Assembly (NCBI GenBank): GCA_024401365.1
Contig: JAKSLE010000003.1
Coordinates: forward strand, 62,001-126,000
Length of the DNA: 64,000 bases
Reading direction: 5' to 3'
DNA from: Bacteroidales bacterium
Lineage (GTDB): Bacteria; Bacteroidota; Bacteroidia; Bacteroidales; Marinilabiliaceae
Part shown: piece by piece, positions 1 to 64,000 of the stretch
How the letters are laid out: each line of letters starts with the position of its first letter
Numbering within the stretch: the first letter of the stretch is position 1
Notes under the pieces: model-generated
Told to the model about the DNA's origin: nothing
The model's database searches: none
What the model saw: only the letters and a program-made list of their open reading frames with translations
Made by a program: the position numbers and the translations under genes

Positions 1-1033
1 TGTCCTTGTCTTCTGGTATGAGCTGTGTCTTGTTAGGCTTTGTAATACATACTACAGTCTCGAAAATAGTACGCTCGCCTTCCTGAATCCACTGACCCAT
101 CGAGTGAAGGTCTGTAGAGAAGTCTACACCTGCAGGGAATATACCCTTCAAGTCCTTGCCTTCGCTCTCGCCGTACAACTGCTTCCACCACTCGGTGAAG
201 TAGTGCAACTTTGGCTGATAGTTAACCAAAATCTCAATGCCTTTCTGCTTCCTGTAAAGTGCATTACGTGTAGCAGCATATATCATAGATGGATTCTGCG
301 CAAATGGCACTTTCTCGTCTGTCGCAGCTTCCATATCTGCAGCACCCTTTACAAGCGCACGAATGTCAAAGCCTGCAATGGCAATAGGTACAAGACCTAC
401 TGGTGTCAAAACAGAGAAACGACCGCCTACATTGTCTGGAATGACAAATGTCTTGTAGCCTTCATTGTTCGAGAGCGTCTTTAGTGCACCCTTCGCCTTG
501 TCTGTTACAGCTATTATTCTGTGCTTAGCCTCTTCCTTGCCTGCTGTGCGCTCTACAAGTTCTTTCAAGAGACGGAATGCAATGGCTGTCTCTGTAGTTG
601 TACCTGATTTTGAGATAACAACAACACCAAATTTCTTGTCTTTCAAGAAGTCAAGAAGCTCAGCTAGGTAGTCTTCTCCAATATTGTGTCCTGCATAGAG
701 CATAACTGGATTCTTACGCTCCTTGAGGAGATAGTCAAATGAGTTCGATAGACCGTCAATTACAGCTCGCGCTCCAAGGTAGCTGCCTCCAATGCCTGCA
801 ACTACAACATAGTCAACTCTACTGCGCATGTCTGCAGCTGCAGCCTCAATCTCCTTGAAATCTGCATCTGTAATCGACGATGGAAGGTGAAGCCAACCGA
901 GAAAGTCGTTGCCAGCACCAGTGCCCGCGTGAAGTAACTTGGTAGCAGCCTCAACCTCAGGTTGGATTGCTTTAATATCAGCCTCGCTTACAAATGAAGC
1001 AACGCGTGATGTGTCAAGTTTTAGGTTTAGCAT
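1..1033 (-). CDS. pgi: Glucose-6-phosphate isomerase, C-terminus cut by window edge
   Basis: Interconverts glucose-6-phosphate and fructose-6-phosphate in the cytoplasm. The minus strand reads from ATG at 1033 without a stop to the window edge, giving about 344 residues of a family that usually has about 445. The SIS-fold signature is visible as [16 protein letters not shown] near residue 75, followed by [17 protein letters not shown] and [12 protein letters not shown], which are typical phosphosugar-binding and PGI signature stretches. It starts 31 bases after gpsA, so lysS, gpsA and pgi are probably one transcript. The identification is secure; only the C-terminal part is missing because of the window boundary. 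Confidence 0.96.
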
Positions 1034-1064
1034 AGATTTATTAGTTTGTCTTATGTCTGATATA

Positions 1065-2102
1065 CTAGTGTAATTGTTCTGTGAGTAACCTCGCCTCTAC
1101 CTTGGGTAGCCCTCCCGCATAGATAATGTTGTATACCATCTCTGTAATAGGTATGTGTACCTGATAGTACTGATTTATCTCATGCATACTCTTTACAGCA
1201 TAGTATCCTTCTGCTATCATCATCATCTCCGCTTGAGCAGCTTTCACGGAATAACCCTTGCCTAGCATAGTGCCAAAGGTCCTGTTTCGCGAAAATTGCG
1301 AGTAACTGGTCACTAATAGGTCTCCAAGATATGCCGACGACTTGATGTCTCGCGCTATAGGATGTACAGTGTCCACAAATCGCTTTATCTCTTGAATCGC
1401 ATTCGATACCAACACAGCCTGGAAATTGTCTCCGTAGCCTAATCCATGGAATATCCCCGCCGCAATGGCCATAATATTCTTCAGTACCGCCGAATACTCA
1501 GTACCGTAAATATCATCACTTATCGTAGTCTTGATAAAGTCTCCCGCCAGTAGTCGGGCATACTCTCTGGCTAAATGCGTGTCCTGACAGGCTATGGTAA
1601 GGTACGAAAGCCTCTCCAACGCCACCTCTTCAGCATGACACGGACCCGATACCACACCTATACGGTCTACCTGAACATCAAATTTCTGCGTGAGCCATTC
1701 TCCCACAATCATATTCTCGTCAGGTATCAATCCCTTGATGGCCGATATCACAAACTTGTCCTTAAGCGATACCTTGAGCCCCGAAAGCGTAGGCTTGATA
1801 AATGCCGATGGCACCGCCAAAAAGATAACATCCGAATTCTCAACTATCTCGTTTATGTCCGATGTAAAGTTGATCTTGGACGTGTCAAACTGAACCGATG
1901 TCAAATAGCTGGGGTTGCGACCAGATATCCTGAACTGATCAATGTTCTTCTGATTCCTCAGATACCAGTTCAACGATTGCAGGTTGCTTAGCAGCATCTT
2001 GCATATAGCCGTAGCCCACGAGCCACTGCCTATCATCGCTACCCTCGCGTTATGTGGTAATATGTACTTCCTCTCTATACCCACGTCGTGTTGTTTTTTC
2101 AC
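1065..2102 (-). CDS. gpsA: Glycerol-3-phosphate dehydrogenase [NAD(P)+]
   Basis: Reduces dihydroxyacetone phosphate to sn-glycerol-3-phosphate for phospholipid synthesis. At 345 residues it has the family's usual length. The N-terminal Rossmann motif GSGSWA is at residues 25-30, followed by FLAVPSAFI and the substrate-binding stretch SGPCHAEEV. The catalytic lysine is in [15 protein letters not shown] and the C-terminal helical domain contains [12 protein letters not shown]. It lies 27 bases after lysS and 31 bases before pgi on the same strand, which suggests co-transcription. Its coding sequence also carries one near-copy of the recurrent AAAATTGCGAG word (1292-1306). Confidence 0.96.
1292..1306 (+). 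repeat. Recurrent word, one-mismatch copy, inside gpsA
   Basis: AAAATTGCGAGTAAC differs from the consensus at one base. Confidence 0.5.
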
Positions 2103-2129
2103 ACCTTGTCAGGTCAACTGCCTCCCTCC

Positions 2130-3845
2130 TTACTGGATGGCAGCTACCCAACTCTTCATCTCTTCTTGCGAAGGATTTGTGAGACCGAGCTTCAATTTCT
2201 TGTTCAAGCCACACATGTCTTGGAACAACTTGCCTGGATTCATACCCTTCAAGTCTGTTACCTTCATGTAGCCCAACTTGTATATCACGTCTACCCACTC
2301 TGCTGGGAAGCCTACAGCCGTAAATGCCTCTGGAGCATCCTTCTGTGGCTTCTTCTCTGGCTTCATCTGTGGGAAGAAGAGTACCTCTTGGATAGATTGC
2401 TGACCTGTCATCAACATACAGAGACGGTCTATGCCTATACCCATACCCGATGTAGGAGGCATACCATATTCCAACGCTCTCACAAAGTCCATGTCAATAA
2501 ACATAGCCTCGTCATCACCCTTCTCCGAGAGTCTGAGCTGATCCTGGAATCTCTCATACTGGTCTATTGGGTCGTTCAACTCCGAATACGCATTACAGAG
2601 CTCCTTGCCGTTTACCATCAACTCAAATCGCTCTGTCAACTCTGGATTATCTCTGTGCTTCTTGCAGAGTGGCGACATCTCTACCGGATAGTCAGTGATA
2701 AAGGTTGGCTGTATATAGTTGCCCTCACACTTGGCACCGAATATCTCGTCTATGAGCTTACCCTTGCCCATAGTCTCGTCTTGCTCTACACCTATCTGCT
2801 TGCAGACGTCACGCAACTGGTCTTCATTCATGCCAGTAATGTCAATGCCTGTGAACTCCTTGATAGCATCTATCATAGTCACACGCTTGAATGGACGCTT
2901 GAACGATATAGTATGGTCACCAAATTGTACCTCTGTAGTGCCGTTCACCTTCAATGCTATTGTCTCAAGCATCTCTTCTGTGAAGTCCATCATCCACTTG
3001 TAGTCCTTGTAGGCTACATATATCTCCATACATGTGAACTCTGGATTGTGTGTACGGTCCATACCTTCATTTCTGAAGTTCTTGCCTATCTCATATACAC
3101 CATCATAGCCACCTACTATGAGCCTCTTCAAGTAAAGCTCAGTAGCAATACGCATATACTGGTCTATGTCAAGTGAATTGTGGTGCGTGATAAATGGACG
3201 AGCCGATGCACCACCAGGTATGGCTTGTAGAATTGGAGTCTCAACCTCCAAGTACCCGTGGTCGTCAAAGAACCTACGCATAGTCTGCATAATCTTTGCT
3301 CTCTTCATGAATATGTCTCTTACACCTTCATTTACCACAAGGTCTACATATCTCATACGGTATCTCTGCTCTGCATCTGCAAAGGCATCAAATACCTGAC
3401 CGTCTTTCTCTTTTACAATTGGAAGCGGACGGAGCGACTTCGACAATACTGTCAACTCCTCACAGTGTACACTTATCTCTCCCGTCTGTGTCAAGAATAC
3501 AAAACCCTTTACACCTACAAAGTCTCCAATATCCAACAATTTCTTGAATACCGTGTTGTACATAGTCTTGTCTTCTCCAGGACAGATATCATCTCTCTTT
3601 ATGTATACCTGTATGCGACCTTGACCATCCTTCAACTCAAAGAATGATGCCGATCCCATAATACGGCGTGTCATAATACGACCAGCAATCACAACCTTAC
3701 GCTGCTCCTCAGCCTTGAAGTTGTCTTTAATCTCCTGACTGTGAGCATCCACTGGATATAGTGGAGCAGGATATGGGTTGATGCCCAACTTGTAAAGTTC
3801 CTGTAGGCTGTTTCTGCGGCCTATTTCTTGTTCGCTTAATTCCAT
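2130..3845 (-). CDS. lysS: Lysyl-tRNA synthetase, class II
   Basis: Charges tRNA-Lys with lysine. The 571-residue product has an N-terminal OB-fold anticodon-binding domain (about residues 50-150) and a class II catalytic core with motif 2 in [20 protein letters not shown] and motif 3 in [15 protein letters not shown]. It is about 65 residues longer than the E. coli enzyme. The extra C-terminal part (from about [16 protein letters not shown]) resembles the extension I know from Bacteroidetes LysS. It is the first gene of the lysS-gpsA-pgi set, and a Bacteroidetes-type promoter precedes it. Confidence 0.97.
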
Positions 3846-3886
3846 TGTCTTTTTTTGATAACTATATATCTATGTACATTCAGCTA

Positions 3887-3917
3887 CAAAGTTACTCAAT
3901 GTTTTCTCAAAATGCAA
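3887..3917 (-). promoter_or_regulatory. Promoter of lysS operon
   Basis: Read on the minus strand, a TAACTTTG -7 box occupies 3894-3887, with a TTG at 3917-3915, 20 bases upstream. This matches the Bacteroidetes pattern (TTTG, about 20 bases, TAnnTTTG). It lies about 45 bases before the lysS start. Confidence 0.55.
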
Positions 3918-3937
3918 CAAACAAACCTTAAGTTCGT

Positions 3938-4828
3938 CTACCACCCTCTTTGTGAGTAGTAATAACTTTCCCTCGTGAGGTCCATTACTATGAAAAAGAC
4001 ATTCTTGTCTACCTTCTCTACTTCTTTCTTCAACCTGGATATCTTGCCTCGCCTAACCATCGCAAATACTATCTCTTTCTCTTCCATCGTACTCAGACTT
4101 TGCGCATGTAGATAGTTGCCGCCTATCTTTAGGTCTGCCCCTATTACTACTTGCCTCACCTCTTCTGGCTTGCTGGTTACTATAAATACACTCTTGAATT
4201 GGGTCTCTTTGTGTAGTAACCCTACTGCTGCTCCATATATGAATATCACTAGCCACGAGTATAGCGGTATCGATAAATCCCCAAAGGCTATCAGACCTAA
4301 TATCACTATTATGGAGTCTATGATGGTAATGGCTTTGTTTATCTTTACATGGGTCTTCTTGGATATCAATTGGGCTATCACGTCTGTCCCGGCACAGGTG
4401 CCACCTCCGTTAAATATCATGGCTACTCCTACTCCCATAAGCGCACCTCCGTAAAAACAGCTGAGTAGTATGTCCGATTCTACCAACGGCTCTCCATGAC
4501 ATATATAGCTGAATAAATCAGTAAATACTGATATCGCTATAAACGCAGTAATGGTCTTCTTGCCGGAACCTAACCCTAAATACTTGGTGGCTAGCAGCAT
4601 CAACGGAATGTTGAATACCAACGAGGTCGTACCTATAGGTAGTCCAGCCGGGAGCGACTCAAATACCCCCTGTGTAATATGGTGTAACACAATGGATATG
4701 CCATACACTCCACCTGGAACTATCTTGTATGGCGCCACAAAACAGGCATACGCTAAGGCTAATATAGCGGAGCCTATGAGCACTTGCGAATAGTCCGCAA
4801 TCGCCCCTAATATTTTCTGTTTGTTCAT
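3938..4828 (-). CDS. YitT family membrane protein (DUF161/DUF2179)
   Basis: An integral membrane protein of 296 residues with about five hydrophobic segments in the first 200 residues (for example VLIGSAILALAYACF and ALMGVGVAMIFNGGG) and a soluble C-terminal domain containing KSVFIVTSKPEEVRQ and the ending FFIVMDLTRESYYYSQRGW. This is the layout of the YitT family, whose substrate is not established. The conserved GGTCAGTDVIAQL stretch is present at about residue 140. It is a single gene after the lysS promoter region. Part of this gene and its upstream region is repeated in decayed form at 6355-6424. Confidence 0.88.
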   Translation of the reverse strand: MNKQKILGAIADYSQVLIGSAILALAYACFVAPYKIVPGGVYGISIVLHHITQGVFESLPAGLPIGTTSLVFNIPLMLLATKYLGLGSGKKTITAFIAISVFTDLFSYICHGEPLVESDILLSCFYGGALMGVGVAMIFNGGGTCAGTDVIAQLISKKTHVKINKAITIIDSIIVILGLIAFGDLSIPLYSWLVIFIYGAAVGLLHKETQFKSVFIVTSKPEEVRQVVIGADLKIGGNYLHAQSLSTMEEKEIVFAMVRRGKISRLKKEVEKVDKNVFFIVMDLTRESYYYSQRGW

Positions 4829-4830
4829 AC

Positions 4831-4862
4831 TCGCATTCTTATTTACTGCAGTCTTCTCTTTT
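4831..4862. repeat. Copy 1 of repeat shared with 6390-6424 (yitT upstream)
   Basis: The 32 bases just upstream of the yitT start (beginning tcgcattctt and ending gtcttctctttt) recur at 6390-6424 with a two-base insertion. Together with a second matching block inside yitT this shows that the yitT 5' region was duplicated. Confidence 0.8.
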
Positions 4863-4958
4863 CTTCCATTGACAAGACTATCAACAAAAATTCATTTGAC
4901 TTTTTTCTATGCTATGTTGTCCCAAAGGTTTCAAAGTTTCAAACTCACTTTTTGAACT

Positions 4959-6209
4959 TTAGAGCCATTTCCAGATTGGCACAACGCTGATGGTGATATT
5001 GTCTATATCTATTGTATACTCTTCGTCAAATGTGATAATTTTCAGATCCTTGTATGGAAAACGTTTGGCGAGTTTCACAAGGGCGCCAACTTCTCGTCGG
5101 TATGTTTCACTCTCTTCGTCACCCAATGCAAATGACACTTGAATAGCCATCTCTTTCTCTGGAATCACAAAATCAACCTCTACGTTGTAATTGTAGAAAT
5201 AGACATTCCCATCCATACCATGTCTACGTATAAGCGACACGGCCACAAGGTTTTCTAATTGCGCCGTTAGACAGTCTGTCGATAGCAGCCCGATAATGCC
5301 ATTGTCAATGAAATAATATTTCTGATTTGTTTCGCGTTCCGATACATTGTCGGCAAAATTAGACATGGGAAGAATCAGAAAGGCATCACGGGCGTAGCCT
5401 GCATAATTTATAATAGTATTTTTGGATGTCTTGACGCCTATGGAAGAGATCATGTTGGATAGTCGTGTCAATGCTATTGGCTGCATGACGCTCTCGGCCA
5501 TCTTGACAAACATCATTCGCAGAGCATTAGCATTTTCGACTTTATTCCTCAATGCTATGTCGCCAAGAAATATCTTCTGATATAGTGAAAAAAGATACTC
5601 TTTTTTACTGTCATAAGCAGCACACTCAGGGAACCCACCGTTTTTTATGTAGTCATTAATAATTCCATGGCGCTTATCTGTGTCAAAATACAAATCATCG
5701 ATCTCCACTCCGTTGGCCACTAGATATTCTCTAAAGTCGTAAGGGTAAACATTTTTGATGATATATCGCCCACCAAGAGTTGTGGCTATATCTGAACTTA
5801 ACATTTTGGCATTCGATCCTGTAATATATACCATGTATTTCTGATCAGCTAGACGTCGCGCGAACTTCTCCCATCCCTCAATATTCTGTATCTCATCAAG
5901 GAATAGGATTGGCCGGTTCCCACCCATTCCCTTGTGAACGTCAAGTATGGTATCGAAGTCGTGTACATCAAATCCCCAAAGACGGTCTTCTTCAAAGTTG
6001 ATATAAAGCATATCGTCCCAGGTATGGCCTTGCGCAAGCAATTGCTGCATATGCTGAAACATCAGAAAAGACTTGCCCGAACGACGGACTCCAACAAACA
6101 CATAACGCATCCCATCCTTAAACGAGATATCACGCTTAATGATTTTCATGTTAGAAACCATTTCGCGGTTGTCTTCAAGTATTTTTTTAAGTATATCCTT
6201 ATTTACCAT
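4959..6209 (-). CDS. AAA ATPase with DUF4143-type C-terminal domain
   Basis: A 416-residue ATPase of the AAA_14/DUF4143 type common in Bacteroidetes; the cellular role of this family is not settled. Walker A is GVRRSGKS at residues 40-47 and Walker B is RPILFLDEIQNI at about residue 93. A TGSNAKMLS sensor-like stretch follows, and the C-terminal part contains the nuclease-like signature EVDFVIPEKEMAIQVS. The reading frame is open up to 6311, but I place the start at 6209 (MVNKDILKK) because a -7 promoter box lies at 6244-6237 and family members usually begin this way. It is flanked by repeated yitT-derived DNA. Confidence 0.87.
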   Translation of the reverse strand: MVNKDILKKILEDNREMVSNMKIIKRDISFKDGMRYVFVGVRRSGKSFLMFQHMQQLLAQGHTWDDMLYINFEEDRLWGFDVHDFDTILDVHKGMGGNRPILFLDEIQNIEGWEKFARRLADQKYMVYITGSNAKMLSSDIATTLGGRYIIKNVYPYDFREYLVANGVEIDDLYFDTDKRHGIINDYIKNGGFPECAAYDSKKEYLFSLYQKIFLGDIALRNKVENANALRMMFVKMAESVMQPIALTRLSNMISSIGVKTSKNTIINYAGYARDAFLILPMSNFADNVSERETNQKYYFIDNGIIGLLSTDCLTAQLENLVAVSLIRRHGMDGNVYFYNYNVEVDFVIPEKEMAIQVSFALGDEESETYRREVGALVKLAKRFPYKDLKIITFDEEYTIDIDNITISVVPIWKWL

Positions 6210-6236
6210 ATCAAATTGACTGTCTTTCGCCCAATG

Positions 6237-6314
6237 CAAAGATATATCATTTTTGGTCTCTCGGCAAGCCAAAATGATAACATCTCTAATTTTGGTCTCT
6301 TGATAAGCCAAAAT
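6237..6314 (-). promoter_or_regulatory. ATPase promoter with two operator-like palindromes
   Basis: On the minus strand a TATCTTTG box (6244-6237) has a TTG at 6267-6265, 20 bases upstream. Two 25-base imperfect palindromes with arms TTTTGG and CCAAAA lie at 6251-6275 and 6290-6314, 39 bases apart start to start. The proximal one covers the -33 element and spacer, the distal one sits just upstream. This is the geometry of a repressed promoter; no regulator is identified. Confidence 0.6.
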
Positions 6315-6354
6315 TCATCTACAGCCTCCTCACCCAAAAGGCAACAAAAAGGGA

Positions 6355-6424
6355 TGTCCGATTCTACTAATGGCTCACCGTTGCATATGTCGCATTCTTA
6401 TTTTTACTGCAGTCTTCTCTTTTT
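6355..6424 (-). pseudogene. Decayed fragment of a yitT duplicate
   Basis: 6355-6388 matches 4471-4504 inside yitT (translating to ICNGEPLVESD against ICHGEPLVESD in the intact gene). It is joined almost directly to 6390-6424, a copy of the DNA upstream of the yitT start. The piece between (about the first 90 codons) is missing. So this is an internally deleted remnant of a second yitT copy, now upstream of the ATPase. Confidence 0.7.
6390..6424. repeat. Copy 2 of repeat shared with 4831-4862
   Basis: Same word as at 4831-4862 apart from a two-base insertion in the T run. With copy 1 it brackets the ATPase gene in direct orientation. Confidence 0.8.
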
Positions 6425-6553
6425 AATTCCGCAAATTTATAAACCACGTCCGAACTCTATGTTCGCATATTGCCCCTATTTGCTAAATTTCTCTATATCA
6501 TGCGTTCTATCAGACAAATTCATTTTCCGAAACATAACACAAAATCAGTGAAC

Positions 6554-6589
6554 AAAAAAGGACGACACCGTGCAGGTGCCGTCCTTTTT
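6554..6589 (-). terminator. Intrinsic terminator after the 421-residue secreted protein gene
   Basis: A hairpin with arms GGACGACACC and GGTGCCGTCC (one mismatch), a four-base loop, an A run on one side and a T run on the other. It would terminate the minus-strand gene ending at 6608 and could also act on the plus strand. Confidence 0.85.
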
Positions 6590-6607
6590 ATATTGGTGGG
6601 TTGTTGT

Positions 6608-7873
6608 TTAGCGATTGACTTTTTTGCCGTCAATGCTGTAATATTCACCATTTCGCTCTATGAGAATCTTGCCATCTACAACAATTTTCTTAGCAGCAAC
6701 ATCAACATCCGACTTCAAATTCTTTAAGCCTGTCTTAGTTGATAGATTTATAACTGGCGATGAGATATAAGCATACGAAAAATCATCACCTACGGTATTG
6801 TTGGTGGCGCTTGCCCATTCTACGCCGTCTACGGTTATCTTTACTAAATCCTTGGCAAAAGCATAATAGTGGCCATTGTCGTTGTCAATGCGGATTTGTG
6901 CTTGGAACTTGTATTGCCCTTCATCTGCAATTGTCCCATTTTCCACAACTTCCCAATTGTTACTCTCCTCGTTGTATTTATATACTTTGACATTAGAGCC
7001 AAATCTAACAAATGACTCTTTGTCCATGCTATTTGCAATTGATGCTGCATCTATTGCGGAGCCAAGAGTAGGCTGGTTGAAATTGCCGAACGACAACTCA
7101 GTAACTATTGTTCGGTCATTGGGATTAGGATATACAGCGTTGAATGTTACCGAAATGTCAACCGAATTTTCTCCGTCAGTTACAGTTATGGTTTCAGTTT
7201 TCTTATTGCAAACAGCTGTAGGTGTTCCGCTCAAAATGCCATCGGTTGTGACATTCAACCAGTCTATCTCGTTCGTCTTTTTGCTGTACGAATACGACTC
7301 AGTTCCGCCAACTGTACTGGCCTTTAAATCAAAAGAAACTATGGCATTCCCTACGTAGAGGGTTCCAAGGTTATGTGTTCCGCCGGTCCACTTCAAAGGT
7401 AAAATAACCTTTGTAACCTCAAATTCAGTCGTACGAAACCAACCATAGGAATATTCTGGTTCAATAGTCACCGGTGAAGACTGCTGTGGACATAGTACGC
7501 CATTCACATATATGTTAGCGTCTTTTAGGTCGTCAGGAAGCCTATATGCTGTGCCATAGGTGCCAGCAATACGTACTTGCCCATTATAACGGTACTTGCC
7601 CTCTGTAACAGTATACGGAGTTTCCATACGACTCCAAGTACCTTTCACCTCATCGTATTTCTCTAAATGCAATTTTCCGGAATTCGCTATGTAGTATTTA
7701 GCATCATTTGGTAACGACACTACTACGTCATATCCACCGTATGTATCACCATACTCCGGATATGTCACGTTGTTAAAATATATATCAGTAACGATTGTAC
7801 GCGAGTCTTCTTCTTCTGCCATCGCTACACCCCATGAGCATACCATGCTCAATAATAGTAGAGCTTTTTTCAT
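6608..7873 (-). CDS. Secreted protein with duplicated domain and Ig-like segment
   Basis: No function recognised. The 421-residue product has a signal peptide (MKKALLLLSMVCSWGVAMA). Two related blocks start with RTIVTDIYFNN (about residue 25) and RTIVTELSFGN (about residue 255); both contain a KYxY/KFQA-QIRI stretch and an xxVDGV motif, so the domain is duplicated. Between them sits a putative Ig-like segment with WLNVTTDGILSGTPTAV, typical of He_PIG-type domains. The C-terminus (KIVVDGKILIERNGEYYSI) resembles tails common on Bacteroidales exported proteins but is not a full T9SS sorting domain. It has its own promoter, a structured leader and a terminator, so it is probably monocistronic. 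Confidence 0.8.
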   Translation of the reverse strand: MKKALLLLSMVCSWGVAMAEEEDSRTIVTDIYFNNVTYPEYGDTYGGYDVVVSLPNDAKYYIANSGKLHLEKYDEVKGTWSRMETPYTVTEGKYRYNGQVRIAGTYGTAYRLPDDLKDANIYVNGVLCPQQSSPVTIEPEYSYGWFRTTEFEVTKVILPLKWTGGTHNLGTLYVGNAIVSFDLKASTVGGTESYSYSKKTNEIDWLNVTTDGILSGTPTAVCNKKTETITVTDGENSVDISVTFNAVYPNPNDRTIVTELSFGNFNQPTLGSAIDAASIANSMDKESFVRFGSNVKVYKYNEESNNWEVVENGTIADEGQYKFQAQIRIDNDNGHYYAFAKDLVKITVDGVEWASATNNTVGDDFSYAYISSPVINLSTKTGLKNLKSDVDVAAKKIVVDGKILIERNGEYYSIDGKKVNR

Positions 7874-7920
7874 CCCTTTTTTTAATTGCGCTCGCTGACT
7901 AATACAATGAAATCACCCCC

Positions 7921-8011
7921 CCCAGCGGCCTGAGAGAGATAATCCCTAACGCAACGTTTAGCGTTGTATTTTTATAATGCAAAAATAGTAAATAAATATC
8001 TAATACACAAA
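7921..8011 (-). promoter_or_regulatory. Promoter and structured leader of the secreted protein gene
   Basis: On the minus strand TTTG (8011-8008), 20 bases, then TATTTTTG (7987-7980) is a near-ideal Bacteroidetes promoter. The transcript would begin near 7973 with a small hairpin (CAACG, loop of five, CGTTG) and run through a G-rich stretch, about 100 bases before the start codon at 7873. Confidence 0.6.
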
Positions 8012-8027
8012 TATTTGAACAGTATTT

Positions 8028-8477
8028 TTACCCACACAGCCTCATCAACTCTTCTCTATACTCTTCCACATTGTCAAACTTCACCCAATAAAACTCTCTC
8101 TTACCCTCAAATAGCCTCTCGTCTTCTTTCCAAGGCCTGACTTCTACCAATTCTTCTCCATGTTCCCTCAGCATCTTATAATAGAACGATACTGCCGCCC
8201 TGTACGCCCCACCTATCTTGCGTCGCCTAGCTTCTCTCTTCCAGTGCCTTATCCTGTTCCAACTTACCATGTCGCTCTTGGCCAACTTCTGCGCGTCTGC
8301 AAACATATCCCTCAATGCCCTTTGCGCCTTCGAGACTTTTACCATCAAAATACGATAATCGCCCTTGCTACAGCGCTTTATAAAGGTGCTGTAGCCTGTA
8401 ATGCGCGCCCTGGAGTCTGCTCTCATCTCTCTCCTCGCTCGCGTCACAAATTTGTGTTTTATGGTTACTCGGGCCAT
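8028..8477 (-). CDS. Small basic hypothetical protein
   Basis: Not recognised. From the internal ATG at 8477 (MARVTIKHKF) it is 149 residues, strongly basic in the first two thirds (KFVTRARREMRADSRARI, WKREARRRKIGG) and more acidic at the end (ENVEEYREEL-like tail). The longer frame up to 8537 would add a hydrophobic stretch read from A/T-rich intergenic DNA that contains a copy of the recurrent GCGAGCAA-type word, so I favour the shorter start. It might bind nucleic acid given its charge, but no known motif is visible. It stands alone between two differently oriented genes. Confidence 0.6.
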   Translation of the reverse strand: MARVTIKHKFVTRARREMRADSRARITGYSTFIKRCSKGDYRILMVKVSKAQRALRDMFADAQKLAKSDMVSWNRIRHWKREARRRKIGGAYRAAVSFYYKMLREHGEELVEVRPWKEDERLFEGKREFYWVKFDNVEEYREELMRLCG

Positions 8478-8522
8478 CTTCGCTTGCTTGTGTCTTATCG
8501 GTAGCGCAAATGTATAAAATAA

Positions 8523-8538
8523 AAAAATTACGAGCAAA
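8523..8538 (+). repeat. Recurrent word, near copy, intergenic
   Basis: AAAAATTACGAGCAAA differs from the consensus at two bases; it lies upstream of the small basic protein gene. Confidence 0.5.
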
Positions 8539-8679
8539 TAATATGTTCTATATATCTAGCCTTGTATCTGCAACTGCCTTCAAAGGACCCAAAAACTGTT
8601 TTTTCGCTTTTTTCTTACTTTTAATTTTACCTTCGCATCCTATAGTCGTATATTGTATGTAATCAATCAATAAACAGAG

Positions 8680-9225
8680 GTGATCGACCAACATGTAATA
8701 CAACAATGCCAACAGGGCGACCAGAGCGCTTTCCGCTCGATAGTGAATAGCTATCAGCGTCTGGTCTTCTCCATAGCACTCCGGATGCTGTGTGATGAGG
8801 ATAGCGCTAAGGATGCCGTTCAGGCTACGTTTATTAAGGTGTGGCAGAGCATCCGTTCATACAATGTTAAGTACAAATTCCAGACTTGGGTATATACTAT
8901 CGTGGTCCGAATTTGCTTGGATCAACTTAAAAAGTCTAATCGTTTGGACCCTATGCCCGAGGATGAAGCCCGCTTCGCAGAGTACGCCGATGATGTCTCT
9001 CCTCAACGCCAATTGGAGAACGCCGAACTGGTCTCTGTCATCAAAACATTGACCAACCGGTTGAGCCCTAAACAACGAATGGTATTCACCCTCATTTATC
9101 TCGAAAATCTCGAGAGCTCCGAGGTACAACAGATAACTGGTATGAATGCCGATCAAGTGAAAAGCAATCTTAGCTTAGCAAAGAAATATATTAAAGAACA
9201 GTTAAAACTTCTTGGTTATGAATGA
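8680..9225 (+). CDS. ECF-type RNA polymerase sigma factor
   Basis: A 181-residue sigma-70 family protein. Region 2 contains DAVQATFIKVWQSI and FQTWVYTIVVRICLDQLKK; region 4 contains LSPKQRMVFTLIYLENL and a helix-turn-helix ending in VKSNLSLAKKYI. The start is a GTG at 8680: an in-frame stop lies three codons upstream and no ATG occurs until residue 37. The gene overlaps the next one, a one-TM protein that is probably its anti-sigma factor. The next genes (lipoprotein, SPFH protein, zinc-ribbon protein) suggest an envelope-stress role, which is inference. Confidence 0.92.
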   Translation: MIDQHVIQQCQQGDQSAFRSIVNSYQRLVFSIALRMLCDEDSAKDAVQATFIKVWQSIRSYNVKYKFQTWVYTIVVRICLDQLKKSNRLDPMPEDEARFAEYADDVSPQRQLENAELVSVIKTLTNRLSPKQRMVFTLIYLENLESSEVQQITGMNADQVKSNLSLAKKYIKEQLKLLGYE

Positions 9226-9616
9226 TAAGTTCGACGATATAATCCTCCGACTGCAGGCGCAGCAGCCAACATTGGATAATGCCGATGAACTGACGGATGC
9301 AATAATGGCAGCTCTGCCTGATCAACAGCCCGCGCCTTCTTCAGTGGATAGTCCCGCTCCAAGGATTCTCTACTTGTTCCGTAATATATCATCTGCCGCA
9401 GCTGTTTTCCTTATCGCTTTGTTCGTTTGGCAATATAATGAGGAGCCTAATGTCATTCCTCATGTGTCTTCTGCTTATGAGCCGGTGCTCAGTCATGAGC
9501 TCCCGTTCGCTTGCGAGTGTAGCTCTTTCAATGAGTGCGCTTCTCAATATCTGGCACAGAGGGCTCAGACTAATTCTTTAAAAAACAAAATCCGTAAACA
9601 TTATGAAAACAATTAA
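9218..9616 (+). CDS. Probable anti-sigma factor, one membrane segment
   Basis: A short protein of about 132 residues with a soluble N-terminus (MNDKFDDIILRLQAQ), one membrane segment at about residues 55-70 (SSAAAVFLIALFVW) and a periplasmic tail with CECSSFNECASQ. It overlaps the end of the sigma factor gene, the classic arrangement for an anti-sigma factor, but I see no conserved zinc-binding HxxxCxxC motif, so the assignment rests on context and topology. I chose ATG 9218 over an upstream GTG two codons earlier. It overlaps the following lipoprotein gene by 14 bases. Confidence 0.6.
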   Translation: MNDKFDDIILRLQAQQPTLDNADELTDAIMAALPDQQPAPSSVDSPAPRILYLFRNISSAAAVFLIALFVWQYNEEPNVIPHVSSAYEPVLSHELPFACECSSFNECASQYLAQRAQTNSLKNKIRKHYENN

Positions 9617-10817
9617 TATATTTTTCGCTGTCATAGCGGTCGTCATCGCTCTCGTGTCTTGTACCCCACAGAATGTCCAGATGACAACAGTGGTCAATGC
9701 TGATGGGTCTTTTGTCCGTTCTGCCCGTTTCGAGGTGGATAGCCTTACCGCCTTGGGCGAAAAAATGGATCATAAGCTTGTCGTCAACGTCCTCGACAAC
9801 GATCTGTGGTGCAAGGAGTGGGAGACCGTGGTCGATGCCCATGATAGTATCAAGGCTCCTGATGTCAATGCCGACGAAGCTTTGGTGATTAGGCAGGCCG
9901 AACAGGAGGATGGCTCTTTTACTACAGAGGTCTTCGAACCGGGTCAATATGTTCCTGACGAGGTGAAACATAGGTATTATTGTACCGCAAGTAGATCTTT
10001 TAAGGATGTGGATGAGCTGAATGCTAATTACCCCGTCGAAATCAACGGCAAAAATATACTTAAGAACGCTAACCTGTCTTATTCTTTCCGTGGATTCTAT
10101 ACCGATGTTACTTTTACCGAGGAGTATGTCGATTTGTCATCTTGCTTTGATGTCCCTCATGATAATTATCTTACTGCCGACGAGTTGTCTTATTGGGTGT
10201 CTGGGTTCCCTAATATCGTCGAGGGAATGCCTGGTCAGGGCGCCCATAGCGTGTTGAATGAAATAGATAGTAAATTCCTCAAGTGGTATTGGGCAAATAA
10301 AATCTACGATATGCTTACCGTCATCTCTACTAGCTATGCCTTGTTCGAGGATTGCCCTCTCAAAAAGGACGATATCTTGGCTTTGCGCGATAGCGTCTAC
10401 CATAATAGCCCTAAGGCTAATTTGATACTCGCTGAGGTCGAGAAACTCGACGTCGTCGATCCTGTAATGGCTAGCGATGTCGTCCTTGGTACCGACTATT
10501 TTAAGTCTAATGAAAAGCTCAACGAGCTGAACCGTCTGATCTCTGTCGCAAATACCGATGAGAAATATGTCAATATTGCCGGAGGCGATTGTATAATATA
10601 TAGCCTCGTTATGCCTGGCGAAGTCATTTCTGCAGGTAGGGGAAAGCTTGACGAGAATGGTAGCGTAGAGTATATTTTCGCAGGTACTACTCTCTTGTCT
10701 CCTGACTATACTATTACCGCTACTTCAAGGGTCATAAATTACTGGTTCTGTATTCTAGCTTTGTTGCTGATCGTTGCCCCTGTGGTGATTACTGTGATTA
10801 TTCGTCGCAAAAAGTAA
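9603..10817 (+). CDS. Lipoprotein with C-terminal membrane anchor
   Basis: Function not recognised. It has 404 residues, with a lipobox (ALVSC) near residue 20, a long exported region and a C-terminal membrane helix followed by basic residues (IVAPVVITVIIRRKK). The stretch before the helix (MPGEVISAGRGKLDENGS) recalls the LppM/DUF3153-type lipoprotein domain, which has the same lipoprotein-plus-C-terminal-helix layout; that is a weak resemblance. It is translationally coupled to the putative anti-sigma gene and lies 66 bases before the SPFH gene. Confidence 0.65.
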   Translation: MKTINIFFAVIAVVIALVSCTPQNVQMTTVVNADGSFVRSARFEVDSLTALGEKMDHKLVVNVLDNDLWCKEWETVVDAHDSIKAPDVNADEALVIRQAEQEDGSFTTEVFEPGQYVPDEVKHRYYCTASRSFKDVDELNANYPVEINGKNILKNANLSYSFRGFYTDVTFTEEYVDLSSCFDVPHDNYLTADELSYWVSGFPNIVEGMPGQGAHSVLNEIDSKFLKWYWANKIYDMLTVISTSYALFEDCPLKKDDILALRDSVYHNSPKANLILAEVEKLDVVDPVMASDVVLGTDYFKSNEKLNELNRLISVANTDEKYVNIAGGDCIIYSLVMPGEVISAGRGKLDENGSVEYIFAGTTLLSPDYTITATSRVINYWFCILALLLIVAPVVITVIIRRKK

Positions 10818-10883
10818 GGCACGACGTAACAAATAGCGCGCGAATGCCGTAAAATCGCCAAATTTTTATTTAAACTAATAACT

Positions 10884-12191
10884 ATGGTAGGTTTTATTAA
10901 AGCATTCATCGGCGCACTCGATGGTACATTCGCCGATCAGTGGAAGGATTTTTATATCCCAATGCCAGGAGCACCAGCTACAGCAGGTGTAATCCCAGCA
11001 GTTCCAAAAAATACTAACGCAGGTCGTGGCGCAAATACTAGCGCTTCCGAGGGAATTATCTCCAACGGTAGTAAAATTCTTATCCCAGATGGCTACGGCC
11101 TCATTACTCTCCAGGATGGCGGCATCACTGGCGTAATCGCTGAGCCAGGTGGATATATATATACAACTGACGATCCTAACGCTAAGTCTATCTTCGCTGG
11201 CGACGGTATCTTCTCTACTCTCATCCATTCTACTTGGGAGAGATTTAAGTTCGGCGGCCAGCCAGGCTCTCAGCAGTTGGCTGTCTATGTCAACCTTAAG
11301 GAGATCCCTAACAACCGCTTCGGTACTCAGTCCGAAATATACTGGGACGACGCTTACCTCAACGCTCAGGTAGGTGCCATGACTCGCGGTACTTATACCT
11401 TGAGAATCGTCGACCCTATCCTCTTCCTCAAGCAGTTCGTTCCTGCTAAGTACGTTACAGAGGGTAAGGTGTTCGATTTCTCCGATATGGATAACCCAGC
11501 AGGCGAGCAGCTCTTTAATGAGGTTGTAGGTAGCCTCTCAGCAGCTTTCTCTAATTATACCAACGACCCTAGCCGTGGTAACCGTATCACTCGCATCCAG
11601 AGCGATCAGATAGGTTTCGCTCAGAGCCTCTCCCTCGTAGTGGAGCAGAGCTACAACTGGAAGTCTAGCCGCGGTCTCGTAATCGAAAAGGTAGCTATCC
11701 AGTCTATCGAATACGACGCAGATACAAAGGCATTGCTCAGCGATGTTAAGAAGGCCGATGCTCTCTCTGGCGCTCGCGGTAACTCATTCCTCCAGCAGTC
11801 AGTGGCTCGCGGTATGCAGGCCGCAGGCGAAAATGGCGGCGGAAGCGGTATGGCTTTCATGGGCATGGGTATGAACGCCGCAGGTAGCGCTCTTAGCGGC
11901 TTGCAGCAGCCTGTACAGGGCCAGCCTGGTTTCCAGCAGGGCTACCCTCAGCAGGGATTCCCACAACAGGGTTATCCTCAACAGGGCTACCCACAGCAGG
12001 GTTATCCTCAACAGGGCTATCCTCAACAGGGTGGCTATCAGCAGGGCTACCAACAGCCTCAGCAACCTCAGCAGGCTGCTCCTCAGGAGGATCCATACGA
12101 GAAGCTCAAGAAGTCTAAGGAACTCCTCGATATGGGCGTAATCAGCCAGGCTGAATTCGATGCTTTGAAGGCTAAGATCCTAGGTATGTAA
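10884..12191 (+). CDS. SPFH-domain protein with C-terminal SHOCT
   Basis: A 435-residue protein. The N-terminal 300 residues resemble the SPFH/Band-7 group typified by B. subtilis YdjI, with [15 protein letters not shown] and [19 protein letters not shown] glycine/methionine-rich linker and a Q/P/G/Y repeat of the PQQGY type (about residues 350-395) follow. The last 35 residues ([20 protein letters not shown] and onward) form a SHOCT motif, often an oligomerisation or recruitment element. No membrane helix is obvious. The next gene encodes a zinc-ribbon membrane protein; in Bacillus, YdjG (zinc ribbon) and YdjI (SPFH) also occur together with PspA in membrane stress, so a related role is likely. 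Confidence 0.85.
11935..12060 (+). repeat. Tandem PQQGY-type coding repeat
   Basis: Six to seven short units (CAACAGGGTTAT/CCT variants, 15 bases each) encode repeated Pro-Gln-Gln-Gly-Tyr. Third positions vary between units, so most are not identical at DNA level. Low-complexity linker between SPFH and SHOCT domains; it could change length by slippage. Confidence 0.85.
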
Positions 12192-12208
12192 TCTTGTAGG
12201 CATCCCCT

Positions 12209-13582
12209 ATGGAGGAAAATACCGAACAGCAACAGCCTATTGGTGAGCAGGTTAAATGCCCTAAGTGCGGTGCTACCGATATATCACTGAACCAAAATAA
12301 TGGAAAACTTCGCTGCAACTTCTGTCGCCACGAGTTCGATCCTATTGCTTCAGATAAAATAGTCGAGGACGCATCGTCCCTGGAGGGCGAAAACGTAAGT
12401 AGCGGTGCCGCTGATATCGACGATTCTCAGTCTGCCCAGATCACTATCAAGTGTAAAAGCTGCGGGGCTGAGGTCGTCGTAGATACAGCCAACTCTACTT
12501 CTGCTCGTTGCCACTGGTGCCGCAACCATTTGTCTATCAACGATGTAATACCAAATGGTGCCGTCCCAGATATGATCCTTCCTTTTAAACTTAAAAAGGA
12601 GGAGGCGCAGCGCCGTATCAATAAATTCGTGACCGATAGAACTTTCTTCGCTCACCCTAAGTTCAAAAAGGAGTTCTCAACAGAGAATATCATGGGCGTT
12701 TACTTCCCATATATGATCGTTGACGCTAATGAACATGTACAACTGGAGGGCGAGGGCGAAATCGAATTACGTAGCTATTGGGTGGGCGATAAAAATAATC
12801 GCCAACACTACTACGACGCTCAGGTTTATAACGTCTACCGCGAATACGACCTCGCTATCAAGGGCCTGACCGTGGAGTCGTCTAAACAGCGCCTGGATAA
12901 CCGTTCTTCTTCTCAGACTAATAATGTGATCAATTCCATTATGCCGTTTGATACGGAGAATTGCGTTAAGTACGATTCCAACTACCTCAGAGGATTCACT
13001 TCCGAGAAGAGAGATATGAACGTGTCCGAACTTAAGCCCCTCGTGACTAAGCAACTCGAGGATATCTCCCGTTTCGCAGCTATACCTTCTCTGTCTCACT
13101 ACAACCGAGGCGTAAGTTGGAAAAACGAAAATTACGAGAATAATGGCATCAACTGGAACGCCGCTTATCTCCCAGTATGGCTCTATAGCTATATGGATAC
13201 TAGCAAGCGCCTCCACTATGTGGCCGTCAACGCTCGTACTAGCGAGACTATGGGTAGCGTCCCTATCAATAAGTCTAAATTGTTCCTCTTCTCTACTTTG
13301 TTGGAGATCTTGGCATTTGTGGTTATGATATTTATTATCCCTTTCTGCGATTCGGATGATAATTTCTTACCATACTTGCTACTCTTAGCCGGGCCTATCT
13401 ACTACTGGGCTATTTATTCTCGTTACCGTAATAAGGGCGCTCGCCATTATCACGAAAAGGAGACTAATACAACAATGACCAACGAACAGCGCTCCGATGA
13501 AAAGGATAAAGTGCGCTACCGTCTTACAAGTAGTAAGATTAAGGACGAGAACTATAAGTCTGTCAAAGGGTCGACTGTTTGA
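12209..13582 (+). CDS. Double zinc-ribbon protein with two membrane helices
   Basis: A 457-residue protein. The first zinc ribbon is CPKCGATD with CNFCRHEF (residues about 17-42), the second CKSCGAEV with CHWCRNHL (about 86-112); the TFIIB-type spacing is clear. A long central domain follows (VPDMILPFKLKKEEAQ, FPYMIVDANEHV). Two membrane segments lie near residues 357-378 and 385-403, and a hydrophilic tail ends the protein. It begins 17 bases after the SPFH gene. The layout recalls B. subtilis YdjG, which works with the SPFH protein YdjI. The biochemical role is unknown. Confidence 0.8.
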   Translation: MEENTEQQQPIGEQVKCPKCGATDISLNQNNGKLRCNFCRHEFDPIASDKIVEDASSLEGENVSSGAADIDDSQSAQITIKCKSCGAEVVVDTANSTSARCHWCRNHLSINDVIPNGAVPDMILPFKLKKEEAQRRINKFVTDRTFFAHPKFKKEFSTENIMGVYFPYMIVDANEHVQLEGEGEIELRSYWVGDKNNRQHYYDAQVYNVYREYDLAIKGLTVESSKQRLDNRSSSQTNNVINSIMPFDTENCVKYDSNYLRGFTSEKRDMNVSELKPLVTKQLEDISRFAAIPSLSHYNRGVSWKNENYENNGINWNAAYLPVWLYSYMDTSKRLHYVAVNARTSETMGSVPINKSKLFLFSTLLEILAFVVMIFIIPFCDSDDNFLPYLLLLAGPIYYWAIYSRYRNKGARHYHEKETNTTMTNEQRSDEKDKVRYRLTSSKIKDENYKSVKGSTV

Positions 13583-13591
13583 TGTCGTCAC

Positions 13592-15601
13592 ATGATACGT
13601 TATCTCCGCAACATATTATTCCTGATAATTACCGTACTCCTTCCCGTAAGGAGTACGGCTCAGGATGTTGCGCAGATATCAACTCTTAGCCACGACGAAC
13701 CTTTCGTACTTATCGTGGCTAGCTACGCATTGGATAACAACTATACCGCGGAGATGATCAATGGTTTCTACCGCGAAATCGAGGACTTGGGTGCTAAACC
13801 TCAAATCCGTATCGAAACTATCCAGTGTACTTCCTTGAGCGATGTCTCTTCTTGGCGCGAACGTTTCGACCATATTGTCGAGGCGTATGTCAATAACGGC
13901 GCTATCCCCGATGTAATGATCCTTATCGGCCAGGAGGCTTGGAGCTCTTATATCTCGTCTAATAGCCCCGCAGTCCACGCTCTGACCGTAATGCCGGCTA
14001 TGTGTAGCCGCAACTTCGTGCTTATCCCCGACGTTATCCCAGATGTCGCAGGGTGGGATCCTCCTACTCACGACGTAATGGAACTTTCCCCAGATTACCA
14101 TATCATGGGCGGCGTCATGCGCGAACATAACTTGGTAAATAATATCGATCTGCTACATAGGTTCTATCCTAACCGTAATAGATTGCTGTATATCACAGAT
14201 AATAGCTACGGTGGCGTTACCCTCTTGTCTTATTGCAAGGATGCCGCCCATCGCTATTTCCGAGAGTCTAAATATTTTACCGTCCTCGACGGCCGTAGCC
14301 GTACAGTGCGCGACGTGGTAGCTCGCGTAAAGGAACTGTCCGATACTACTACTGCCCTCATTATCAGTACTTGGAAGGCTGATTATACCAACCGATACTA
14401 CGAAAATACTGCCTTGGATGAAATAGCTACTTTGTGCCCTAATCTCCCTATAATTTCTATGACGGGCCGTAGCTTCAACCAGTCTTTAGGCGGTTATATG
14501 CCGGCTTATAACAACTACGCCGAGGGCCAGATGTTGGCACGCCAAGTCTCTGATTATTTGTCAGGAAAACAGATGTCTCGAGATAATATCCATTTCGTCG
14601 AGAATATCTATAAGCTTAACTATGAGCGCATTAAGTCTATCCCGGGATACGAGGGTAATATCCCAGAGGGTGCCGTAGTCGTAGGCCAGAAAGCGTCTGT
14701 ATTCGAGAGCTATAGCAGGGAGATTACTATAGTGAGCCTTACTATATTGGTACTCATAGCATTGGTCGTCGTCTTGTTTATCCTCTATTACCGCGCCGAT
14801 AGCTTGAAGGGCCAACTTACAGTGCGCGAGACGGAACTTTTCGCGGCTAAAACGCACGCCGAGAATAGTAACCGCATGAAGTCGGCTTTCTTGGCTAATA
14901 TGAGCCACGAAATTCGTACGCCTCTCAACGCTATCGTGGGCTTTTCCGAGGTGCTTACTTCCGACGAAACACTCTCTCGTACCGAAAAAACGGAGATTTC
15001 TCGCATAATTTCTTCTAATGCAAATATTTTGCTGAGCTTGATTAATGGTATTCTCGACCTCTCTCGCTTGGAGGCTGGTAAGACTCAATACAAAATCGAG
15101 CGCGCCGATATAGTATCCTTGTGCCGTACCGCTTTGCTCTCCGTTAAGGCAGCTTACCCTAGCAGTTCGGTGGAGTATAAGTTCCATTCTGCTATCGACC
15201 GCCTGGAGGTTATGATGGACCCCCAACGTATACAGCAGGTGGTCATCAACTTGCTGACTAACGCCACTAAATTTACCTCTTCTGGCTATATCCGCGTGGA
15301 TCTCCAGAAAGCAGAGGATAATAGAGCCGTCCATATCAGCGTCTCAGATACCGGCGTGGGTATCCCCGAGGAGAAGTACGAACAGGTGTTCGAACGTTTC
15401 GAAAAACTGGATGAGTTTAAGCAGGGTACAGGCCTAGGCCTTTCTATGTGTAAAACTATAGTCGAACATTTCGGCGGAAAAATATGGATCGACCCTTCTT
15501 ACCACGAGGGCGCACGCTTCGTATTCTCTATCCCACTCTTGTCAAATCTGATGAATGGTAGCAAAACAGTCGAGGTTACGAACGGGGAAACGAATATCTA
15601 G
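13592..15601 (+). CDS. Sensor histidine kinase with periplasmic binding-protein-like domain
   Basis: A 669-residue membrane kinase. A signal sequence (MIRYLRNILFLIITVLLP) precedes about 340 residues that look like an ABC substrate-binding/periplasmic sensor domain (FVLIVASYALDNNYTAEM, GRSFNQSLGGYMPAYNNYAEG). A membrane helix follows (TIVSLTILVLIALVVVLFI, about residues 380-400), then HisKA with the phospho-acceptor box MSHEIRTPLNAIVGFSE, and a HATPase with NLLTNATKFT, DTGVGIPEE and GTGLGLSM. There is no receiver domain and no response-regulator gene nearby. It starts 10 bases after the zinc-ribbon gene, so it may sense the same envelope condition. The ligand is unknown. Confidence 0.9.
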   Translation: MIRYLRNILFLIITVLLPVRSTAQDVAQISTLSHDEPFVLIVASYALDNNYTAEMINGFYREIEDLGAKPQIRIETIQCTSLSDVSSWRERFDHIVEAYVNNGAIPDVMILIGQEAWSSYISSNSPAVHALTVMPAMCSRNFVLIPDVIPDVAGWDPPTHDVMELSPDYHIMGGVMREHNLVNNIDLLHRFYPNRNRLLYITDNSYGGVTLLSYCKDAAHRYFRESKYFTVLDGRSRTVRDVVARVKELSDTTTALIISTWKADYTNRYYENTALDEIATLCPNLPIISMTGRSFNQSLGGYMPAYNNYAEGQMLARQVSDYLSGKQMSRDNIHFVENIYKLNYERIKSIPGYEGNIPEGAVVVGQKASVFESYSREITIVSLTILVLIALVVVLFILYYRADSLKGQLTVRETELFAAKTHAENSNRMKSAFLANMSHEIRTPLNAIVGFSEVLTSDETLSRTEKTEISRIISSNANILLSLINGILDLSRLEAGKTQYKIERADIVSLCRTALLSVKAAYPSSSVEYKFHSAIDRLEVMMDPQRIQQVVINLLTNATKFTSSGYIRVDLQKAEDNRAVHISVSDTGVGIPEEKYEQVFERFEKLDEFKQGTGLGLSMCKTIVEHFGGKIWIDPSYHEGARFVFSIPLLSNLMNGSKTVEVTNGETNI

Positions 15602-15616
15602 TTCGGAAAATATTTG

Positions 15617-15624
15617 TAACTTTG
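15617..15624 (+). promoter_or_regulatory. -7 box before pepP
   Basis: TAACTTTGCA lies 33 bases before the pepP start and matches the Bacteroidetes TAnnTTTG element; a clear -33 TTTG is not seen at the expected distance. It probably starts the pepP-porV-mpl-ruvC-queA transcript. Confidence 0.45.
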
Positions 15625-15649
15625 CACCTAAGTTGTAATTTGACTGGCT

Positions 15650-17050
15650 ATGTTTACAAGTGAAACTTATATTGCTCGACGCGCGAAACTGTGCGAAAAG
15701 GTCGGTACCGGACTGATGCTTTTCGTAGGTAACGTCGATATCGCTTGCAATTATAAGGATAATACATACCATTTTCGCCAAGATAGCTCCTTCCTCTATC
15801 TTTTCGGCCTCCAAATCGCAGGTATAGCCGCTACATTGGACGCTGAAACGGGCGAGGCTGTGCTCTATATGGATGAACTGACTATGGACGATATCATCTG
15901 GATGGGTCCCCAGGAGTCAGTTTCCGATCAGGCCGCTAAAGTCGGAGTAACTAAAGTGTTGCCTAAGGCTAAATTGGCCGACGTAATTTCTGCCGCTAAG
16001 GATCGCGAAATACATTTCGTGCCTACTTACCACGCAGAAACTACTATACGTATAGCTAATCTCCTCGGTAAATCTATAAGCGAGGTGGAGAACGGAGCTT
16101 CCCTCAAACTTATAAAGGCTCTCATCTCAATGCGCGAAATCAAGGAGAAGTGCGAGATAGATGAGCTCCGTAAACACATGGCAGTGGGCCGCCAAATGCA
16201 TATGGCTGCTATGGCTATGGCTCACGAGGGTCGTACCGAGAGCGAAATAATGGCTATGCTCGATCGAATATCTTTGATGAACGGCCAGCCGGTCTCTTTC
16301 CCTACTATATGCTCCGTACATGGCGAGACATTGCACAACCATAGCTACAAGAATACTCTCAAAAAGGGACAGCTGCTCTTGGTCGATGCAGGTAGCGAAT
16401 CGCCTTTGTGCTACGCAACCGACCATACCCGTACATCACCTGTGGGAGGTAAGTTTACCAACCAGCAGAGGGAGATATATCAAATAGTGCTCGATGCTAA
16501 TAATGCCGTGGCCGCCGCTTGCGAACCGGGATTGACATACCGCGAAATGCACCTCATGGCTTGCCGCATAATAGCAGGGGGACTTAAAGAGTTGGGTATC
16601 ATGAAGGGCGATATGGACGATGCAGTCATGGAGGGCGCTCACGCCTTGTTCATGCCTCACGGTATCGGTCATATGCTGGGACTGGATGTCCACGATATGG
16701 AGTCATATAATGATACCTTGGTGGGCTACGACGACGAGACTACCCGCTCTACTCAGTTCGGTTTGTCCGCCCTTCGTCTGGGTAAACGATTGCGCGAGGG
16801 CTTCGTGGTTACCGACGAACCGGGTATATATTTTATCCCTGCTCTCATAGATAAATGGAGAGCAGAGGGCTTATTTAAGGATTTTATCAATTACGACGCC
16901 TTGGAGCAGTACCGCTCTTTCGGCGGTATTCGCCTCGAGGATGACTTGCTCATCACTCGCCATGGCTGCGAAATACTGGGTGAACGTATCCCAATCGAAA
17001 TAGATGATGTTGAAAACGAAGTTAATAAAGATACTTATCACAATAAGTAA
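15650..17050 (+). CDS. pepP: Xaa-Pro aminopeptidase (aminopeptidase P, M24B)
   Basis: Cleaves N-terminal residues before proline. The 466-residue product has an N-terminal creatinase-like domain (residues 1-170) and a pita-bread domain with the metal ligands visible in LLVDAGSES, TDHTRTSP, HGIGHMLGLDVHD, DEPGIYF and GIRLEDDLL (two Asp, one His, two Glu). Length and motif order fit the cytoplasmic Mn-dependent enzyme. It ends one base before the porV start, in the same direction. Confidence 0.95.
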   Translation: MFTSETYIARRAKLCEKVGTGLMLFVGNVDIACNYKDNTYHFRQDSSFLYLFGLQIAGIAATLDAETGEAVLYMDELTMDDIIWMGPQESVSDQAAKVGVTKVLPKAKLADVISAAKDREIHFVPTYHAETTIRIANLLGKSISEVENGASLKLIKALISMREIKEKCEIDELRKHMAVGRQMHMAAMAMAHEGRTESEIMAMLDRISLMNGQPVSFPTICSVHGETLHNHSYKNTLKKGQLLLVDAGSESPLCYATDHTRTSPVGGKFTNQQREIYQIVLDANNAVAAACEPGLTYREMHLMACRIIAGGLKELGIMKGDMDDAVMEGAHALFMPHGIGHMLGLDVHDMESYNDTLVGYDDETTRSTQFGLSALRLGKRLREGFVVTDEPGIYFIPALIDKWRAEGLFKDFINYDALEQYRSFGGIRLEDDLLITRHGCEILGERIPIEIDDVENEVNKDTYHNK

Positions 17051-17051
17051 T

Positions 17052-18221
17052 ATGAACATTAGAAGATTTATACATACTACTTTGGCAACTACAGCTCTTT
17101 GCGTGTCTGTTAATTCTTTCGCTCAAGAGTCTGATTATAACCCTATTCACTCGAGCGTCCAGATGCTTAATATCGGCCCTGAAGCTCGTGGTACAGCTAT
17201 GGGCGACGCAGGTGTCGCAACATCTCCAGATGTTAATTCTCAGCACTGGAACCCTGCTAAGTACGCTTTTATGGAGAGTAAGGCAGGTGCTTCTCTCTCT
17301 GTTACCCCTTGGTTGCGTAATATCATAGGTGATATCAACCTTTTCTACGCAGCTGGCTACTACCAACTGAAACCTCGTAATACCGTCAGCGCTTCTGTAA
17401 GATATTTCTCTTTGGGCGATCTGATCTTTACAGATGACGAGGGCTATGAGGAGGGTACTTATAAGCCTAATGAGTTTTCTATCGATGCTGCATATTCTCT
17501 TAAGTTGTCTAATGAATTTAGTGGTGCAGTAGCTTTGCGCTTTATCCACTCCGACTTGGGCTTCCAAATGGATGATGATGGCTATAGCGCAGGTAACGCT
17601 TTCGCAGCCGATATCGCTTTCTACTACAAGAAGGGTCTTAAACTGGCTGGTAATGAGGCAGATTTGATGGCTGGTATCAATATTTCTAATATAGGTACAA
17701 AAATTACTTACGACGACGGTGTTACTAATGAGTACCTCCCAGCTAACCTTCGCCTAGGTGTGGGGTTCGCTTATAAACTCGATCAGTATAACAAAATCGC
17801 TGCTACAGTGGATCTTAATAAGTTGCTGGTGCCAACACCTAATTACAAGAATCTTACTAGCGGCGAGGATGATATGTACGAGGCTCGTATGAAGTACTAC
17901 GATAAGAGTGTCGTAGGCGCTATATTCTCTTCTTTCGGAGACGCTCCTCGCGGTGGTAAGGAGGAACTTGAGGAGATAGATATAAGCGGCGGTGTCGAGT
18001 ATACATACAACGACCTCCTCTCTGCTCGCTTCGGTTATCACCATAACCCCGAAAATAAGGGTAACCTTAAGTACGCTTCAGCAGGCCTCGGTATCAAATA
18101 TAAGTTGATGAGCGTCGACGCTAGCTACGTGTTCACTGTGGGTGACGCAAACAATAATAGCGCCCTCAATAACACAATTCGTATTACTCTTGGATTTGAC
18201 CTCGGTTCTTTGATAAAGTAA
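17052..18221 (+). CDS. porV: Type IX secretion outer-membrane protein PorV
   Basis: PorV (LptO) is the outer-membrane barrel that shuttles cargo from the T9SS translocon to the PorU/PorZ attachment complex. The 389-residue product has a signal peptide ending in NSFAQ and the family hallmark RGTAMGDAGVATSPDVNSQH followed by WNPAKYAF. The rest alternates as expected for a 14-strand FadL-like barrel and ends in ITLGFDLGSLIK. I use ATG 17052; an in-frame ATG 48 bases earlier overlaps pepP and would bury the signal peptide. In P. gingivalis porV lies beside porU; here porU is 16 kb away. Confidence 0.93.
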   Translation: MNIRRFIHTTLATTALCVSVNSFAQESDYNPIHSSVQMLNIGPEARGTAMGDAGVATSPDVNSQHWNPAKYAFMESKAGASLSVTPWLRNIIGDINLFYAAGYYQLKPRNTVSASVRYFSLGDLIFTDDEGYEEGTYKPNEFSIDAAYSLKLSNEFSGAVALRFIHSDLGFQMDDDGYSAGNAFAADIAFYYKKGLKLAGNEADLMAGINISNIGTKITYDDGVTNEYLPANLRLGVGFAYKLDQYNKIAATVDLNKLLVPTPNYKNLTSGEDDMYEARMKYYDKSVVGAIFSSFGDAPRGGKEELEEIDISGGVEYTYNDLLSARFGYHHNPENKGNLKYASAGLGIKYKLMSVDASYVFTVGDANNNSALNNTIRITLGFDLGSLIK

Positions 18222-18242
18222 CCGTAAGCATATACTTTTAGT

Positions 18243-19619
18243 ATGAAAAAAGTTCACTTCATAGCTGTCGGTGGTAGCGTAATGCATAACCTCGCATTGG
18301 CTCTCCACGATAAGGGATATAACGTAACAGGCTCCGATGATGAGTTCTTCGAACCTTCAAAGTCTCGTCTGGCCGCAGCTGGTATACTCCCTTCCGAGAC
18401 AGGTTGGCACCCAGAACGTATAACTCCCGATTTGGATGCCGTCATCTTGGGTATGCACGCTACTAATGATAATCCCGAACTTCAGCGCGCTCGTGAACTT
18501 AACCTCAAAATATACTCTTTCCCAGAGTACCTCTACGAGCAGACCTCCGATAAACAGCGTATCGTAGTGGGTGGTAGCCATGGTAAGACTACTACTACCG
18601 CAATGATAATGCACGCTCTTAAGGCAGCTGGCGTAAAGTACGATTATATGGTGGGCGCTCAGTTGGAGGGCTTCGACCGTATGGTGGGCCTCTCTTCTGA
18701 TGCTAAAATAGCTGTGTTCGAGGGTGATGAGTACCTTACTTCGGCTCTTGACCCTACTTCTAAGTTCCTCCATTATAAGCCTAATGTGGCTATCATTACT
18801 GGTGTGGCTTGGGACCACGTGAATGTTTTCCCTACATGGGAGGGCTACTTGTCTCAGTTCGGTAAGTACGCTTCTACTATAGTAAAGTATGCCAACGACG
18901 GCGGCGTGTTGATTTATTGCGCCGATGACGAGGGCGCCGCAAAGGCTGCCGATAGCATACCTCCTCACGCCGAGGCTCGTGGATATAAGGCTTTGGTGTC
19001 TGTAGTTAAGGACGACCAGAATTATATAGTATATAATAATAAGGAGTACCCAGTAGGCGTTTTTGGTAAGCATAATATGTATAATATGAATGCTGCTATG
19101 ATGGCTTGCGAACGTGTAGGTGTCTCTTGCGACGATTTCTTGAAGTCTATGGCTACTTTTACTGGTGCCTCTAAACGCCTGGAGATTCTCCATAAGGGTG
19201 CCGATCGCGTGGCTTATCTGGATTTCGCCCATTCGCCTTCTAAACTGACAGCTACTACCAACGCTATCCGCGAACGTTATCCCAACCGCCGCGTAGTGGC
19301 TGTTATGGAACTTCATACTTTTAGCTCCCTCCGCAAGGATTTCCTCCCTCAGTACAAGGGGGCAATGAATGCCGCCGATAAGGCAATCGTATTCTTTAAC
19401 CCCGAAGTTATCGCCCATAAACGTCTGGAGATGTTTTCTCCCGAGGATGTGGCTTCTAATTTCAACCACCCTAATCTTACCGTCTATACAAAGACAGAGG
19501 ATCTGGTGGCTGACCTAAAGGCGGAGAATTACAAGGATACTGTTTTGCTTATCATGACTTCAGGTAATTTCGGCGGCGTGGATATCCGTACTTTCGCTCC
19601 TGAACTCCTCACTAAGTAA
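18243..19619 (+). CDS. mpl: UDP-MurNAc:L-Ala-gamma-D-Glu-mDAP ligase
   Basis: Recycles peptidoglycan tripeptide onto UDP-MurNAc. The 458-residue product has the Mur ligase architecture: an N-terminal Rossmann-like domain (HFIAVGGSVMHNLALAL), ATP-binding GGSHGKTTTTAMI at about residue 112, and a C-terminal domain with HSPSKLTATTNAIRERYP. The GGSVMHNLA motif rather than GIGGxGM separates Mpl from MurC. It follows porV by 21 bases and precedes a DUF4286 gene by 6 bases. The m-DAP substrate suggests a Gram-negative-type peptidoglycan. Confidence 0.93.
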   Translation: MKKVHFIAVGGSVMHNLALALHDKGYNVTGSDDEFFEPSKSRLAAAGILPSETGWHPERITPDLDAVILGMHATNDNPELQRARELNLKIYSFPEYLYEQTSDKQRIVVGGSHGKTTTTAMIMHALKAAGVKYDYMVGAQLEGFDRMVGLSSDAKIAVFEGDEYLTSALDPTSKFLHYKPNVAIITGVAWDHVNVFPTWEGYLSQFGKYASTIVKYANDGGVLIYCADDEGAAKAADSIPPHAEARGYKALVSVVKDDQNYIVYNNKEYPVGVFGKHNMYNMNAAMMACERVGVSCDDFLKSMATFTGASKRLEILHKGADRVAYLDFAHSPSKLTATTNAIRERYPNRRVVAVMELHTFSSLRKDFLPQYKGAMNAADKAIVFFNPEVIAHKRLEMFSPEDVASNFNHPNLTVYTKTEDLVADLKAENYKDTVLLIMTSGNFGGVDIRTFAPELLTK

Positions 19620-19625
19620 TCTGAA

Positions 19626-19937
19626 ATGGGGTTCTTGTGTAATACAACTTTCGTAGTCGCTGATTCTGAACAGTTCTGGTGGCGTGAATGGATGAATACT
19701 ATTTTCATCCCTGCTATATCTAATGTTTTGTCTGCCGCCCGCCACGAATTGTATCGCGTATATGACGCTCCCGTAGAGGGGGGCGAACATTCTCAGACCT
19801 ATTCACTCCAGTGGCACGTGAATTCGCTTACCGAGGTGAAAACGGTTAATGACTATTGCGAGGTGCTCTTCCAACAGCTCAAGGGCCGCGAGGAACGTAT
19901 CCTCCACTTCTCTAGCGTGATGAAGCAAATTAGTTGA
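19626..19937 (+). CDS. DUF4286 family protein
   Basis: A 103-residue protein of unknown function. It shows the features of the DUF4286 family: an N-terminal TTFVVADSEQFWWREWM stretch, and a small alpha-beta layout ending with VLFQQLKGREERILHFSSVM. The gene is packed 6 bases after mpl and 10 bases before ruvC, a neighbourhood I recall from other Bacteroidales. Confidence 0.8.
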   Translation: MGFLCNTTFVVADSEQFWWREWMNTIFIPAISNVLSAARHELYRVYDAPVEGGEHSQTYSLQWHVNSLTEVKTVNDYCEVLFQQLKGREERILHFSSVMKQIS

Positions 19938-19947
19938 GGTCTCTTAA

Positions 19948-20511
19948 ATGCGCATCTTAGGTATAGACCCTGGTACCAACCTCCTGGGTTGGGCAATCAT
20001 AGATACGACGGGTAATAAGGCCCAAATCGTAGTCATGGGTGTGCTGGATCTGAGTAAACAGCCCGACCACTACGCTAAATTGCGATATATCTACGAGCGT
20101 ATATCTTCTATAGTAAACGAATATAAACCCGAGGAGTTGTCTATCGAGGCGCCTTTCTTCGGTAAAAATGTCCAGAGTATGCTTAAATTGGGCCGCGCTC
20201 AGGGGGTATGTATAGCTGTCGCAGCTTCTCAGGGTATGCCTATCACAGAGTATGCTCCTATGCGTATCAAACAGGCTATCACAGGTCAGGGCGCCGCTTC
20301 TAAGGAGCAGGTGGCTAATATTCTGCAACGTATGCTGCATTTTACCGAAATGCCTGGTCATTTGGACGCTACCGATGCTTTGGCAGCCGCTTACTGCCAT
20401 TTCTTGCAGGTTAATAGCCCCCTCGGAGCCCCTAAGTCGGGTACCACAGGCGGACCTGCTAAGACTTGGAAGGAGTTCGCTTTGCGTAACCCTTCTCGTG
20501 TGAAAAAATAA
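19948..20511 (+). CDS. ruvC: Holliday junction endonuclease RuvC
   Basis: Resolves Holliday junctions with RuvAB. The 187-residue product starts with MRILGIDPGTNLLGWA, which contains the first catalytic Asp (residue 7), followed by ELSIEAPFF with the catalytic Glu and HLDATDALAAAYCH with the C-terminal acidic pair. The length fits the family with a short basic tail (NPSRVKK). It lies in the mpl-DUF4286-ruvC-queA run. Confidence 0.96.
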   Translation: MRILGIDPGTNLLGWAIIDTTGNKAQIVVMGVLDLSKQPDHYAKLRYIYERISSIVNEYKPEELSIEAPFFGKNVQSMLKLGRAQGVCIAVAASQGMPITEYAPMRIKQAITGQGAASKEQVANILQRMLHFTEMPGHLDATDALAAAYCHFLQVNSPLGAPKSGTTGGPAKTWKEFALRNPSRVKK

Positions 20512-20552
20512 TGGGTATATATATAGGTATATAATCTAAATCGATTTCTACA

Positions 20553-21752
20553 TTGGACTCACAGTTGTACACATACGATCTCCCAGATGAACGAATAGCT
20601 AAATACCCTTTGGCTGAGCGCGATGCAAGTAAACTCTTGGTTTACCGTAATGGCTCTATCGAGGAGAGCGTGTTCCGTAACGTAGGCTCATTCCTCCCTG
20701 ATGGAGCAATGCTGGTATTCAATAATACCAAGGTTATTCGCGCCCGCTTGGCTATGCATAAGGCTACTGGCGCTAATATAGAGGTGTTCTGCCTCGAGCC
20801 TATCCTCCCTTCTGATGTCCAGCAGGCTTTCGCCGTGACCGATGTTACAGAGTGGAAGTGTATAGTGGGTAATAGCAAAAAGTGGAAGGAGGGCCTCATC
20901 ACTCATTCTCTTACTATCAATGGTAATGAGGTGATTTTGAGTGCCGAACGTATATCTACTGCCGATAATACTAGTGTAGTCCGCTTTACTTGGAGCAATA
21001 GCAACTATACCTTCGCAGAAATAATAGAGCACGCAGGTGTTACTCCTATCCCTCCCTACCTTAATCGTGAGACCGAGGAGATAGATAATACTAGGTATCA
21101 GACTGTCTATAGCGAACATAAGGGGTCCGTAGCTGCCCCTACTGCTGGCTTGCATTTTACCGAAAGGGTCTTGTCCGAAATCCGTGCAAATGGCCACGAG
21201 CTGGTGAATCTTACCCTCCACGTGGGAGCTGGTACGTTTAAACCTATCCAAACGGCTGATGTTAAGGACCATGTCATGCACGCCGAGCAGATATATGCTA
21301 CTAAGCCTGATATCCAGGCTATCCTTAATAATAGCCGCGCAGGAAAGAAACTTGTGGCTGTGGGTACTACGTCTGTGCGTACCCTAGAGAGCCTCTATTG
21401 GTTGGGCGTCAAGTGTTTGCAGGGCGAGAGCGTCGATTTCTTGGCTCAGTGGGATGCTTATAATCTCCCTCAGAGTGTCTCTTTGCCTGATAGCTTTGGC
21501 GCTTTGCTTGATTATATGGATAAAAACGACTTGGATTCTTTCCATAGCTCTACACAAATCATGATCGTCCCAGGGTATACCCTAAGGGTGGTGGATGGTT
21601 TGATTACCAATTTCCATCAGCCTCATAGTACTTTGCTCTTGCTTATCTCGGCAGTGGTGGGGGAGAAATGGCACGATATATATGATTATGCTCTTTCTCA
21701 CGACTTCCGTTTCTTGTCTTACGGCGACTCGTCTTTGCTGATGCGCGGATGA
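20553..21752 (+). CDS. queA: tRNA preQ1 ribosyltransferase-isomerase QueA
   Basis: Transfers the ribosyl part of S-adenosylmethionine to preQ1 in tRNA to make epoxyqueuosine. The 399-residue product contains DLPDERIAKYPLAERDASKL, VFNNTKVIRARL, PTAGLHFTERVLSEI and HVGAGTFKPIQTADV, all conserved in QueA. The start appears to be a TTG at 20553: an in-frame stop lies at 20532-20534 and no ATG occurs nearby. It overlaps the next gene by four bases (ATGA). Confidence 0.93.
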   Translation: MDSQLYTYDLPDERIAKYPLAERDASKLLVYRNGSIEESVFRNVGSFLPDGAMLVFNNTKVIRARLAMHKATGANIEVFCLEPILPSDVQQAFAVTDVTEWKCIVGNSKKWKEGLITHSLTINGNEVILSAERISTADNTSVVRFTWSNSNYTFAEIIEHAGVTPIPPYLNRETEEIDNTRYQTVYSEHKGSVAAPTAGLHFTERVLSEIRANGHELVNLTLHVGAGTFKPIQTADVKDHVMHAEQIYATKPDIQAILNNSRAGKKLVAVGTTSVRTLESLYWLGVKCLQGESVDFLAQWDAYNLPQSVSLPDSFGALLDYMDKNDLDSFHSSTQIMIVPGYTLRVVDGLITNFHQPHSTLLLLISAVVGEKWHDIYDYALSHDFRFLSYGDSSLLMRG

Positions 21753-23017
21753 AAGTCGTCGCCTCGCATATATTGCTCTTAGTCTTGATGTCGGTGGCTG
21801 TAATCTTGCCGATATCTGCTGGTAATGTTTTGCGTGATACCGTGGCTCTTTCTGAAAGGGTCGATTTCAAATATGATTTATTGAATAGCCAGACTTTCCG
21901 CTTCCACCCTGTCAATGGCGTGGACCTCCAGGAGTCTTGCTCCTTTTTGGTTAAGCCGGATACTGATATAGTGCTTGCTATATCCCCACGCTTGCAGTAC
22001 GCATTTCTTATCCATGCCTTGGAGCCTGGATTGGAGCTTTCTCTTCAAATTGGTCCTAAACATCGCTTTTCAGTGGAGGGGGAGCGTGAGTTGCACGACT
22101 GGAACCGTACTTCTGAAACGGAGTTCGATTGGTTGAAAAATTCTTTTTCTGCTTTCATCGCTCACAAAAACTACGTTAAGGTGGTGGATAAACGTAGCTT
22201 GAGCGCATCTTATACTCTTCAGTACGATGGCCGTACTTGGATATCTTTCTCTTACGAGGGGTATGAGTTGCGTAATGTCAAGAACCATAGCACTTTCGCT
22301 CTCTTCCATAATGGTGATACCTATTCGCCTAATTACCCCGATTGCCCTGCTATATCTGATGTCCTGAATCTGGATCCATGCCGACCGCTAAGGGAGTCTA
22401 ACTTGGTCTTTTCTTCGCAACTGCCTTTCTCTCAGCGTCTTTCTTCTGTAGCAATGAATCTGATTGTCCAGTATGCAGCCAACGCGGAGGTCTTCCATCC
22501 TGAAATTTCTTTGTCTCAGTATCTCCGTAATTCCGATTTCAATATGCTCTATTGGAGGGTTAATTATGGCTTTTTTAGCGGAGGCAATCCAGAGCGACTC
22601 TCTTTTCATGAGTGGAAACATTTTCAGGCTTCTCAACGTTTCTTCCCTATGCGTAGCGAGGAAACAGGGGTTGTAGGTTTCGTGGCGCTCAACCCGTATG
22701 CGTTGTCAACCAACGATTGGCACGTGGATGCCTCTTTTCGTATGTTCAGGGAGAAGTTGCTCTTGCTGCATATACCCAACTTGCGCCCCTTGTTTATAAA
22801 GGGCGAGGCTCTCTCTCTTACCGCAGCATACACAAAACAACAGGGTAAGGTGTATAGCGAGGTGGGTTACGAATTGCTCAACGTCCTCGATGCTATACAC
22901 GTAGGCGTATATGCCTCATTCTCAAATGCACACTACCAGTCCCTCCACTTTAAAATGGGGGTGACCCCTCCTAAAATGACCTTCCGACAGGCAGTAAAGA
23001 ATATCCGATTAATGTAA
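21749..23017 (+). CDS. Putative outer-membrane beta-barrel protein
   Basis: A 422-residue exported protein with a hydrophobic leader (SHILLLVLMSVAVILPISAG). Family not firmly recognised. The sequence is rich in alternating amphipathic strands, and the C-terminal 100 residues (KLLLLHIPNLRPLFIKGEAL, VYSEVGYELLNVLDAIHVGV, SLHFKMGVT) weakly resemble the terminal barrel of the DUF5686 family. It is translationally coupled to queA (ATGA overlap) and closes the run begun by pepP. Confidence 0.6.
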   Translation: MKVVASHILLLVLMSVAVILPISAGNVLRDTVALSERVDFKYDLLNSQTFRFHPVNGVDLQESCSFLVKPDTDIVLAISPRLQYAFLIHALEPGLELSLQIGPKHRFSVEGERELHDWNRTSETEFDWLKNSFSAFIAHKNYVKVVDKRSLSASYTLQYDGRTWISFSYEGYELRNVKNHSTFALFHNGDTYSPNYPDCPAISDVLNLDPCRPLRESNLVFSSQLPFSQRLSSVAMNLIVQYAANAEVFHPEISLSQYLRNSDFNMLYWRVNYGFFSGGNPERLSFHEWKHFQASQRFFPMRSEETGVVGFVALNPYALSTNDWHVDASFRMFREKLLLLHIPNLRPLFIKGEALSLTAAYTKQQGKVYSEVGYELLNVLDAIHVGVYASFSNAHYQSLHFKMGVTPPKMTFRQAVKNIRLM

Positions 23018-23429
23018 TTTCGCCTCCTTTATTCCTCCTTAAATTTCCCTCTTTTTACACCGTTTTTTCTCTCCGTAACCATCTTTCGCCCCTCGCACTT
23101 TAATAAAAAATTGCGAGCAACCTTATATCTCTATATAGACAGGCTATACTCTCACTATATCCAGAGGCAACATACACTTTTATCAGTTTAGCTGAAAAAT
23201 TGACGAAAGAAAAAATCTTTAATATTGTATCTTCTCAACAAAAAGTATAAATTTGCAACGAGGATAGTCGCGAACTCGATTTCCAAAAAATCAGTCTATT
23301 GTCTGAATATTGTGTAACATTTTCAGCCGTGGGCTAGTATAAGGAAATTGAGCGTTGTGATGTAGCACACTACAAAGCGCTGCTCCTCAGTAGATTATAA
23401 AATGTAAATTGACGCAAATTCACAATACT
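23018..23429 (+). promoter_or_regulatory. Gene-less leader region with promoter of the GldJ-like gene
   Basis: This 412-base stretch holds no credible gene. It contains a copy of the recurrent GCGAGCAAC word (23105-23121) and a good promoter: TTG 23225-23227, 20 bases, TAAATTTG 23248-23255. That predicts a leader of about 165 bases, in which AGCG...TGTAG, loop CACA, CTACA...CGCT (about 23352-23384) forms a hairpin. No known riboswitch was recognised. Confidence 0.5.
23105..23121 (+). repeat. Recurrent AAAAAATTGCGAGCAAC word
   Basis: Intergenic copy of a word that recurs at 1292-1306, 8523-8538, 43361-43378 and, inverted, 51840-51856. Confidence 0.75.
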
Positions 23430-25034
23430 ATGAATTTTCAATTCAAGCATTTGTTAGCTGCTCTCGTAGCAGTTGGCCTCGGTCTATCGATTACTTCATG
23501 CTCACTCTTCAAGAAGAAGAGAGGCAATGGAGAATCTAGTTCTGTTACAGGCTGGGCTTATAACGACCCAACAAATATGGGTGGTTTCGACAACTATTCT
23601 GGCTATGAGCAAGAGGTAGGACCAGGTCTCGTACGTGTCGAGGGCGGTACATTTATCATGGGCCGCGTCGAGCAGGACGTTATGTACTCTTGGGATGCAC
23701 AGCCTCGTAGAGTTACCGTAGCTTCATTCTTCATGGATGAGTGCGAGGTAAGCAACTCCAACTATCGTGAGTGGCTTTGGTGGTTGAGCAAGGTCTTTGA
23801 TCGTCAGAGCTATGGCCAGGTGCTCCGTAATGCCCTCCCAGATACTCTCGTTTGGCGTCGCGCTTTGGCTTACAATGAGCCTTATGTAGAGAATTATCTT
23901 CGTCACCCTGCATATTCAGATTACCCTGTAGTAGGTGTATCTCACGTTCAGGCTACTAACTTCTGTAAGTGGCGTACCGACCGTGTTAATGAGAATATCC
24001 TCTTCGAGAATGGTGTCCTCAACAAGATCGAGACACTCAAGAAGCAGATGTCTGAAGAAGGTGGCGGTGGCCAGCACAACTTCAACACAGAGGCTTACCT
24101 CTATGGCGCCCTCGGTGATGACGTAGTTGTTATGGATGAGGATAAGAACCCATACGAGAACGTTAAGATGCCTATGGGTGAGGATGATGAAGGCGAAGTT
24201 ACAAAGCGTCATATCCGTATCGAGGATGGTTTGCTCCTCCCTAAGTACCGCCTCCCAACCGAGGCCGAGTGGGAGTTCGCTGCTCTCGGTATCATCGGTA
24301 ATACTCAGGAGGAGCGCGTATCAGAGCGTAAGATATTCCCTTGGAATAGCCACGTAATGCGTAACCCTGATGAGCGTGAGCGTGGTCACATGATGGCCAA
24401 CTACGTTCGTGCAAACGGTGACTACATGGGTACTGCTGGCGATTTGAACGATGCCGGTGATATCACAGTTCCAGTTCGTTCTTACTGGCCTAATGATTAC
24501 GGTCTCTACTGTATGGCTGGTAACGTTAACGAGTGGGTGGCTGACGTTTATCGTACACAGTCTCTCGACGACTTCGACGAGTTCAACCCATTCCGCGGTA
24601 ACGTATTCCGTCAGAAACTTCTCGATGACGAGGGCAAACTCGTAGAGGTTGACTCAGTAGGTAATGTACGCTACGAGGTTCAGCGTCAGAGCCAGATCGC
24701 CGATCGTAAGAACTATCGTACTGCTGATAATATCAACTACGGTGATGGTGATAAGTGGTCTAACCAGGTTGATGGTAACACCGACTGGACTTCTTCTACA
24801 AACACTACAGCTGATATGTACGACGGCTCAAAGGCTGATAATAACCTCCGTTCACTCGTAACAGACTCAACCCGAGTTTACAAGGGTGGTGGCTGGCGCG
24901 ACCGCGCTTACTGGTTGAGCCCAGGTACTCGTAGATTCCTCCATGAAACTGATAGTCGTGATGACCTTGGCTTCCGTTGCGCAATGACTAAGCTCGGTTC
25001 ACCTCACAATCAGTATGGTAAGAAGAAAAGATAA
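23430..25034 (+). CDS. GldJ/GldK-type lipoprotein (SUMF1-like domain)
   Basis: A 534-residue lipoprotein (lipobox LSITSC near residue 25) with a formylglycine-generating-enzyme-like fold: VEGGTFIMGRVEQDVM near residue 75, SFFMDECEVSNSNYREW, YRLPTEAEWEFAALG and a C-terminal VYKGGGWRDRAYWLSPGTRR. The stretch TGWAYNDPTNMGGF and GPGLVRVEGGTFIMG match what I know of GldJ better than GldK/PorK. Both belong to the gliding/T9SS apparatus; GldK forms the periplasmic ring with GldN. No gldL, gldM or gldN follows. The ATG at 23430 is chosen because the frame further upstream would precede the signal peptide. It has its own promoter and terminator. Confidence 0.85.
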   Translation: MNFQFKHLLAALVAVGLGLSITSCSLFKKKRGNGESSSVTGWAYNDPTNMGGFDNYSGYEQEVGPGLVRVEGGTFIMGRVEQDVMYSWDAQPRRVTVASFFMDECEVSNSNYREWLWWLSKVFDRQSYGQVLRNALPDTLVWRRALAYNEPYVENYLRHPAYSDYPVVGVSHVQATNFCKWRTDRVNENILFENGVLNKIETLKKQMSEEGGGGQHNFNTEAYLYGALGDDVVVMDEDKNPYENVKMPMGEDDEGEVTKRHIRIEDGLLLPKYRLPTEAEWEFAALGIIGNTQEERVSERKIFPWNSHVMRNPDERERGHMMANYVRANGDYMGTAGDLNDAGDITVPVRSYWPNDYGLYCMAGNVNEWVADVYRTQSLDDFDEFNPFRGNVFRQKLLDDEGKLVEVDSVGNVRYEVQRQSQIADRKNYRTADNINYGDGDKWSNQVDGNTDWTSSTNTTADMYDGSKADNNLRSLVTDSTRVYKGGGWRDRAYWLSPGTRRFLHETDSRDDLGFRCAMTKLGSPHNQYGKKKR

Positions 25035-25050
25035 TCTTATATAGCTATAC

Positions 25051-25092
25051 AAGGAAGCCGTATTTGGTATAATGCCCAAGTACGGCTTCCTT
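25051..25092 (+). terminator. Hairpin terminator after the GldJ-like gene
   Basis: Perfect 12-base inverted repeat AAGGAAGCCGTA (25051-25062) and TACGGCTTCCTT (25081-25092) with an 18-base loop, followed by a short T-rich stretch. Confidence 0.75.
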
Positions 25093-25138
25093 TGGTGTAA
25101 TAAAGTATCTAGTAATATATCATACACGTACTATACGT

Positions 25139-26167
25139 ATGGCAGCATCGAATTTCGTCGATTACGTAAAAATATTCTGTCGCTCAGGTAAGGGCGGCGC
25201 AGGTTCAGCTCACCTACGCCACGAAAAATTCGTGGAGAAGGGTGGCCCAGATGGCGGTGATGGTGGCCGTGGTGGCCACGTTATCGTGCGAGGTAACTCT
25301 AATTATTGGACTCTTATCCACCTTAAATTCGCTAGACACGTCTTCGCTAAAGATGGTGAGGCTGGTGGAAAACAGCGTTCTTTCGGCTCCGATGGCGAGG
25401 ATGCATACATAGATGTGCCTCTCGGAACAGTGGTTAAGGATGCTGAGTCCGGCGAGCAACTTTTCGAAATAACAGAGGATGGACAGGAGATGATTCTCGC
25501 CAAAGGCGGTAGAGGTGGCTTGGGTAACTGGCACTTCCGTACTTCTACTTTCCAGACTCCACGATATGCTCAACCGGGTGAACCTGGTGTGGAAATATCT
25601 GCAGTCATAGAGTTGAAGGTCTTGGCCGATGTCGGCTTGGTAGGATTCCCTAACGCAGGTAAGTCTACTTTGCTTTCTGTCGTCACTGCTGCTAAGCCAG
25701 AGATTGCTCCTTATGAGTTTACTACTTTGGTGCCTAATCTCGGTATGGTGCGCCACCGCGATAATCACTCTTTCTGTATCGCAGATATCCCTGGTATCAT
25801 CGAGGGCGCTGCCGAGGGTAAGGGTATCGGCTTGCGCTTCTTACGCCATATCGAGCGTAACTCGGTTCTATTATTTATGATTCCTGCCGATTCGGAGGAT
25901 CACGTCCGCGCTTATGAGATATTGCTGGATGAGCTGCGCCGTTATAACCCAGAGTTGGTGGATAAAGAGCGTGTAGTAGCTATCTCTAAAACCGACTTGG
26001 TGACCGAGGAGGATCTCAAGAAGGCTATGGATAAGATGAAAAAAGCAGGTCTGACAGATGTTATTTCTTTCTCTTCTCATACTCAAAAGGGTATACAGGA
26101 GCTAAAAGATACTTTGTGGGCTGCCCTAGTGCGTACAAATTACGTTGACCCTCGTGTTAGTGAATAA
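25139..26167 (+). CDS. obg: Obg family GTPase
   Basis: Ribosome-associated GTPase involved in 50S maturation and stress control. The 342-residue product has the glycine-rich Obg fold (residues 1-160, [18 protein letters not shown]) and then the GTPase domain with G1 GFPNAGKST at about residue 166, G3 DIPG and G4 ISKTD (in place of NKxD). The C-terminal extension of some Obg proteins is absent. It is followed 17 bases later by purE. Confidence 0.95.
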
Positions 26168-26184
26168 TTAAAGAATAATCAAAT

Positions 26185-26700
26185 ATGAAGCCAATCGTTT
26201 CAATTATTATGGGTAGTACAAGCGACCTCAAGGTTATGGAGGCAGCTTGTAATCATCTCGAGAAACTTGAAATACCTTTTGAGGTTAATGCTCTTTCTGC
26301 TCACCGTACTCCTCAACAGGTGCTCGATTTTGCTAAAGCAGCAATGGGTCGTGGTATCAAGGTCATCATAGCTGGAGCTGGTGGCGCTGCTCATCTTCCT
26401 GGTGTAGTGGCTGCTCTTACTCCTCTTCCTGTAATTGGTGTGCCTATCAAGGCATCTATTTCTATGGATGGTTGGGACTCAATGCTTTCTATGATTCAGA
26501 TGCCTCCTGGTATTCCTGTGGCAACTGTTGGTATGGATAACTCAATGAATGCAGCTATTCTTGCTACACAGATTCTTGGTGTTGCCGACCCAGCTATCAT
26601 GCAGAAGGTTGTTGAGTATAAGAGCTCTCTTGAGAAAAAGATAGAAAAGGCTAACGCTGATCTTGCCGAAATCAAGACTTGGCGTATGAAGACTAACTAA
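26185..26700 (+). CDS. purE: N5-carboxyaminoimidazole ribonucleotide mutase
   Basis: Purine biosynthesis: converts N5-CAIR to CAIR. The 171-residue product carries IIMGSTSDLKVM at the start, the active-site SAHRTPQQVLDF near residue 40 and GAGGAAHLPGVVAALTPLPV near residue 75. It is class I by sequence. Lies 17 bases after obg and 9 bases before an outer-membrane protein gene. Confidence 0.96.
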   Translation: MKPIVSIIMGSTSDLKVMEAACNHLEKLEIPFEVNALSAHRTPQQVLDFAKAAMGRGIKVIIAGAGGAAHLPGVVAALTPLPVIGVPIKASISMDGWDSMLSMIQMPPGIPVATVGMDNSMNAAILATQILGVADPAIMQKVVEYKSSLEKKIEKANADLAEIKTWRMKTN

Positions 26701-26709
26701 TCTTCAAAA

Positions 26710-27447
26710 ATGTATAGGTACGTACTTCTGACATTTGTAACACTCTTTTGGGCATTGTCCGCACAGGGTGTTAACCGAAGCATCAAGAAAAATTCTCTTG
26801 GTGAGCGTCAGATATACGTAGCTCCAAAATTGGGTATCTCTATTCCGACTCGTATAGGACGCGGGTCGGATGAGGTATCTTTCGCAGATGTCGCGTCAAC
26901 GGGTTTCTCTACGGGATTGGATGTCATGTGTATGCAGGGCCCTTTCCTCGGAGTAGGTGCAGAATTGAGCTATAATACTCACCCCTATAAGGAGCAGTAT
27001 TGGGATAATCTGGCTATGCGAGGCGCTTTTGATGCGAAATATAAATCTTTTTCTGCGCTGGCATTGGGTCGCTTGTTTATGTCTGAGCAACGCTTGAAAC
27101 CATTCGCAGGCGTAGGAGCTGGAGCGTATCTTGTCAAGAATAGCCTCGATTTCCAGTCAAAATGGCAGGGAACGTCTCAAGATGAGTCTGTAAGCTATAC
27201 AACAAATATTGTTACCGTTGCTATAGCAGGGGAGTTGGGTCTTATGTATAAAGCAGGAACTGGTACATTCGTAAGCTTGTGTGTCAGATTGAATGCTGTG
27301 CCTCGTCTGAAGGAGGAGGTTAATATCACGCAGGACCCATATACGTTTATTGAACGAGTAGTCGTTCTTAATCCTCATGGCAACGAAAATAATATCGAAA
27401 TTAAGTTGGGTGTCCATTTCGGACTCCGTGCCCGCTATAGAAAGTAG
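26710..27447 (+). CDS. Outer-membrane beta-barrel protein, unknown role
   Basis: A 245-residue exported protein (leader YVLLTFVTLFWALSAQG). The body has alternating strands with YVAPKLGISIPTRIG, VGAELSYNTHPY, FAGVGAGAYLV and a terminal IEIKLGVHFGLRARYRK, which is the pattern of porin-family or OmpW-like small barrels in Bacteroidetes. No specific function can be inferred. It follows purE by 9 bases. Confidence 0.65.
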   Translation: MYRYVLLTFVTLFWALSAQGVNRSIKKNSLGERQIYVAPKLGISIPTRIGRGSDEVSFADVASTGFSTGLDVMCMQGPFLGVGAELSYNTHPYKEQYWDNLAMRGAFDAKYKSFSALALGRLFMSEQRLKPFAGVGAGAYLVKNSLDFQSKWQGTSQDESVSYTTNIVTVAIAGELGLMYKAGTGTFVSLCVRLNAVPRLKEEVNITQDPYTFIERVVVLNPHGNENNIEIKLGVHFGLRARYRK

Positions 27448-27466
27448 TTATTACCAGAATATTGTC

Positions 27467-27474
27467 TAACTTTG
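27467..27474 (+). promoter_or_regulatory. -7 box before the small lipoprotein gene
   Basis: TAACTTTGCG about 30 bases before ATG 27504 matches the Bacteroidetes -7 element and supports that start over the earlier in-frame ATG at 27462. Confidence 0.45.
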
Positions 27475-27503
27475 CGCTAAATCAAAAAAATAACATCATA
27501 ACA

Positions 27504-28262
27504 ATGAAGAAACTATTTACCGCAGTATTTGCTACACTCACTCTCGCATTTTCACTTACATCATGTCTCAAGGACGAAAAGGATGAGTTCGCCATAACAG
27601 GTGGCGTTAGCTATGTTATGCAGGAGTGCGCTCAAGATGGTTCCTATACATTCGTTCCATACTTTACTATTTTCTCTAGTAGTATGGGACACAAGATTGC
27701 AGAAGTAAAGATGACATCGGCTGAAAAATCATTGGCAATGGTCAAATTGTCCGATTACCAGTGGTGTACTGATAATACAAAGAATATTTTCACTAACCCT
27801 AGTGATATTTCTGCTACTTATACAGTAACAGCCATTGATGCTAATAATGAGAGAGTAGTAGAGACCCTCAAGGCATCTTTCGATGAGAAGGATATTTTGG
27901 GTGAAATGAAGGTAGATACTATGTATTATAAGGATAATGTGATAACAGCTATTACAGATATCCCTACAAATGCTGTCGCTATAGGTTACTCACTCACTTT
28001 CTTCAATGAGGAGGAGTCTGAATATAATAGAATTTTCTCCTACGTAGTTACTGATTCATACGATTTCACAGGTACACTTATCCCTCTCAAAGATCAGGCT
28101 AAGGATGGTAAAGTGACAGCGCAACTACGTTTTGATACAGATTCTCAGCAGGATATGATGTATTTCCAGAAGGTTAACGTGGGAGTAGTAGCCGTATCGC
28201 CTCATGGTATACATCGCGTCTATAATTCTAAGATACTATATACCAAAGCGCAAGCTTTCTAA
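27504..28262 (+). CDS. Lipoprotein, unknown function
   Basis: A 252-residue protein with a clear lipobox (AFSLTSC, cysteine near residue 20) and a soluble mature part with FTIFSSSMGHKIAEVKMTS and VAIGYSLTFFNEEESE. I do not recognise a family. It starts downstream of a -7 box and lies 20 bases before porZ, so it may be part of the same transcript and contribute to surface assembly, though nothing in the sequence proves this. Confidence 0.7.
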   Translation: MKKLFTAVFATLTLAFSLTSCLKDEKDEFAITGGVSYVMQECAQDGSYTFVPYFTIFSSSMGHKIAEVKMTSAEKSLAMVKLSDYQWCTDNTKNIFTNPSDISATYTVTAIDANNERVVETLKASFDEKDILGEMKVDTMYYKDNVITAITDIPTNAVAIGYSLTFFNEEESEYNRIFSYVVTDSYDFTGTLIPLKDQAKDGKVTAQLRFDTDSQQDMMYFQKVNVGVVAVSPHGIHRVYNSKILYTKAQAF

Positions 28263-28282
28263 GTCGTTAGATTTCTGATACG

Positions 28283-30661
28283 ATGTACATTCGTATTTTA
28301 ATAATGATATTTGCTCTTCTGTCTGTGTCGTCATTCGCGAAGGCACAGTGGGAAGAGCATTTTTCATATGGCGGATGTGCTTATGGTGGCGCTTGTAAGG
28401 GTGGCGCTTTTGCCGGCAACTCACTTGCGTTCTACAGCTATGATATGGACGATATGTCCATCAGCAAATATTCCAAAATCAATTGTTTGTCGGCTGCCAA
28501 TATCTCGGCAGTAGATTATTCCGACGGATATTTCTTTGTTGGCTATTCGGATGGAGCGATAGATATAGTAAAAGAGTCTAATCTGTCGACGTGGACAATC
28601 AACGACCTTAAGCGCTCGGATGTGGTGGTATTGAAGTCGGTAAGTTCGTTCTACAAGTATGGCACACATTTGTATTGTGCTTTTGCGAGTGGCTTGCTGG
28701 ATATCAATCTCTCTAAGTATGAGACTCGTGGATACTATAAGATGCTACCAAGCACACCAGCTGCAAGGGATGTTGTAGTATTTAATGACTCGATATATGT
28801 AGCTACCTCCAGTGGAATAATGGTAGCTAGTGCTCAGAATAATCTACTGGAAAATGTAAACAACTGGAAAAGAGTCGCTGACAACTCATCGTCTTTTTGC
28901 GACCTGATGGTAATTGACGATAGACTATATGCCGCTATGGGTAGTTGGGGCTCAGTCTGTGATATATGTGAGATACCTAGTTCATCGCAAATTTTTAAAA
29001 AACGCACTGTACAGTCGTATAGAGGAACAGCCTCAAAAAGTGGCAAGGCGCTGTTCGCTTCTGTGAACAGTATAGCTATCGCAGACGTTAAGGACTTGTC
29101 ACAAAATATCGCCACTATCTCGGCATTCTCTTTCCTAGAAAATGGTGAGGCAGTGAGTGCGACCCCCAATCTGAGGTCTATATCGTTTGTCTCCCCAGAC
29201 ATAATTTCTTGTGCCGATGCCTCACAAGGTTTGGTGATCAGTGATCTGTCGGGAAATGCAGAGCGCCATTGGGTTAACAGTCCTTCAAATACCTATGCCC
29301 ACGATGTACTATTCTCTAATGGGACACTATATGCAACATTCGGCGGATTGACTGGCGCATATGACAATCAGAATCGTGCTGCAGGTGTACATATATTTTC
29401 AGATGGCAAATGGTCGAGCTATGCTCAAAGTGGCAGGGATATGATAGAGTTGTGTGTCAACCCTAATGCACCAGATACAGTCTATGCCTCGACATGGGGT
29501 ACAGGTATAATGAAGATTGAACGTGGCAAGGGTATTACCCAGAGGTATAATGAGTACAATTCAACTTTAGAAGATATATTCTCACCAGGTCGACAGTATG
29601 TACGTTGCGGAAGTCTGACATTTGATAAGGGCGGTAATCTTTATGTACAAAATGCCGAGACGCCAATCGGCATTAAGGTAAGATTGGCAGATGGAACATG
29701 GACTAGTGGCTTATCGTATGCCATTACCGATGGTCTTCATAGTGTGAGGGATATAGTGACTACCTCTAACGACAATATTTGGATACTCATACCGCGTACT
29801 GATTATAGAGGATTGATGGTATTCAATACTAATGGTACACCTGAAGACCAGTCGGACGATTTGTATCGTTCTACTGTGGAACCTAAGATTAAGGATTCGA
29901 ATTTCATAGGCAAGTTGCCAGTCGTAGATCAAGACGGAGAAGAGTTGCCCCCATATTATTATGCCTTAGCGGAAGATAAGGATGGGGTATTGTGGATTGG
30001 AACGAGCGATGGTGTATACCGATTTGCGCATAATGATATAGTATTGAAGGATGTCGCCCATTCTCAATACCTTGAGCATGTAAAGGTACCTCGAAACGAC
30101 GGGACAAATCTTGCTGACTATCTATTGGGAGGAGTGCAAGTGTCTTCTATAATCATTGACTCGGAGAATCGCAAATGGTTTGGCACATACACGGATGGCT
30201 TGTATCTAGTAAGTGCTGATGGTATGAGGATGCTGGAGCATTTTACTGAAGGAAACAGTCCATTGCCATCAAATCAGATAAATGCGATGACGTATGATGA
30301 GAAATCGGGCAAACTATATATATCAGCAGGCACTGTAGGAATAGTTGCATATCAGACAGATAGCAAAAAAGAGGAAGGTAGCAACGACGGCGACATAAAT
30401 GCTCACATATATCCTAACCCTGTTCTCCCTTCATTTACAGGAGATGTAACCATAGAGGGCCTTCCTGATGATACAGATGTCCGTATCAGTGATGTACAAG
30501 GTCGCCTAGTATACAGCGGGAAGTCGTCAAATGGTGTATTGTACTGGAATACAGCAAGATTTGGGTATGGCCCACGAGTAGCTCCGGGAATATATATAGT
30601 CTGGATTCAGACTATGGATGCCAAACAAAAAGCTGTAGGGAAGATAGCAATAATCAAATAG
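28283..30661 (+). CDS. porZ: T9SS surface attachment protein PorZ
   Basis: PorZ presents anionic LPS to the sortase PorU in the T9SS attachment complex. The 792-residue product has a signal peptide (VSSFAKAQW) and two beta-propeller regions with two-component-regulator-propeller repeats such as DGVLWIGTSDGVYRF and NRKWFGTYTDGLYLVS. The C-terminal 85 residues form a T9SS sorting domain (HIYPNPVLPSFTGDVTIEGL, DVQGRLVYSGK, APGIYIVWI). P. gingivalis PorZ is of similar size. It overlaps the convergent dxs gene by eight bases. Confidence 0.9.
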   Translation: MYIRILIMIFALLSVSSFAKAQWEEHFSYGGCAYGGACKGGAFAGNSLAFYSYDMDDMSISKYSKINCLSAANISAVDYSDGYFFVGYSDGAIDIVKESNLSTWTINDLKRSDVVVLKSVSSFYKYGTHLYCAFASGLLDINLSKYETRGYYKMLPSTPAARDVVVFNDSIYVATSSGIMVASAQNNLLENVNNWKRVADNSSSFCDLMVIDDRLYAAMGSWGSVCDICEIPSSSQIFKKRTVQSYRGTASKSGKALFASVNSIAIADVKDLSQNIATISAFSFLENGEAVSATPNLRSISFVSPDIISCADASQGLVISDLSGNAERHWVNSPSNTYAHDVLFSNGTLYATFGGLTGAYDNQNRAAGVHIFSDGKWSSYAQSGRDMIELCVNPNAPDTVYASTWGTGIMKIERGKGITQRYNEYNSTLEDIFSPGRQYVRCGSLTFDKGGNLYVQNAETPIGIKVRLADGTWTSGLSYAITDGLHSVRDIVTTSNDNIWILIPRTDYRGLMVFNTNGTPEDQSDDLYRSTVEPKIKDSNFIGKLPVVDQDGEELPPYYYALAEDKDGVLWIGTSDGVYRFAHNDIVLKDVAHSQYLEHVKVPRNDGTNLADYLLGGVQVSSIIIDSENRKWFGTYTDGLYLVSADGMRMLEHFTEGNSPLPSNQINAMTYDEKSGKLYISAGTVGIVAYQTDSKKEEGSNDGDINAHIYPNPVLPSFTGDVTIEGLPDDTDVRISDVQGRLVYSGKSSNGVLYWNTARFGYGPRVAPGIYIVWIQTMDAKQKAVGKIAIIK

Positions 30662-32555
30662 CGAAATATTCGCTGACTACATTTGTGGTGATGCCACACT
30701 CAGCGAACAACTCATCCACATTGCCATGTGTGATGAATTTATCAGGGATGCCTACAGTTTTAATCTCAACTTTTGAATTTGGCCACCTGTTATTCTTGTA
30801 AGTCAGGATTGCTTCGCCGAAACCACCTGCCAAAGCACCATCTTCAATAGTCAAGACCTTCGTCATATTCTCATCCGAGAAAATTCTGTCAAGGATATCT
30901 GTATCCAATGGCTTGGCAAAGCGCATATCATAATGAGCTACAGAGGTGCCCTTCGTGGAATTCATTTCTTTTACAGCCTCGCCAAAACGGACTCCGAGAG
31001 GGCCGAAAGTAAGGACTGCTCCATTTTTTCCTTCTGTGATGCAACGGCCTTTGCCTACCTCTATTTTCTGCATTTCGGTCTTCCATTCAATCATAGAACC
31101 ACGACCGCGAGGGTATCTGATAGCCCAAGGACCTTGAACGTCATCCAACTGTGCGGTATACAGCATATTGCGTAGTTCCTCCTCGTTGTATGGAGAACAT
31201 ATAGTAATGCCCGGTATAGGCATAAGCATTGCGATATCAAATACGCCATGATGAGTAGGGCCATCGGCACCTACAAGACCTGCCCTGTCGAAGCAGAATA
31301 CAACATGCAATTTTTGAAGGGCTACATCATGAACTATCTGATCATAAGCTCTTTGCGCGAAAGAAGAGTATATGTTACAGAACGGTATGAAGCCACTGAT
31401 AGCCAATCCTGCTGAGAATGTAACTGCGTGTTGCTCAGCTATGCCGACATCAAAACATCTGTCGGGCATCTCTTTCATCATATAGTTCAGGCTACAGCCA
31501 GTAGCCATAGCTGGAGTGATGCCAAGAATCTTAGGGTTCTTTTTTGCCAGTTCCAAGATAGTGAGACCAAATACGTCTTGGAACTTTGGAGGCATAGGTG
31601 TATTCTGTGGCTTGTCGAGAAGTTCACCTGTATGAACATCAAAACGTCCTCCCACAGCATGCCATGCTGTCTGGTTTTCCTCGGCAGCTTTGAAGCCCTT
31701 ACCCTTGATAGTTATAGCATGGAGTAATTTTGGGCCTTGTATTTTCTTAAGGCTCTCCAGTACGTGGACTAGATATCTGACATCGTGGCCATCTACAGGA
31801 CCGAAATATCTGATATTCAGTCCCTCGAACATATTAGTCTGATGGTTAATCAGATTTTTTATACTGTTACCCAGTTTTGTCCATAGGCTATCACGGCCAT
31901 CTCCGCTAATCTTTTTTCTCTGAAGAAGTCCAGTGGCCTTGTTCCTGAAGGTATTATATGTTCGTGATGTTGATATATCAACTAGATAATGGCTCAGTCC
32001 GCCAGTAGCATTGTCGATAGCCATATTGTTGTCATTCAAAATGACAAGCATATCAGGGTTGGCGGTGGCCATATTGTTCAGAGCCTCGAATGCCATGCCT
32101 CCCGTCATTGAACCATCTCCAATAACAGCAATAATATCGCGGTCCTTTTCACCCTTAAGCTGTGAAGCTATAGCCATACCCAATGCTGCAGAAATGCTGG
32201 TAGACGAGTGACCAGTACCAAAAGCATCATATTCGCTTTCAGAAATATTTGGGAATCCACTTAATCCGCCATGCTTTCTGTTGGTATCGAAAACTTTTCG
32301 CCTTCCTGTCAGGATCTTATGACCATAAGCCTGATGGCCCACATCCCAGATAAGCTTATCGTGAGGGCAGTTGAACACGTAGTGGATGGCTACAGTAAGC
32401 TCGACTACGCCTAGGGAGGCGGCGAAGTGACCTGGATTGTGAGACAACTGTTCGATGATGAAATCCCTCAATTCTGTACACAATTGGGGCAGTTCATCTA
32501 TTGAAAGTTTTTTCAGATCAGCAGGACTATCTATCTTGTCGAGCAACGAATACAT
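30654..32555 (-). CDS. dxs: 1-deoxy-D-xylulose-5-phosphate synthase
   Basis: First enzyme of the MEP isoprenoid pathway, joining pyruvate and glyceraldehyde-3-phosphate with thiamine diphosphate. The 633-residue product has HPGHFAASLGVVELTVAIHY-like motifs near residue 45 (here NPGHFAASLG), the ThDP motif GDGSMTGGMAFEALNN and NDNNMAIDNATGGLS, and the transketolase-like C-terminal half with FDRAGLVGADGPTHHG. It is transcribed divergently from the OmpA-type gene and converges on porZ. Confidence 0.97.
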   Translation of the reverse strand: MYSLLDKIDSPADLKKLSIDELPQLCTELRDFIIEQLSHNPGHFAASLGVVELTVAIHYVFNCPHDKLIWDVGHQAYGHKILTGRRKVFDTNRKHGGLSGFPNISESEYDAFGTGHSSTSISAALGMAIASQLKGEKDRDIIAVIGDGSMTGGMAFEALNNMATANPDMLVILNDNNMAIDNATGGLSHYLVDISTSRTYNTFRNKATGLLQRKKISGDGRDSLWTKLGNSIKNLINHQTNMFEGLNIRYFGPVDGHDVRYLVHVLESLKKIQGPKLLHAITIKGKGFKAAEENQTAWHAVGGRFDVHTGELLDKPQNTPMPPKFQDVFGLTILELAKKNPKILGITPAMATGCSLNYMMKEMPDRCFDVGIAEQHAVTFSAGLAISGFIPFCNIYSSFAQRAYDQIVHDVALQKLHVVFCFDRAGLVGADGPTHHGVFDIAMLMPIPGITICSPYNEEELRNMLYTAQLDDVQGPWAIRYPRGRGSMIEWKTEMQKIEVGKGRCITEGKNGAVLTFGPLGVRFGEAVKEMNSTKGTSVAHYDMRFAKPLDTDILDRIFSDENMTKVLTIEDGALAGGFGEAILTYKNNRWPNSKVEIKTVGIPDKFITHGNVDELFAECGITTNVVSEYFAI

Positions 32556-32591
32556 CTTATTTTGTGAAAAAAACGCGTTTCTATTTAGTCA

Positions 32592-32615
32592 CAAAGTTAA
32601 AAACAAATATCTTTG
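32592..32615. promoter_or_regulatory. Divergent -7 boxes for dxs and the OmpA lipoprotein
   Basis: Minus strand: TAACTTTG at 32599-32592, with TTTG at 32625-32622, for dxs. Plus strand: TATCTTTG at 32608-32615, 25 bases before the OmpA-type start. Both match TAnnTTTG and they lie nearly back to back. Confidence 0.5.
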
Positions 32616-32640
32616 CGTACACAAAGAATACAAAGAATTG

Positions 32641-33753
32641 ATGAAAACAAGTATACTAACTCTTGTATGCGCTTGCTTGATGGCGGTTGCATGCGTTCCA
32701 GCAAAGAAGTATAATAGTGCTCAACGTCAGAGCGATAAGTATCGTGCACAGGCAGAAGAGTGCCAAGTGGATGTCGATTTGTTGAACAAAAGAGCTAAAC
32801 AGTACGAGAGTGATTTGGCAAAATGTATGGCAGACAAGAATTCCCTCGAGCAAGATACTACACTACAGGGAATGCGTATCCGTACTTTGATGAACCAGTT
32901 GGCTATACTTGAGAATGATCTTCGAAAACTTGCAGCACAACTTGGTGAGACACCTGAGTATAAGGCTCTTATGCAACATCTCATGCAGATGCAGAACAGT
33001 CTTGTAAATAGCGAGGACAAGCGCCAGGGTACAGAGAAGGCTATTGAGGAGCAGAAACGTCTTCTCGCAGAGACTAATTCAGCCCTTGAAGAGAGCCGCG
33101 AAATGGCCAAGGCTACAGAAGACGAGTTGCGCAATGCAAGCGTGGAATTGGCAAATAAGCAGAATGAGTTGGCAGGTAAGCAAGACGAACTCGATGCAGC
33201 TCAACGTGATATAGAAGCAAAGGCAAAACGATTGGCAGAACTTGAAGCTGCTCTTGCAGCCAAGGACAATGCTATGGCCGAACTTCGTAACACTATAGCT
33301 AATGCCTTGGTAGACTTTACAAGTGACGACCTTACAGTAACTCATCGCGAAGGCAAAGTTTATGTTTCCCTGGAGGAGCAACTACTCTTTGAGTCGGGTA
33401 AGTATAACGTTAATGAAAAGGGACAGGATGCTCTTCGTAAGATTGCTTCAGTTCTTGCTAATAAAACATCAAATCTCAATATCGTTATTGAGGGTCACAC
33501 AGATAATGTTCCATATCACGGTCAGGTTATCGAGGACAACTGGGACCTCAGTGTAAAGCGCGCAACAAGCGTTTTGCGTATCTTGGTGGCTAATGGAAAC
33601 ATATCAAAGGATAGAATACAGGCTGCAGGTCGTGCAGATACACAACCTATTGACGCAAGCAATACAACAGAGGCTCGTCGCAAGAACCGTCGTACTGAAA
33701 TTATCCTTGCACCTGATATTGAGGCTATTGTAAAGGGCATTGAAATACAATAA
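32641..33753 (+). CDS. OmpA-family lipoprotein with coiled coil
   Basis: A 370-residue envelope protein that probably tethers the outer membrane to peptidoglycan. It has a lipobox (CLMAVAC, cysteine near residue 18), a long coiled-coil region (about residues 25-220, rich in Glu, Lys, Leu, with repeated ELANKQNELAGKQDEL), and a C-terminal OmpA domain with LLFESGKYNVNEKGQDALRK, VIEGHTDNVPYHGQVI and NRRTEIIL. The frame extends upstream into dxs, but ATG 32641 follows the promoter and begins a proper signal peptide. porU starts 21 bases downstream. Confidence 0.9.
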   Translation: MKTSILTLVCACLMAVACVPAKKYNSAQRQSDKYRAQAEECQVDVDLLNKRAKQYESDLAKCMADKNSLEQDTTLQGMRIRTLMNQLAILENDLRKLAAQLGETPEYKALMQHLMQMQNSLVNSEDKRQGTEKAIEEQKRLLAETNSALEESREMAKATEDELRNASVELANKQNELAGKQDELDAAQRDIEAKAKRLAELEAALAAKDNAMAELRNTIANALVDFTSDDLTVTHREGKVYVSLEEQLLFESGKYNVNEKGQDALRKIASVLANKTSNLNIVIEGHTDNVPYHGQVIEDNWDLSVKRATSVLRILVANGNISKDRIQAAGRADTQPIDASNTTEARRKNRRTEIILAPDIEAIVKGIEIQ

Positions 33754-33774
33754 GGTTCCCTCTGAATAATATAA

Positions 33775-36700
33775 ATGTTAGGAGGACTAAAAAATATACT
33801 GACTATGCTGATGTGCTTGTACTGTCTCAGTGCAAGCGCTCAGTCTTTTAGTGAACTTGAGTCCTCTGTATTGAGTAAGGGCCGTTGGGTCAAAATGCAG
33901 GTTAATGAGGAAGGTCTTTATCGCCTTTCTGCGAAAACATTATCCTCTTTGGGCTTCAGCGATATCTCAAAGGTGGCAATATATGGTAATGGAGGGAAGG
34001 AACTTCCATTGAGTAACAGTGCCGAGCGCGTTGTTGATTTGGCGCAGTTGCCAGCCTACCGCACAAAATCAGAATTAGTTTTCTATACAGGGGCTACCCA
34101 AAATTGGACGTATAACTACTCAACTGCCCAATTCCAATGCTCGCAGAACCAGTATGACGATAAGACATACGTTTTTATTACAGATTCTCAAACTCCATCA
34201 GATACCCCTATCAATGCAGAGCCTGTAACAAAAGAGGTTGCTAGCAAAATAACATACAATAGCACTCTGGTACATCACGAGTTGCACAATATAAGCCTTT
34301 TTAAGAGCGGTCGCGATTGGTATGGTGAGACACTGACCAAATCTGCCCCCTCCCTAGAAGTAGATTTGGGTAATTATCAGAGAGTATTATCTCAGGAGAT
34401 AGTCCTTAATATTCGTCTCTGTGCAGCATCTTCTCAGAGGGTTGATTATACTGTTTCGTACAATGACTCGGTATTGATATCAAATAATATTCGCGCGTTG
34501 GGATCCTCTGAACTAGGTGTTAATTCTCAAGCATCAAAAAGATTTAGGCTCCAGAAATCTCCTGCTAGAAATATTGTTTCACTTCAATGTGCTCTGCCTC
34601 AGCTCTCTGACAAGGCTTACCTCGATTATGTCACTGCAGAAATACCTACAGAACTCAAGATGCCGTCCTCGGGGGTGATGTATCTGAATATTGCCGAGGG
34701 TACGAGACGCTATAGAGGTGGTGCCTCAGAGGTGACTATTTCTAATACATCGAGGGAAGATATAGTGTGGTGTATAGATGATGCCACAAAACCGACATTG
34801 GTAACTTCCTCATTTTCAAATAACGAACTGTCGTTTACTCAAGATAATTCAGAGGTCCACAAGTATGTAGTTTTCAATACATCGAAAATTTCATCTTTCC
34901 CGGAGCCGTTGTTTGTATCTGAGGTAGAGAACCAAAATCTCCATGCGACACCTGCTGTAGATTATATTATTGTATATCACCCTATGTTTAAGTCACAGGC
35001 GGAAGAATTGGCTGAGATACATCGCCATCATAGCGGTCTGGCCGTTTATTGTGCAAGTACGGATGATATATATAATGAATTTAATGGCGGACAGAGGAGT
35101 GCGACGGCTATTCGCGACTATGCGCGCTTTGTATATCAGAAATCTAATGGCAAACTTCGTTATCTGCTATTATTCGGCGAGGGTTCTTATGATAATCTGT
35201 CATATGGTTCAGCAAATCCTTATAATCTTGTGCCAACATACCAATCTATACAATCACTTCACGACACTCAGTCGTATGTTACAGATGATTTTTTTGCTTG
35301 GTTGGAAGATGACGAGTTGGTATACGATACACGTGCTAATGTCGATATCGGAGTAGGTCGTTTCCCTATATATGAGGTAGAAGATGCTCAGATAATGGTT
35401 GACAGGGTAAAAAATTATCTGACTAAACCTCAATACGGGGCGTGGATGAACACCGCTGTCATGGCAGCTTGCTCAGGTGACAATAACGAACATGCTATGT
35501 TTGCCAATGAGAACGCTGATCTTATAGCCAAGTATAGTTCTTCAGTAAATACGACTCGTGTAATCGCGGAGGCATATACCTCTGTTCAGTCTACCACTGG
35601 GCGCTCTTACCCTCAGGCTATAAGTGATTTTTACAATGCTATAAATAATCAAGGGGCGTTCTTGGTAAATTATGTGGGGCATGGTGGTCCTTTGGCATTA
35701 CAACTCTATTTTGAAACAGCAAAGATTTCTCGCCTGGCAAATAAGGATAAATTACCTTTTATGATTGCCGCTACATGCGAATTTGCGCCATTTGATAATG
35801 AGCCTAATAATGCTACAAAGCAATTGGTACTTTATCCTTATGGGGGTATGATAGGAGTATTGACTGCAACACGTACTGTTTTTGGAAACAACAACCATAG
35901 CCTTAATGTTGGAATGATTGAGGGGTTGCTTACTCCAGATTCAGAAGGTAACGTTCGTCGTTTGGGAGATGCGGTGCGCTTTGCTAAGTTGAAAACTCCG
36001 TCAATGATCAACTCCTTGAAGTATGTTCTTATAGGAGACCCTGCAGTGACCTTGGTAAATAATGCCGAGTATACTGTTCATACTGACAGTATTTGTGGCG
36101 AACCATATGAGAGTTGTATTACCCCATTGAAGGCGCTGACAGCCAATAAGATAGTGGGTACAGTACGAGATGCCTCGGGAAATATAGTGGAGAATTTCAA
36201 TGGTGAGGTCGAAGTTTCTCTATACGATAAGCAGCATACCCGTTCAACATTGGGTAGCGCTAGCCCCATTTATAGATATACAGAGTGGGGTAATAGGTTG
36301 TTCCATAGTAAGTTTAAAGTGACGGACGGACATTTCGATGCCATAATACAACTTTCCAAGGATATTGATGCTACAGAGGGGTATGGTCGTCTGAGTTATT
36401 TTGCCTGGACAGATACTCGCAAAGCCAAAGGTGCCTCAGACATGGTACTTGTCGGCGGATTCGCAGATGCTTTGCAGGTAGATACTGTTGGGCCAGATTT
36501 GAAAGTCTATATGGATTATCCTCAGTGGCAAGATGGAGGGGTAACAAGTTCTTCCCCCATGCTCTTTGCTGAGATGTCGGATATTTCTGGAATCAATGCA
36601 GCAGGTGTCGGAATAGGACATAATATTACCCTTACAATAGATGATGACCCTAATAGCATATTGTTATTGGATAACTATTATTCTCACTTAGGGGGAGAGG

Positions 36701-37146
36701 GTAATGTCGGACAAGTTAAATATCAACTTCCCGAGATGTCAAGTGGACACCATACCTTATCTTTAAAGGTGTGGGATAACGCAGGTAATTCGTCGGAGAG
36801 ACGTATCTCTATGCAGGTTTCGTCTGTCTCTCAGATAAAATTGAGCGATGTGATGCTTTATCCTTCAACTTTCACGTCGCTTGGAGACCCACTTTATTTA
36901 CGATTCTTCCACAATAACGCAGGTTTTGGCAATACACTCCACATGGCAGTCTACGATCTGTCGGGAAAACTCATGACTTCCACAAAGACTACTTTACCTA
37001 CGGGCTCCTCGGATAGCGGTGTTATATCATTGACCGACCTTATGCCTCGTCTCTCGGGTATGCCTAATGGAGTTTATGTGTTGAATATCAAGCTGATAGG
37101 CTCTAATGGTCGCCGTGGAGAAATTACACGTAAGTTGGCATTCTAA
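33775..37146 (+). CDS. porU: T9SS sortase PorU (C25 peptidase family)
   Basis: PorU removes the C-terminal sorting domain of T9SS cargo and links it to A-LPS. The 1123-residue product has a signal peptide (LSASAQS), a gingipain-like catalytic domain with VNYVGHGGP (His about 636) and IAATCEFAPF (Cys about 668) as the probable catalytic pair, and a C-terminal domain of T9SS type (LSDVMLYPSTF, MAVYDLSGKLM, MPNGVYVLNIKL). These spacings agree with P. gingivalis PorU. It follows the OmpA-type gene by 21 bases and is not next to porV. Confidence 0.92.
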   Translation: MLGGLKNILTMLMCLYCLSASAQSFSELESSVLSKGRWVKMQVNEEGLYRLSAKTLSSLGFSDISKVAIYGNGGKELPLSNSAERVVDLAQLPAYRTKSELVFYTGATQNWTYNYSTAQFQCSQNQYDDKTYVFITDSQTPSDTPINAEPVTKEVASKITYNSTLVHHELHNISLFKSGRDWYGETLTKSAPSLEVDLGNYQRVLSQEIVLNIRLCAASSQRVDYTVSYNDSVLISNNIRALGSSELGVNSQASKRFRLQKSPARNIVSLQCALPQLSDKAYLDYVTAEIPTELKMPSSGVMYLNIAEGTRRYRGGASEVTISNTSREDIVWCIDDATKPTLVTSSFSNNELSFTQDNSEVHKYVVFNTSKISSFPEPLFVSEVENQNLHATPAVDYIIVYHPMFKSQAEELAEIHRHHSGLAVYCASTDDIYNEFNGGQRSATAIRDYARFVYQKSNGKLRYLLLFGEGSYDNLSYGSANPYNLVPTYQSIQSLHDTQSYVTDDFFAWLEDDELVYDTRANVDIGVGRFPIYEVEDAQIMVDRVKNYLTKPQYGAWMNTAVMAACSGDNNEHAMFANENADLIAKYSSSVNTTRVIAEAYTSVQSTTGRSYPQAISDFYNAINNQGAFLVNYVGHGGPLALQLYFETAKISRLANKDKLPFMIAATCEFAPFDNEPNNATKQLVLYPYGGMIGVLTATRTVFGNNNHSLNVGMIEGLLTPDSEGNVRRLGDAVRFAKLKTPSMINSLKYVLIGDPAVTLVNNAEYTVHTDSICGEPYESCITPLKALTANKIVGTVRDASGNIVENFNGEVEVSLYDKQHTRSTLGSASPIYRYTEWGNRLFHSKFKVTDGHFDAIIQLSKDIDATEGYGRLSYFAWTDTRKAKGASDMVLVGGFADALQVDTVGPDLKVYMDYPQWQDGGVTSSSPMLFAEMSDISGINAAGVGIGHNITLTIDDDPNSILLLDNYYSHLGGEGNVGQVKYQLPEMSSGHHTLSLKVWDNAGNSSERRISMQVSSVSQIKLSDVMLYPSTFTSLGDPLYLRFFHNNAGFGNTLHMAVYDLSGKLMTSTKTTLPTGSSDSGVISLTDLMPRLSGMPNGVYVLNIKLIGSNGRRGEITRKLAF

Positions 37147-37169
37147 TTTTTTTCAAAAAAATCACTTTT

Positions 37170-37215
37170 CGGATGTTACAAATATCCGCCTTTTACGTTA
37201 TCCCTATTGAAAGCA
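37170..37215 (+). promoter_or_regulatory. Possible hairpin/promoter before the second sigma factor
   Basis: CGGAT and ATCCG flank a short loop (37170-37187) followed by CTTTTA, so this may end porU. The same stretch contains GTTACA and, after about 18 bases, CGTTATCC, an arrangement like the GTTAC-type promoters that many ECF factors recognise at their own gene. The two readings are not exclusive; neither is proven. Confidence 0.3.
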
Positions 37216-37239
37216 CAAGAAAGCAAGCATAGCTAGAGA

Positions 37240-37743
37240 ATGGAAGACAACGCAATGTTATCAACGTTTGAGGGACTGCAACTGCGATTCCGTAGTCTTG
37301 TAAAACGATTTCTGCATGATACCGACGCTGCAGAGGACGTGATACAAGAGGCGTTTTGCAGATTATGGCCACGACGGGAAAGCATTGAAACGCCATCCGA
37401 CGCTCAAGCACTTGCAACAACTGTGGTTCGCAACATCTGCATAGACCGCGTTCGTCATGAAGGACGTATCGTTGAGTGCACGGTAGACGAGGATCGAGAT
37501 ACAGCATGCGTGTCGTCTGTCCAAGAGTCTATGGAGATAAGCGAGCAGTTTGAGTGGGTTAATCGGTATGTCAATGAGCGATTATCTCCTATGCAGAGCG
37601 AAGTATTGCGCCTTCATGATTTCGAAGGGTATTCTTTCGAAGAGATTGCGGAGAGATTGAAAATAGAACAGACTGCTGTGCGTATGAATCTTTCCCGCGC
37701 TCGTAAAGCTATTAGAGAACAATACAAAGAATGGAACAAATGA
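37240..37743 (+). CDS. ECF-type RNA polymerase sigma factor (second)
   Basis: A 167-residue sigma-70 family protein with region 2 (FLHDTDAAEDVIQEAFCRLW, VVRNICIDRVRHEG) and region 4 (LSPMQSEVLRLHDFEGYSFE, then AVRMNLSRARKAIREQY). It overlaps the next gene, a single-TM protein that is probably its anti-sigma factor. Sequence is clearly distinct from the first ECF factor at 8680. Confidence 0.93.
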   Translation: MEDNAMLSTFEGLQLRFRSLVKRFLHDTDAAEDVIQEAFCRLWPRRESIETPSDAQALATTVVRNICIDRVRHEGRIVECTVDEDRDTACVSSVQESMEISEQFEWVNRYVNERLSPMQSEVLRLHDFEGYSFEEIAERLKIEQTAVRMNLSRARKAIREQYKEWNK

Positions 37744-38207
37744 CAATGAAAGCAAAAACGGATATTGACGCATTGGTAGAGCGTTACTACGAGGCCGACT
37801 TGTCGGAACAGGAGGAACAAACTCTTGTGGCATTGTTGTTCGGTCCTTATGCTGAGGATAAGCGATACAATGAACATAGAGCGGTACTGTCGTTCACTAT
37901 CGTAGGCCAGCGATATACTCGCGAGCAAAAAGCTAATGCCAAGAGCCGTACTTTCAGCCTGGTAGGCTATAGGCCTGTTCTTAGCGCGGTGGCATCTATA
38001 GCAGCTTGTGTTGTTCTTGTGATGAGTTTCGGGTGGTTCCGAAGTGATGATGACGACAGCTATTTCATGGTGCGTCATGGCCAGGTTTGCTACTCATCTT
38101 CTGATTTGGCCGAGAAGGAGATGAAACTAGCATTATCTAGTGTGCTTGAGGATTGCCCCTCAATTCAGGATCAGTTATCTAATGTATTTGCAGATTTTGA
38201 AGAATAA
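37740..38207 (+). CDS. Probable anti-sigma factor, one membrane segment
   Basis: About 155 residues with a cytoplasmic N-terminus (DIDALVERYYEADLSEQEEQ, a short helix-rich part typical of Bacteroidales anti-sigma-like proteins), one membrane helix (VASIAACVVLVMSFGWF, about residue 90) and a short acidic tail. The ATGA overlap with the sigma gene supports the start at 37740. No zinc-binding motif is seen, so function rests on position and topology. Confidence 0.65.
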   Translation: MTMKAKTDIDALVERYYEADLSEQEEQTLVALLFGPYAEDKRYNEHRAVLSFTIVGQRYTREQKANAKSRTFSLVGYRPVLSAVASIAACVVLVMSFGWFRSDDDDSYFMVRHGQVCYSSSDLAEKEMKLALSSVLEDCPSIQDQLSNVFADFEE

Positions 38208-38229
38208 CTTCTATAAAAGGAGAAGTATT

Positions 38230-38676
38230 ATGATAAAAAGAATACAATTATTGTTTTGTTTGCTAATGGTGATGTGCACAACATCATGGGCTCAGTATGG
38301 CCTGAATGTTGATCGTATATTCTCTGAGGCAAATAAACTAAAAGGACATACCGATGAGGTCGTTATTTCTGGCAGGTCTCTAAAACAATATAACCTAACA
38401 TTTTTTCATAGCGTTACGGTCACTGAGAGTAGCGAAACTGCCGATGAAATTGAGCGTCTTGTAAAGAAAGATGGGGATATTGCTGAAACTGCCAAGGAGA
38501 TGGTTCGTGGCGACCGATGCGTGGGCCTCTACTATCAGTTGCCCCCAGATGAGGATGATAAGGACAAGAAAAAAAGATTTATCCTCTTTCGCCGCCCCAA
38601 GATAGATTGTGCCTTGGTCGTTTATGTCGAAGGTCATACGACTCTCGACGATCTGGTTAAGATATCATTCAAATAA
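38230..38676 (+). CDS. Secreted protein, DUF6108-like
   Basis: A 148-residue exported protein with a signal peptide ending in TTSWAQ. The mature part (HTDEVVISGRSLKQYNLTFF, RRPKIDCALVVYVEGHTT) fits, from memory, the DUF6108 family that commonly follows such sigma/anti-sigma pairs in Bacteroidales. Function unknown. The start at 38230 precedes the signal peptide; an earlier in-frame ATG overlaps the previous gene. Confidence 0.65.
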   Translation: MIKRIQLLFCLLMVMCTTSWAQYGLNVDRIFSEANKLKGHTDEVVISGRSLKQYNLTFFHSVTVTESSETADEIERLVKKDGDIAETAKEMVRGDRCVGLYYQLPPDEDDKDKKKRFILFRRPKIDCALVVYVEGHTTLDDLVKISFK

Positions 38677-38709
38677 TAATAGAAACAATAGATTTAAATC
38701 ATTACAGTC

Positions 38710-39576
38710 ATGAAAAGAGTACTAATCTCAATTACATTTATTATCGTTTCAGTATTGAACGCCTTCGCAGTTAATGATACGACTATAGTGAACGTTGAAA
38801 TAGGAGGGGTTCGCTATACGCGTGAAACAACAACTAATACTCCTATCTCTGGAGTGTTCGAAGAGAGTTTGGATAGCATAACTACTGACGGAACAAAGAC
38901 AACGTACCATATCGTCGAGGATATTCCGATTTTTAATCTTATATCTGGTAAAAAGCAGCATAGAGATAATTATTTCGAACCTCATGTTGCCCAGTTTAGT
39001 GTAGGTATGAACAAGCCGATGAATACAATCGGAGATGTGCCAGACAATAATATCGCAAAATCTATAACCATCACGTTTATTCCTTTCGAGTGTGGATATA
39101 GAATTGCTCACAATTTCGGTCTTACTTTCGGCGCAGGTTTTGAGTGGGAGAATTACAATTTGACAGACAACCAGTTGTTTTATCGTGTCGATAAGGAGTT
39201 GAAGGTGTTGGATATAAAGGAGTTTGGTGCTAACGCACAACTTGAGAAGTCAAAATTCCGCAAATTTGGCTTCATCGTTCCTGTAATGTTGGAAGTTCAT
39301 GGCAGTTCAAGTCGCTCTCCTTTCTTTAGCGTAGGTGCAGCGTTGAACTTGGTTCCAAGGTCTAGATACAATTCTAAGATTATTGTCGATGATGAGATGC
39401 AGAATTTCAAGAGCTCTCAGTTGCATCACAATCCTGTAGGCTGCGACTTGATGGCACAAGTAGGTTATGGCTTATTTGGTTTTTATGCTAGATATTCTTT
39501 GACAGAGACTTTTAAGTCTGGTCATGGTCCGCAAATGAAGGCTCTTACTTTTGGTATCTCGTTCTTTTGCTTGTAA
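38710..39576 (+). CDS. Outer-membrane beta-barrel protein, unknown role
   Basis: A 288-residue exported protein with the leader ISITFIIVSVLNAFA. The body has barrel-like alternation with FGLTFGAGFEWENYNL, FFSVGAALNLVPRSRYNS and a terminal MKALTFGISFFCL. It is the last gene of the second sigma module and may be one of its targets. Confidence 0.65.
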   Translation: MKRVLISITFIIVSVLNAFAVNDTTIVNVEIGGVRYTRETTTNTPISGVFEESLDSITTDGTKTTYHIVEDIPIFNLISGKKQHRDNYFEPHVAQFSVGMNKPMNTIGDVPDNNIAKSITITFIPFECGYRIAHNFGLTFGAGFEWENYNLTDNQLFYRVDKELKVLDIKEFGANAQLEKSKFRKFGFIVPVMLEVHGSSSRSPFFSVGAALNLVPRSRYNSKIIVDDEMQNFKSSQLHHNPVGCDLMAQVGYGLFGFYARYSLTETFKSGHGPQMKALTFGISFFCL

Positions 39577-39626
39577 ATAGTCGCAAATAGCAGATATTTA
39601 TTCTCGTTTCATTTAATAGTGGACAA

Positions 39627-39672
39627 CTGCCAATGCAACGCGCAAAATGCTTGTGTTGGCAGCTTGTTTTTG
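39627..39672 (+). terminator. Terminator before the polyene-like cluster
   Basis: CTGCCAA (39627-39633) and TTGGCAG (39656-39662) form the base of a stem; a T-rich tail (CTTGTTTTTGG) follows. It separates the sigma module from the biosynthetic cluster. Confidence 0.6.
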
Positions 39673-39701
39673 GTATATTGCGATAAATACCTCTCAATAA
39701 A

Positions 39702-39732
39702 TTGCTCTATCCCCGAATAATACCTATTTTTG
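39702..39732 (+). promoter_or_regulatory. Promoter of the aryl-polyene-like cluster
   Basis: TTG at 39702-39704, exactly 20 bases, then TATTTTTG at 39725-39732, 33 bases before the first gene. It matches the Bacteroidetes consensus well, and no other comparable promoter is obvious within the eleven-gene cluster. Confidence 0.6.
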
Positions 39733-39764
39733 TGTTGTTATAAACATAGGTTATATAGGCTATT

Positions 39765-40865
39765 ATGCAATTATTTCCAGCTCTAGAGAAGGTTTATACC
39801 GAAGAACAACTTTCGGCACGAGATGCTCAGCGCCTTGCTGAGTTTATAGCATGGGGTCCTGTAGTATTCCAGACCTCACGTATTATGATGAAATATGGCA
39901 TCCTGGATGCTATCCGTGATTCAAAAGAGGGATTGACACGACAGGAATTATGTAAGGTGTCAGGTCTTTCGGATTATGCAGTAAAGTGCCTTACAGAGGC
40001 TTCGTTGTGTATAGGAATAATTCTCGTCGATAAGGATACCGACCGATTCACTATTTCTAAAACGGGTTGGTTCTTGTTGACTGATCAGGCTACACGTGCA
40101 AATATTGATTTCAACCATGACGTCAACTACGAGGGGTGGTTCCACTTAGAGGAGTCATTGGTAAATGGTAAGCCTGAAGGTTTGAAGCATTTTGGCTCAT
40201 GGTCAACTATATACGAGGGATTGTCTAGCCTCCCTCCTCAAGTCCAGAAGAGCTGGTTCGGCTTCGACCATTTTTACTCTGACAATTCTTTCGACGAGGC
40301 TCTCAAAATAGTTTTCGATGTCTATAAGCCAAAATCGTTGTACGACGTAGGCGGAAATACTGGTCGTTGGGCTCTCCGTTGCGTGGATTACAACCCTGAT
40401 GTGGTGGTTACAATACTCGACCTCCCTCAGCAGATAGGTATGATGCAGGAGCAGACCAAGGGTAAGCCAGGGGCAGAGCGTATCAAGGGGTACGGAATCA
40501 ATCTCCTTGATGAAACTCAGCATTTCCCTCAGGGAGAGAATGTAGATGCTATCTGGATGAGCCAGTTCCTCGATTGTTTCAGCATGCCTGAGATAGTCAG
40601 TATCTTGAAACGAGCAAAAGAGTCTATGACCGATAATACACGTTTGTATATCATGGAGACTCTTTGGGATCGTCAGCGCTTCGAGCCTGCTGCATTCTGC
40701 CTTACTATGACAAGTTTGTATTTTACAGCTTTGGCTAATGGTAATAGCAAGATGTATAATACCGAGGACATGGAGAAGTGTATCAATGACGCAGGATTAG
40801 TCGTTGAGAATATCCATGATTATCTTGGTCAGGGACATAGCATAATGGTTTGTCGCAAGAAGTAA
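39765..40865 (+). CDS. SAM-dependent O-methyltransferase (COMT-like)
   Basis: A 366-residue class I methyltransferase. The N-terminal third is a winged-helix/dimerisation domain (VVFQTSRIMMKYGILDAI, LTRQELCKVSGLSDYAVKC) and the SAM site appears as SLYDVGGNTGRWAL near residue 200, followed by VVVTILDLPQQ and WMSQFLDCFS. Plant-type COMT proteins share this order. First gene of the cluster, directly after the promoter. It probably methylates a hydroxyl on an aryl head group, by analogy with aryl polyene clusters. Confidence 0.85.
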   Translation: MQLFPALEKVYTEEQLSARDAQRLAEFIAWGPVVFQTSRIMMKYGILDAIRDSKEGLTRQELCKVSGLSDYAVKCLTEASLCIGIILVDKDTDRFTISKTGWFLLTDQATRANIDFNHDVNYEGWFHLEESLVNGKPEGLKHFGSWSTIYEGLSSLPPQVQKSWFGFDHFYSDNSFDEALKIVFDVYKPKSLYDVGGNTGRWALRCVDYNPDVVVTILDLPQQIGMMQEQTKGKPGAERIKGYGINLLDETQHFPQGENVDAIWMSQFLDCFSMPEIVSILKRAKESMTDNTRLYIMETLWDRQRFEPAAFCLTMTSLYFTALANGNSKMYNTEDMEKCINDAGLVVENIHDYLGQGHSIMVCRKK

Positions 40866-40870
40866 AGCTA

Positions 40871-41773
40871 GTGGCTGAGGCGAATACTAATACAAGTTGG
40901 GCAGGTGATACCTTTGGTACCACATGGATGCACGAAACATTGATAAAGATGCTTCGCTGGATCGATGTGCGCATCATTTATGCTTTTGTCGCAGTATTCG
41001 TTGTGCCTGTTACTCTTATAGTAAGTCCTGGCGCTAGAGTTATATATCATTATTTCCGCCGAGTATGGAAATTTTCTGTTCTTAAGTCGGTGGGCGCTAC
41101 ATATCGCAATCACTATATTTTCAGCCAGGTTATTATAGACCGTTTTGCTATATGGTCGGGCAAGAAATATAATATTTCAGTGGAGGGCGAGGAGGTATTC
41201 CAACGGTTAGATTCTCAGCCAGAGGGTTTTGTCCAGTTAAGCGCTCATGTGGGTAATTACGAAGTGGCAGGATATCACCTTAGTTCTAAACTTAAGCGCT
41301 TCAATGCACTGGTCTTCTCTGGGGAAAAGGCTACTGTAATGGAGAATCGCAATCGTATGTTTGCCGACCGCAATATGCGTATGATCTCTAGCTGTGTCGA
41401 TATGTCACATATCTTCGAATTGGATAATGCCCTCACCAGTGGAGAGATTGTTAGTATGCCGGCGGACCGTATGTTGGGCTCTACAAAGAGTGTGACAAAG
41501 GAGTTCCTGGGCCTGCCCGCTAAATTCCCATTGGGCCCCTTCAATATTGCTACAATGCGTGGATATAATGTCATCGCTGTCAATGTTGTTAAGGTGAAGT
41601 GGAATGCATATGCCATACGAGTAGTGGATCTCCCATACGATAAGGAGGCTTCGCGACGTGAACAGGTAGCTCAGTTGTCCGAGGCTTATGTCCGCGAATT
41701 GGAGCGTGTAGTGCGCAAGTATCCTTACCAATGGTTTAATTTTCACGAGTTCTGGGAGGAGCCTAAAGCATGA
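40871..41773 (+). CDS. Lysophospholipid-type acyltransferase (LpxL/ApeD-like)
   Basis: A 300-residue membrane-associated acyltransferase of the LpxL-like superfamily. A hydrophobic N-terminus (IIYAFVAVFVVPVTLI) is followed by the catalytic-like LSAHVGNYEVAGYH (the H-x4-D/E box as HVGNYE) and IVSMPADRMLG. The start is uncertain: GTG 40871 gives a protein beginning with AEANTNTSWAG, while a TTG at 40850 overlaps the methyltransferase. I prefer GTG. The gene overlaps the dehydratase by four bases. In APE clusters a homologous enzyme helps build the lipid-linked product. Confidence 0.83.
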   Translation: MAEANTNTSWAGDTFGTTWMHETLIKMLRWIDVRIIYAFVAVFVVPVTLIVSPGARVIYHYFRRVWKFSVLKSVGATYRNHYIFSQVIIDRFAIWSGKKYNISVEGEEVFQRLDSQPEGFVQLSAHVGNYEVAGYHLSSKLKRFNALVFSGEKATVMENRNRMFADRNMRMISSCVDMSHIFELDNALTSGEIVSMPADRMLGSTKSVTKEFLGLPAKFPLGPFNIATMRGYNVIAVNVVKVKWNAYAIRVVDLPYDKEASRREQVAQLSEAYVRELERVVRKYPYQWFNFHEFWEEPKA

Positions 41774-42228
41774 GCATAGATATGTTGCACCCTTCAGATG
41801 CTTTCCTGAGAACTTTGGATATGCACGATATTCTGCCTCAGCGCGAGCCATTTATCTTGGTCGATAAACTGACGAGATTCGATGATACCCATACTTGTAC
41901 AGAGTCGGTTGTCTCTGAGGCTAATATTTTCGTGAAGGATGGGGTATATGCTTCTGAGGGAATGATGGAGGTAGTGGCACAGACTTGTGCTGCACGTATA
42001 GGCTACATAAGCAAGTATGTCCTCCATAAGGGCGTAAGTATTGGCTATATAGGTGCAATACGTGCCCTGCAGGTGTCAGCACTGCCTTGCGTAGGTGATA
42101 CCTTGGAGTGCTCAATTGAAATATTGGATCAGGTATTTAATATGTCAAGAGCCAAGGCTCAGATATCTTGCAAGGGACAGATTCTTATCTCTATGGAGAT
42201 AAAAATAGTTGAAAAAGGAGAGGATTGA
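41770..42228 (+). CDS. Hotdog-fold 3-hydroxyacyl-ACP dehydratase-like protein
   Basis: A 152-residue FabZ-like hotdog protein. It has LPQREPFILVDKL near residue 22 (FabZ: LPHRxPFLLVD) and EVVAQTCAARIGY near residue 65, keeping the active-site Glu region. The usual GHFPG motif, whose His is catalytic in FabZ, is replaced by FVKDGVYASEG. I recall other polyene-cluster dehydratases with the same replacement. It likely dehydrates ACP-bound 3-hydroxy intermediates to give the conjugated chain, although the catalytic residues are not certain. Confidence 0.8.
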   Translation: MSIDMLHPSDAFLRTLDMHDILPQREPFILVDKLTRFDDTHTCTESVVSEANIFVKDGVYASEGMMEVVAQTCAARIGYISKYVLHKGVSIGYIGAIRALQVSALPCVGDTLECSIEILDQVFNMSRAKAQISCKGQILISMEIKIVEKGED

Positions 42229-42235
42229 TAAATTC

Positions 42236-43948
42236 ATGGTATCAGTTATAGCACATAATATAGTGTCGCCTTTGGGCATGACATCTGCAGAGAATTATTC
42301 GGCTGTCAAAGCGGGTAATTCGGCTTTGTCATTGCATGAGGGAAAGTGGGATTTGCCCGAATCTTTCTGTGCTTCATTATTTACAGATGCCCAATGGCAT
42401 GATATACAGCAGGATGGCTATACCCATTTTGAGTCGTTGGTAATAAAATCGCTCTCTCAGACATTGCCTTCTTGTAATGTCGATCTTTCGTCTGAGCGTA
42501 CTATCTTTATTCTCAGCTCCACAAAAGCTAATGTCGAATTGCTGGCCGATCCTCATTTTTTCTCTTCGCCCGAAGGTGAATTGCCAGGCGTGGCAGCAAA
42601 GCATATAGCAGATCATTTTGGCATAAAAACTTCTCCTATAGTAGTCTGCAACGCTTGCATCTCAGGGGTGGCAGCTCTCATTTTGGCTAAACGACTTTTG
42701 GAGACGGGACAATATGATGATGCAATAGTCTGTGGCGCAGATGTTCAGAGCGCTTTCATCGTCTCTGGCTTCCAGTCGTTCAAGGCGTTGTCTCCGGATA
42801 ACTGCCGACCATTTGATGCCGAGCGTGTAGGGTTGAATCTAGGTGAGGCGGCTGCTACAATAGTGCTGTCTAATAGGGATAGTATTCAGTCGTCTCCATG
42901 GCACCTCGTATCGGGTGGCGTGCGTAACGATGCTAATCATATAAGCGGACCTTCACGTACGGGTGAGGGTAGCTATAGAGCTTTGCTGACACTGGACGCT
43001 CCCGAATCTGAGTTGGCGTTCATAAATGCTCACGGAACAGCTACATTGTACAATGACGAGATGGAGTCGATAGCTCTCCACCGCGCAGGTTATCACTCTG
43101 TATGTATCAACGCTCTCAAGGGTTACTACGGTCACACCATGGGTGCAGCGGGTATCCTGGAGTCTATAATTTCTATGTGCGCCGTGGATGATAATACCAT
43201 CCTCGCTACCCGTGGCTTGAAAAATAAGGGCGTCTCTGGCGATATAACTTTGTCAAACGCTAATAATCAGACAGATAGAGAGTCGTTCGTAAAGTTGCTC
43301 TCAGGGTTCGGAGGCTGCAATGGAGCTCTTTGGATTAGCCGCAATAAGGATCATCAAAATAAAAAAATTGCGAGCAACAACTACACTCTGACTAATCACG
43401 TAGTAATCACACCGACTTCTGTAACTATCAATGGAGAACCTGTCGTGTGCGAACAGACTGGTAAGGCGTTGCTCACAGAATTGTACAAGAAGTATGTGTC
43501 TGATTATCCTAAATTCTACAAAATGGATGTGATGACACGCTTGGGATTTATCGCCTCAGAACTTCTGCTTCAGACCGAGGGTAGTGAGCGTTTCGTCCCT
43601 TGCGAGGATAGGGCAGTTGTCTTGTTCAATCGTACTTCTTCTCTTATCGCAGATAAACTTCACCAGGAGTCTATCAACGATAAACATAACTTTTTCCCAA
43701 GTCCATCAGTATTTGTATATACTTTGCCAAATATTATAACTGGCGAAATAGCTATACGTAATAAGTATTATGGCGAGACATCGTTCTATATATTGGAACG
43801 TAATGATAAGAAATTGATCGATGAGGTGCTTAATGCTTCTTTCTTGGATTCTCATACCCAAAGCATCATCGCAGGATGGGTAGATTGTGAGTCGGAGGAT
43901 GTTTTCAGCGCCGAAATGTATATAGTGGATAATAAAACAATAAAATAA
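42236..43948 (+). CDS. Beta-ketoacyl synthase with fused C-terminal KS-associated domain
   Basis: About 570 residues. The ketosynthase domain (residues 1-370) has the active-site Cys in CNACISGVAA (Cys 141) and histidines in NAHGTATLYNDE (His 266) and GYYGHTMGAAG (His 300), so the triad is complete. After a linker (QNKKIASNN) comes a second domain of about 185 residues with YPKFYKMDVMTRLGF and FFPSPSVFVYTLPNIITGE, which I know as a separate short gene in flexirubin/polyene clusters. The linker DNA contains the recurrent GCGAGCAAC word. The ATG at 42236 is preferred over the TTG at 42209. It follows the dehydratase by seven bases. Confidence 0.85.
   Translation: MVSVIAHNIVSPLGMTSAENYSAVKAGNSALSLHEGKWDLPESFCASLFTDAQWHDIQQDGYTHFESLVIKSLSQTLPSCNVDLSSERTIFILSSTKANVELLADPHFFSSPEGELPGVAAKHIADHFGIKTSPIVVCNACISGVAALILAKRLLETGQYDDAIVCGADVQSAFIVSGFQSFKALSPDNCRPFDAERVGLNLGEAAATIVLSNRDSIQSSPWHLVSGGVRNDANHISGPSRTGEGSYRALLTLDAPESELAFINAHGTATLYNDEMESIALHRAGYHSVCINALKGYYGHTMGAAGILESIISMCAVDDNTILATRGLKNKGVSGDITLSNANNQTDRESFVKLLSGFGGCNGALWISRNKDHQNKKIASNNYTLTNHVVITPTSVTINGEPVVCEQTGKALLTELYKKYVSDYPKFYKMDVMTRLGFIASELLLQTEGSERFVPCEDRAVVLFNRTSSLIADKLHQESINDKHNFFPSPSVFVYTLPNIITGEIAIRNKYYGETSFYILERNDKKLIDEVLNASFLDSHTQSIIAGWVDCESEDVFSAEMYIVDNKTIK
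43361..43378 (+). repeat. Recurrent AAAAATTGCGAGCAAC word, at domain linker
   Basis: Copy of the word, encoding KKIASN at the junction between the ketosynthase and its appended domain. Confidence 0.75.
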
Positions 43949-43954
43949 TATAGT

Positions 43955-44212
43955 ATGGTAAACGAAGAATTGATTAACGAATTGAAGGGTCATATTATCA
44001 ACGCCCTCCATCTTGAGGATATTACTCCAGACGACATCGAGAACGATGCTCCATTGTTCGGCGATGGCCTCGGCCTTGATTCTATAGATGCTCTCGAACT
44101 TATCGTGATGCTCGAAAAGAAGTACGGTATCCGCATAGCTAATCCAGCCGAGGGTAAGTCTATCTTCAAAAGCGTAAATTCTATCGCAGAGTACGTAGAC
44201 TCTCACAAGTAA
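43955..44212 (+). CDS. Acyl carrier protein
   Basis: An 85-residue ACP. The phosphopantetheine attachment serine is Ser43 in GLGLDSIDALEL, in a typical helix-2 context, with conserved VMLEKKYGIRI following. It sits between the two ketosynthases, five bases after the first, and should carry the growing polyene chain. Only one ACP is visible here, whereas many aryl polyene clusters have two. Confidence 0.92.
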   Translation: MVNEELINELKGHIINALHLEDITPDDIENDAPLFGDGLGLDSIDALELIVMLEKKYGIRIANPAEGKSIFKSVNSIAEYVDSHK

Positions 44213-44222
44213 TTTATTGTCT

Positions 44223-45989
44223 ATGAGTATGTCAATTGTCATAACGGGCGAAGGCGTTGTGTCGGCTATCGGTCTGAACAAGAAGGAGACTTTGTCTTCT
44301 TTGCTAAAGCGTCAGACAGGTATCTCTTATCCTTCAGTCTTGCCTACTAACCATAATGATTTGCCAGTAGGTGAGGTGAAACTGACCAACGACGAGATGA
44401 AATCGCGTCTTGGCGTGAAGGATGAGTATATCAGCCGTACCTCTCTCCTGGGTATGATGGCAATTGACGAGGCACTTGAAGATGCTCATCTGAATGCCAA
44501 TTCTTACGCCAATTCTCGCGTGATGCTTATCTCGGGTACTACCGTTGGCGGTATGGATACCACAGAGCATTATTTCGCCGAGATGTTGTCCGAGAATAAG
44601 CATCTTAAGTGTATCGAGAGCCATGATTGTGGTAATACTACCCAAATGATGGCTTCTCGTTATCCGTTTGTTTCGGAGTACACTACTATTTCTACTGCTT
44701 GTTCTTCGGCTGCTAATGCTCTTATTTTGGGTGCCAACCTTATTAAGTCGGGACAGGCAGATATAGTTATAGCGGGTGGTACCGAGGCATTGTCGGTTTT
44801 CCACCTTAATGGGTTCAACTCATTGATGATTCTCGACCACCAGCAGTGTCGACCTTTCGATAATACTCGTGCGGGCTTGAATCTTGGTGAGGGAGCAGGA
44901 TATGTAGTATTGGAGTCTGAGGAACATGCACGCAACCGTAAGGCTGATATTCATGCATACCTTACAGGGTATGGTAATGCTTGCGATGCATACCATCAGA
45001 CAGCCTCTAGCGCCGATGGCGAAGGTGCATTCTTGGCAATGAATAGCGCATTGGCTATGGCTGGACTTTCGCCCGAGGATGTCCAATATATCAATGCTCA
45101 CGGTACAGGTACTCCTAATAATGACGAGAGCGAGGGCGTCGCTATCCGTCGTGTGTTCGGCGGCAACTTGCCTGCTGTGTCAAGTACCAAATCATTTACA
45201 GGACATACTACTAGCGCCTCGGGTGGTATCGAGGCTGTATTCTGTATATTGGCACTCCAACATCAGTTCCTTCCTGCTAATCTGGGATGGTCGGAGCAGA
45301 TGCCCGAGGGAATTACGCCTACCACGGGGGCAGACCATTATGAGGTCAGAAACGTAATGTGTAATTCGTTCGGATTTGGTGGAAATGATTCGTCGTTTAT
45401 CCTTTCAGTACGACCATCAGAGGGTATAGCTCTCAAATTTGGAGATAAAAAGATAAAGGTACTCAGCCGTGTAGAGATTGATGAGAATTCAGATCTCTCG
45501 CGTATCAAGGAGTATGTCAAACCTATGGAGGTGCGCCGTATGGGTACTCTCTTGAGGTCTACACTCTTGGCTTCTTTCGATGCCCTCAAGGAGGCAGGCG
45601 TCGAATGCCCAGATGCCATCATTACTGGTACCATCCTGGGTTGTTTGGATAATAGCGAGGTTTTGTTGCGCGACATCATTTCTTCTGATGAGGCGTCATC
45701 TAGTCCTACTCTCTTTATGCAGAGTACCCACAATACTATTGGCAGTTCTATCGCTATCAAGCTGAATTGCCATGGATATAATACTACATATACACAGGGG
45801 GATGCCTCTTTGGAGTGGGCAATGCGTGATGCGGCACTATTGTTGCATAGTAATCAAGCAAAGACAGTATTGGTTGGTTGCCATGACGAGACAACTGAGT
45901 GGTATCGCGAGGTAATGAATAAGCTTGGTCATAAGGAGCAACTCCATCCAATACATTCAGTAGCATTAGTTTTGACGTGTGATGAATAG
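44223..45989 (+). CDS. Beta-ketoacyl synthase fused to chain-length-factor-like domain
   Basis: About 588 residues. The FabF-like ketosynthase (1-400) has Cys 160 in STACSSAANA, His 293 in NAHGTGTPNNDE and His 328 in KSFTGHTTSASGG, so it should be active. The C-terminal 185 residues match the ketoacyl-synt_2/chain-length-factor family (PF13723): VKPMEVRRMGTLLRSTLL, IITGTILGCLDNSEVLL, FMQSTHNTIGSSIAIKLN. In other clusters this second domain is a separate protein. The LolA gene overlaps the end by eight bases. ATG 44223 is used; the TTG at 44217 is also possible. Confidence 0.88.
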   Translation: MSMSIVITGEGVVSAIGLNKKETLSSLLKRQTGISYPSVLPTNHNDLPVGEVKLTNDEMKSRLGVKDEYISRTSLLGMMAIDEALEDAHLNANSYANSRVMLISGTTVGGMDTTEHYFAEMLSENKHLKCIESHDCGNTTQMMASRYPFVSEYTTISTACSSAANALILGANLIKSGQADIVIAGGTEALSVFHLNGFNSLMILDHQQCRPFDNTRAGLNLGEGAGYVVLESEEHARNRKADIHAYLTGYGNACDAYHQTASSADGEGAFLAMNSALAMAGLSPEDVQYINAHGTGTPNNDESEGVAIRRVFGGNLPAVSSTKSFTGHTTSASGGIEAVFCILALQHQFLPANLGWSEQMPEGITPTTGADHYEVRNVMCNSFGFGGNDSSFILSVRPSEGIALKFGDKKIKVLSRVEIDENSDLSRIKEYVKPMEVRRMGTLLRSTLLASFDALKEAGVECPDAIITGTILGCLDNSEVLLRDIISSDEASSSPTLFMQSTHNTIGSSIAIKLNCHGYNTTYTQGDASLEWAMRDAALLLHSNQAKTVLVGCHDETTEWYREVMNKLGHKEQLHPIHSVALVLTCDE

Positions 45990-46608
45990 GGTATTGGTAA
46001 TATTATCAGCATTTTTTGTTTTGTTGTCAAACCTGACAGCACAGAGCCTTAGTGAGACGCAGATTCGTGCTAAGATTCAGGATGTTGTAGCTGGAATAAA
46101 GACAATACAGTGCGATTTTGTACAGACAAAAAAAGTGAAGATGTTGGCAGATAAGGCCATTTCTAAGGGGCGAATGTGCTCTGAGCAGAACACTAAATTG
46201 CGTTGGGAGTACACTGAACCTCAGAAACATATCTTCATTTTCAATGAGAATAGGGTCCTGCTGGATAATGGGACAACAAAGGAGGTCATAGATATCCAAC
46301 AAAGCAAGGTTTTCAAAGAGGTCGCTAAATTGATGAAAGATGATGCTTTGCTCAAGGGCCTAAATGGCGATAAGGATTTTGAGATAAAGTTCTCTTCTGA
46401 TGGGAACGCACTTGTAGCTGATATGGTGCCTGTCAAACGACAGTTGAAGCATTTGTTCACTGCTATTTCTCTGCGAGTAAATGCTGATCAGAAAATTATC
46501 TCTTCGGTAGAGATAAAGGGACAGAATGGAGAGACGACTCTTATAGAGTTCAATAATGTCTTGGTAAACAAGAGTATAGATAACGCTCAATTCTCAGTAA
46601 AAGATTAA
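45982..46608 (+). CDS. LolA-like outer-membrane lipid carrier
   Basis: A 208-residue periplasmic protein with a signal peptide (LLSNLTAQ). The LolA pattern is seen in IKTIQCDFVQTKKVKMLADK, KGRMCSEQNTKLRWEYTEP and DIQQSKVFKEVAKLM. In aryl polyene clusters a LolA homologue carries the lipid-linked product across the periplasm. It overlaps the ketosynthase by eight bases and is followed by a glycosyltransferase-acyltransferase. Confidence 0.88.
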   Translation: MNRVLVILSAFFVLLSNLTAQSLSETQIRAKIQDVVAGIKTIQCDFVQTKKVKMLADKAISKGRMCSEQNTKLRWEYTEPQKHIFIFNENRVLLDNGTTKEVIDIQQSKVFKEVAKLMKDDALLKGLNGDKDFEIKFSSDGNALVADMVPVKRQLKHLFTAISLRVNADQKIISSVEIKGQNGETTLIEFNNVLVNKSIDNAQFSVKD

Positions 46609-46610
46609 CT

Positions 46611-48119
46611 ATGACCGATATATCAATAGAAGAATCCCGACAGACGCTGCACGATCGAGGAATATGCGTTATTGTTCCGACGTACAATAACGTGCAGACT
46701 ATCAGAGAGGTGGTTGAACGTTCTCTGGTATATTGTATGGATGTTATCGTGGTCAGCGATGGGTGTACTGATGGTACAACAGAGATTCTTAGGTCTATTG
46801 ATGGTATTACCTTGGTAGAGTATCCTACCAATATGGGGAAGGGTTATGCGCTCAAGCAAGGATTCCAGAAGGCCTTGTCTATGGGATTTGCTTATGCCAT
46901 AACACTAGATGCCGATGGTCAGCATTATCCCGAGAATATCCCAGATTTTCTCAAGGCAAACCAAAAATATCCCGGTACTTTGATAGTGGGACAGCGTAAT
47001 TTGGAGGGAGTGGTCCGTTCAAAGGGTAGTAGTTTCGCTAATAAGTTCAGTAATTTCTGGTTCTTTGTTCAAACGGGGTGTAATCTTAAAGATACCCAGA
47101 CAGGATATCGTCTGTATCCGCTGAAAAAACTTCATGGTTTATCCTTTTTGACATCTAGGTATGAGGCAGAACTGGAGTTGATGGTATTTGCCTCATGGAA
47201 TGGGGTAAAGTTGAAATCTATACCTATTGATGTCTTTTATCCTAAACCTGAAGATAGGGTCTCGCACTTCCGCCCGGTAGCAGATTTTGTGCGTATCTCG
47301 ATATTGAATACTATTTTGTGTGTTTTGGCTATTGTTTATGGGTGGCCAGCAAACATAATACGTTTTTTGTTACGCTTGTTGAGGACGGTCTATTCATTGG
47401 CGTTCTTTATCATTACAGCTGTTTTTATATTCACACCTTTGTTGTGGGTATATCTTAAGATTGGTAAGGTAACAGAGAAAAAGAGTGAGAATCTGCACAA
47501 GATGATATATCATTACTCTCGTTTTGTGATGATTCATCATGGTATTCCAGGCACATCGTTTAAGAGCGTTTTAGAAAATAAAGAAGAAGATTTCAATAAA
47601 CCATCTGTAATAGTATGTAACCATCAGTCGCATCTTGACTTGATGTGTATATTAGTTTTGCATCCCAAGATAGTGTTCCTTACCAATGACTGGGTGTGGA
47701 ACAGTCCATTCTATGGTTTTATTATCCGAAATGCCGAGTATCTGCCTGTAAAAGACGGCATAGAAGCTATAATGCCACAACTTAAATCGCTGGTTGACAG
47801 AGGATATAGTATAGCAGTTTTCCCTGAGGGTACCCGATCTCAGGATTGTAGTATAGGTAAGTTCCATCAGGGGGCATTCTATATTGCAGAGAAATTTGGC
47901 TTGGATATTCTGCCTATGGTTATCTATGGGCCAGGTAAGGTGTTGCCAAAGCATACATATTGCTTGCGCAAGTCACCTATGCAAATTTCGGTATATAACA
48001 GATTGACACAAAGTGCATTGCAACAGATAGGGGAGATAAAAACCCAAACTAAGAATATGAGGCATCGTTTTATTGAGTATTATAGCTCCATGTGCAACAA
48101 GATAGAGCAAGATGTCTAA
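46611..48119 (+). CDS. Glycosyltransferase family 2 fused to acyltransferase
   Basis: A 502-residue bifunctional membrane protein. The GT2 part (1-240) has VIVPTYNNVQTI, VVVSDGCTDGTTE and the DxD-type LDADGQHYPENI. Two membrane segments (about residues 225-285) link it to a PlsC-like acyltransferase with NHQSHLDLM (HX4D) at about residue 340 and FPEGTRSQD at about 405. E. coli-type APE clusters have the same fusion (ApeJ). It starts two bases after lolA. Confidence 0.88.
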   Translation: MTDISIEESRQTLHDRGICVIVPTYNNVQTIREVVERSLVYCMDVIVVSDGCTDGTTEILRSIDGITLVEYPTNMGKGYALKQGFQKALSMGFAYAITLDADGQHYPENIPDFLKANQKYPGTLIVGQRNLEGVVRSKGSSFANKFSNFWFFVQTGCNLKDTQTGYRLYPLKKLHGLSFLTSRYEAELELMVFASWNGVKLKSIPIDVFYPKPEDRVSHFRPVADFVRISILNTILCVLAIVYGWPANIIRFLLRLLRTVYSLAFFIITAVFIFTPLLWVYLKIGKVTEKKSENLHKMIYHYSRFVMIHHGIPGTSFKSVLENKEEDFNKPSVIVCNHQSHLDLMCILVLHPKIVFLTNDWVWNSPFYGFIIRNAEYLPVKDGIEAIMPQLKSLVDRGYSIAVFPEGTRSQDCSIGKFHQGAFYIAEKFGLDILPMVIYGPGKVLPKHTYCLRKSPMQISVYNRLTQSALQQIGEIKTQTKNMRHRFIEYYSSMCNKIEQDV

Positions 48120-48136
48120 AGTCATAATTATAGGAT

Positions 48137-49438
48137 ATGAACACAAACAATGATATAGAGTTCCTCTCGGCTGCCGAGATTAAGAAGTACCAAGAGGGGC
48201 TTCTCCATAAGGCGTTGGCATATTTGTCGGCTAATTCAAAATATTATCAGCGTCTTTTTAAAGCGCATAATATTGATATTGACGACATTAAGACAATTGA
48301 GGATTTGACCAAGCTTCCTTTTACTGAGAAAAAAGACCTTCAATTGTACAATGATGATTTTCTCTGTTGTCCAAAGGAGAAGATTATTGATTATATCACG
48401 ACATCGGGAACATTGGGAGATCCTGTTACTTTCGGGTGTACGGATGCTGACTTAGAGCGATTGGCATATAATGAGATGAAATCGTTTAAGTGTGCGGGTT
48501 TAGGTTCGGGCAATATTGTGCAACTTATGACTACCATGGACAAGCGCTTTATGGCTGGCTTGGCATATTTTCTTGGCATACGTAAGTTGGGCGCAGGTAT
48601 TATTCGTGTTGGAAATGGTATTCCCGAACTGCAGTGGGATACTATACAAAGAATTAAGCCAGACACTATTATGTGTGTGCCATCATTTATTTTGCGCCTC
48701 ATACAATATGCTGAGGAGCACAATATTGACTATAAGAATAGCAGTATCAAGCGCATTATAGGTATTGGAGAGGGGTTGAGAGAGCAAGATTTCTCGCTCA
48801 ATCTTTTAGGTAAGCGTATTAAAGAGAAGTGGGATGTGGAGTTGTTTGCCACCTATTCATCGACAGAGATGGGGGCCACTTTCTCGGAATGCCAATATGG
48901 TCAGGGAGGGCATGTTCATCCGGAGTTGATTATAGTAGAGATAATTGGAGAAGACAATCAGCCGGTACCAGATGGGGAGCCAGGAGAGGTGGTAGTCACC
49001 ACGCTAGGTGTTGAAGGAATGCCGTTGTTGCGTTTCCGTACAGGAGATATTGCTGCTAAGAAAGTTGAGAAGTGTAGGTGTGGACGCGAGTCGTACCGTT
49101 TGACCCCACTTGTTGGTCGCAAAAACAATATGATTAAGTACAAGGGTACGACACTCTATCCGCCAGCGATATACGATGTACTTGACAATGTAGAGTATGT
49201 AGAAAATTACTTTATAGAGGTGCGCGACAGTATGGCAGGAACCGATGAGGTAGTCGTTCGCATAGGGTTGAAGCCAGAAGTTGATTGGAATGTAGAAAAG
49301 GACCTCAAGGACCGATTCCGTTCGCGTCTTCGCGTGGCACCTATTGTTGAAGTATTGTCTGCCGCTGAAATACAGAAGGTTATATTCCCAGCCAAGAGTC
49401 GAAAGCCTATAAAGTTTATTGATAACCGCAAAAAATAA
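48137..49438 (+). CDS. AMP-forming ligase (phenylacetate-CoA ligase-like)
   Basis: A 433-residue adenylate-forming enzyme of the PaaK-like group. Visible: the phosphate-binding TTSGTLGDPVTFG near residue 90, YSSTEMGATFSECQ near residue 240, FRTGDIAAK near 295 and GRKNNMIKYKGTTLYPPAI. In aryl polyene clusters an enzyme of this type activates the aryl starter acid. The substrate is unknown. It lies 17 bases after the GT2-acyltransferase. Confidence 0.88.
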   Translation: MNTNNDIEFLSAAEIKKYQEGLLHKALAYLSANSKYYQRLFKAHNIDIDDIKTIEDLTKLPFTEKKDLQLYNDDFLCCPKEKIIDYITTSGTLGDPVTFGCTDADLERLAYNEMKSFKCAGLGSGNIVQLMTTMDKRFMAGLAYFLGIRKLGAGIIRVGNGIPELQWDTIQRIKPDTIMCVPSFILRLIQYAEEHNIDYKNSSIKRIIGIGEGLREQDFSLNLLGKRIKEKWDVELFATYSSTEMGATFSECQYGQGGHVHPELIIVEIIGEDNQPVPDGEPGEVVVTTLGVEGMPLLRFRTGDIAAKKVEKCRCGRESYRLTPLVGRKNNMIKYKGTTLYPPAIYDVLDNVEYVENYFIEVRDSMAGTDEVVVRIGLKPEVDWNVEKDLKDRFRSRLRVAPIVEVLSAAEIQKVIFPAKSRKPIKFIDNRKK

Positions 49439-49442
49439 GGAT

Positions 49443-50573
49443 ATGGAATACCCCTCGATTTTTGATGACATTCGTCCCTATGACGAGCACGAAGTAGTGC
49501 AGGCGATGCAAGATATAGCGATGGACAAGACATTCCCTGTCCTATCGAAGTTTGTGTTCCCAAATCTATCCCTAGAGGAGGTGAGGGCGTTGTTCTCCAG
49601 TCTCAAGAATATAGACGATTTCCAGAGCAAGATTATGTATCAGGCCAATAAGCAGATTATGGCTCGATCGATTACGGAAATGACAGTAGGGGGGATGGAG
49701 AAGCTAGATCCTAGCAAGAGATACCTATTTGTGTCGAACCATAGAGATATAATGCTTGATGCCAGTCTGTTGCAGAATTCGCTTAAGGACTATGGGCATG
49801 AAACAGCACAGATTACGTTTGGCGCTAATCTCATGAGGGGGGATATGGTAGTCAATATTGGTAAGTCGAACAAGATGTTCAGGGTTGAGCGAGGCGGTAA
49901 TATGAAAGCCTTTTATGAGAGCTCCAAGCATTTGTCGGACTACATAAGATATGTCATAACAGAGCGAAACGAATCGGTATGGATTGCCCAGCGAAACGGA
50001 AGGACGAAGAATGGGGACGACCGTACAGACCAAGGCATCATTAAGATGTTCTGTATGAGCAAGAAAGAAGATAAGATAACGGCATTGACCGATTTGAATA
50101 TCGTACCTGTTTCAGTTTCATACGAGTGGGAGCCATGTGATATACTCAAGGCTATGGAGCTTTACGTTTCGACTATAAAGACATACGTAAAGACTCAGAA
50201 TGAGGACCTTCACAGTATTCTTACAGGTATTCTACAAACCAAGGGCAGGGTACATTTTGAGATATGTGACCCTATTAGAGAAGAAGAGTTGCTGGTATTC
50301 AAAGACTTGACCAACGGAGATTATCACAAGCAGGTAGCAAAGTTGCTTGATTCGCGAATCCATAATGCCTACCGTCTGTACCCTAATAATTATATAGCAT
50401 ACGACAAGCGCTTTGGCGGGTCGAAGTACAGGGACCATTATACCGACGTAGAGAAAGAACTCTTCGAGCAGCATGTGAATGTGTTGGATACCTATCCCGA
50501 ATACGATAAGGAGCAACTAGAAGAGATACTGCTAGACATTTATTCCAACCCAGTTGTAAATAAATTCAACTGA
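49443..50573 (+). CDS. PlsB/PlsC-type acyltransferase
   Basis: A 376-residue cytosolic-looking acyltransferase with VSNHRDIMLDASL (HX4D) near residue 100 and WIAQRNGRTKNGDDRTDQG near residue 180, features I associate with Bacteroidetes glycerol-3-phosphate/1-acyl transferases. No membrane helix is evident. It is the third acyltransferase domain in the cluster and overlaps the exporter start by one base. The ATG at 49443 fits better than the one 24 bases upstream, which overlaps the ligase. Confidence 0.82.
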   Translation: MEYPSIFDDIRPYDEHEVVQAMQDIAMDKTFPVLSKFVFPNLSLEEVRALFSSLKNIDDFQSKIMYQANKQIMARSITEMTVGGMEKLDPSKRYLFVSNHRDIMLDASLLQNSLKDYGHETAQITFGANLMRGDMVVNIGKSNKMFRVERGGNMKAFYESSKHLSDYIRYVITERNESVWIAQRNGRTKNGDDRTDQGIIKMFCMSKKEDKITALTDLNIVPVSVSYEWEPCDILKAMELYVSTIKTYVKTQNEDLHSILTGILQTKGRVHFEICDPIREEELLVFKDLTNGDYHKQVAKLLDSRIHNAYRLYPNNYIAYDKRFGGSKYRDHYTDVEKELFEQHVNVLDTYPEYDKEQLEEILLDIYSNPVVNKFN

Positions 50574-53521
50574 TGAATAAAATAATAGTCGGCATATACG
50601 ATTATATCCGTACGCACAAGTCGGTGGCGATACTCACTTGTGTAGCAGTTTCGTTGCTATTGGTATATAAAGTAGTTGGGATAGACTATAAAGAAGATAT
50701 CTCCGATTTTCTTCCTCTCAGTGAAAAGCAACAAAATGCGCTAAAGGTATACCAGGACATTTCGGGAGCCGACAAATTTTTTGTGGTCTTCAAGAATGCT
50801 GATGGTCGGGAGGCCGATGCCGACCGTCTAGTAAATGCGATAAACACATTTGTAGATGAGGTAGAAGAGCGAGACACTGCGCATATCATAACCGATATGA
50901 TGGCCACGGTAGATTTCAACCAGATCAATGAAGTCTCGGAATTTGTATATCACAACATACCATACTTCCTAGGTGATGCAGATTATGAGAGGATAGACAG
51001 CCTGCTATCAAGAGCCGACTATGTGCGAGAGCAACTTAAGGAAGGCAAGCAAGCTCTGTTGTTTCCTATGAGCAGTATGGTAGAAGTCAATCTAGCCAGA
51101 GACCCTCTAGGAATATTCTCCGCTACGCTCAAGCCATTGCAGAACAGGATCTCAAATGTAGACTATGAGCTCTATGAGGACTGTATTTTTACACCCGACA
51201 TGGAGAGAGCTATAGTGATGATAACATCGCCATACGGGTCGAGTGAGACAGACAAGAATCCGCAATTTATCCAATTTCTGCAAGATATAGCTAGGCAGAC
51301 TATGGCAGAAGAAGAGGGGGTAGATATTCAGATTATAGGAGGACCGGTAATAGCTCAAGGCAACTCGGAGCAGATAAAATTTGACAGTATTATATCCGTA
51401 CTTATATCTGTAGTCCTTATACTACTGCTCTTGTTCTATTCATTCAGGAACCTGAAGAATATACTCCTTATAGTACTATCCATTTCGTGGGGAATGCTAT
51501 TTGCTGTAGGTGCCTTATCCTTTGTCAACGACAATCTATCTATAATAGTAATAGGTATTGCGTCGGTAATAATAGGTATAGCAGTCAATTATCCGTTGCA
51601 CCTCATTGCCCATGTTAAGCATACGACAGATGTCCGTTCGGCGTTGAAAGAGATAGTCATGCCACTACTTATTGGCAATGTTACGACGGTAGGTGCGTTT
51701 CTGTCGCTAGTGCCATTGCAATCTATTGCCCTAAGAGATTTAGGACTATTCAGCTCCTTCCTTCTGGTAGGTACGATACTATTTACATTGACCATTCTGC
51801 CTCATCTCATATATAAGGGAAGTATAAGAGAGCATACGGGTTGCTCGCAATTTTTTGATAAACTCAGCAATGTAACGTTAGAAAATAAAACCTGGTTGGT
51901 ATGGGGTATTATGGGGTTGATGGCAGTTTTTGGCTATTACAGTTTACAGACCTCGTTTGACTCAAATCTATCCAACATCAACTATATATCAGAAGAGCAA
52001 AAAAGTGAGTTGGAGCGATTTGAGAAGATGCTCACCAACGCCTCGGCAGAAGAGACGCTATATCTTGTAAATTCCGGGGAGGATATAGACGAGGTATTAG
52101 ACAGCACATTAGTCAACCATGGTTTTGTGCAAAAACTCTTAGAAGAAGGTGCGATAAAAGACTATATATCATGCAGTCAGTTTATCACCTCCAAGAAAGA
52201 GCAAGAGAGCAGGCTAGAGAAATGGAGGATATTTGTGGGCAAATATGCTGACCGATTAAAAGAAGAAATAAGAACTGAAGGAGAGAAGATAGGATTCACG
52301 GCCGATGCATTTGAAGAATTTGAAGAGATACTTACGGCAGAATATGAGCCGCAGTCGCTATCCCATTTTCAGCCATTGATTTCCACGGTATTTTCTAACT
52401 GCCTCAGTATAGATAACGCCAGTGGGTCATATTCGGTAGTAGACATACTCAAGAGTGAGCCACAGAAGTTGCAAGAAAACCGATCGCTTCTGCAAGACAA
52501 TACCACGGCATACTGTTTTGATGTGAAGACCATGAACTCCTCGATAGCTGAAAGTCTGTCGGACAACTTCAACTATATAGGCTTTATGTGTGGTTGTATA
52601 GTATTTTTCTTCCTCTGGTTCTCGTTTGGCAGGATAGAGTTGGCGATACTCTCCTTTGTGCCTATGGCTATAAGTTGGCTGTGGATACTCGGTATCATGG
52701 CGATATTCGGCATACAATTCAACATAGTAAACGTCATACTTGCCACATTTATATTCGGTCAAGGAGACGATTATACTATTTTCATGACAGAAGGAGCCAG
52801 TTACGAATACACATACAGGAAGAAGATGTTGGCGTCGTACAAGCAATCCATCATACTATCGGCGTTGATAATGTTTATAGGCATTGGGTCGCTCATTGTA
52901 GCCAAGCACCCTGCGCTTCATTCGTTAGCAGAAGTAACCATAGTGGGAATGTTCTCTGTAGTTCTTATGGCCTATATGTTTCCTCCGTTGATTTTCAAGT
53001 ATCTGGTGTCGCGCAAGGGAGAATACAGATTACGTCCCTTATCCATATCCAATATCTGGAGCAAAGACAGGGAAGTGCTGCCGACAAGTAAGAATATAAC
53101 AGACTATTTGCCATTGTTGAAGGACAGGTATCGATATAAAGGGATTGATATAGAGAAAGTTGTTAAGAACAACCTCAAGGCATACGATAATTATTCGCAA
53201 TGGGCAGACTGTTCGGGAGTAAGAAACGTGGCAGTAATAAATGGCGGGTATGGAGAGATGGCCATACTACTTGCCCTAATTAACAGAGACATCAAGGTAG
53301 AAAATATAGAGGCAGACGAAGAAAAGAGCACGGTTGCCAAGTATAGTGGAGAGTTTTTGAAAAATTTTGAGGCCAGAGGAATAGGGATAGAAGAGTTAGA
53401 GATAGCCCAAGATACGAGGTACTTTATTATAGAACCCACAGAAGAGCAAACAGAGCAAATCAATAAAATTTGCAAAAACGCTTGCATTGGAGATAATAAT
53501 GTTGTAATTTTGCGCCGTTAA
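50573..53521 (+). CDS. MMPL-family exporter with C-terminal methyltransferase-like domain
   Basis: A 982-residue RND/MMPL transporter: signal anchor near residue 20, a periplasmic loop with DYKEDISDFLPLSEKQQ, six TM helices (about 245-425), a second loop, and six more helices (about 660-840). Then comes an unusual soluble tail (about 845-982) with VRNVAVINGGYGEMAILLAL and VENIEADEEKSTVAKYSG, which resembles a Rossmann SAM-binding fold. It should export the finished product to the outer membrane. Last gene of the cluster. The inverted recurrent word is within it at 51840-51856. Confidence 0.87.
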   Translation: MNKIIVGIYDYIRTHKSVAILTCVAVSLLLVYKVVGIDYKEDISDFLPLSEKQQNALKVYQDISGADKFFVVFKNADGREADADRLVNAINTFVDEVEERDTAHIITDMMATVDFNQINEVSEFVYHNIPYFLGDADYERIDSLLSRADYVREQLKEGKQALLFPMSSMVEVNLARDPLGIFSATLKPLQNRISNVDYELYEDCIFTPDMERAIVMITSPYGSSETDKNPQFIQFLQDIARQTMAEEEGVDIQIIGGPVIAQGNSEQIKFDSIISVLISVVLILLLLFYSFRNLKNILLIVLSISWGMLFAVGALSFVNDNLSIIVIGIASVIIGIAVNYPLHLIAHVKHTTDVRSALKEIVMPLLIGNVTTVGAFLSLVPLQSIALRDLGLFSSFLLVGTILFTLTILPHLIYKGSIREHTGCSQFFDKLSNVTLENKTWLVWGIMGLMAVFGYYSLQTSFDSNLSNINYISEEQKSELERFEKMLTNASAEETLYLVNSGEDIDEVLDSTLVNHGFVQKLLEEGAIKDYISCSQFITSKKEQESRLEKWRIFVGKYADRLKEEIRTEGEKIGFTADAFEEFEEILTAEYEPQSLSHFQPLISTVFSNCLSIDNASGSYSVVDILKSEPQKLQENRSLLQDNTTAYCFDVKTMNSSIAESLSDNFNYIGFMCGCIVFFFLWFSFGRIELAILSFVPMAISWLWILGIMAIFGIQFNIVNVILATFIFGQGDDYTIFMTEGASYEYTYRKKMLASYKQSIILSALIMFIGIGSLIVAKHPALHSLAEVTIVGMFSVVLMAYMFPPLIFKYLVSRKGEYRLRPLSISNIWSKDREVLPTSKNITDYLPLLKDRYRYKGIDIEKVVKNNLKAYDNYSQWADCSGVRNVAVINGGYGEMAILLALINRDIKVENIEADEEKSTVAKYSGEFLKNFEARGIGIEELEIAQDTRYFIIEPTEEQTEQINKICKNACIGDNNVVILRR
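51840..51856 (-). repeat. Recurrent GCGAGCAAC word, inverted, inside exporter gene
   Basis: GTTGCTCGCAATTTTTT, reverse complement of the word at 23105-23121; it encodes GCSQFF. Confidence 0.75.
53482..53512 (+). promoter_or_regulatory. Promoter of rplU-rpmA inside the exporter 3' end
   Basis: TTG (53482-53484), 20 bases, TAATTTTG (53505-53512), then GCG. It lies within the last codons of the exporter, about 90 bases before rplU. Confidence 0.55.
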
Positions 53522-53600
53522 ATCCGTACGTGCATGGTTAAGTATCGGCAAAAGTTGCTGATCGCCTGCGGGTAGTAACGTATAATACATAACAAAAAGA

Positions 53601-53912
53601 ATGTACGCTATTGTAGAAATTGCTGGTCAGCAGTTTAAAGTAGAGAAGGACTCAAAGATTTTCGTTCATCGTCTTGCACAGAACGAGGGTGAGTCTGTAG
53701 ATTTTGACAAGGTACTCATGGTTGACAACAACGGTGCAGTAACAGTAGGTGCTCCTACTATTGCAGGTGCTAAGGTATCAGCTAAGGTCCTCAAGCAGGT
53801 TAAGGGCGAGAAGGTTATCGTATTCCACAAGAAGCGTCGTAAGGGCTTCGACAAGAAGAACGGTCACCGTCAGTACTTCTCACAGATTCAGATTGAGAAC
53901 ATCGTCTGCTAA
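53601..53912 (+). CDS. rplU: Ribosomal protein L21
   Basis: A 103-residue 50S protein. It starts [16 protein letters not shown] and has [19 protein letters not shown] at the C-terminus, the 23S rRNA binding stretch. It is followed 38 bases later by rpmA, the usual order. Confidence 0.98.
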
Positions 53913-53950
53913 TTTTATTGTTTAACCCTAGAAAGAAAAAGTAATTAGAT

Positions 53951-54211
53951 ATGGCACATAAAAAAGGTGTCGGTAGTTCTAAGAACGGCCGCGAGTCAGA
54001 AAGCAAACGTCTAGGTCTTAAGATCTTTGGTGGTCAGTTTGCAAAGGCAGGCAACATCATCGTTCGCCAGCGTGGTACACAGCATCACCCAGGCTTGAAC
54101 GTAGGTATGGGCAAGGATCATACATTGTTCGCTTTGGTAGAGGGTACCGTTAAGTTTGAGAAGAAGCAGAACGACAAGTCGTTCGTTTCCGTAATTCCAG
54201 CTGAGGCATAA
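53951..54211 (+). CDS. rpmA: Ribosomal protein L27
   Basis: An 86-residue 50S protein: [20 protein letters not shown] followed by [18 protein letters not shown] and [12 protein letters not shown]. No cleavable N-terminal extension of the Firmicutes type is present. Co-transcribed with rplU. Confidence 0.98.
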
Positions 54212-54245
54212 TTAGCTGAGAAGTAATAGAAACTTATATAACAAG

Positions 54246-54300
54246 CTCTTGCTTCCCCGCGAGTTATAGCCTCGAGGAAAGTGAGAGTTTGTTTTGTTTT
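54246..54300 (+). terminator. Probable terminator after rpmA
   Basis: CTCTTGCTTCC pairs imperfectly with GGAAAGTGAGAG around a looped centre, followed by a T-rich tail (TTTGTTTTGTTTTC). Confidence 0.5.
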
Positions 54301-54313
54301 CAATAGACCTAAC

Positions 54314-55585
54314 ATGTTAACATTAAAGGTAATACAAGAGAAGAGAGATTATGTAATTTCTCGACTTAAGGTTAAGCAGTTTGATGCTACTGCGATTGTA
54401 GATCAGATCATTGCGCTTGACAATAAGCGTAAGGCTACACAGTCTGAGGCTGAGAGTGCTCAGATGAAGATGAACGAGATCTCGAAGTCGGTAGGTATGC
54501 TCATGAAGGCAGGCAAGAAAGAAGAGGCAGAGGCTGCAAAGGCAGAGACTGCAGCTTTGAAGGCTGTCATTGCTGAGGCGAACAACAAGCTTAATGAGAT
54601 ACAGGAAGAGCTTCAGAAGAACTTGGTTCTTCTTCCAAATATGCCTTATGAGGAAGTTCCAGAAGGCAAGACAGCAGAAGACAACGTTGTAGTTAAGCAA
54701 GGAAATGAGATTCCACAGCTTGGTAGTGATGCACTTCCACACTGGGAGCTTGCTAAGAAGTACAACTTGATAGACTTCGAGCTTGGTGTTAAGATTACAG
54801 GTGCTGGTTTCCCTGTTTATATTGGTAAGGGTGCTCGTTTGCAGCGTGCCCTCATCAACTTCTTCCTTGATGAGGCTAGAAATGCGGGCTACACAGAGAT
54901 TATGCCTCCTACGGTAGTAAATCAGGCTTCAGGTTTTGGTACAGGTCAGTTGCCAGACAAGGAAGGTCAGATGTACCACTGTGACCTTGATGACCTCTAC
55001 CTTATTCCAACGGCAGAGGTTCCTGTAACAAACATCTACCGTGACGTAGTTCTTGATGCCAAGGATCTTCCTATCAAGAACTGTGCATACACACAATGTT
55101 TCCGTCGTGAGGCTGGTTCATACGGTAAGGACGTACGTGGTCTAAACCGTTTGCATGAGTTCTCGAAGATTGAGATTGTACGTATTGACACACCAGAGCA
55201 CTCGGCAGAGAGCCACAAAGAGATGTTGGCGCACGTAGAGAGTTTGGTAAGCAAACTTGAGTTGCCATACCGTATTCTTCACCTCTGTGGCGGTGATATG
55301 AGTTTCACGGCTGCTACATGTTTTGATTTTGAGGTATACTCTGCAGCGCAGCAGCGTTGGTTGGAGGTTAGCTCGGTATCGAACTTTGACTCATACCAGG
55401 CAAACCGTTTGAAGTGTCGTTACAAGAATGCTGGTGAGAAGCCACAACTCTGTCATACATTGAATGGTTCGGCAATGGCGTTGCCACGTATTGTAGCAGC
55501 ATTGCTCGAGAACAATCAGACAGAGAAGGGTATCCGCATACCAAAGGTACTTGTACCTTACACTGGTTTTGAGTACATCGACTAA
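54314..55585 (+). CDS. serS: Seryl-tRNA synthetase
   Basis: A 423-residue class II synthetase. The N-terminal antiparallel coiled coil (residues 1-110, rich in Glu/Lys) binds the long variable arm of tRNA-Ser. The core has GTGQLPDKEGQMYHC, TAEVPVTNIYRD, FRREAGSYGKDVRGL (motif 2) and LNGSAMALPRIVAALLENNQ (motif 3). ATG 54314 gives MLTLKVIQEK, a canonical start; an earlier in-frame ATG at 54281 lies in the presumed terminator. Confidence 0.97.
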   Translation: MLTLKVIQEKRDYVISRLKVKQFDATAIVDQIIALDNKRKATQSEAESAQMKMNEISKSVGMLMKAGKKEEAEAAKAETAALKAVIAEANNKLNEIQEELQKNLVLLPNMPYEEVPEGKTAEDNVVVKQGNEIPQLGSDALPHWELAKKYNLIDFELGVKITGAGFPVYIGKGARLQRALINFFLDEARNAGYTEIMPPTVVNQASGFGTGQLPDKEGQMYHCDLDDLYLIPTAEVPVTNIYRDVVLDAKDLPIKNCAYTQCFRREAGSYGKDVRGLNRLHEFSKIEIVRIDTPEHSAESHKEMLAHVESLVSKLELPYRILHLCGGDMSFTAATCFDFEVYSAAQQRWLEVSSVSNFDSYQANRLKCRYKNAGEKPQLCHTLNGSAMALPRIVAALLENNQTEKGIRIPKVLVPYTGFEYID

Positions 55586-55620
55586 TAATAGTCGTTAGTA
55601 AAAGATATATTATTATATTT

Positions 55621-55655
55621 GAGAGCCGATATCACTATTTCGCGATGTCGGCTCT
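55621..55655 (+). terminator. Terminator after serS
   Basis: GAGAGCCGATATC and GATGTCGGCTCT form a hairpin with one wobble pair; the T tract is weak. Confidence 0.55.
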
Positions 55656-55677
55656 TACGTTATAATACCATTACCTT

Positions 55678-56559
55678 ATGATAATATACGCTCGTAATTA
55701 TACGCCTGAGGCCAGGGATATATATGCAAGTCTGCTGAGTGCGATGCAGGCAAATGGCATCAAACCCAAGGTATGTGGCAGTCTGTATGACAATTTCATT
55801 ACGGACGGGCTAGCCACGGCCAATGATATGTTGCCATTGGAGCCTGTGCTGACAAGTTCGTCGGCGCGAGCCATGCTCAGCGTAGGAGGTGATGGTACTT
55901 TTTTGGAGTCGGCCAAGAAAGCCCTTATGACAGACATCCCCATTTTGGGAGTCAACAAAGGTAGGTTAGGTTTTCTGTCGGATTTACAATCAAGTCAGAT
56001 ACCCTGGGCAGTAGGCGAGTTGATAAGAGGGTCGTATCGAGTGGCGAACCTTGACGTTCTGTCTGTTTATGCTGGGGATCAGCGAGAGCCGCTAGACTAT
56101 GCTCTTAATGAGTTCTCGGTCAGCAAGTGTGACAACTCGTCGATGCTCACGATACATGCGTATATAGATGGGGATTATCTCACGACCTATTGGGCTGATG
56201 GTCTTATAGTCGCTACGGCGACGGGTTCGACGGCCTATTCGCTCAGTGTGGGAGGTCCGATAGCGTTCCCATCGACCCCTAGTTTCATTATTACGCCGAT
56301 AGCGCCACATAACCTAAGCATACGTCCGATAGTTGTCCCTAACAATGTAGCGATAAAATTGGTCGTAGAAGGTCGAGGTCCCAAGATATTGACCTCTATG
56401 GATGGACGTACGCACCTGATGGAGAACAATATGCAATTCCGCATAGGCAAGTCGCCCTTCTCGGTGAGGCGCATAGAACTTGAGGGGCACTCGTTCTTTG
56501 CTACGTTACGAGACAAGTTGATGTGGGGAGCAGACAGGAGAAATTACAAGACAGAGTAA
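55678..56559 (+). CDS. nadK: NAD kinase
   Basis: Phosphorylates NAD to NADP. The 293-residue product has the SVGGDGTFLES motif (GGDGT) at about residue 70, ALNEFSVSK at about 140 and DGLIVATATGSTAYSLSVGG at about 175. It lies after a terminator and 97 bases before porG. Confidence 0.95.
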   Translation: MIIYARNYTPEARDIYASLLSAMQANGIKPKVCGSLYDNFITDGLATANDMLPLEPVLTSSSARAMLSVGGDGTFLESAKKALMTDIPILGVNKGRLGFLSDLQSSQIPWAVGELIRGSYRVANLDVLSVYAGDQREPLDYALNEFSVSKCDNSSMLTIHAYIDGDYLTTYWADGLIVATATGSTAYSLSVGGPIAFPSTPSFIITPIAPHNLSIRPIVVPNNVAIKLVVEGRGPKILTSMDGRTHLMENNMQFRIGKSPFSVRRIELEGHSFFATLRDKLMWGADRRNYKTE

Positions 56560-56656
56560 CACAAAGTTGCGTTAATAATACCCTTTGACGGAATTTTTGG
56601 TACGTTACTTGAATAGTTTATATTGAGAAAGAGAATTTATTCTAACATTGTACTGG

Positions 56657-57442
56657 ATGTTGAAAGCATTGCTCATAATGAATATCATAGTTTTAGCGCT
56701 ATGTTGTTCAGTGAAAGCCCAAGACAAGCTTGAGTTGGGCGTAATGGGTGGTGTGTCATATTATATGGGTGACCTCAATCATTCTCAGCACTTCAAGGAG
56801 TCGCGTCCTGCTGTTGGTTTTATAGCTCGATATGCTATTACAGACCGACTAGCGGGAAAGGTGCATGTAATTGGTGGTGGGATAGCTGGGGAGTATCCTG
56901 GTATAGGGGAGAGGTATCCACTTCAATATCCAAATTTTGAGACTACAGCTGTAAGTTACAATAAGCTTGCGGAGGTAACAAAAGGTGAAGAGTATGAGTT
57001 TTCTCGCGTGCTAGTGAATGTGAGTGTGATGGGAGAATTCAATTTCAGATCGTATGACCATATCTTTAAACCCGAAGATTCGAAGTGGACTCCATATCTG
57101 ACTTTGGGCTTAGGTGCGACTTTTTATAAGAGTTATGTCGACAAACAGAGTGGGAAAACGGATTTTGTATTATCTTTGCCCTTTGGTTTGGGTGTCAAGT
57201 ATAAAGTCAACAAATGGTTGCGCGTAGGAGCAGAGTGGACTATGCATAAGACATTTGCTGACGATCTTGATTTAGTAGACCCGAACGGGGTACAAATTAA
57301 CCCGAATGATCCGTATGGTTCGAAGCATCATGCGCTGACTCATAACAATGACTGGGTGTCGTTTTGTGGTATAACTATCACTGCCAGTATGTGGCCGAGA
57401 AAGTTGAGCTGCAACGACGGCCTTAAGAATTATAACAAGTAG
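56657..57442 (+). CDS. porG: T9SS-associated outer-membrane protein PorG (DUF6089)
   Basis: A 261-residue exported barrel with the motif [17 protein letters not shown] close to the N-terminus and [16 protein letters not shown] at the end, features of the DUF6089/PorG family. In P. gingivalis PorG is a T9SS component that links the outer membrane to the PorK/PorN ring. It is followed two bases later by uppS, then bamA and skp, as in Porphyromonas. I use ATG 56657 rather than a TTG nine bases upstream. Confidence 0.85.
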
Positions 57443-57444
57443 AT

Positions 57445-58188
57445 ATGTCGTTAAAGGACAAGATAGAAAAGGAGAAATTGCCGCGTCACGTTGCTATTAT
57501 CATGGATGGCAATGGGCGTTGGGCTAAGAAGCAAGGTAATGACGTGCGTTTGTATGGTCATCAGAATGCTATTACTGCTGTGCGTGAGGCTACAGAAGGC
57601 GCGGCTGAGTTGGGCATCGAGTACCTTACGCTTTATACCTTTTCGACAGAAAACTGGAATCGTCCTAAGGCAGAGGTTGATGGCTTGATGGCGTTGTTGG
57701 TAGCCACGATAGCGTCGGAGACACCTACTCTACTTAAAAATAATGTAAGGTTATGTGTGATAGGCAACAATTCGTTGCCAGCGGATGTACAGGCGAAGTT
57801 GGATGAATGTCTAGAGGCTACATCTAGCTGTACGGGACTTACATTAGTATTAGCTCTCAGTTACAGTTCCCGTTGGGAGATAACACGAGCTATGCAGAAT
57901 ATAGCCAAGGATGCTGCGAATGGTAAGATTAAGGCAGAAGATATTACGGATGAGACAGTATCTAGCTATATGGCGACCAACTTTATGCCTGATCCTGAGT
58001 TGCTTATCCGCACTAGTGGGGAGTATAGGATCAGTAATTTTCTGCTTTGGCAGATAGCGTACTCTGAGTTGTATTTTACTCCTGTATTATGGCCAGATTT
58101 TCGTAAGGAGAATCTTTACGAAGCCTTGGTAGAATTTCAGGGTAGAGAGAGACGTTTCGGTAAAACAAGCGAACAAGTTCAAAACTAA
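57445..58188 (+). CDS. uppS: Undecaprenyl diphosphate synthase
   Basis: Makes the C55 lipid carrier for peptidoglycan and LPS. The 247-residue cis-prenyltransferase has [16 protein letters not shown] at residue 15, [17 protein letters not shown], and [19 protein letters not shown] with the conserved RTSGE motif. It sits between porG and bamA. Confidence 0.97.
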
Positions 58189-58208
58189 ATATTATATAGA
58201 GCACGAGA

Positions 58209-60791
58209 ATGCGTAGATATAGATATATCACAAGTCTAATACTTTTACTACTTACGGTAGTGACGATGTCGTCGTATGCGCAAGAGACCAAAGAAGGAGA
58301 CGACGTAGTAAAGGTATCATACTCAGGAGTTGCACGTAAATATACTATAGCCGACATTGCGGTTACCGGTATTCCAAATATGGACCAAAAGATGCTTCTG
58401 AATCTTTCGGGGCTTAAGGTGGGGCAGGTAGTTTCTATTCCAGGCGACGAGTTGACGCAGGCTGTAAAGCGTTATCTTGGTCATGGCCTTTTTTCGGATG
58501 CCAAGGTATATGTAAATAAGGTAGAGGATAACAATGCATATATTGAGATAGCACTAAAGGAGCGTCCAAGGTTGACGAGGATAGCATTCCATGGAATCAA
58601 GAAAAGTGAGATAAAGGATGTAGAGCCAAAGGTAGCCATTATGGAAGGCACTCAGGTAACGCCATTCTTGATTACTCGTGCAGAAAAATATGTAAAGCAA
58701 TACTTTGTAGGTAAGGGATTTTATAATGTTGACGTAAAGATTACGCAACGTAATGACCCTAAAAACGAAGGGTTTGTTATTCTTGACTGTTCAATAGACA
58801 AGAAAGAGAAGGTAAAAGTTAAGTCTCTTGTATTCCGAGGCAATAAAGTCATGCCATATCGCAAGCTTAACCGTGCGATGAAGAAGACCAACGAGAAGGC
58901 TTTGTACAATTTCTTCCGTACGAAGAAGTTTATTGATGAGTCGTATCAGGCAGACCTTGTAAAACTCATTGAGTTCTATAACAAGAATGGTTATAGAGAT
59001 GCGCGAGTTCTCAAGGATGAAGTTGTACGTAATGATGACAACACGGTATCTATTACTATTGATATAGAAGAGGGTCGTCAGTACTATCTTGGTGAAATCT
59101 CTTGGGTAGGAAACAGTATTTATTCGGGAGAGACACTTTCTTCGATACTTCAGATGAAGAAAGGAGACGTGTACAACAGCAAGAAGATGAACAAGCGTCT
59201 CAAGGAAGATGAAGATGCGGTATCCAATGCTTACTATGACAATGGTTATCTAGGTTCGTATATTATACCTTTGGAGACAAATGTCTATGGTGATACTATA
59301 GATATAGAGATGCGAGTTAATGAGGGTAATCAGTATACTATACGAGAGGTTATCATCAAAGGAAATGACAAGACGCATGAGCGAGTAGTACGTCGTGAGA
59401 TTCGTACCAAGCCAGGTCAGTTGTTCAGCAAATCAGAACTTATACGTACGGTTCGTGAGTTGGCCAACTTAGGACACTTTGATCCAGAAAAGATGAATCC
59501 TGTGCCGGTGAATGATGATGATGCCAGCATGGTAGACATTATATATAATCTAGAAGAGAAGTCGAATGACCAGGTTGAGGTGTCAGGTGGTTATGGTGCG
59601 GGTATGTTTGTAGGTTCGTTAGGACTTTCGTTCAACAACTTCTCGCTAAGAAATCTTTTCAACAAAGAGGCATATAGTCCGCTTCCTACGGGTGATGGAC
59701 AGAAGTTGTCCCTCAAGGCGCAGGCCAATGGTAAGTATTTCAAGTCGTTCAGTATTTCCTTTACAGAGCCATGGCTTGGAGGCAAGAGGCCGAATTCATT
59801 CTCGATATCAGCGTTTGTTTCCTCTCAGACAGGTGTAAGTAAGAGTTACTACAACAACTTCTACAATGGTTACTCTGAGGGTTACAATATGGGAGAAGCC
59901 AACAAGCCATTAAGAAAAGAGCTTCATCAGTATCGCAAGGTATCGGGTTTCTCGGTAGGATTTGGTAAGCGTTTGACATGGCCAGATGACTGGTTTGTTC
60001 TCTATACGGAGGCTGGATATCAGCACTATAACCTACGTAACTGGCAGTACTTCCTCATGCAGAATGGACATAGCCATGATATATCGCTTGGTGTGACATT
60101 GTCTCGTAGTTCAATAGATAATCCTATTTATACACGTTCGGGATCGAACTTCTCGCTTGGCTTGCATTTCACACCTCCATATTCTTGGTTTACGGATCAT
60201 AACTGGAAGAATGAGGATGACGAGCAAGAGTTGTATGAATTTATTGAGTATCACAAGTGGTCGTTTAAGGGAGCTATGTTCAAGCCTCTTGACAGTGTAC
60301 GCAAGTTGGTCTTGATGGCGAAGTTTGAGATGGGCTTCTTGGGATATTACGATTTGTACCGCAAGTCGCCATTCCAGAAATTTGTGATGGGTGGTGATGG
60401 TATGTCGGGATATTCGACATACGGTGAAGAGACTATTGGATTGCGCGGATATGAGAATGCGTCGCTCACGCCACGTAAGGTAGTGAATGGCTCGTACTCG
60501 TACGATGGTAATATTTACAACAAGTTTACTATGGAGCTACGTTATCCATTGACATTGAAGCCACAAGCTACGGTATTTGCACTTGCATTTGCTGAGGCAG
60601 GTAACTGTTGGAGTGAGTTCCAGGACTATTCGCCATTTGACCTCAAGCGTTCGGCTGGTGTAGGTTTGCGTATTTTCCTACCGATGTTTGGTCTTCTTGG
60701 TATAGACTGGGGATATGGATTTGACAAGGTTGACGGCTTCAACAAGGCGGGAGGTTCGCAGTTCCACTTCGTAATGGGACAATCATTCTAG
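58209..60791 (+). CDS. bamA: Outer-membrane assembly factor BamA
   Basis: Core of the machinery that inserts outer-membrane proteins. The 860-residue product has a signal peptide (MSSYAQ), five POTRA-like domains (about residues 40-430, for example VKVKSLVFRGNKVMPYRKL and REVIIKGNDKTHERVVRR), and a C-terminal Omp85 barrel (from about SGGYGAGMFVGSLGLSFNNF). The conserved barrel loop motif is seen as VGLRIFLPMFGLLGIDWGYG. It is followed by four Skp-like chaperone genes. Confidence 0.96.
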   Translation: MRRYRYITSLILLLLTVVTMSSYAQETKEGDDVVKVSYSGVARKYTIADIAVTGIPNMDQKMLLNLSGLKVGQVVSIPGDELTQAVKRYLGHGLFSDAKVYVNKVEDNNAYIEIALKERPRLTRIAFHGIKKSEIKDVEPKVAIMEGTQVTPFLITRAEKYVKQYFVGKGFYNVDVKITQRNDPKNEGFVILDCSIDKKEKVKVKSLVFRGNKVMPYRKLNRAMKKTNEKALYNFFRTKKFIDESYQADLVKLIEFYNKNGYRDARVLKDEVVRNDDNTVSITIDIEEGRQYYLGEISWVGNSIYSGETLSSILQMKKGDVYNSKKMNKRLKEDEDAVSNAYYDNGYLGSYIIPLETNVYGDTIDIEMRVNEGNQYTIREVIIKGNDKTHERVVRREIRTKPGQLFSKSELIRTVRELANLGHFDPEKMNPVPVNDDDASMVDIIYNLEEKSNDQVEVSGGYGAGMFVGSLGLSFNNFSLRNLFNKEAYSPLPTGDGQKLSLKAQANGKYFKSFSISFTEPWLGGKRPNSFSISAFVSSQTGVSKSYYNNFYNGYSEGYNMGEANKPLRKELHQYRKVSGFSVGFGKRLTWPDDWFVLYTEAGYQHYNLRNWQYFLMQNGHSHDISLGVTLSRSSIDNPIYTRSGSNFSLGLHFTPPYSWFTDHNWKNEDDEQELYEFIEYHKWSFKGAMFKPLDSVRKLVLMAKFEMGFLGYYDLYRKSPFQKFVMGGDGMSGYSTYGEETIGLRGYENASLTPRKVVNGSYSYDGNIYNKFTMELRYPLTLKPQATVFALAFAEAGNCWSEFQDYSPFDLKRSAGVGLRIFLPMFGLLGIDWGYGFDKVDGFNKAGGSQFHFVMGQSF

Positions 60792-60869
60792 TATAAGATT
60801 GAAGAGATTGGCATAAAATTTGAATAGACAGTGTTACAAATAATAGTATAAACTAAACACTTGAAAGAT

Positions 60870-61385
60870 ATGAAGAACATATTGTTGACTATTGGGTTAA
60901 TGCTTACAATGGTTTGTGCAGTATCGGCACAGAAGATAGCATTTGTTGACACAGAGTATATTCTCAAGAATATTCCTGCGTATGAGTCGGCTAACGAGCA
61001 GATATCAACTATTTCGAAGAAGTATGAGGATGAGATAAAGGCTAAGATGCAAGAGGTATCTAATCTTTATGAGACATATCGTACTGAGAGTGTTTTCTTG
61101 ACAGCAGACATGAAGGTTAAGAAAGAGAATGAGATTATAGAGAAGGAGAAAGCTGCAAAGCAGCTCCAGCAGAGATATTTTGGTCAGGATGGTGATTTGT
61201 ACAAGAGCAGAGAGTCTCTAGTAAAGCCTATCCAAGATCAGGTATACAATGCCATTATGGCCATTGCAAAAGAGAAGAATCTTGGCGCTATATTTGACAA
61301 GTCGTCCTCTAATGGACTGATGTTTGCGGATTCGGCGTTGGATATCTCTGATGCGGTATTGAAGAATTTAGGCTACACTAAGTAG
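60870..61385 (+). CDS. Skp/OmpH-family periplasmic chaperone 1
   Basis: A 171-residue exported protein (VCAVSAQKIAFVDTEY) with a long coiled coil of about 90 residues, the Skp tentacle pattern, and a C-terminal NLGAIFDKSSSNGLM beta part. It chaperones unfolded outer-membrane proteins. The ATG at 60870 is used; the track-like TTG nine bases upstream is less likely. Confidence 0.92.
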   Translation: MKNILLTIGLMLTMVCAVSAQKIAFVDTEYILKNIPAYESANEQISTISKKYEDEIKAKMQEVSNLYETYRTESVFLTADMKVKKENEIIEKEKAAKQLQQRYFGQDGDLYKSRESLVKPIQDQVYNAIMAIAKEKNLGAIFDKSSSNGLMFADSALDISDAVLKNLGYTK

Positions 61386-61413
61386 AGAAACATACACTTA
61401 ACCAAATAAAAAG

Positions 61414-61920
61414 ATGAGATACTTATTTACTCTCCTTGCACTATTGGCATTTTTGCCAGCAATGCAAGCGCAAGAGCTTAAGTTTGGACACTTCAACAGT
61501 AGTGCTTTCATGGAGAAGATGCCAGACATTAAGCAATTGCAGGCTGATATGGATAAGCGTCAAGGTGAAATAGAGTCGCAGGTAGCTTCTTTGCGTGAGC
61601 TTGGTCAGAAGAAAATGCAAGACTTTCAGTCGAAGCAAGCTTCTATGACAGAAGAGCAGAAGCGCGAGGCATTTGTGGAGCTCCAGGAACTTGACCAGCG
61701 TGTTCAGACATTTATTCAGACATCGCAGCAAGATTTACAGAAACAGTATCAAGAGCGCTTGTTACCTATACAGCAGAAGCTTTTGAGGGCGGTACAAGAG
61801 GTAGGTGCTGAGAATGGTATGCTTTACATTTTCGAGAGCGAAGGAGGCTTGACCATTCATGTATCTGACAAGAGTACAGACATTGCGCCACTTGTAAAGA
61901 AGAAGTTAGGCATTCAGTAA
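61414..61920 (+). CDS. Skp/OmpH-family periplasmic chaperone 2
   Basis: A 168-residue exported protein (signal peptide ending MQAQ) with LKFGHFNSSAFMEKMPDIKQ and a coiled coil rich in Gln and Glu (about 30-115), then NGMLYIFESEGGLTIHV. It follows chaperone 1 by 28 bases. Confidence 0.92.
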   Translation: MRYLFTLLALLAFLPAMQAQELKFGHFNSSAFMEKMPDIKQLQADMDKRQGEIESQVASLRELGQKKMQDFQSKQASMTEEQKREAFVELQELDQRVQTFIQTSQQDLQKQYQERLLPIQQKLLRAVQEVGAENGMLYIFESEGGLTIHVSDKSTDIAPLVKKKLGIQ

Positions 61921-61954
61921 ATCAGCAAAAGAAGTATACATATATAACTAAGAT

Positions 61955-62488
61955 ATGACGATGAAAATCAAGAATATGATATTGGCCGTAGTTGCGATGT
62001 TGATGGCATGCACAGTATCGGCACAGGCGCAGAACCTCAAGTTTGCGCACATTGACTCACAGAAGTTGGTACAGCAGCTTGATGAATTCAAGCAGGCGCA
62101 GTCGAAGCTTGAGGCAGAAAGCAAGAAGATCAGCGAGCAGATGCAGTCGATGCAGACAGAGCTTCAGACAAAGTACAACGATTACATGTCGAAGGCAGAC
62201 TCGCTTCCAGACGTAGTACGTCAGGTACGTGAGCAGGAGCTACAAGAGATGCAGCAGCGTATGCAGGTAATGGGTCAGGCAGCAGAGCAGAGCCTTCAGC
62301 AGACACAGGCAAAGTTGTTGCAGCCAATTCTTACAAAGATTCAAGAGGCTATAGATGCTGTAGGTAAGGAGAATGGTTTTATTTATGTATTTGACCTTAC
62401 ATCGCAAGTAGTTCTTTATCACTCTGAGCAGAGTGTAGATGCAGAGCCACTTGTATTGGCGAAGTTAGCTTCAATGCCTAAGCAGTAA
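61955..62488 (+). CDS. Skp/OmpH-family periplasmic chaperone 3
   Basis: A 177-residue exported protein (VSAQAQNLKFAHIDSQKLVQ) with a coiled coil dominated by Gln-Met-Gln residues and the end motif NGFIYVFDLTSQVVLYHSEQ. Two ATGs six bases apart could start it. Confidence 0.92.
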   Translation: MTMKIKNMILAVVAMLMACTVSAQAQNLKFAHIDSQKLVQQLDEFKQAQSKLEAESKKISEQMQSMQTELQTKYNDYMSKADSLPDVVRQVREQELQEMQQRMQVMGQAAEQSLQQTQAKLLQPILTKIQEAIDAVGKENGFIYVFDLTSQVVLYHSEQSVDAEPLVLAKLASMPKQ

Positions 62489-62501
62489 TATCATTTGATA
62501 T

Positions 62502-63020
62502 ATGCGTAGCACTATACGATATTCGGTACTTATTCTTGTCCTTTTTCTTGCTGTTGTAGGAGTAAAGGCGCAAGATTATAGATTTGCGCACCTTAACTTT
62601 CAGGCTATTCTGAATGATTTCCCTGCAAAGATTGAGGCAGAGGCGAAACTTTATGATGAGACGCAGAAGTTGAAAGATCAGCTACTCGTCATGAATGCCG
62701 AGCTTGAGCGCAGGTATGTGGACTATGTTCAGAAGCGAGACTCCTTACCAGATTTGGTACGCACGACCATTGAGAAGGACTTGCAAGATACTGAGACACG
62801 TATAGAGACATATAGAGAGATGGCGTTGCGCAGTATTTCGGAGAAAGAAGAGAAGCTTCTCAAGCCAATTATTGACAAGATAATGGCTGCGATAGAGAAG
62901 GTACGAGAAGAGCGTGACTTCATTTACATTTTTGATACCAGTACGAAAGTCATTTTAACCTACTCCTCGATGAGCTATGATGCAGAACCACTGGTCAGGG
63001 CGAAGTTAGGAATGGATTAG
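62502..63020 (+). CDS. Skp/OmpH-family periplasmic chaperone 4
   Basis: A 172-residue exported protein (VGVKAQDYRFAHLNFQAILN) with a charged coiled coil and ending DFIYIFDTSTKVILTYSS. It is closest to chaperone 3 in its head (RFAHLNFQ against KFAHIDSQ) and tail, and lies 13 bases after it. Confidence 0.92.
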   Translation: MRSTIRYSVLILVLFLAVVGVKAQDYRFAHLNFQAILNDFPAKIEAEAKLYDETQKLKDQLLVMNAELERRYVDYVQKRDSLPDLVRTTIEKDLQDTETRIETYREMALRSISEKEEKLLKPIIDKIMAAIEKVREERDFIYIFDTSTKVILTYSSMSYDAEPLVRAKLGMD

Positions 63021-63043
63021 AAGAGATTTTTGTAAGATATTTG

Positions 63044-63070
63044 AAGGACTCACAGTAGTGGGTCCTTTTT
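63044..63070 (+). terminator. Terminator of the bamA-skp operon
   Basis: AAGGACTCAC and GTGGGTCCTT form a stem (one G-T pair) with a four-base loop and a run of T. Confidence 0.8.
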
Positions 63071-63150
63071 GTTTTTATGTTAAATAAGGGTGGAAAAAGG
63101 CGAAAAATATGTCGTTCGTCAAAAAAAAGTGCAGTTCGTCAAAAATATGA

Positions 63151-63180
63151 TTGCGGTGAAACGAGAAGGTGTTAATATTG
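63151..63180 (+). promoter_or_regulatory. Promoter-like element before the CTACTA region
   Basis: TTG at 63151-63153, 19 bases, then TAATATTG at 63173-63180, one base off the Bacteroidetes -7 consensus. It would start a transcript near 63187. Confidence 0.4.
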
Positions 63181-63210
63181 TATCAACAAAAGGAGATAAC
63201 TAAACAATCG

Positions 63211-63267
63211 ACTACTAAACTACTAGAAGACTACTAAACTACTAGGAAACTAATAAACTACTATGAT
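63211..63267 (+). repeat. Three tandem 19-base repeats
   Basis: Units at 63211-63229, 63230-63248 and 63249-63267 share the consensus ACTACTAAACTACTAGRAR. The first two differ at two or three bases, the third more. Confidence 0.85.
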
Positions 63268-63489
63268 GATGATTAACACTTTGAGAGATTACGATTAGAC
63301 TACTATAATAAGTAAAAGATACTTATACGATATATATGACTCAACTAGCTACTATGATTGACAACGGAACTACTAAACGATACTAGAAAGAACTACTAAC
63401 ATACTACTAATAAGCTACGATGAGGCTGCAATGGTTGAATCGAACGATTATGAGGCGTTATGTAAAAAGAGTTAAGTTTATTCCCATAG

Positions 63490-63526
63490 GGCTAGAACAA
63501 GAGTTCTAGCCTTTTTTATTTTTTGG
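63490..63526 (+). terminator. Strong intrinsic terminator of the candidate ncRNA
   Basis: Perfect 9-base stem GGCTAGAAC / GTTCTAGCC with loop AAGA, followed by TTTTTTATTTTTT. Confidence 0.9.
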
Positions 63527-63594
63527 AGGGGAGAGTATATTTGAGAATAGGGTAGATATGCATATCTTTGTGCAAATATTAGAATAGAGTGTAT

Positions 63595-63813
63595 ATGGAT
63601 ACCTACGTCACACTGTTTTTGTTTACGTTGGCAATAGTAGCTATTGCTGGCATCCTATTGGGCATTCAGATACTTATTAAGAAGAATGGCAAGTTCAGCT
63701 CTCAGCATATTGGGCAGAGTAAGGCCATGCGAGAAAGAGGGATCCACTGTTTGCAGACGCAGGATAGGATAGCATATAATGACAAGCGTAACGTAACAGA
63801 CATGGAGAAATGA
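63595..63813 (+). CDS. Small single-TM protein, Bacteroidales conserved type
   Basis: A 72-residue protein with one N-terminal membrane segment (LFLFTLAIVAIAGILLGIQI) and a basic cytoplasmic tail with SSQHIGQSKAMRERGIHCLQ and TQDRIAYNDK. I recall similar short proteins in Bacteroidales, annotated only as membrane proteins; they faintly recall NqrM-like maturation proteins but lack their cysteine cluster. ATG 63595 is used. Its stop overlaps the next start (ATGA). Confidence 0.7.
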   Translation: MDTYVTLFLFTLAIVAIAGILLGIQILIKKNGKFSSQHIGQSKAMRERGIHCLQTQDRIAYNDKRNVTDMEK

Positions 63814-64000
63814 AGAGAGATACAAACGATATATACTTTGGGGTTATATTGGCTGTGACATTAGTGTTCGGCCTATTGCTATTCAATTTAAGGATTGACG
63901 AAGGAGGAGATGACAGTACCTATATCTGTCGTGCCATGGATGTAGTGGCCAGTGGTACCTATCCTACGTTTCAGGGTCCGTTGTATCCATGGTTTCTTGC
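63810..64000 (+). CDS. Start of a membrane glycosyltransferase (GT39/ArnT-like), cut by edge
   Basis: Only 63 residues are visible: one membrane helix (FGVILAVTLVFGLLLFNL) followed by DEGGDDSTYICRAMDVVASG and YPTFQGPLYPWF. The DEG/DDS acidic pair right after the first helix is typical of GT-C fold enzymes. The rest lies outside the window. Confidence 0.6.
   Translation, partial: MKRDTNDIYFGVILAVTLVFGLLLFNLRIDEGGDDSTYICRAMDVVASGTYPTFQGPLYPWFL

Follow-up and report, generated by a model that had tools for sequence, protein, structure and literature searches.

A compact eleven-gene block in a Bacteroidales genome as the likely core of a split flexirubin/aryl-polyene-type pathway with an unlinked ketoreductase

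A compact gene cluster in a 64-kb stretch of DNA from a gut bacterium of the Bacteroidales (the window, C23:62001-126000 of a MAG that is 87% complete) resembles the clusters for aryl polyenes and flexirubins, and no ketoreductase is encoded within the window. Where would the reducing step of such a pathway come from, and is the pathway a new one? The initial annotation described eleven same-strand genes with tiny gaps or overlaps, a layout that the open reading frames confirm. Positions 39765-53521 hold eleven intact, tightly packed frames on the plus strand (window ORF list; starts were set mechanically, several at TTG or GTG), with spacings from gene 1 to gene 11 of -16, -4, -20, +6, +4, -11, +2, +17, -20 and -1 bp:

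39765..40865, +, FlxJ-family methyltransferase, predicted to methylate an aryl ring (NF053543, 592.5 bits, cut-off 560)
40850..41773, +, LpxL/HtrB-like acyltransferase (PF03279, 51.3 bits, cut-off 22.3)
41770..42228, +, FabZ-like hotdog dehydratase (NF000582, 30.7 bits, under the cut-off of 113)
42209..43948, +, KS1, ketosynthase with Cys-His-His and a C-terminal tail of about 195 residues (PF00109, PF02801)
43955..44212, +, acyl carrier protein, ACP (NF006617, 84.2 bits, cut-off 70)
44217..45989, +, KS2, ketosynthase fused to a chain-length-factor-like half domain (PF00109, PF02801, PF13723)
45979..46608, +, LolA2-type periplasmic carrier (NF053544, 164.1 bits, cut-off 125)
46611..48119, +, GT2 glycosyltransferase fused to a PlsC-type acyltransferase, ApeJ-like architecture (PF00535, PF01553)
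48137..49438, +, FlxY-family aryl-CoA ligase (NF053551, 710.3 bits, cut-off 520)
49419..50573, +, second PlsC-type acyltransferase (PF01553, 26.8 bits, cut-off 23)
50573..53521, +, MMPL/RND-type exporter (PF03176, 80 bits, cut-off 20.5)

Domain and family profiles agree with the gene families originally listed, with some amendments. The first product is indeed a methyltransferase, scoring above the FlxJ-family cut-off, and the "O-" in its earlier label is unsupported. The three acyltransferase domains are present (PF03279, and PF01553 in two genes); the GT2 domain of 46611-48119 had been overlooked. The proposed aryl polyene/flexirubin-type content also holds, as three cluster genes, FlxJ, LolA2 and FlxY, exceed their NCBIfam flexirubin cut-offs. 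The cluster contains the KS-CLF pair and carrier protein that mark aryl polyene/flexirubin systems (KS2 domains; ACP above its cut-off), the acyltransferases, LolA and MMPL/RND exporter that mark envelope attachment (compare Table 1 in the accessible part of PMC8253772), and FlxY, the aryl-CoA ligase of a true flexirubin pathway. In the available portions of the literature, ApeJ is a glycosyltransferase/acyltransferase (PMC8253772) and the FlxY-family member of Chitinophaga pinensis is a 4-coumarate-CoA ligase (PMC3992019). The exporter has further, sub-cut-off matches to TIGR03480 and TIGR00921. The ketosynthases are fused, as first described: KS2 carries PF00109, PF02801 and PF13723, and KS1 consists of a ketosynthase domain and its tail. 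The KS1 tail has no Pfam match and shows a weak likeness to the KS2 tail (hhalign E 6e-4, at a probability of only 28%). On plasmids of Aureispira (L057) and Persicobacter (L058), parts of the fused ketosynthases match separate neighbouring genes, a KS and a "chain length factor". Active-site residues are retained in KS1, KS2 and ACP, with the KS1 Cys in all 83 aligned rows and the ACP attachment Ser in 76 of 76.

Clusters of this type are widespread, with 490 relatives in one scan, and loci were compared for the best 80 of these, each assigned to Bacteroidales or, less specifically, to Bacteroidota. Among these 80, many of which end at a flank or contig edge, a FlxC-like ketosynthase is seen at 50 loci, a second ACP at 55, a thioesterase at 42 and FlxY at only eight, three of which are sisters of the source genome. 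Restricted to the 50 loci that extend 9 kb or more upstream of KS1, the counts are 41 for FlxC, 40 for the second ACP and 27 for the thioesterase. The window's cluster thus has fewer genes than many relatives, and the genome has no detected ammonia-lyase, as might be expected of a decaying remnant that makes nothing. However, all eleven frames are open, the active-site residues of KS1, KS2 and ACP are in place, and three sister species (G065, G066 and G067) have the identical eleven-gene set in identical order. Moreover, dN relative to G065 lies far below dS in 11 of 11 genes (dS 1.6-2.9 or saturated). Purifying selection acts on all eleven cluster genes, and we regard decay as very unlikely. 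The LolA2-type carrier is 39.6% identical to its G065 counterpart, and the other ten genes 67-89%.

The statement that there is no ketoreductase is correct for the window, but it does not extend to the genome. A FlxB ketoreductase above its curated cut-off (393.8 bits, cut-off 340) is encoded at G000:C23:49377-50105, on the same contig and about 52 kb upstream of the cluster. The suggestion that missing functions lie elsewhere in the genome is therefore supported, and the suggestion that housekeeping FabG must fill in is not. The initial annotation had named a ketoreductase near the cluster in relatives as a refuting result, and one of the three sister species, G065 (L059), shows just this, with FlxB 327 bp upstream of the same cluster in the arrangement hpt-adk-FlxB-[327 bp]-cluster-rplU. 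Nor is there support for the view that the lack of a linked ketoreductase sets the pathway apart, since FlxB is unlinked in two of the three sisters (G066 and G067, on contigs other than the cluster's) and, among the 50 flank-controlled loci from the best 80 of 490, lies within the fetched stretch at 24 and is unseen at 26.

All 15 genomes of the genus have FlxB above its cut-off, and the dN of FlxB relative to G065 is 0.030 with a dS of 1.1 (dN is 0.017 for the FlxC-like ketosynthase and 0.022 for adk). Across 71 genomes of the family, FlxY and FlxB each exceed their cut-offs in 28; 27 genomes have both, 42 have neither, and two are discordant (FlxY only in G069, FlxB only in G057). The Fisher p value is 2.6e-17, and outside the genus the co-occurrence is 13/14 versus 0/42 (p 7e-12), both values overstating independence given the kinship of the genomes. 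A pathway without a dedicated ketoreductase, relying instead on housekeeping FabG (and FabZ), would be consistent with the FabG gene in the source genome (L042, TIGR01830, 334.9 bits, cut-off 297.75) and with the 26 loci where FlxB is unseen. Yet the separate FlxB throughout the genus, its tracking of FlxY across the family and its low dN all argue against such a pathway, which we consider unlikely. FlxB presumably serves the window's cluster. Because the reducing enzyme is encoded elsewhere on the same contig, the locus most likely represents a familiar pathway in split form and not a new one. We consider it quite probable that the central block of this flexirubin/aryl-polyene-type type II PKS pathway lies in the window. 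More generally, a gene absent from one window need not mean an absent step, as illustrated by a ketoreductase encoded some 52 kb away.

The dehydratase has Gln at the usual His position and retains the Glu. In the alignment this position is Gln in 58 of 61 rows, His in two and a gap in one, and the Glu is present in all 61; the best PDB match is 6qsr_B (E 0.003). The missing His was counted against the split-pathway reading, as was the lack of a thioesterase and of a second ACP in the cluster. With dehydratase activity left unproven by the altered residue and no ketoreductase adjacent, the chain could be imagined to cyclise into an aromatic polyketide rather than a polyene. Such a non-reducing product is extremely unlikely in view of the FlxB gene elsewhere in the genome, the dehydratase-family gene within the cluster, and the 24 of 50 loci where relatives with the same KS1 type have FlxB. 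This reading and that of a degenerate cluster were set aside on the evidence of FlxB, selection and gene order in the three sisters.

The hpt-adk site carries FlxB-deacetylase in the source genome and FlxB-KS2-CLF-deacetylase in G060, a point in favour of the split-pathway reading. Against this reading, FlxB sits at hpt-adk also in G060, whose KS2 shares just 42% identity with that of the source genome, so FlxB may predate the window's cluster block. A search of the gap after the source genome's FlxB found no KS2/CLF remnant (best match E 25). In a KS2 tree of 80 rows, used as support only since the G060 branch is very long, the source genome and its three sisters fall within a Prevotellaceae/Bacteroidales group, and the native copies of G060 and G062 fall outside it.

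A third, FlxC-like ketosynthase is encoded on contig C67, separate from the cluster contig. Of the 71 family genomes, 28 have a match to it at E 1e-100, and these are the 28 that have FlxB. In nine of the 13 FlxB-positive genomes outside the genus, the best match is at most 0.2 kb from FlxB; it is 3.7-15 kb away in G021, G023 and G025, and on another contig in G006. Assigning the C67 gene as FlxC is uncertain because G006, G059, G062 and G064 have a second copy (53-56%) at or near FlxB and the C67-type copy elsewhere; the C67-type ketosynthase may be a paralogue that serves a different function, which weighs slightly against the split-pathway reading. Whether it is a plain housekeeping FabB is likewise uncertain: the second copies in these four genomes would allow this, whereas the restriction of its matches to the FlxB-positive genomes and its closeness to FlxB in nine of 13 speak against it.

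Gene content, co-occurrence, selection and the positions of FlxB and the FlxC-like gene are read directly from the genomes, and from these we infer the catalytic steps in the source organism, the product and its anchor as follows. FlxY would activate a hydroxycinnamic-type aryl acid, and the fused KS2 and KS1, probably together with the unlinked FlxC-like ketosynthase, would extend this starter on the ACP by malonyl units. Each beta-keto group would be reduced by the unlinked FlxB and then dehydrated by the hotdog enzyme, giving a conjugated polyene, with methylation of the aryl ring by FlxJ. The LpxL-like, PlsC-like and GT2-PlsC proteins could then attach the polyene to a lipid or glycolipid anchor, and the MMPL exporter and LolA could bring it to the outer membrane. 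On this sequence evidence, the block most likely directs both the synthesis and the export of a yellow pigment of the membrane, one of the known aryl polyene kind and akin to flexirubin.

The source of the starter is less clear. The lack of a linked ammonia-lyase, noted initially, extends to the 87%-complete genome, which has no PF00221 match, so that FlxA, the tyrosine ammonia-lyase of a true flexirubin pathway, was not found; this was counted against the split-pathway reading. The region matching the ammonia-lyase site of G065 has no such gene, and the contig is unbroken there. PF00221 was not found in eight of the 15 genus genomes, including G059 (97% complete, FlxY present) and G057 (98% complete, FlxY not found). 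As the initial annotation had it, no DarB lies in or next to the cluster, and the genome has no DarB candidate, its single PF08541 protein being of the FabH type. Because no DarB candidate was found, the product is probably not a true flexirubin. We tentatively suggest, as a possibility less likely than not, that the source species lacks an ammonia-lyase of its own and primes a flexirubin-type pathway with an outside hydroxycinnamic acid (for example plant 4-coumarate in a herbivore gut); the pathway would also be a chimera of genus-native FlxB and a ketosynthase block of Prevotella-like origin. Retention of FlxY where PF00221 was not found speaks for an outside starter; the PF00221 gene of sister G065, which has the same cluster, speaks against it. 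If the starter truly came from plant material, the pigment of herbivore-gut Bacteroidales would be diet-dependent.

How does the locus compare with known systems? As described in the accessible part of PMC3992019, the flexirubin cluster of C. pinensis spans flxA-flxY with darAB and has in common with ours FlxJ, LolA, FlxY, ketosynthases, a dehydratase, an acyltransferase, a glycosyltransferase and an exporter; counterparts of its FlxB and polysaccharide deacetylase are unlinked in the source genome. Unlike that cluster, ours is an eleven-gene main block with FlxB unlinked and the KS pairs fused, and an ammonia-lyase and a DarB candidate were not found in the 87%-complete genome. The aryl polyene (APE) clusters of uropathogenic E. 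coli and of Acinetobacter/Xenorhabdus, as far as the available parts of PMC8253772 and PMC8358021 describe them, share KS-CLF, ACP, dehydratase, methyltransferase, an ApeJ-like GT-acyltransferase, a second acyltransferase and LolA-like plus RND-type transport. They differ in having the ketoreductase ApeQ and two ACPs inside the cluster, a 4-hydroxybenzoate starter supplied via ApeH, and KS and CLF as separate proteins. Plasmid clusters of Aureispira anguillae and Persicobacter psychrovividus (L057 and L058) have homologues of most of the cluster genes, plus FlxB; there, unlike here, KS and tail/CLF are separate genes and an ammonia-lyase, a second ACP and a thioesterase lie inside. Other Bacteroidales clusters with a fused KS1, such as L070, L095 (Hoylesella marshii) and L099 (Prevotella lacticifex, with no DH labelled), have KS1 proteins that, outside the sisters, are 44-55% identical over the best segment, and in L070 and L095 the shared genes stand in the same relative order as in the window's cluster.

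The initial annotation described eleven closely spaced, same-strand genes at 39765-53521 with aryl polyene/flexirubin-type content, and both points held. All eleven ORFs lie on a single strand with spacings of -20 to +17 bp, and family scans identified, in order, a methyltransferase, an LpxL-like acyltransferase, a FabZ-like hotdog protein, KS1, an ACP, KS2, LolA, a GT2-PlsC fusion, an AMP ligase, a PlsC-like acyltransferase and MMPL. Three proteins exceed curated NCBIfam flexirubin-family cut-offs: the methyltransferase FlxJ (592.5 bits, cut-off 560), LolA2 (164.1, cut-off 125) and the aryl-CoA ligase FlxY (710.3, cut-off 520). Judged by gene content, the cluster belongs with the aryl polyenes and flexirubins, and its probable ketoreductase is unlinked. 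Compared with the sister genome G065, the eleven genes have dN of 0.08-0.50 and dS of 1.6-2.9 or saturated; LolA (45979-46608) is 39.6% identical and the other ten 67-89%, which may reflect LolA replacement or fast divergence. In the exporter (50573-53521), the last ~100 residues lie outside the Pfam match and by eye resemble a degenerate Rossmann/methyltransferase segment.

The cluster neighbours genes for a C25 peptidase, an ECF sigma factor, a DUF6108 protein, ribosomal L21 and L27, and seryl-tRNA synthetase. A PorZ-type propeller protein (28283-30661) and the C25 peptidase (33775-37146) suggest type IX secretion components nearby.

The ketosynthases (KS) were correctly described as fused, and both retain Cys-His-His. 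KS2 joins a KS to a PF13723 half domain, while KS1 carries a tail that lacks a Pfam match; the tail profile matched the KS2 tail at E 6e-4, but with a probability of only 28%, and gave no alignment to KS domains. In the relatives found such fusions are frequent, since ORFs of at least 540 aa occur in 73/83 KS1 and 69/78 KS2 rows. In two annotated plasmids, from Aureispira anguillae (L057) and Persicobacter psychrovividus (L058), the KS and tail/CLF (chain length factor) parts are separate adjoining genes.

The reported lack of a ketoreductase stands for the cluster but not for the genome (3.05 Mb, 76 contigs, 87% complete). Seven proteins matched PF13561, all typed by family; one, the ketoreductase FlxB (C23:49377-50105, minus strand), scored 393.8 bits on the FlxB model (cut-off 340; the genome's FabG copy, 230.7). 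It sits on the same contig, 11.9 kb outside the window start and thus 51.7 kb upstream of the cluster. A ketoreductase near the cluster in relatives had been named as evidence against the original reading, and one is present: G065 has the order hpt-adk-FlxB, 327 bp, whole cluster, rplU. The other sisters, G066 and G067, carry FlxB beside hpt-adk as well, but not on the contig that holds the cluster. FlxB dN against G065 (0.030) is close to that of adk (0.022).

FlxY and FlxB each exceeded the cut-off in 28/71 family genomes. The two passed together in 27 genomes and 42 had neither; only G069 had FlxY without FlxB, and only G057 FlxB without FlxY (Fisher p 2.6e-17). With the genus set aside the counts were 13/14 versus 0/42 (p 7e-12). 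These p-values are too good because related genomes are not independent. A KS1 scan of the species-genome collection found 490 relatives, of which the best 80 were kept. Every one of these carries a Bacteroidales label or the broader label Bacteroidota; their locus genes were labelled by best BLASTP hit (E up to 1e-5) against 31 reference proteins. FlxB occurred in 28 of these 80 loci. Among the 50 whose stretch ahead of KS1 spans 9 kb or more, 24 carry FlxB, 41 a FlxC-like KS, 40 a second ACP, 27 a thioesterase and 14 an ammonia-lyase. Searching the 26 FlxB-less loci with seven SDR proteins of our genome gave matches in L094 and L129 only, the FabI-like query being best. FlxB is preceded by 1.7 kb or more of sequence in 24 loci, 8 of which have an ammonia-lyase. 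Elsewhere, 2,800 aryl polyene clusters are reported in 8,160 rumen genomes (PMC8241843), and a flexirubin-like cluster in Bacteroides xylanisolvens (PMC12940132).

Two KS proteins lie outside the cluster. One, at C67:57538-58764, shares 60% identity with the FlxC-like KS of Persicobacter, and matches to it at E 1e-100 occur in 28 genomes, exactly those that have FlxB. It is a candidate third KS of the pathway, with an uncertain role because four genomes (G006, G059, G062, G064) have another copy linked or nearly linked to FlxB (53-56% identity), and because all 15 genomes of the genus have the C67 type.

The noted absence of ammonia-lyase extends genome-wide: the 87% complete genome has no PF00221 match, as in 8/15 genomes of the genus, our own included. 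G065 has one; at the counterpart site our contig is unbroken and the gene absent. Because neither ammonia-lyase nor a candidate for the dialkylresorcinol gene DarB was found in this incomplete genome, the cluster is, on present evidence, not a true flexirubin. The dehydratase (41770-42228) and relatives carry Gln at the usual FabZ His position in 58/61 aligned rows, with Glu kept in 61/61; in FabZ that His is catalytic. For the FlxY of C. pinensis, the preference for 4-coumarate over cinnamate is 121-fold (PMC3992019).

The hpt-adk site suggests a history for this arrangement. FlxB adjoins a polysaccharide deacetylase (by family matches) and adk and hpt (named by eye). Comparing L185:2570-5876 with L054:6374-8105, G060, of the same genus, reads hpt-adk-FlxB-KS2-CLF-deacetylase, followed by aroK, tsaB, ispA and atpD (named by eye); our genome reads hpt-adk-FlxB-deacetylase, then the same run. 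The two FlxB proteins are 96.3% identical (DNA 77.5%), and the KS part of our KS2 is 42% identical to that of G060. An older KS2-CLF pair was thus likely lost here, and the fused-KS block, of Prevotella-like type, would serve in its place. The KS2 tree is in line with this, though its very long G060 branch calls for caution. A further species of the genus, G064, has flexirubin genes of LolA-, glycosyltransferase- and MMPL-like type (L050:3297-19901) about 9 kb away from ribosomal L21, near the site our cluster occupies. A polysaccharide deacetylase gene also adjoins the KS-CLF genes in both plasmids, and one lies within the C. pinensis flx cluster (PMC3992019).
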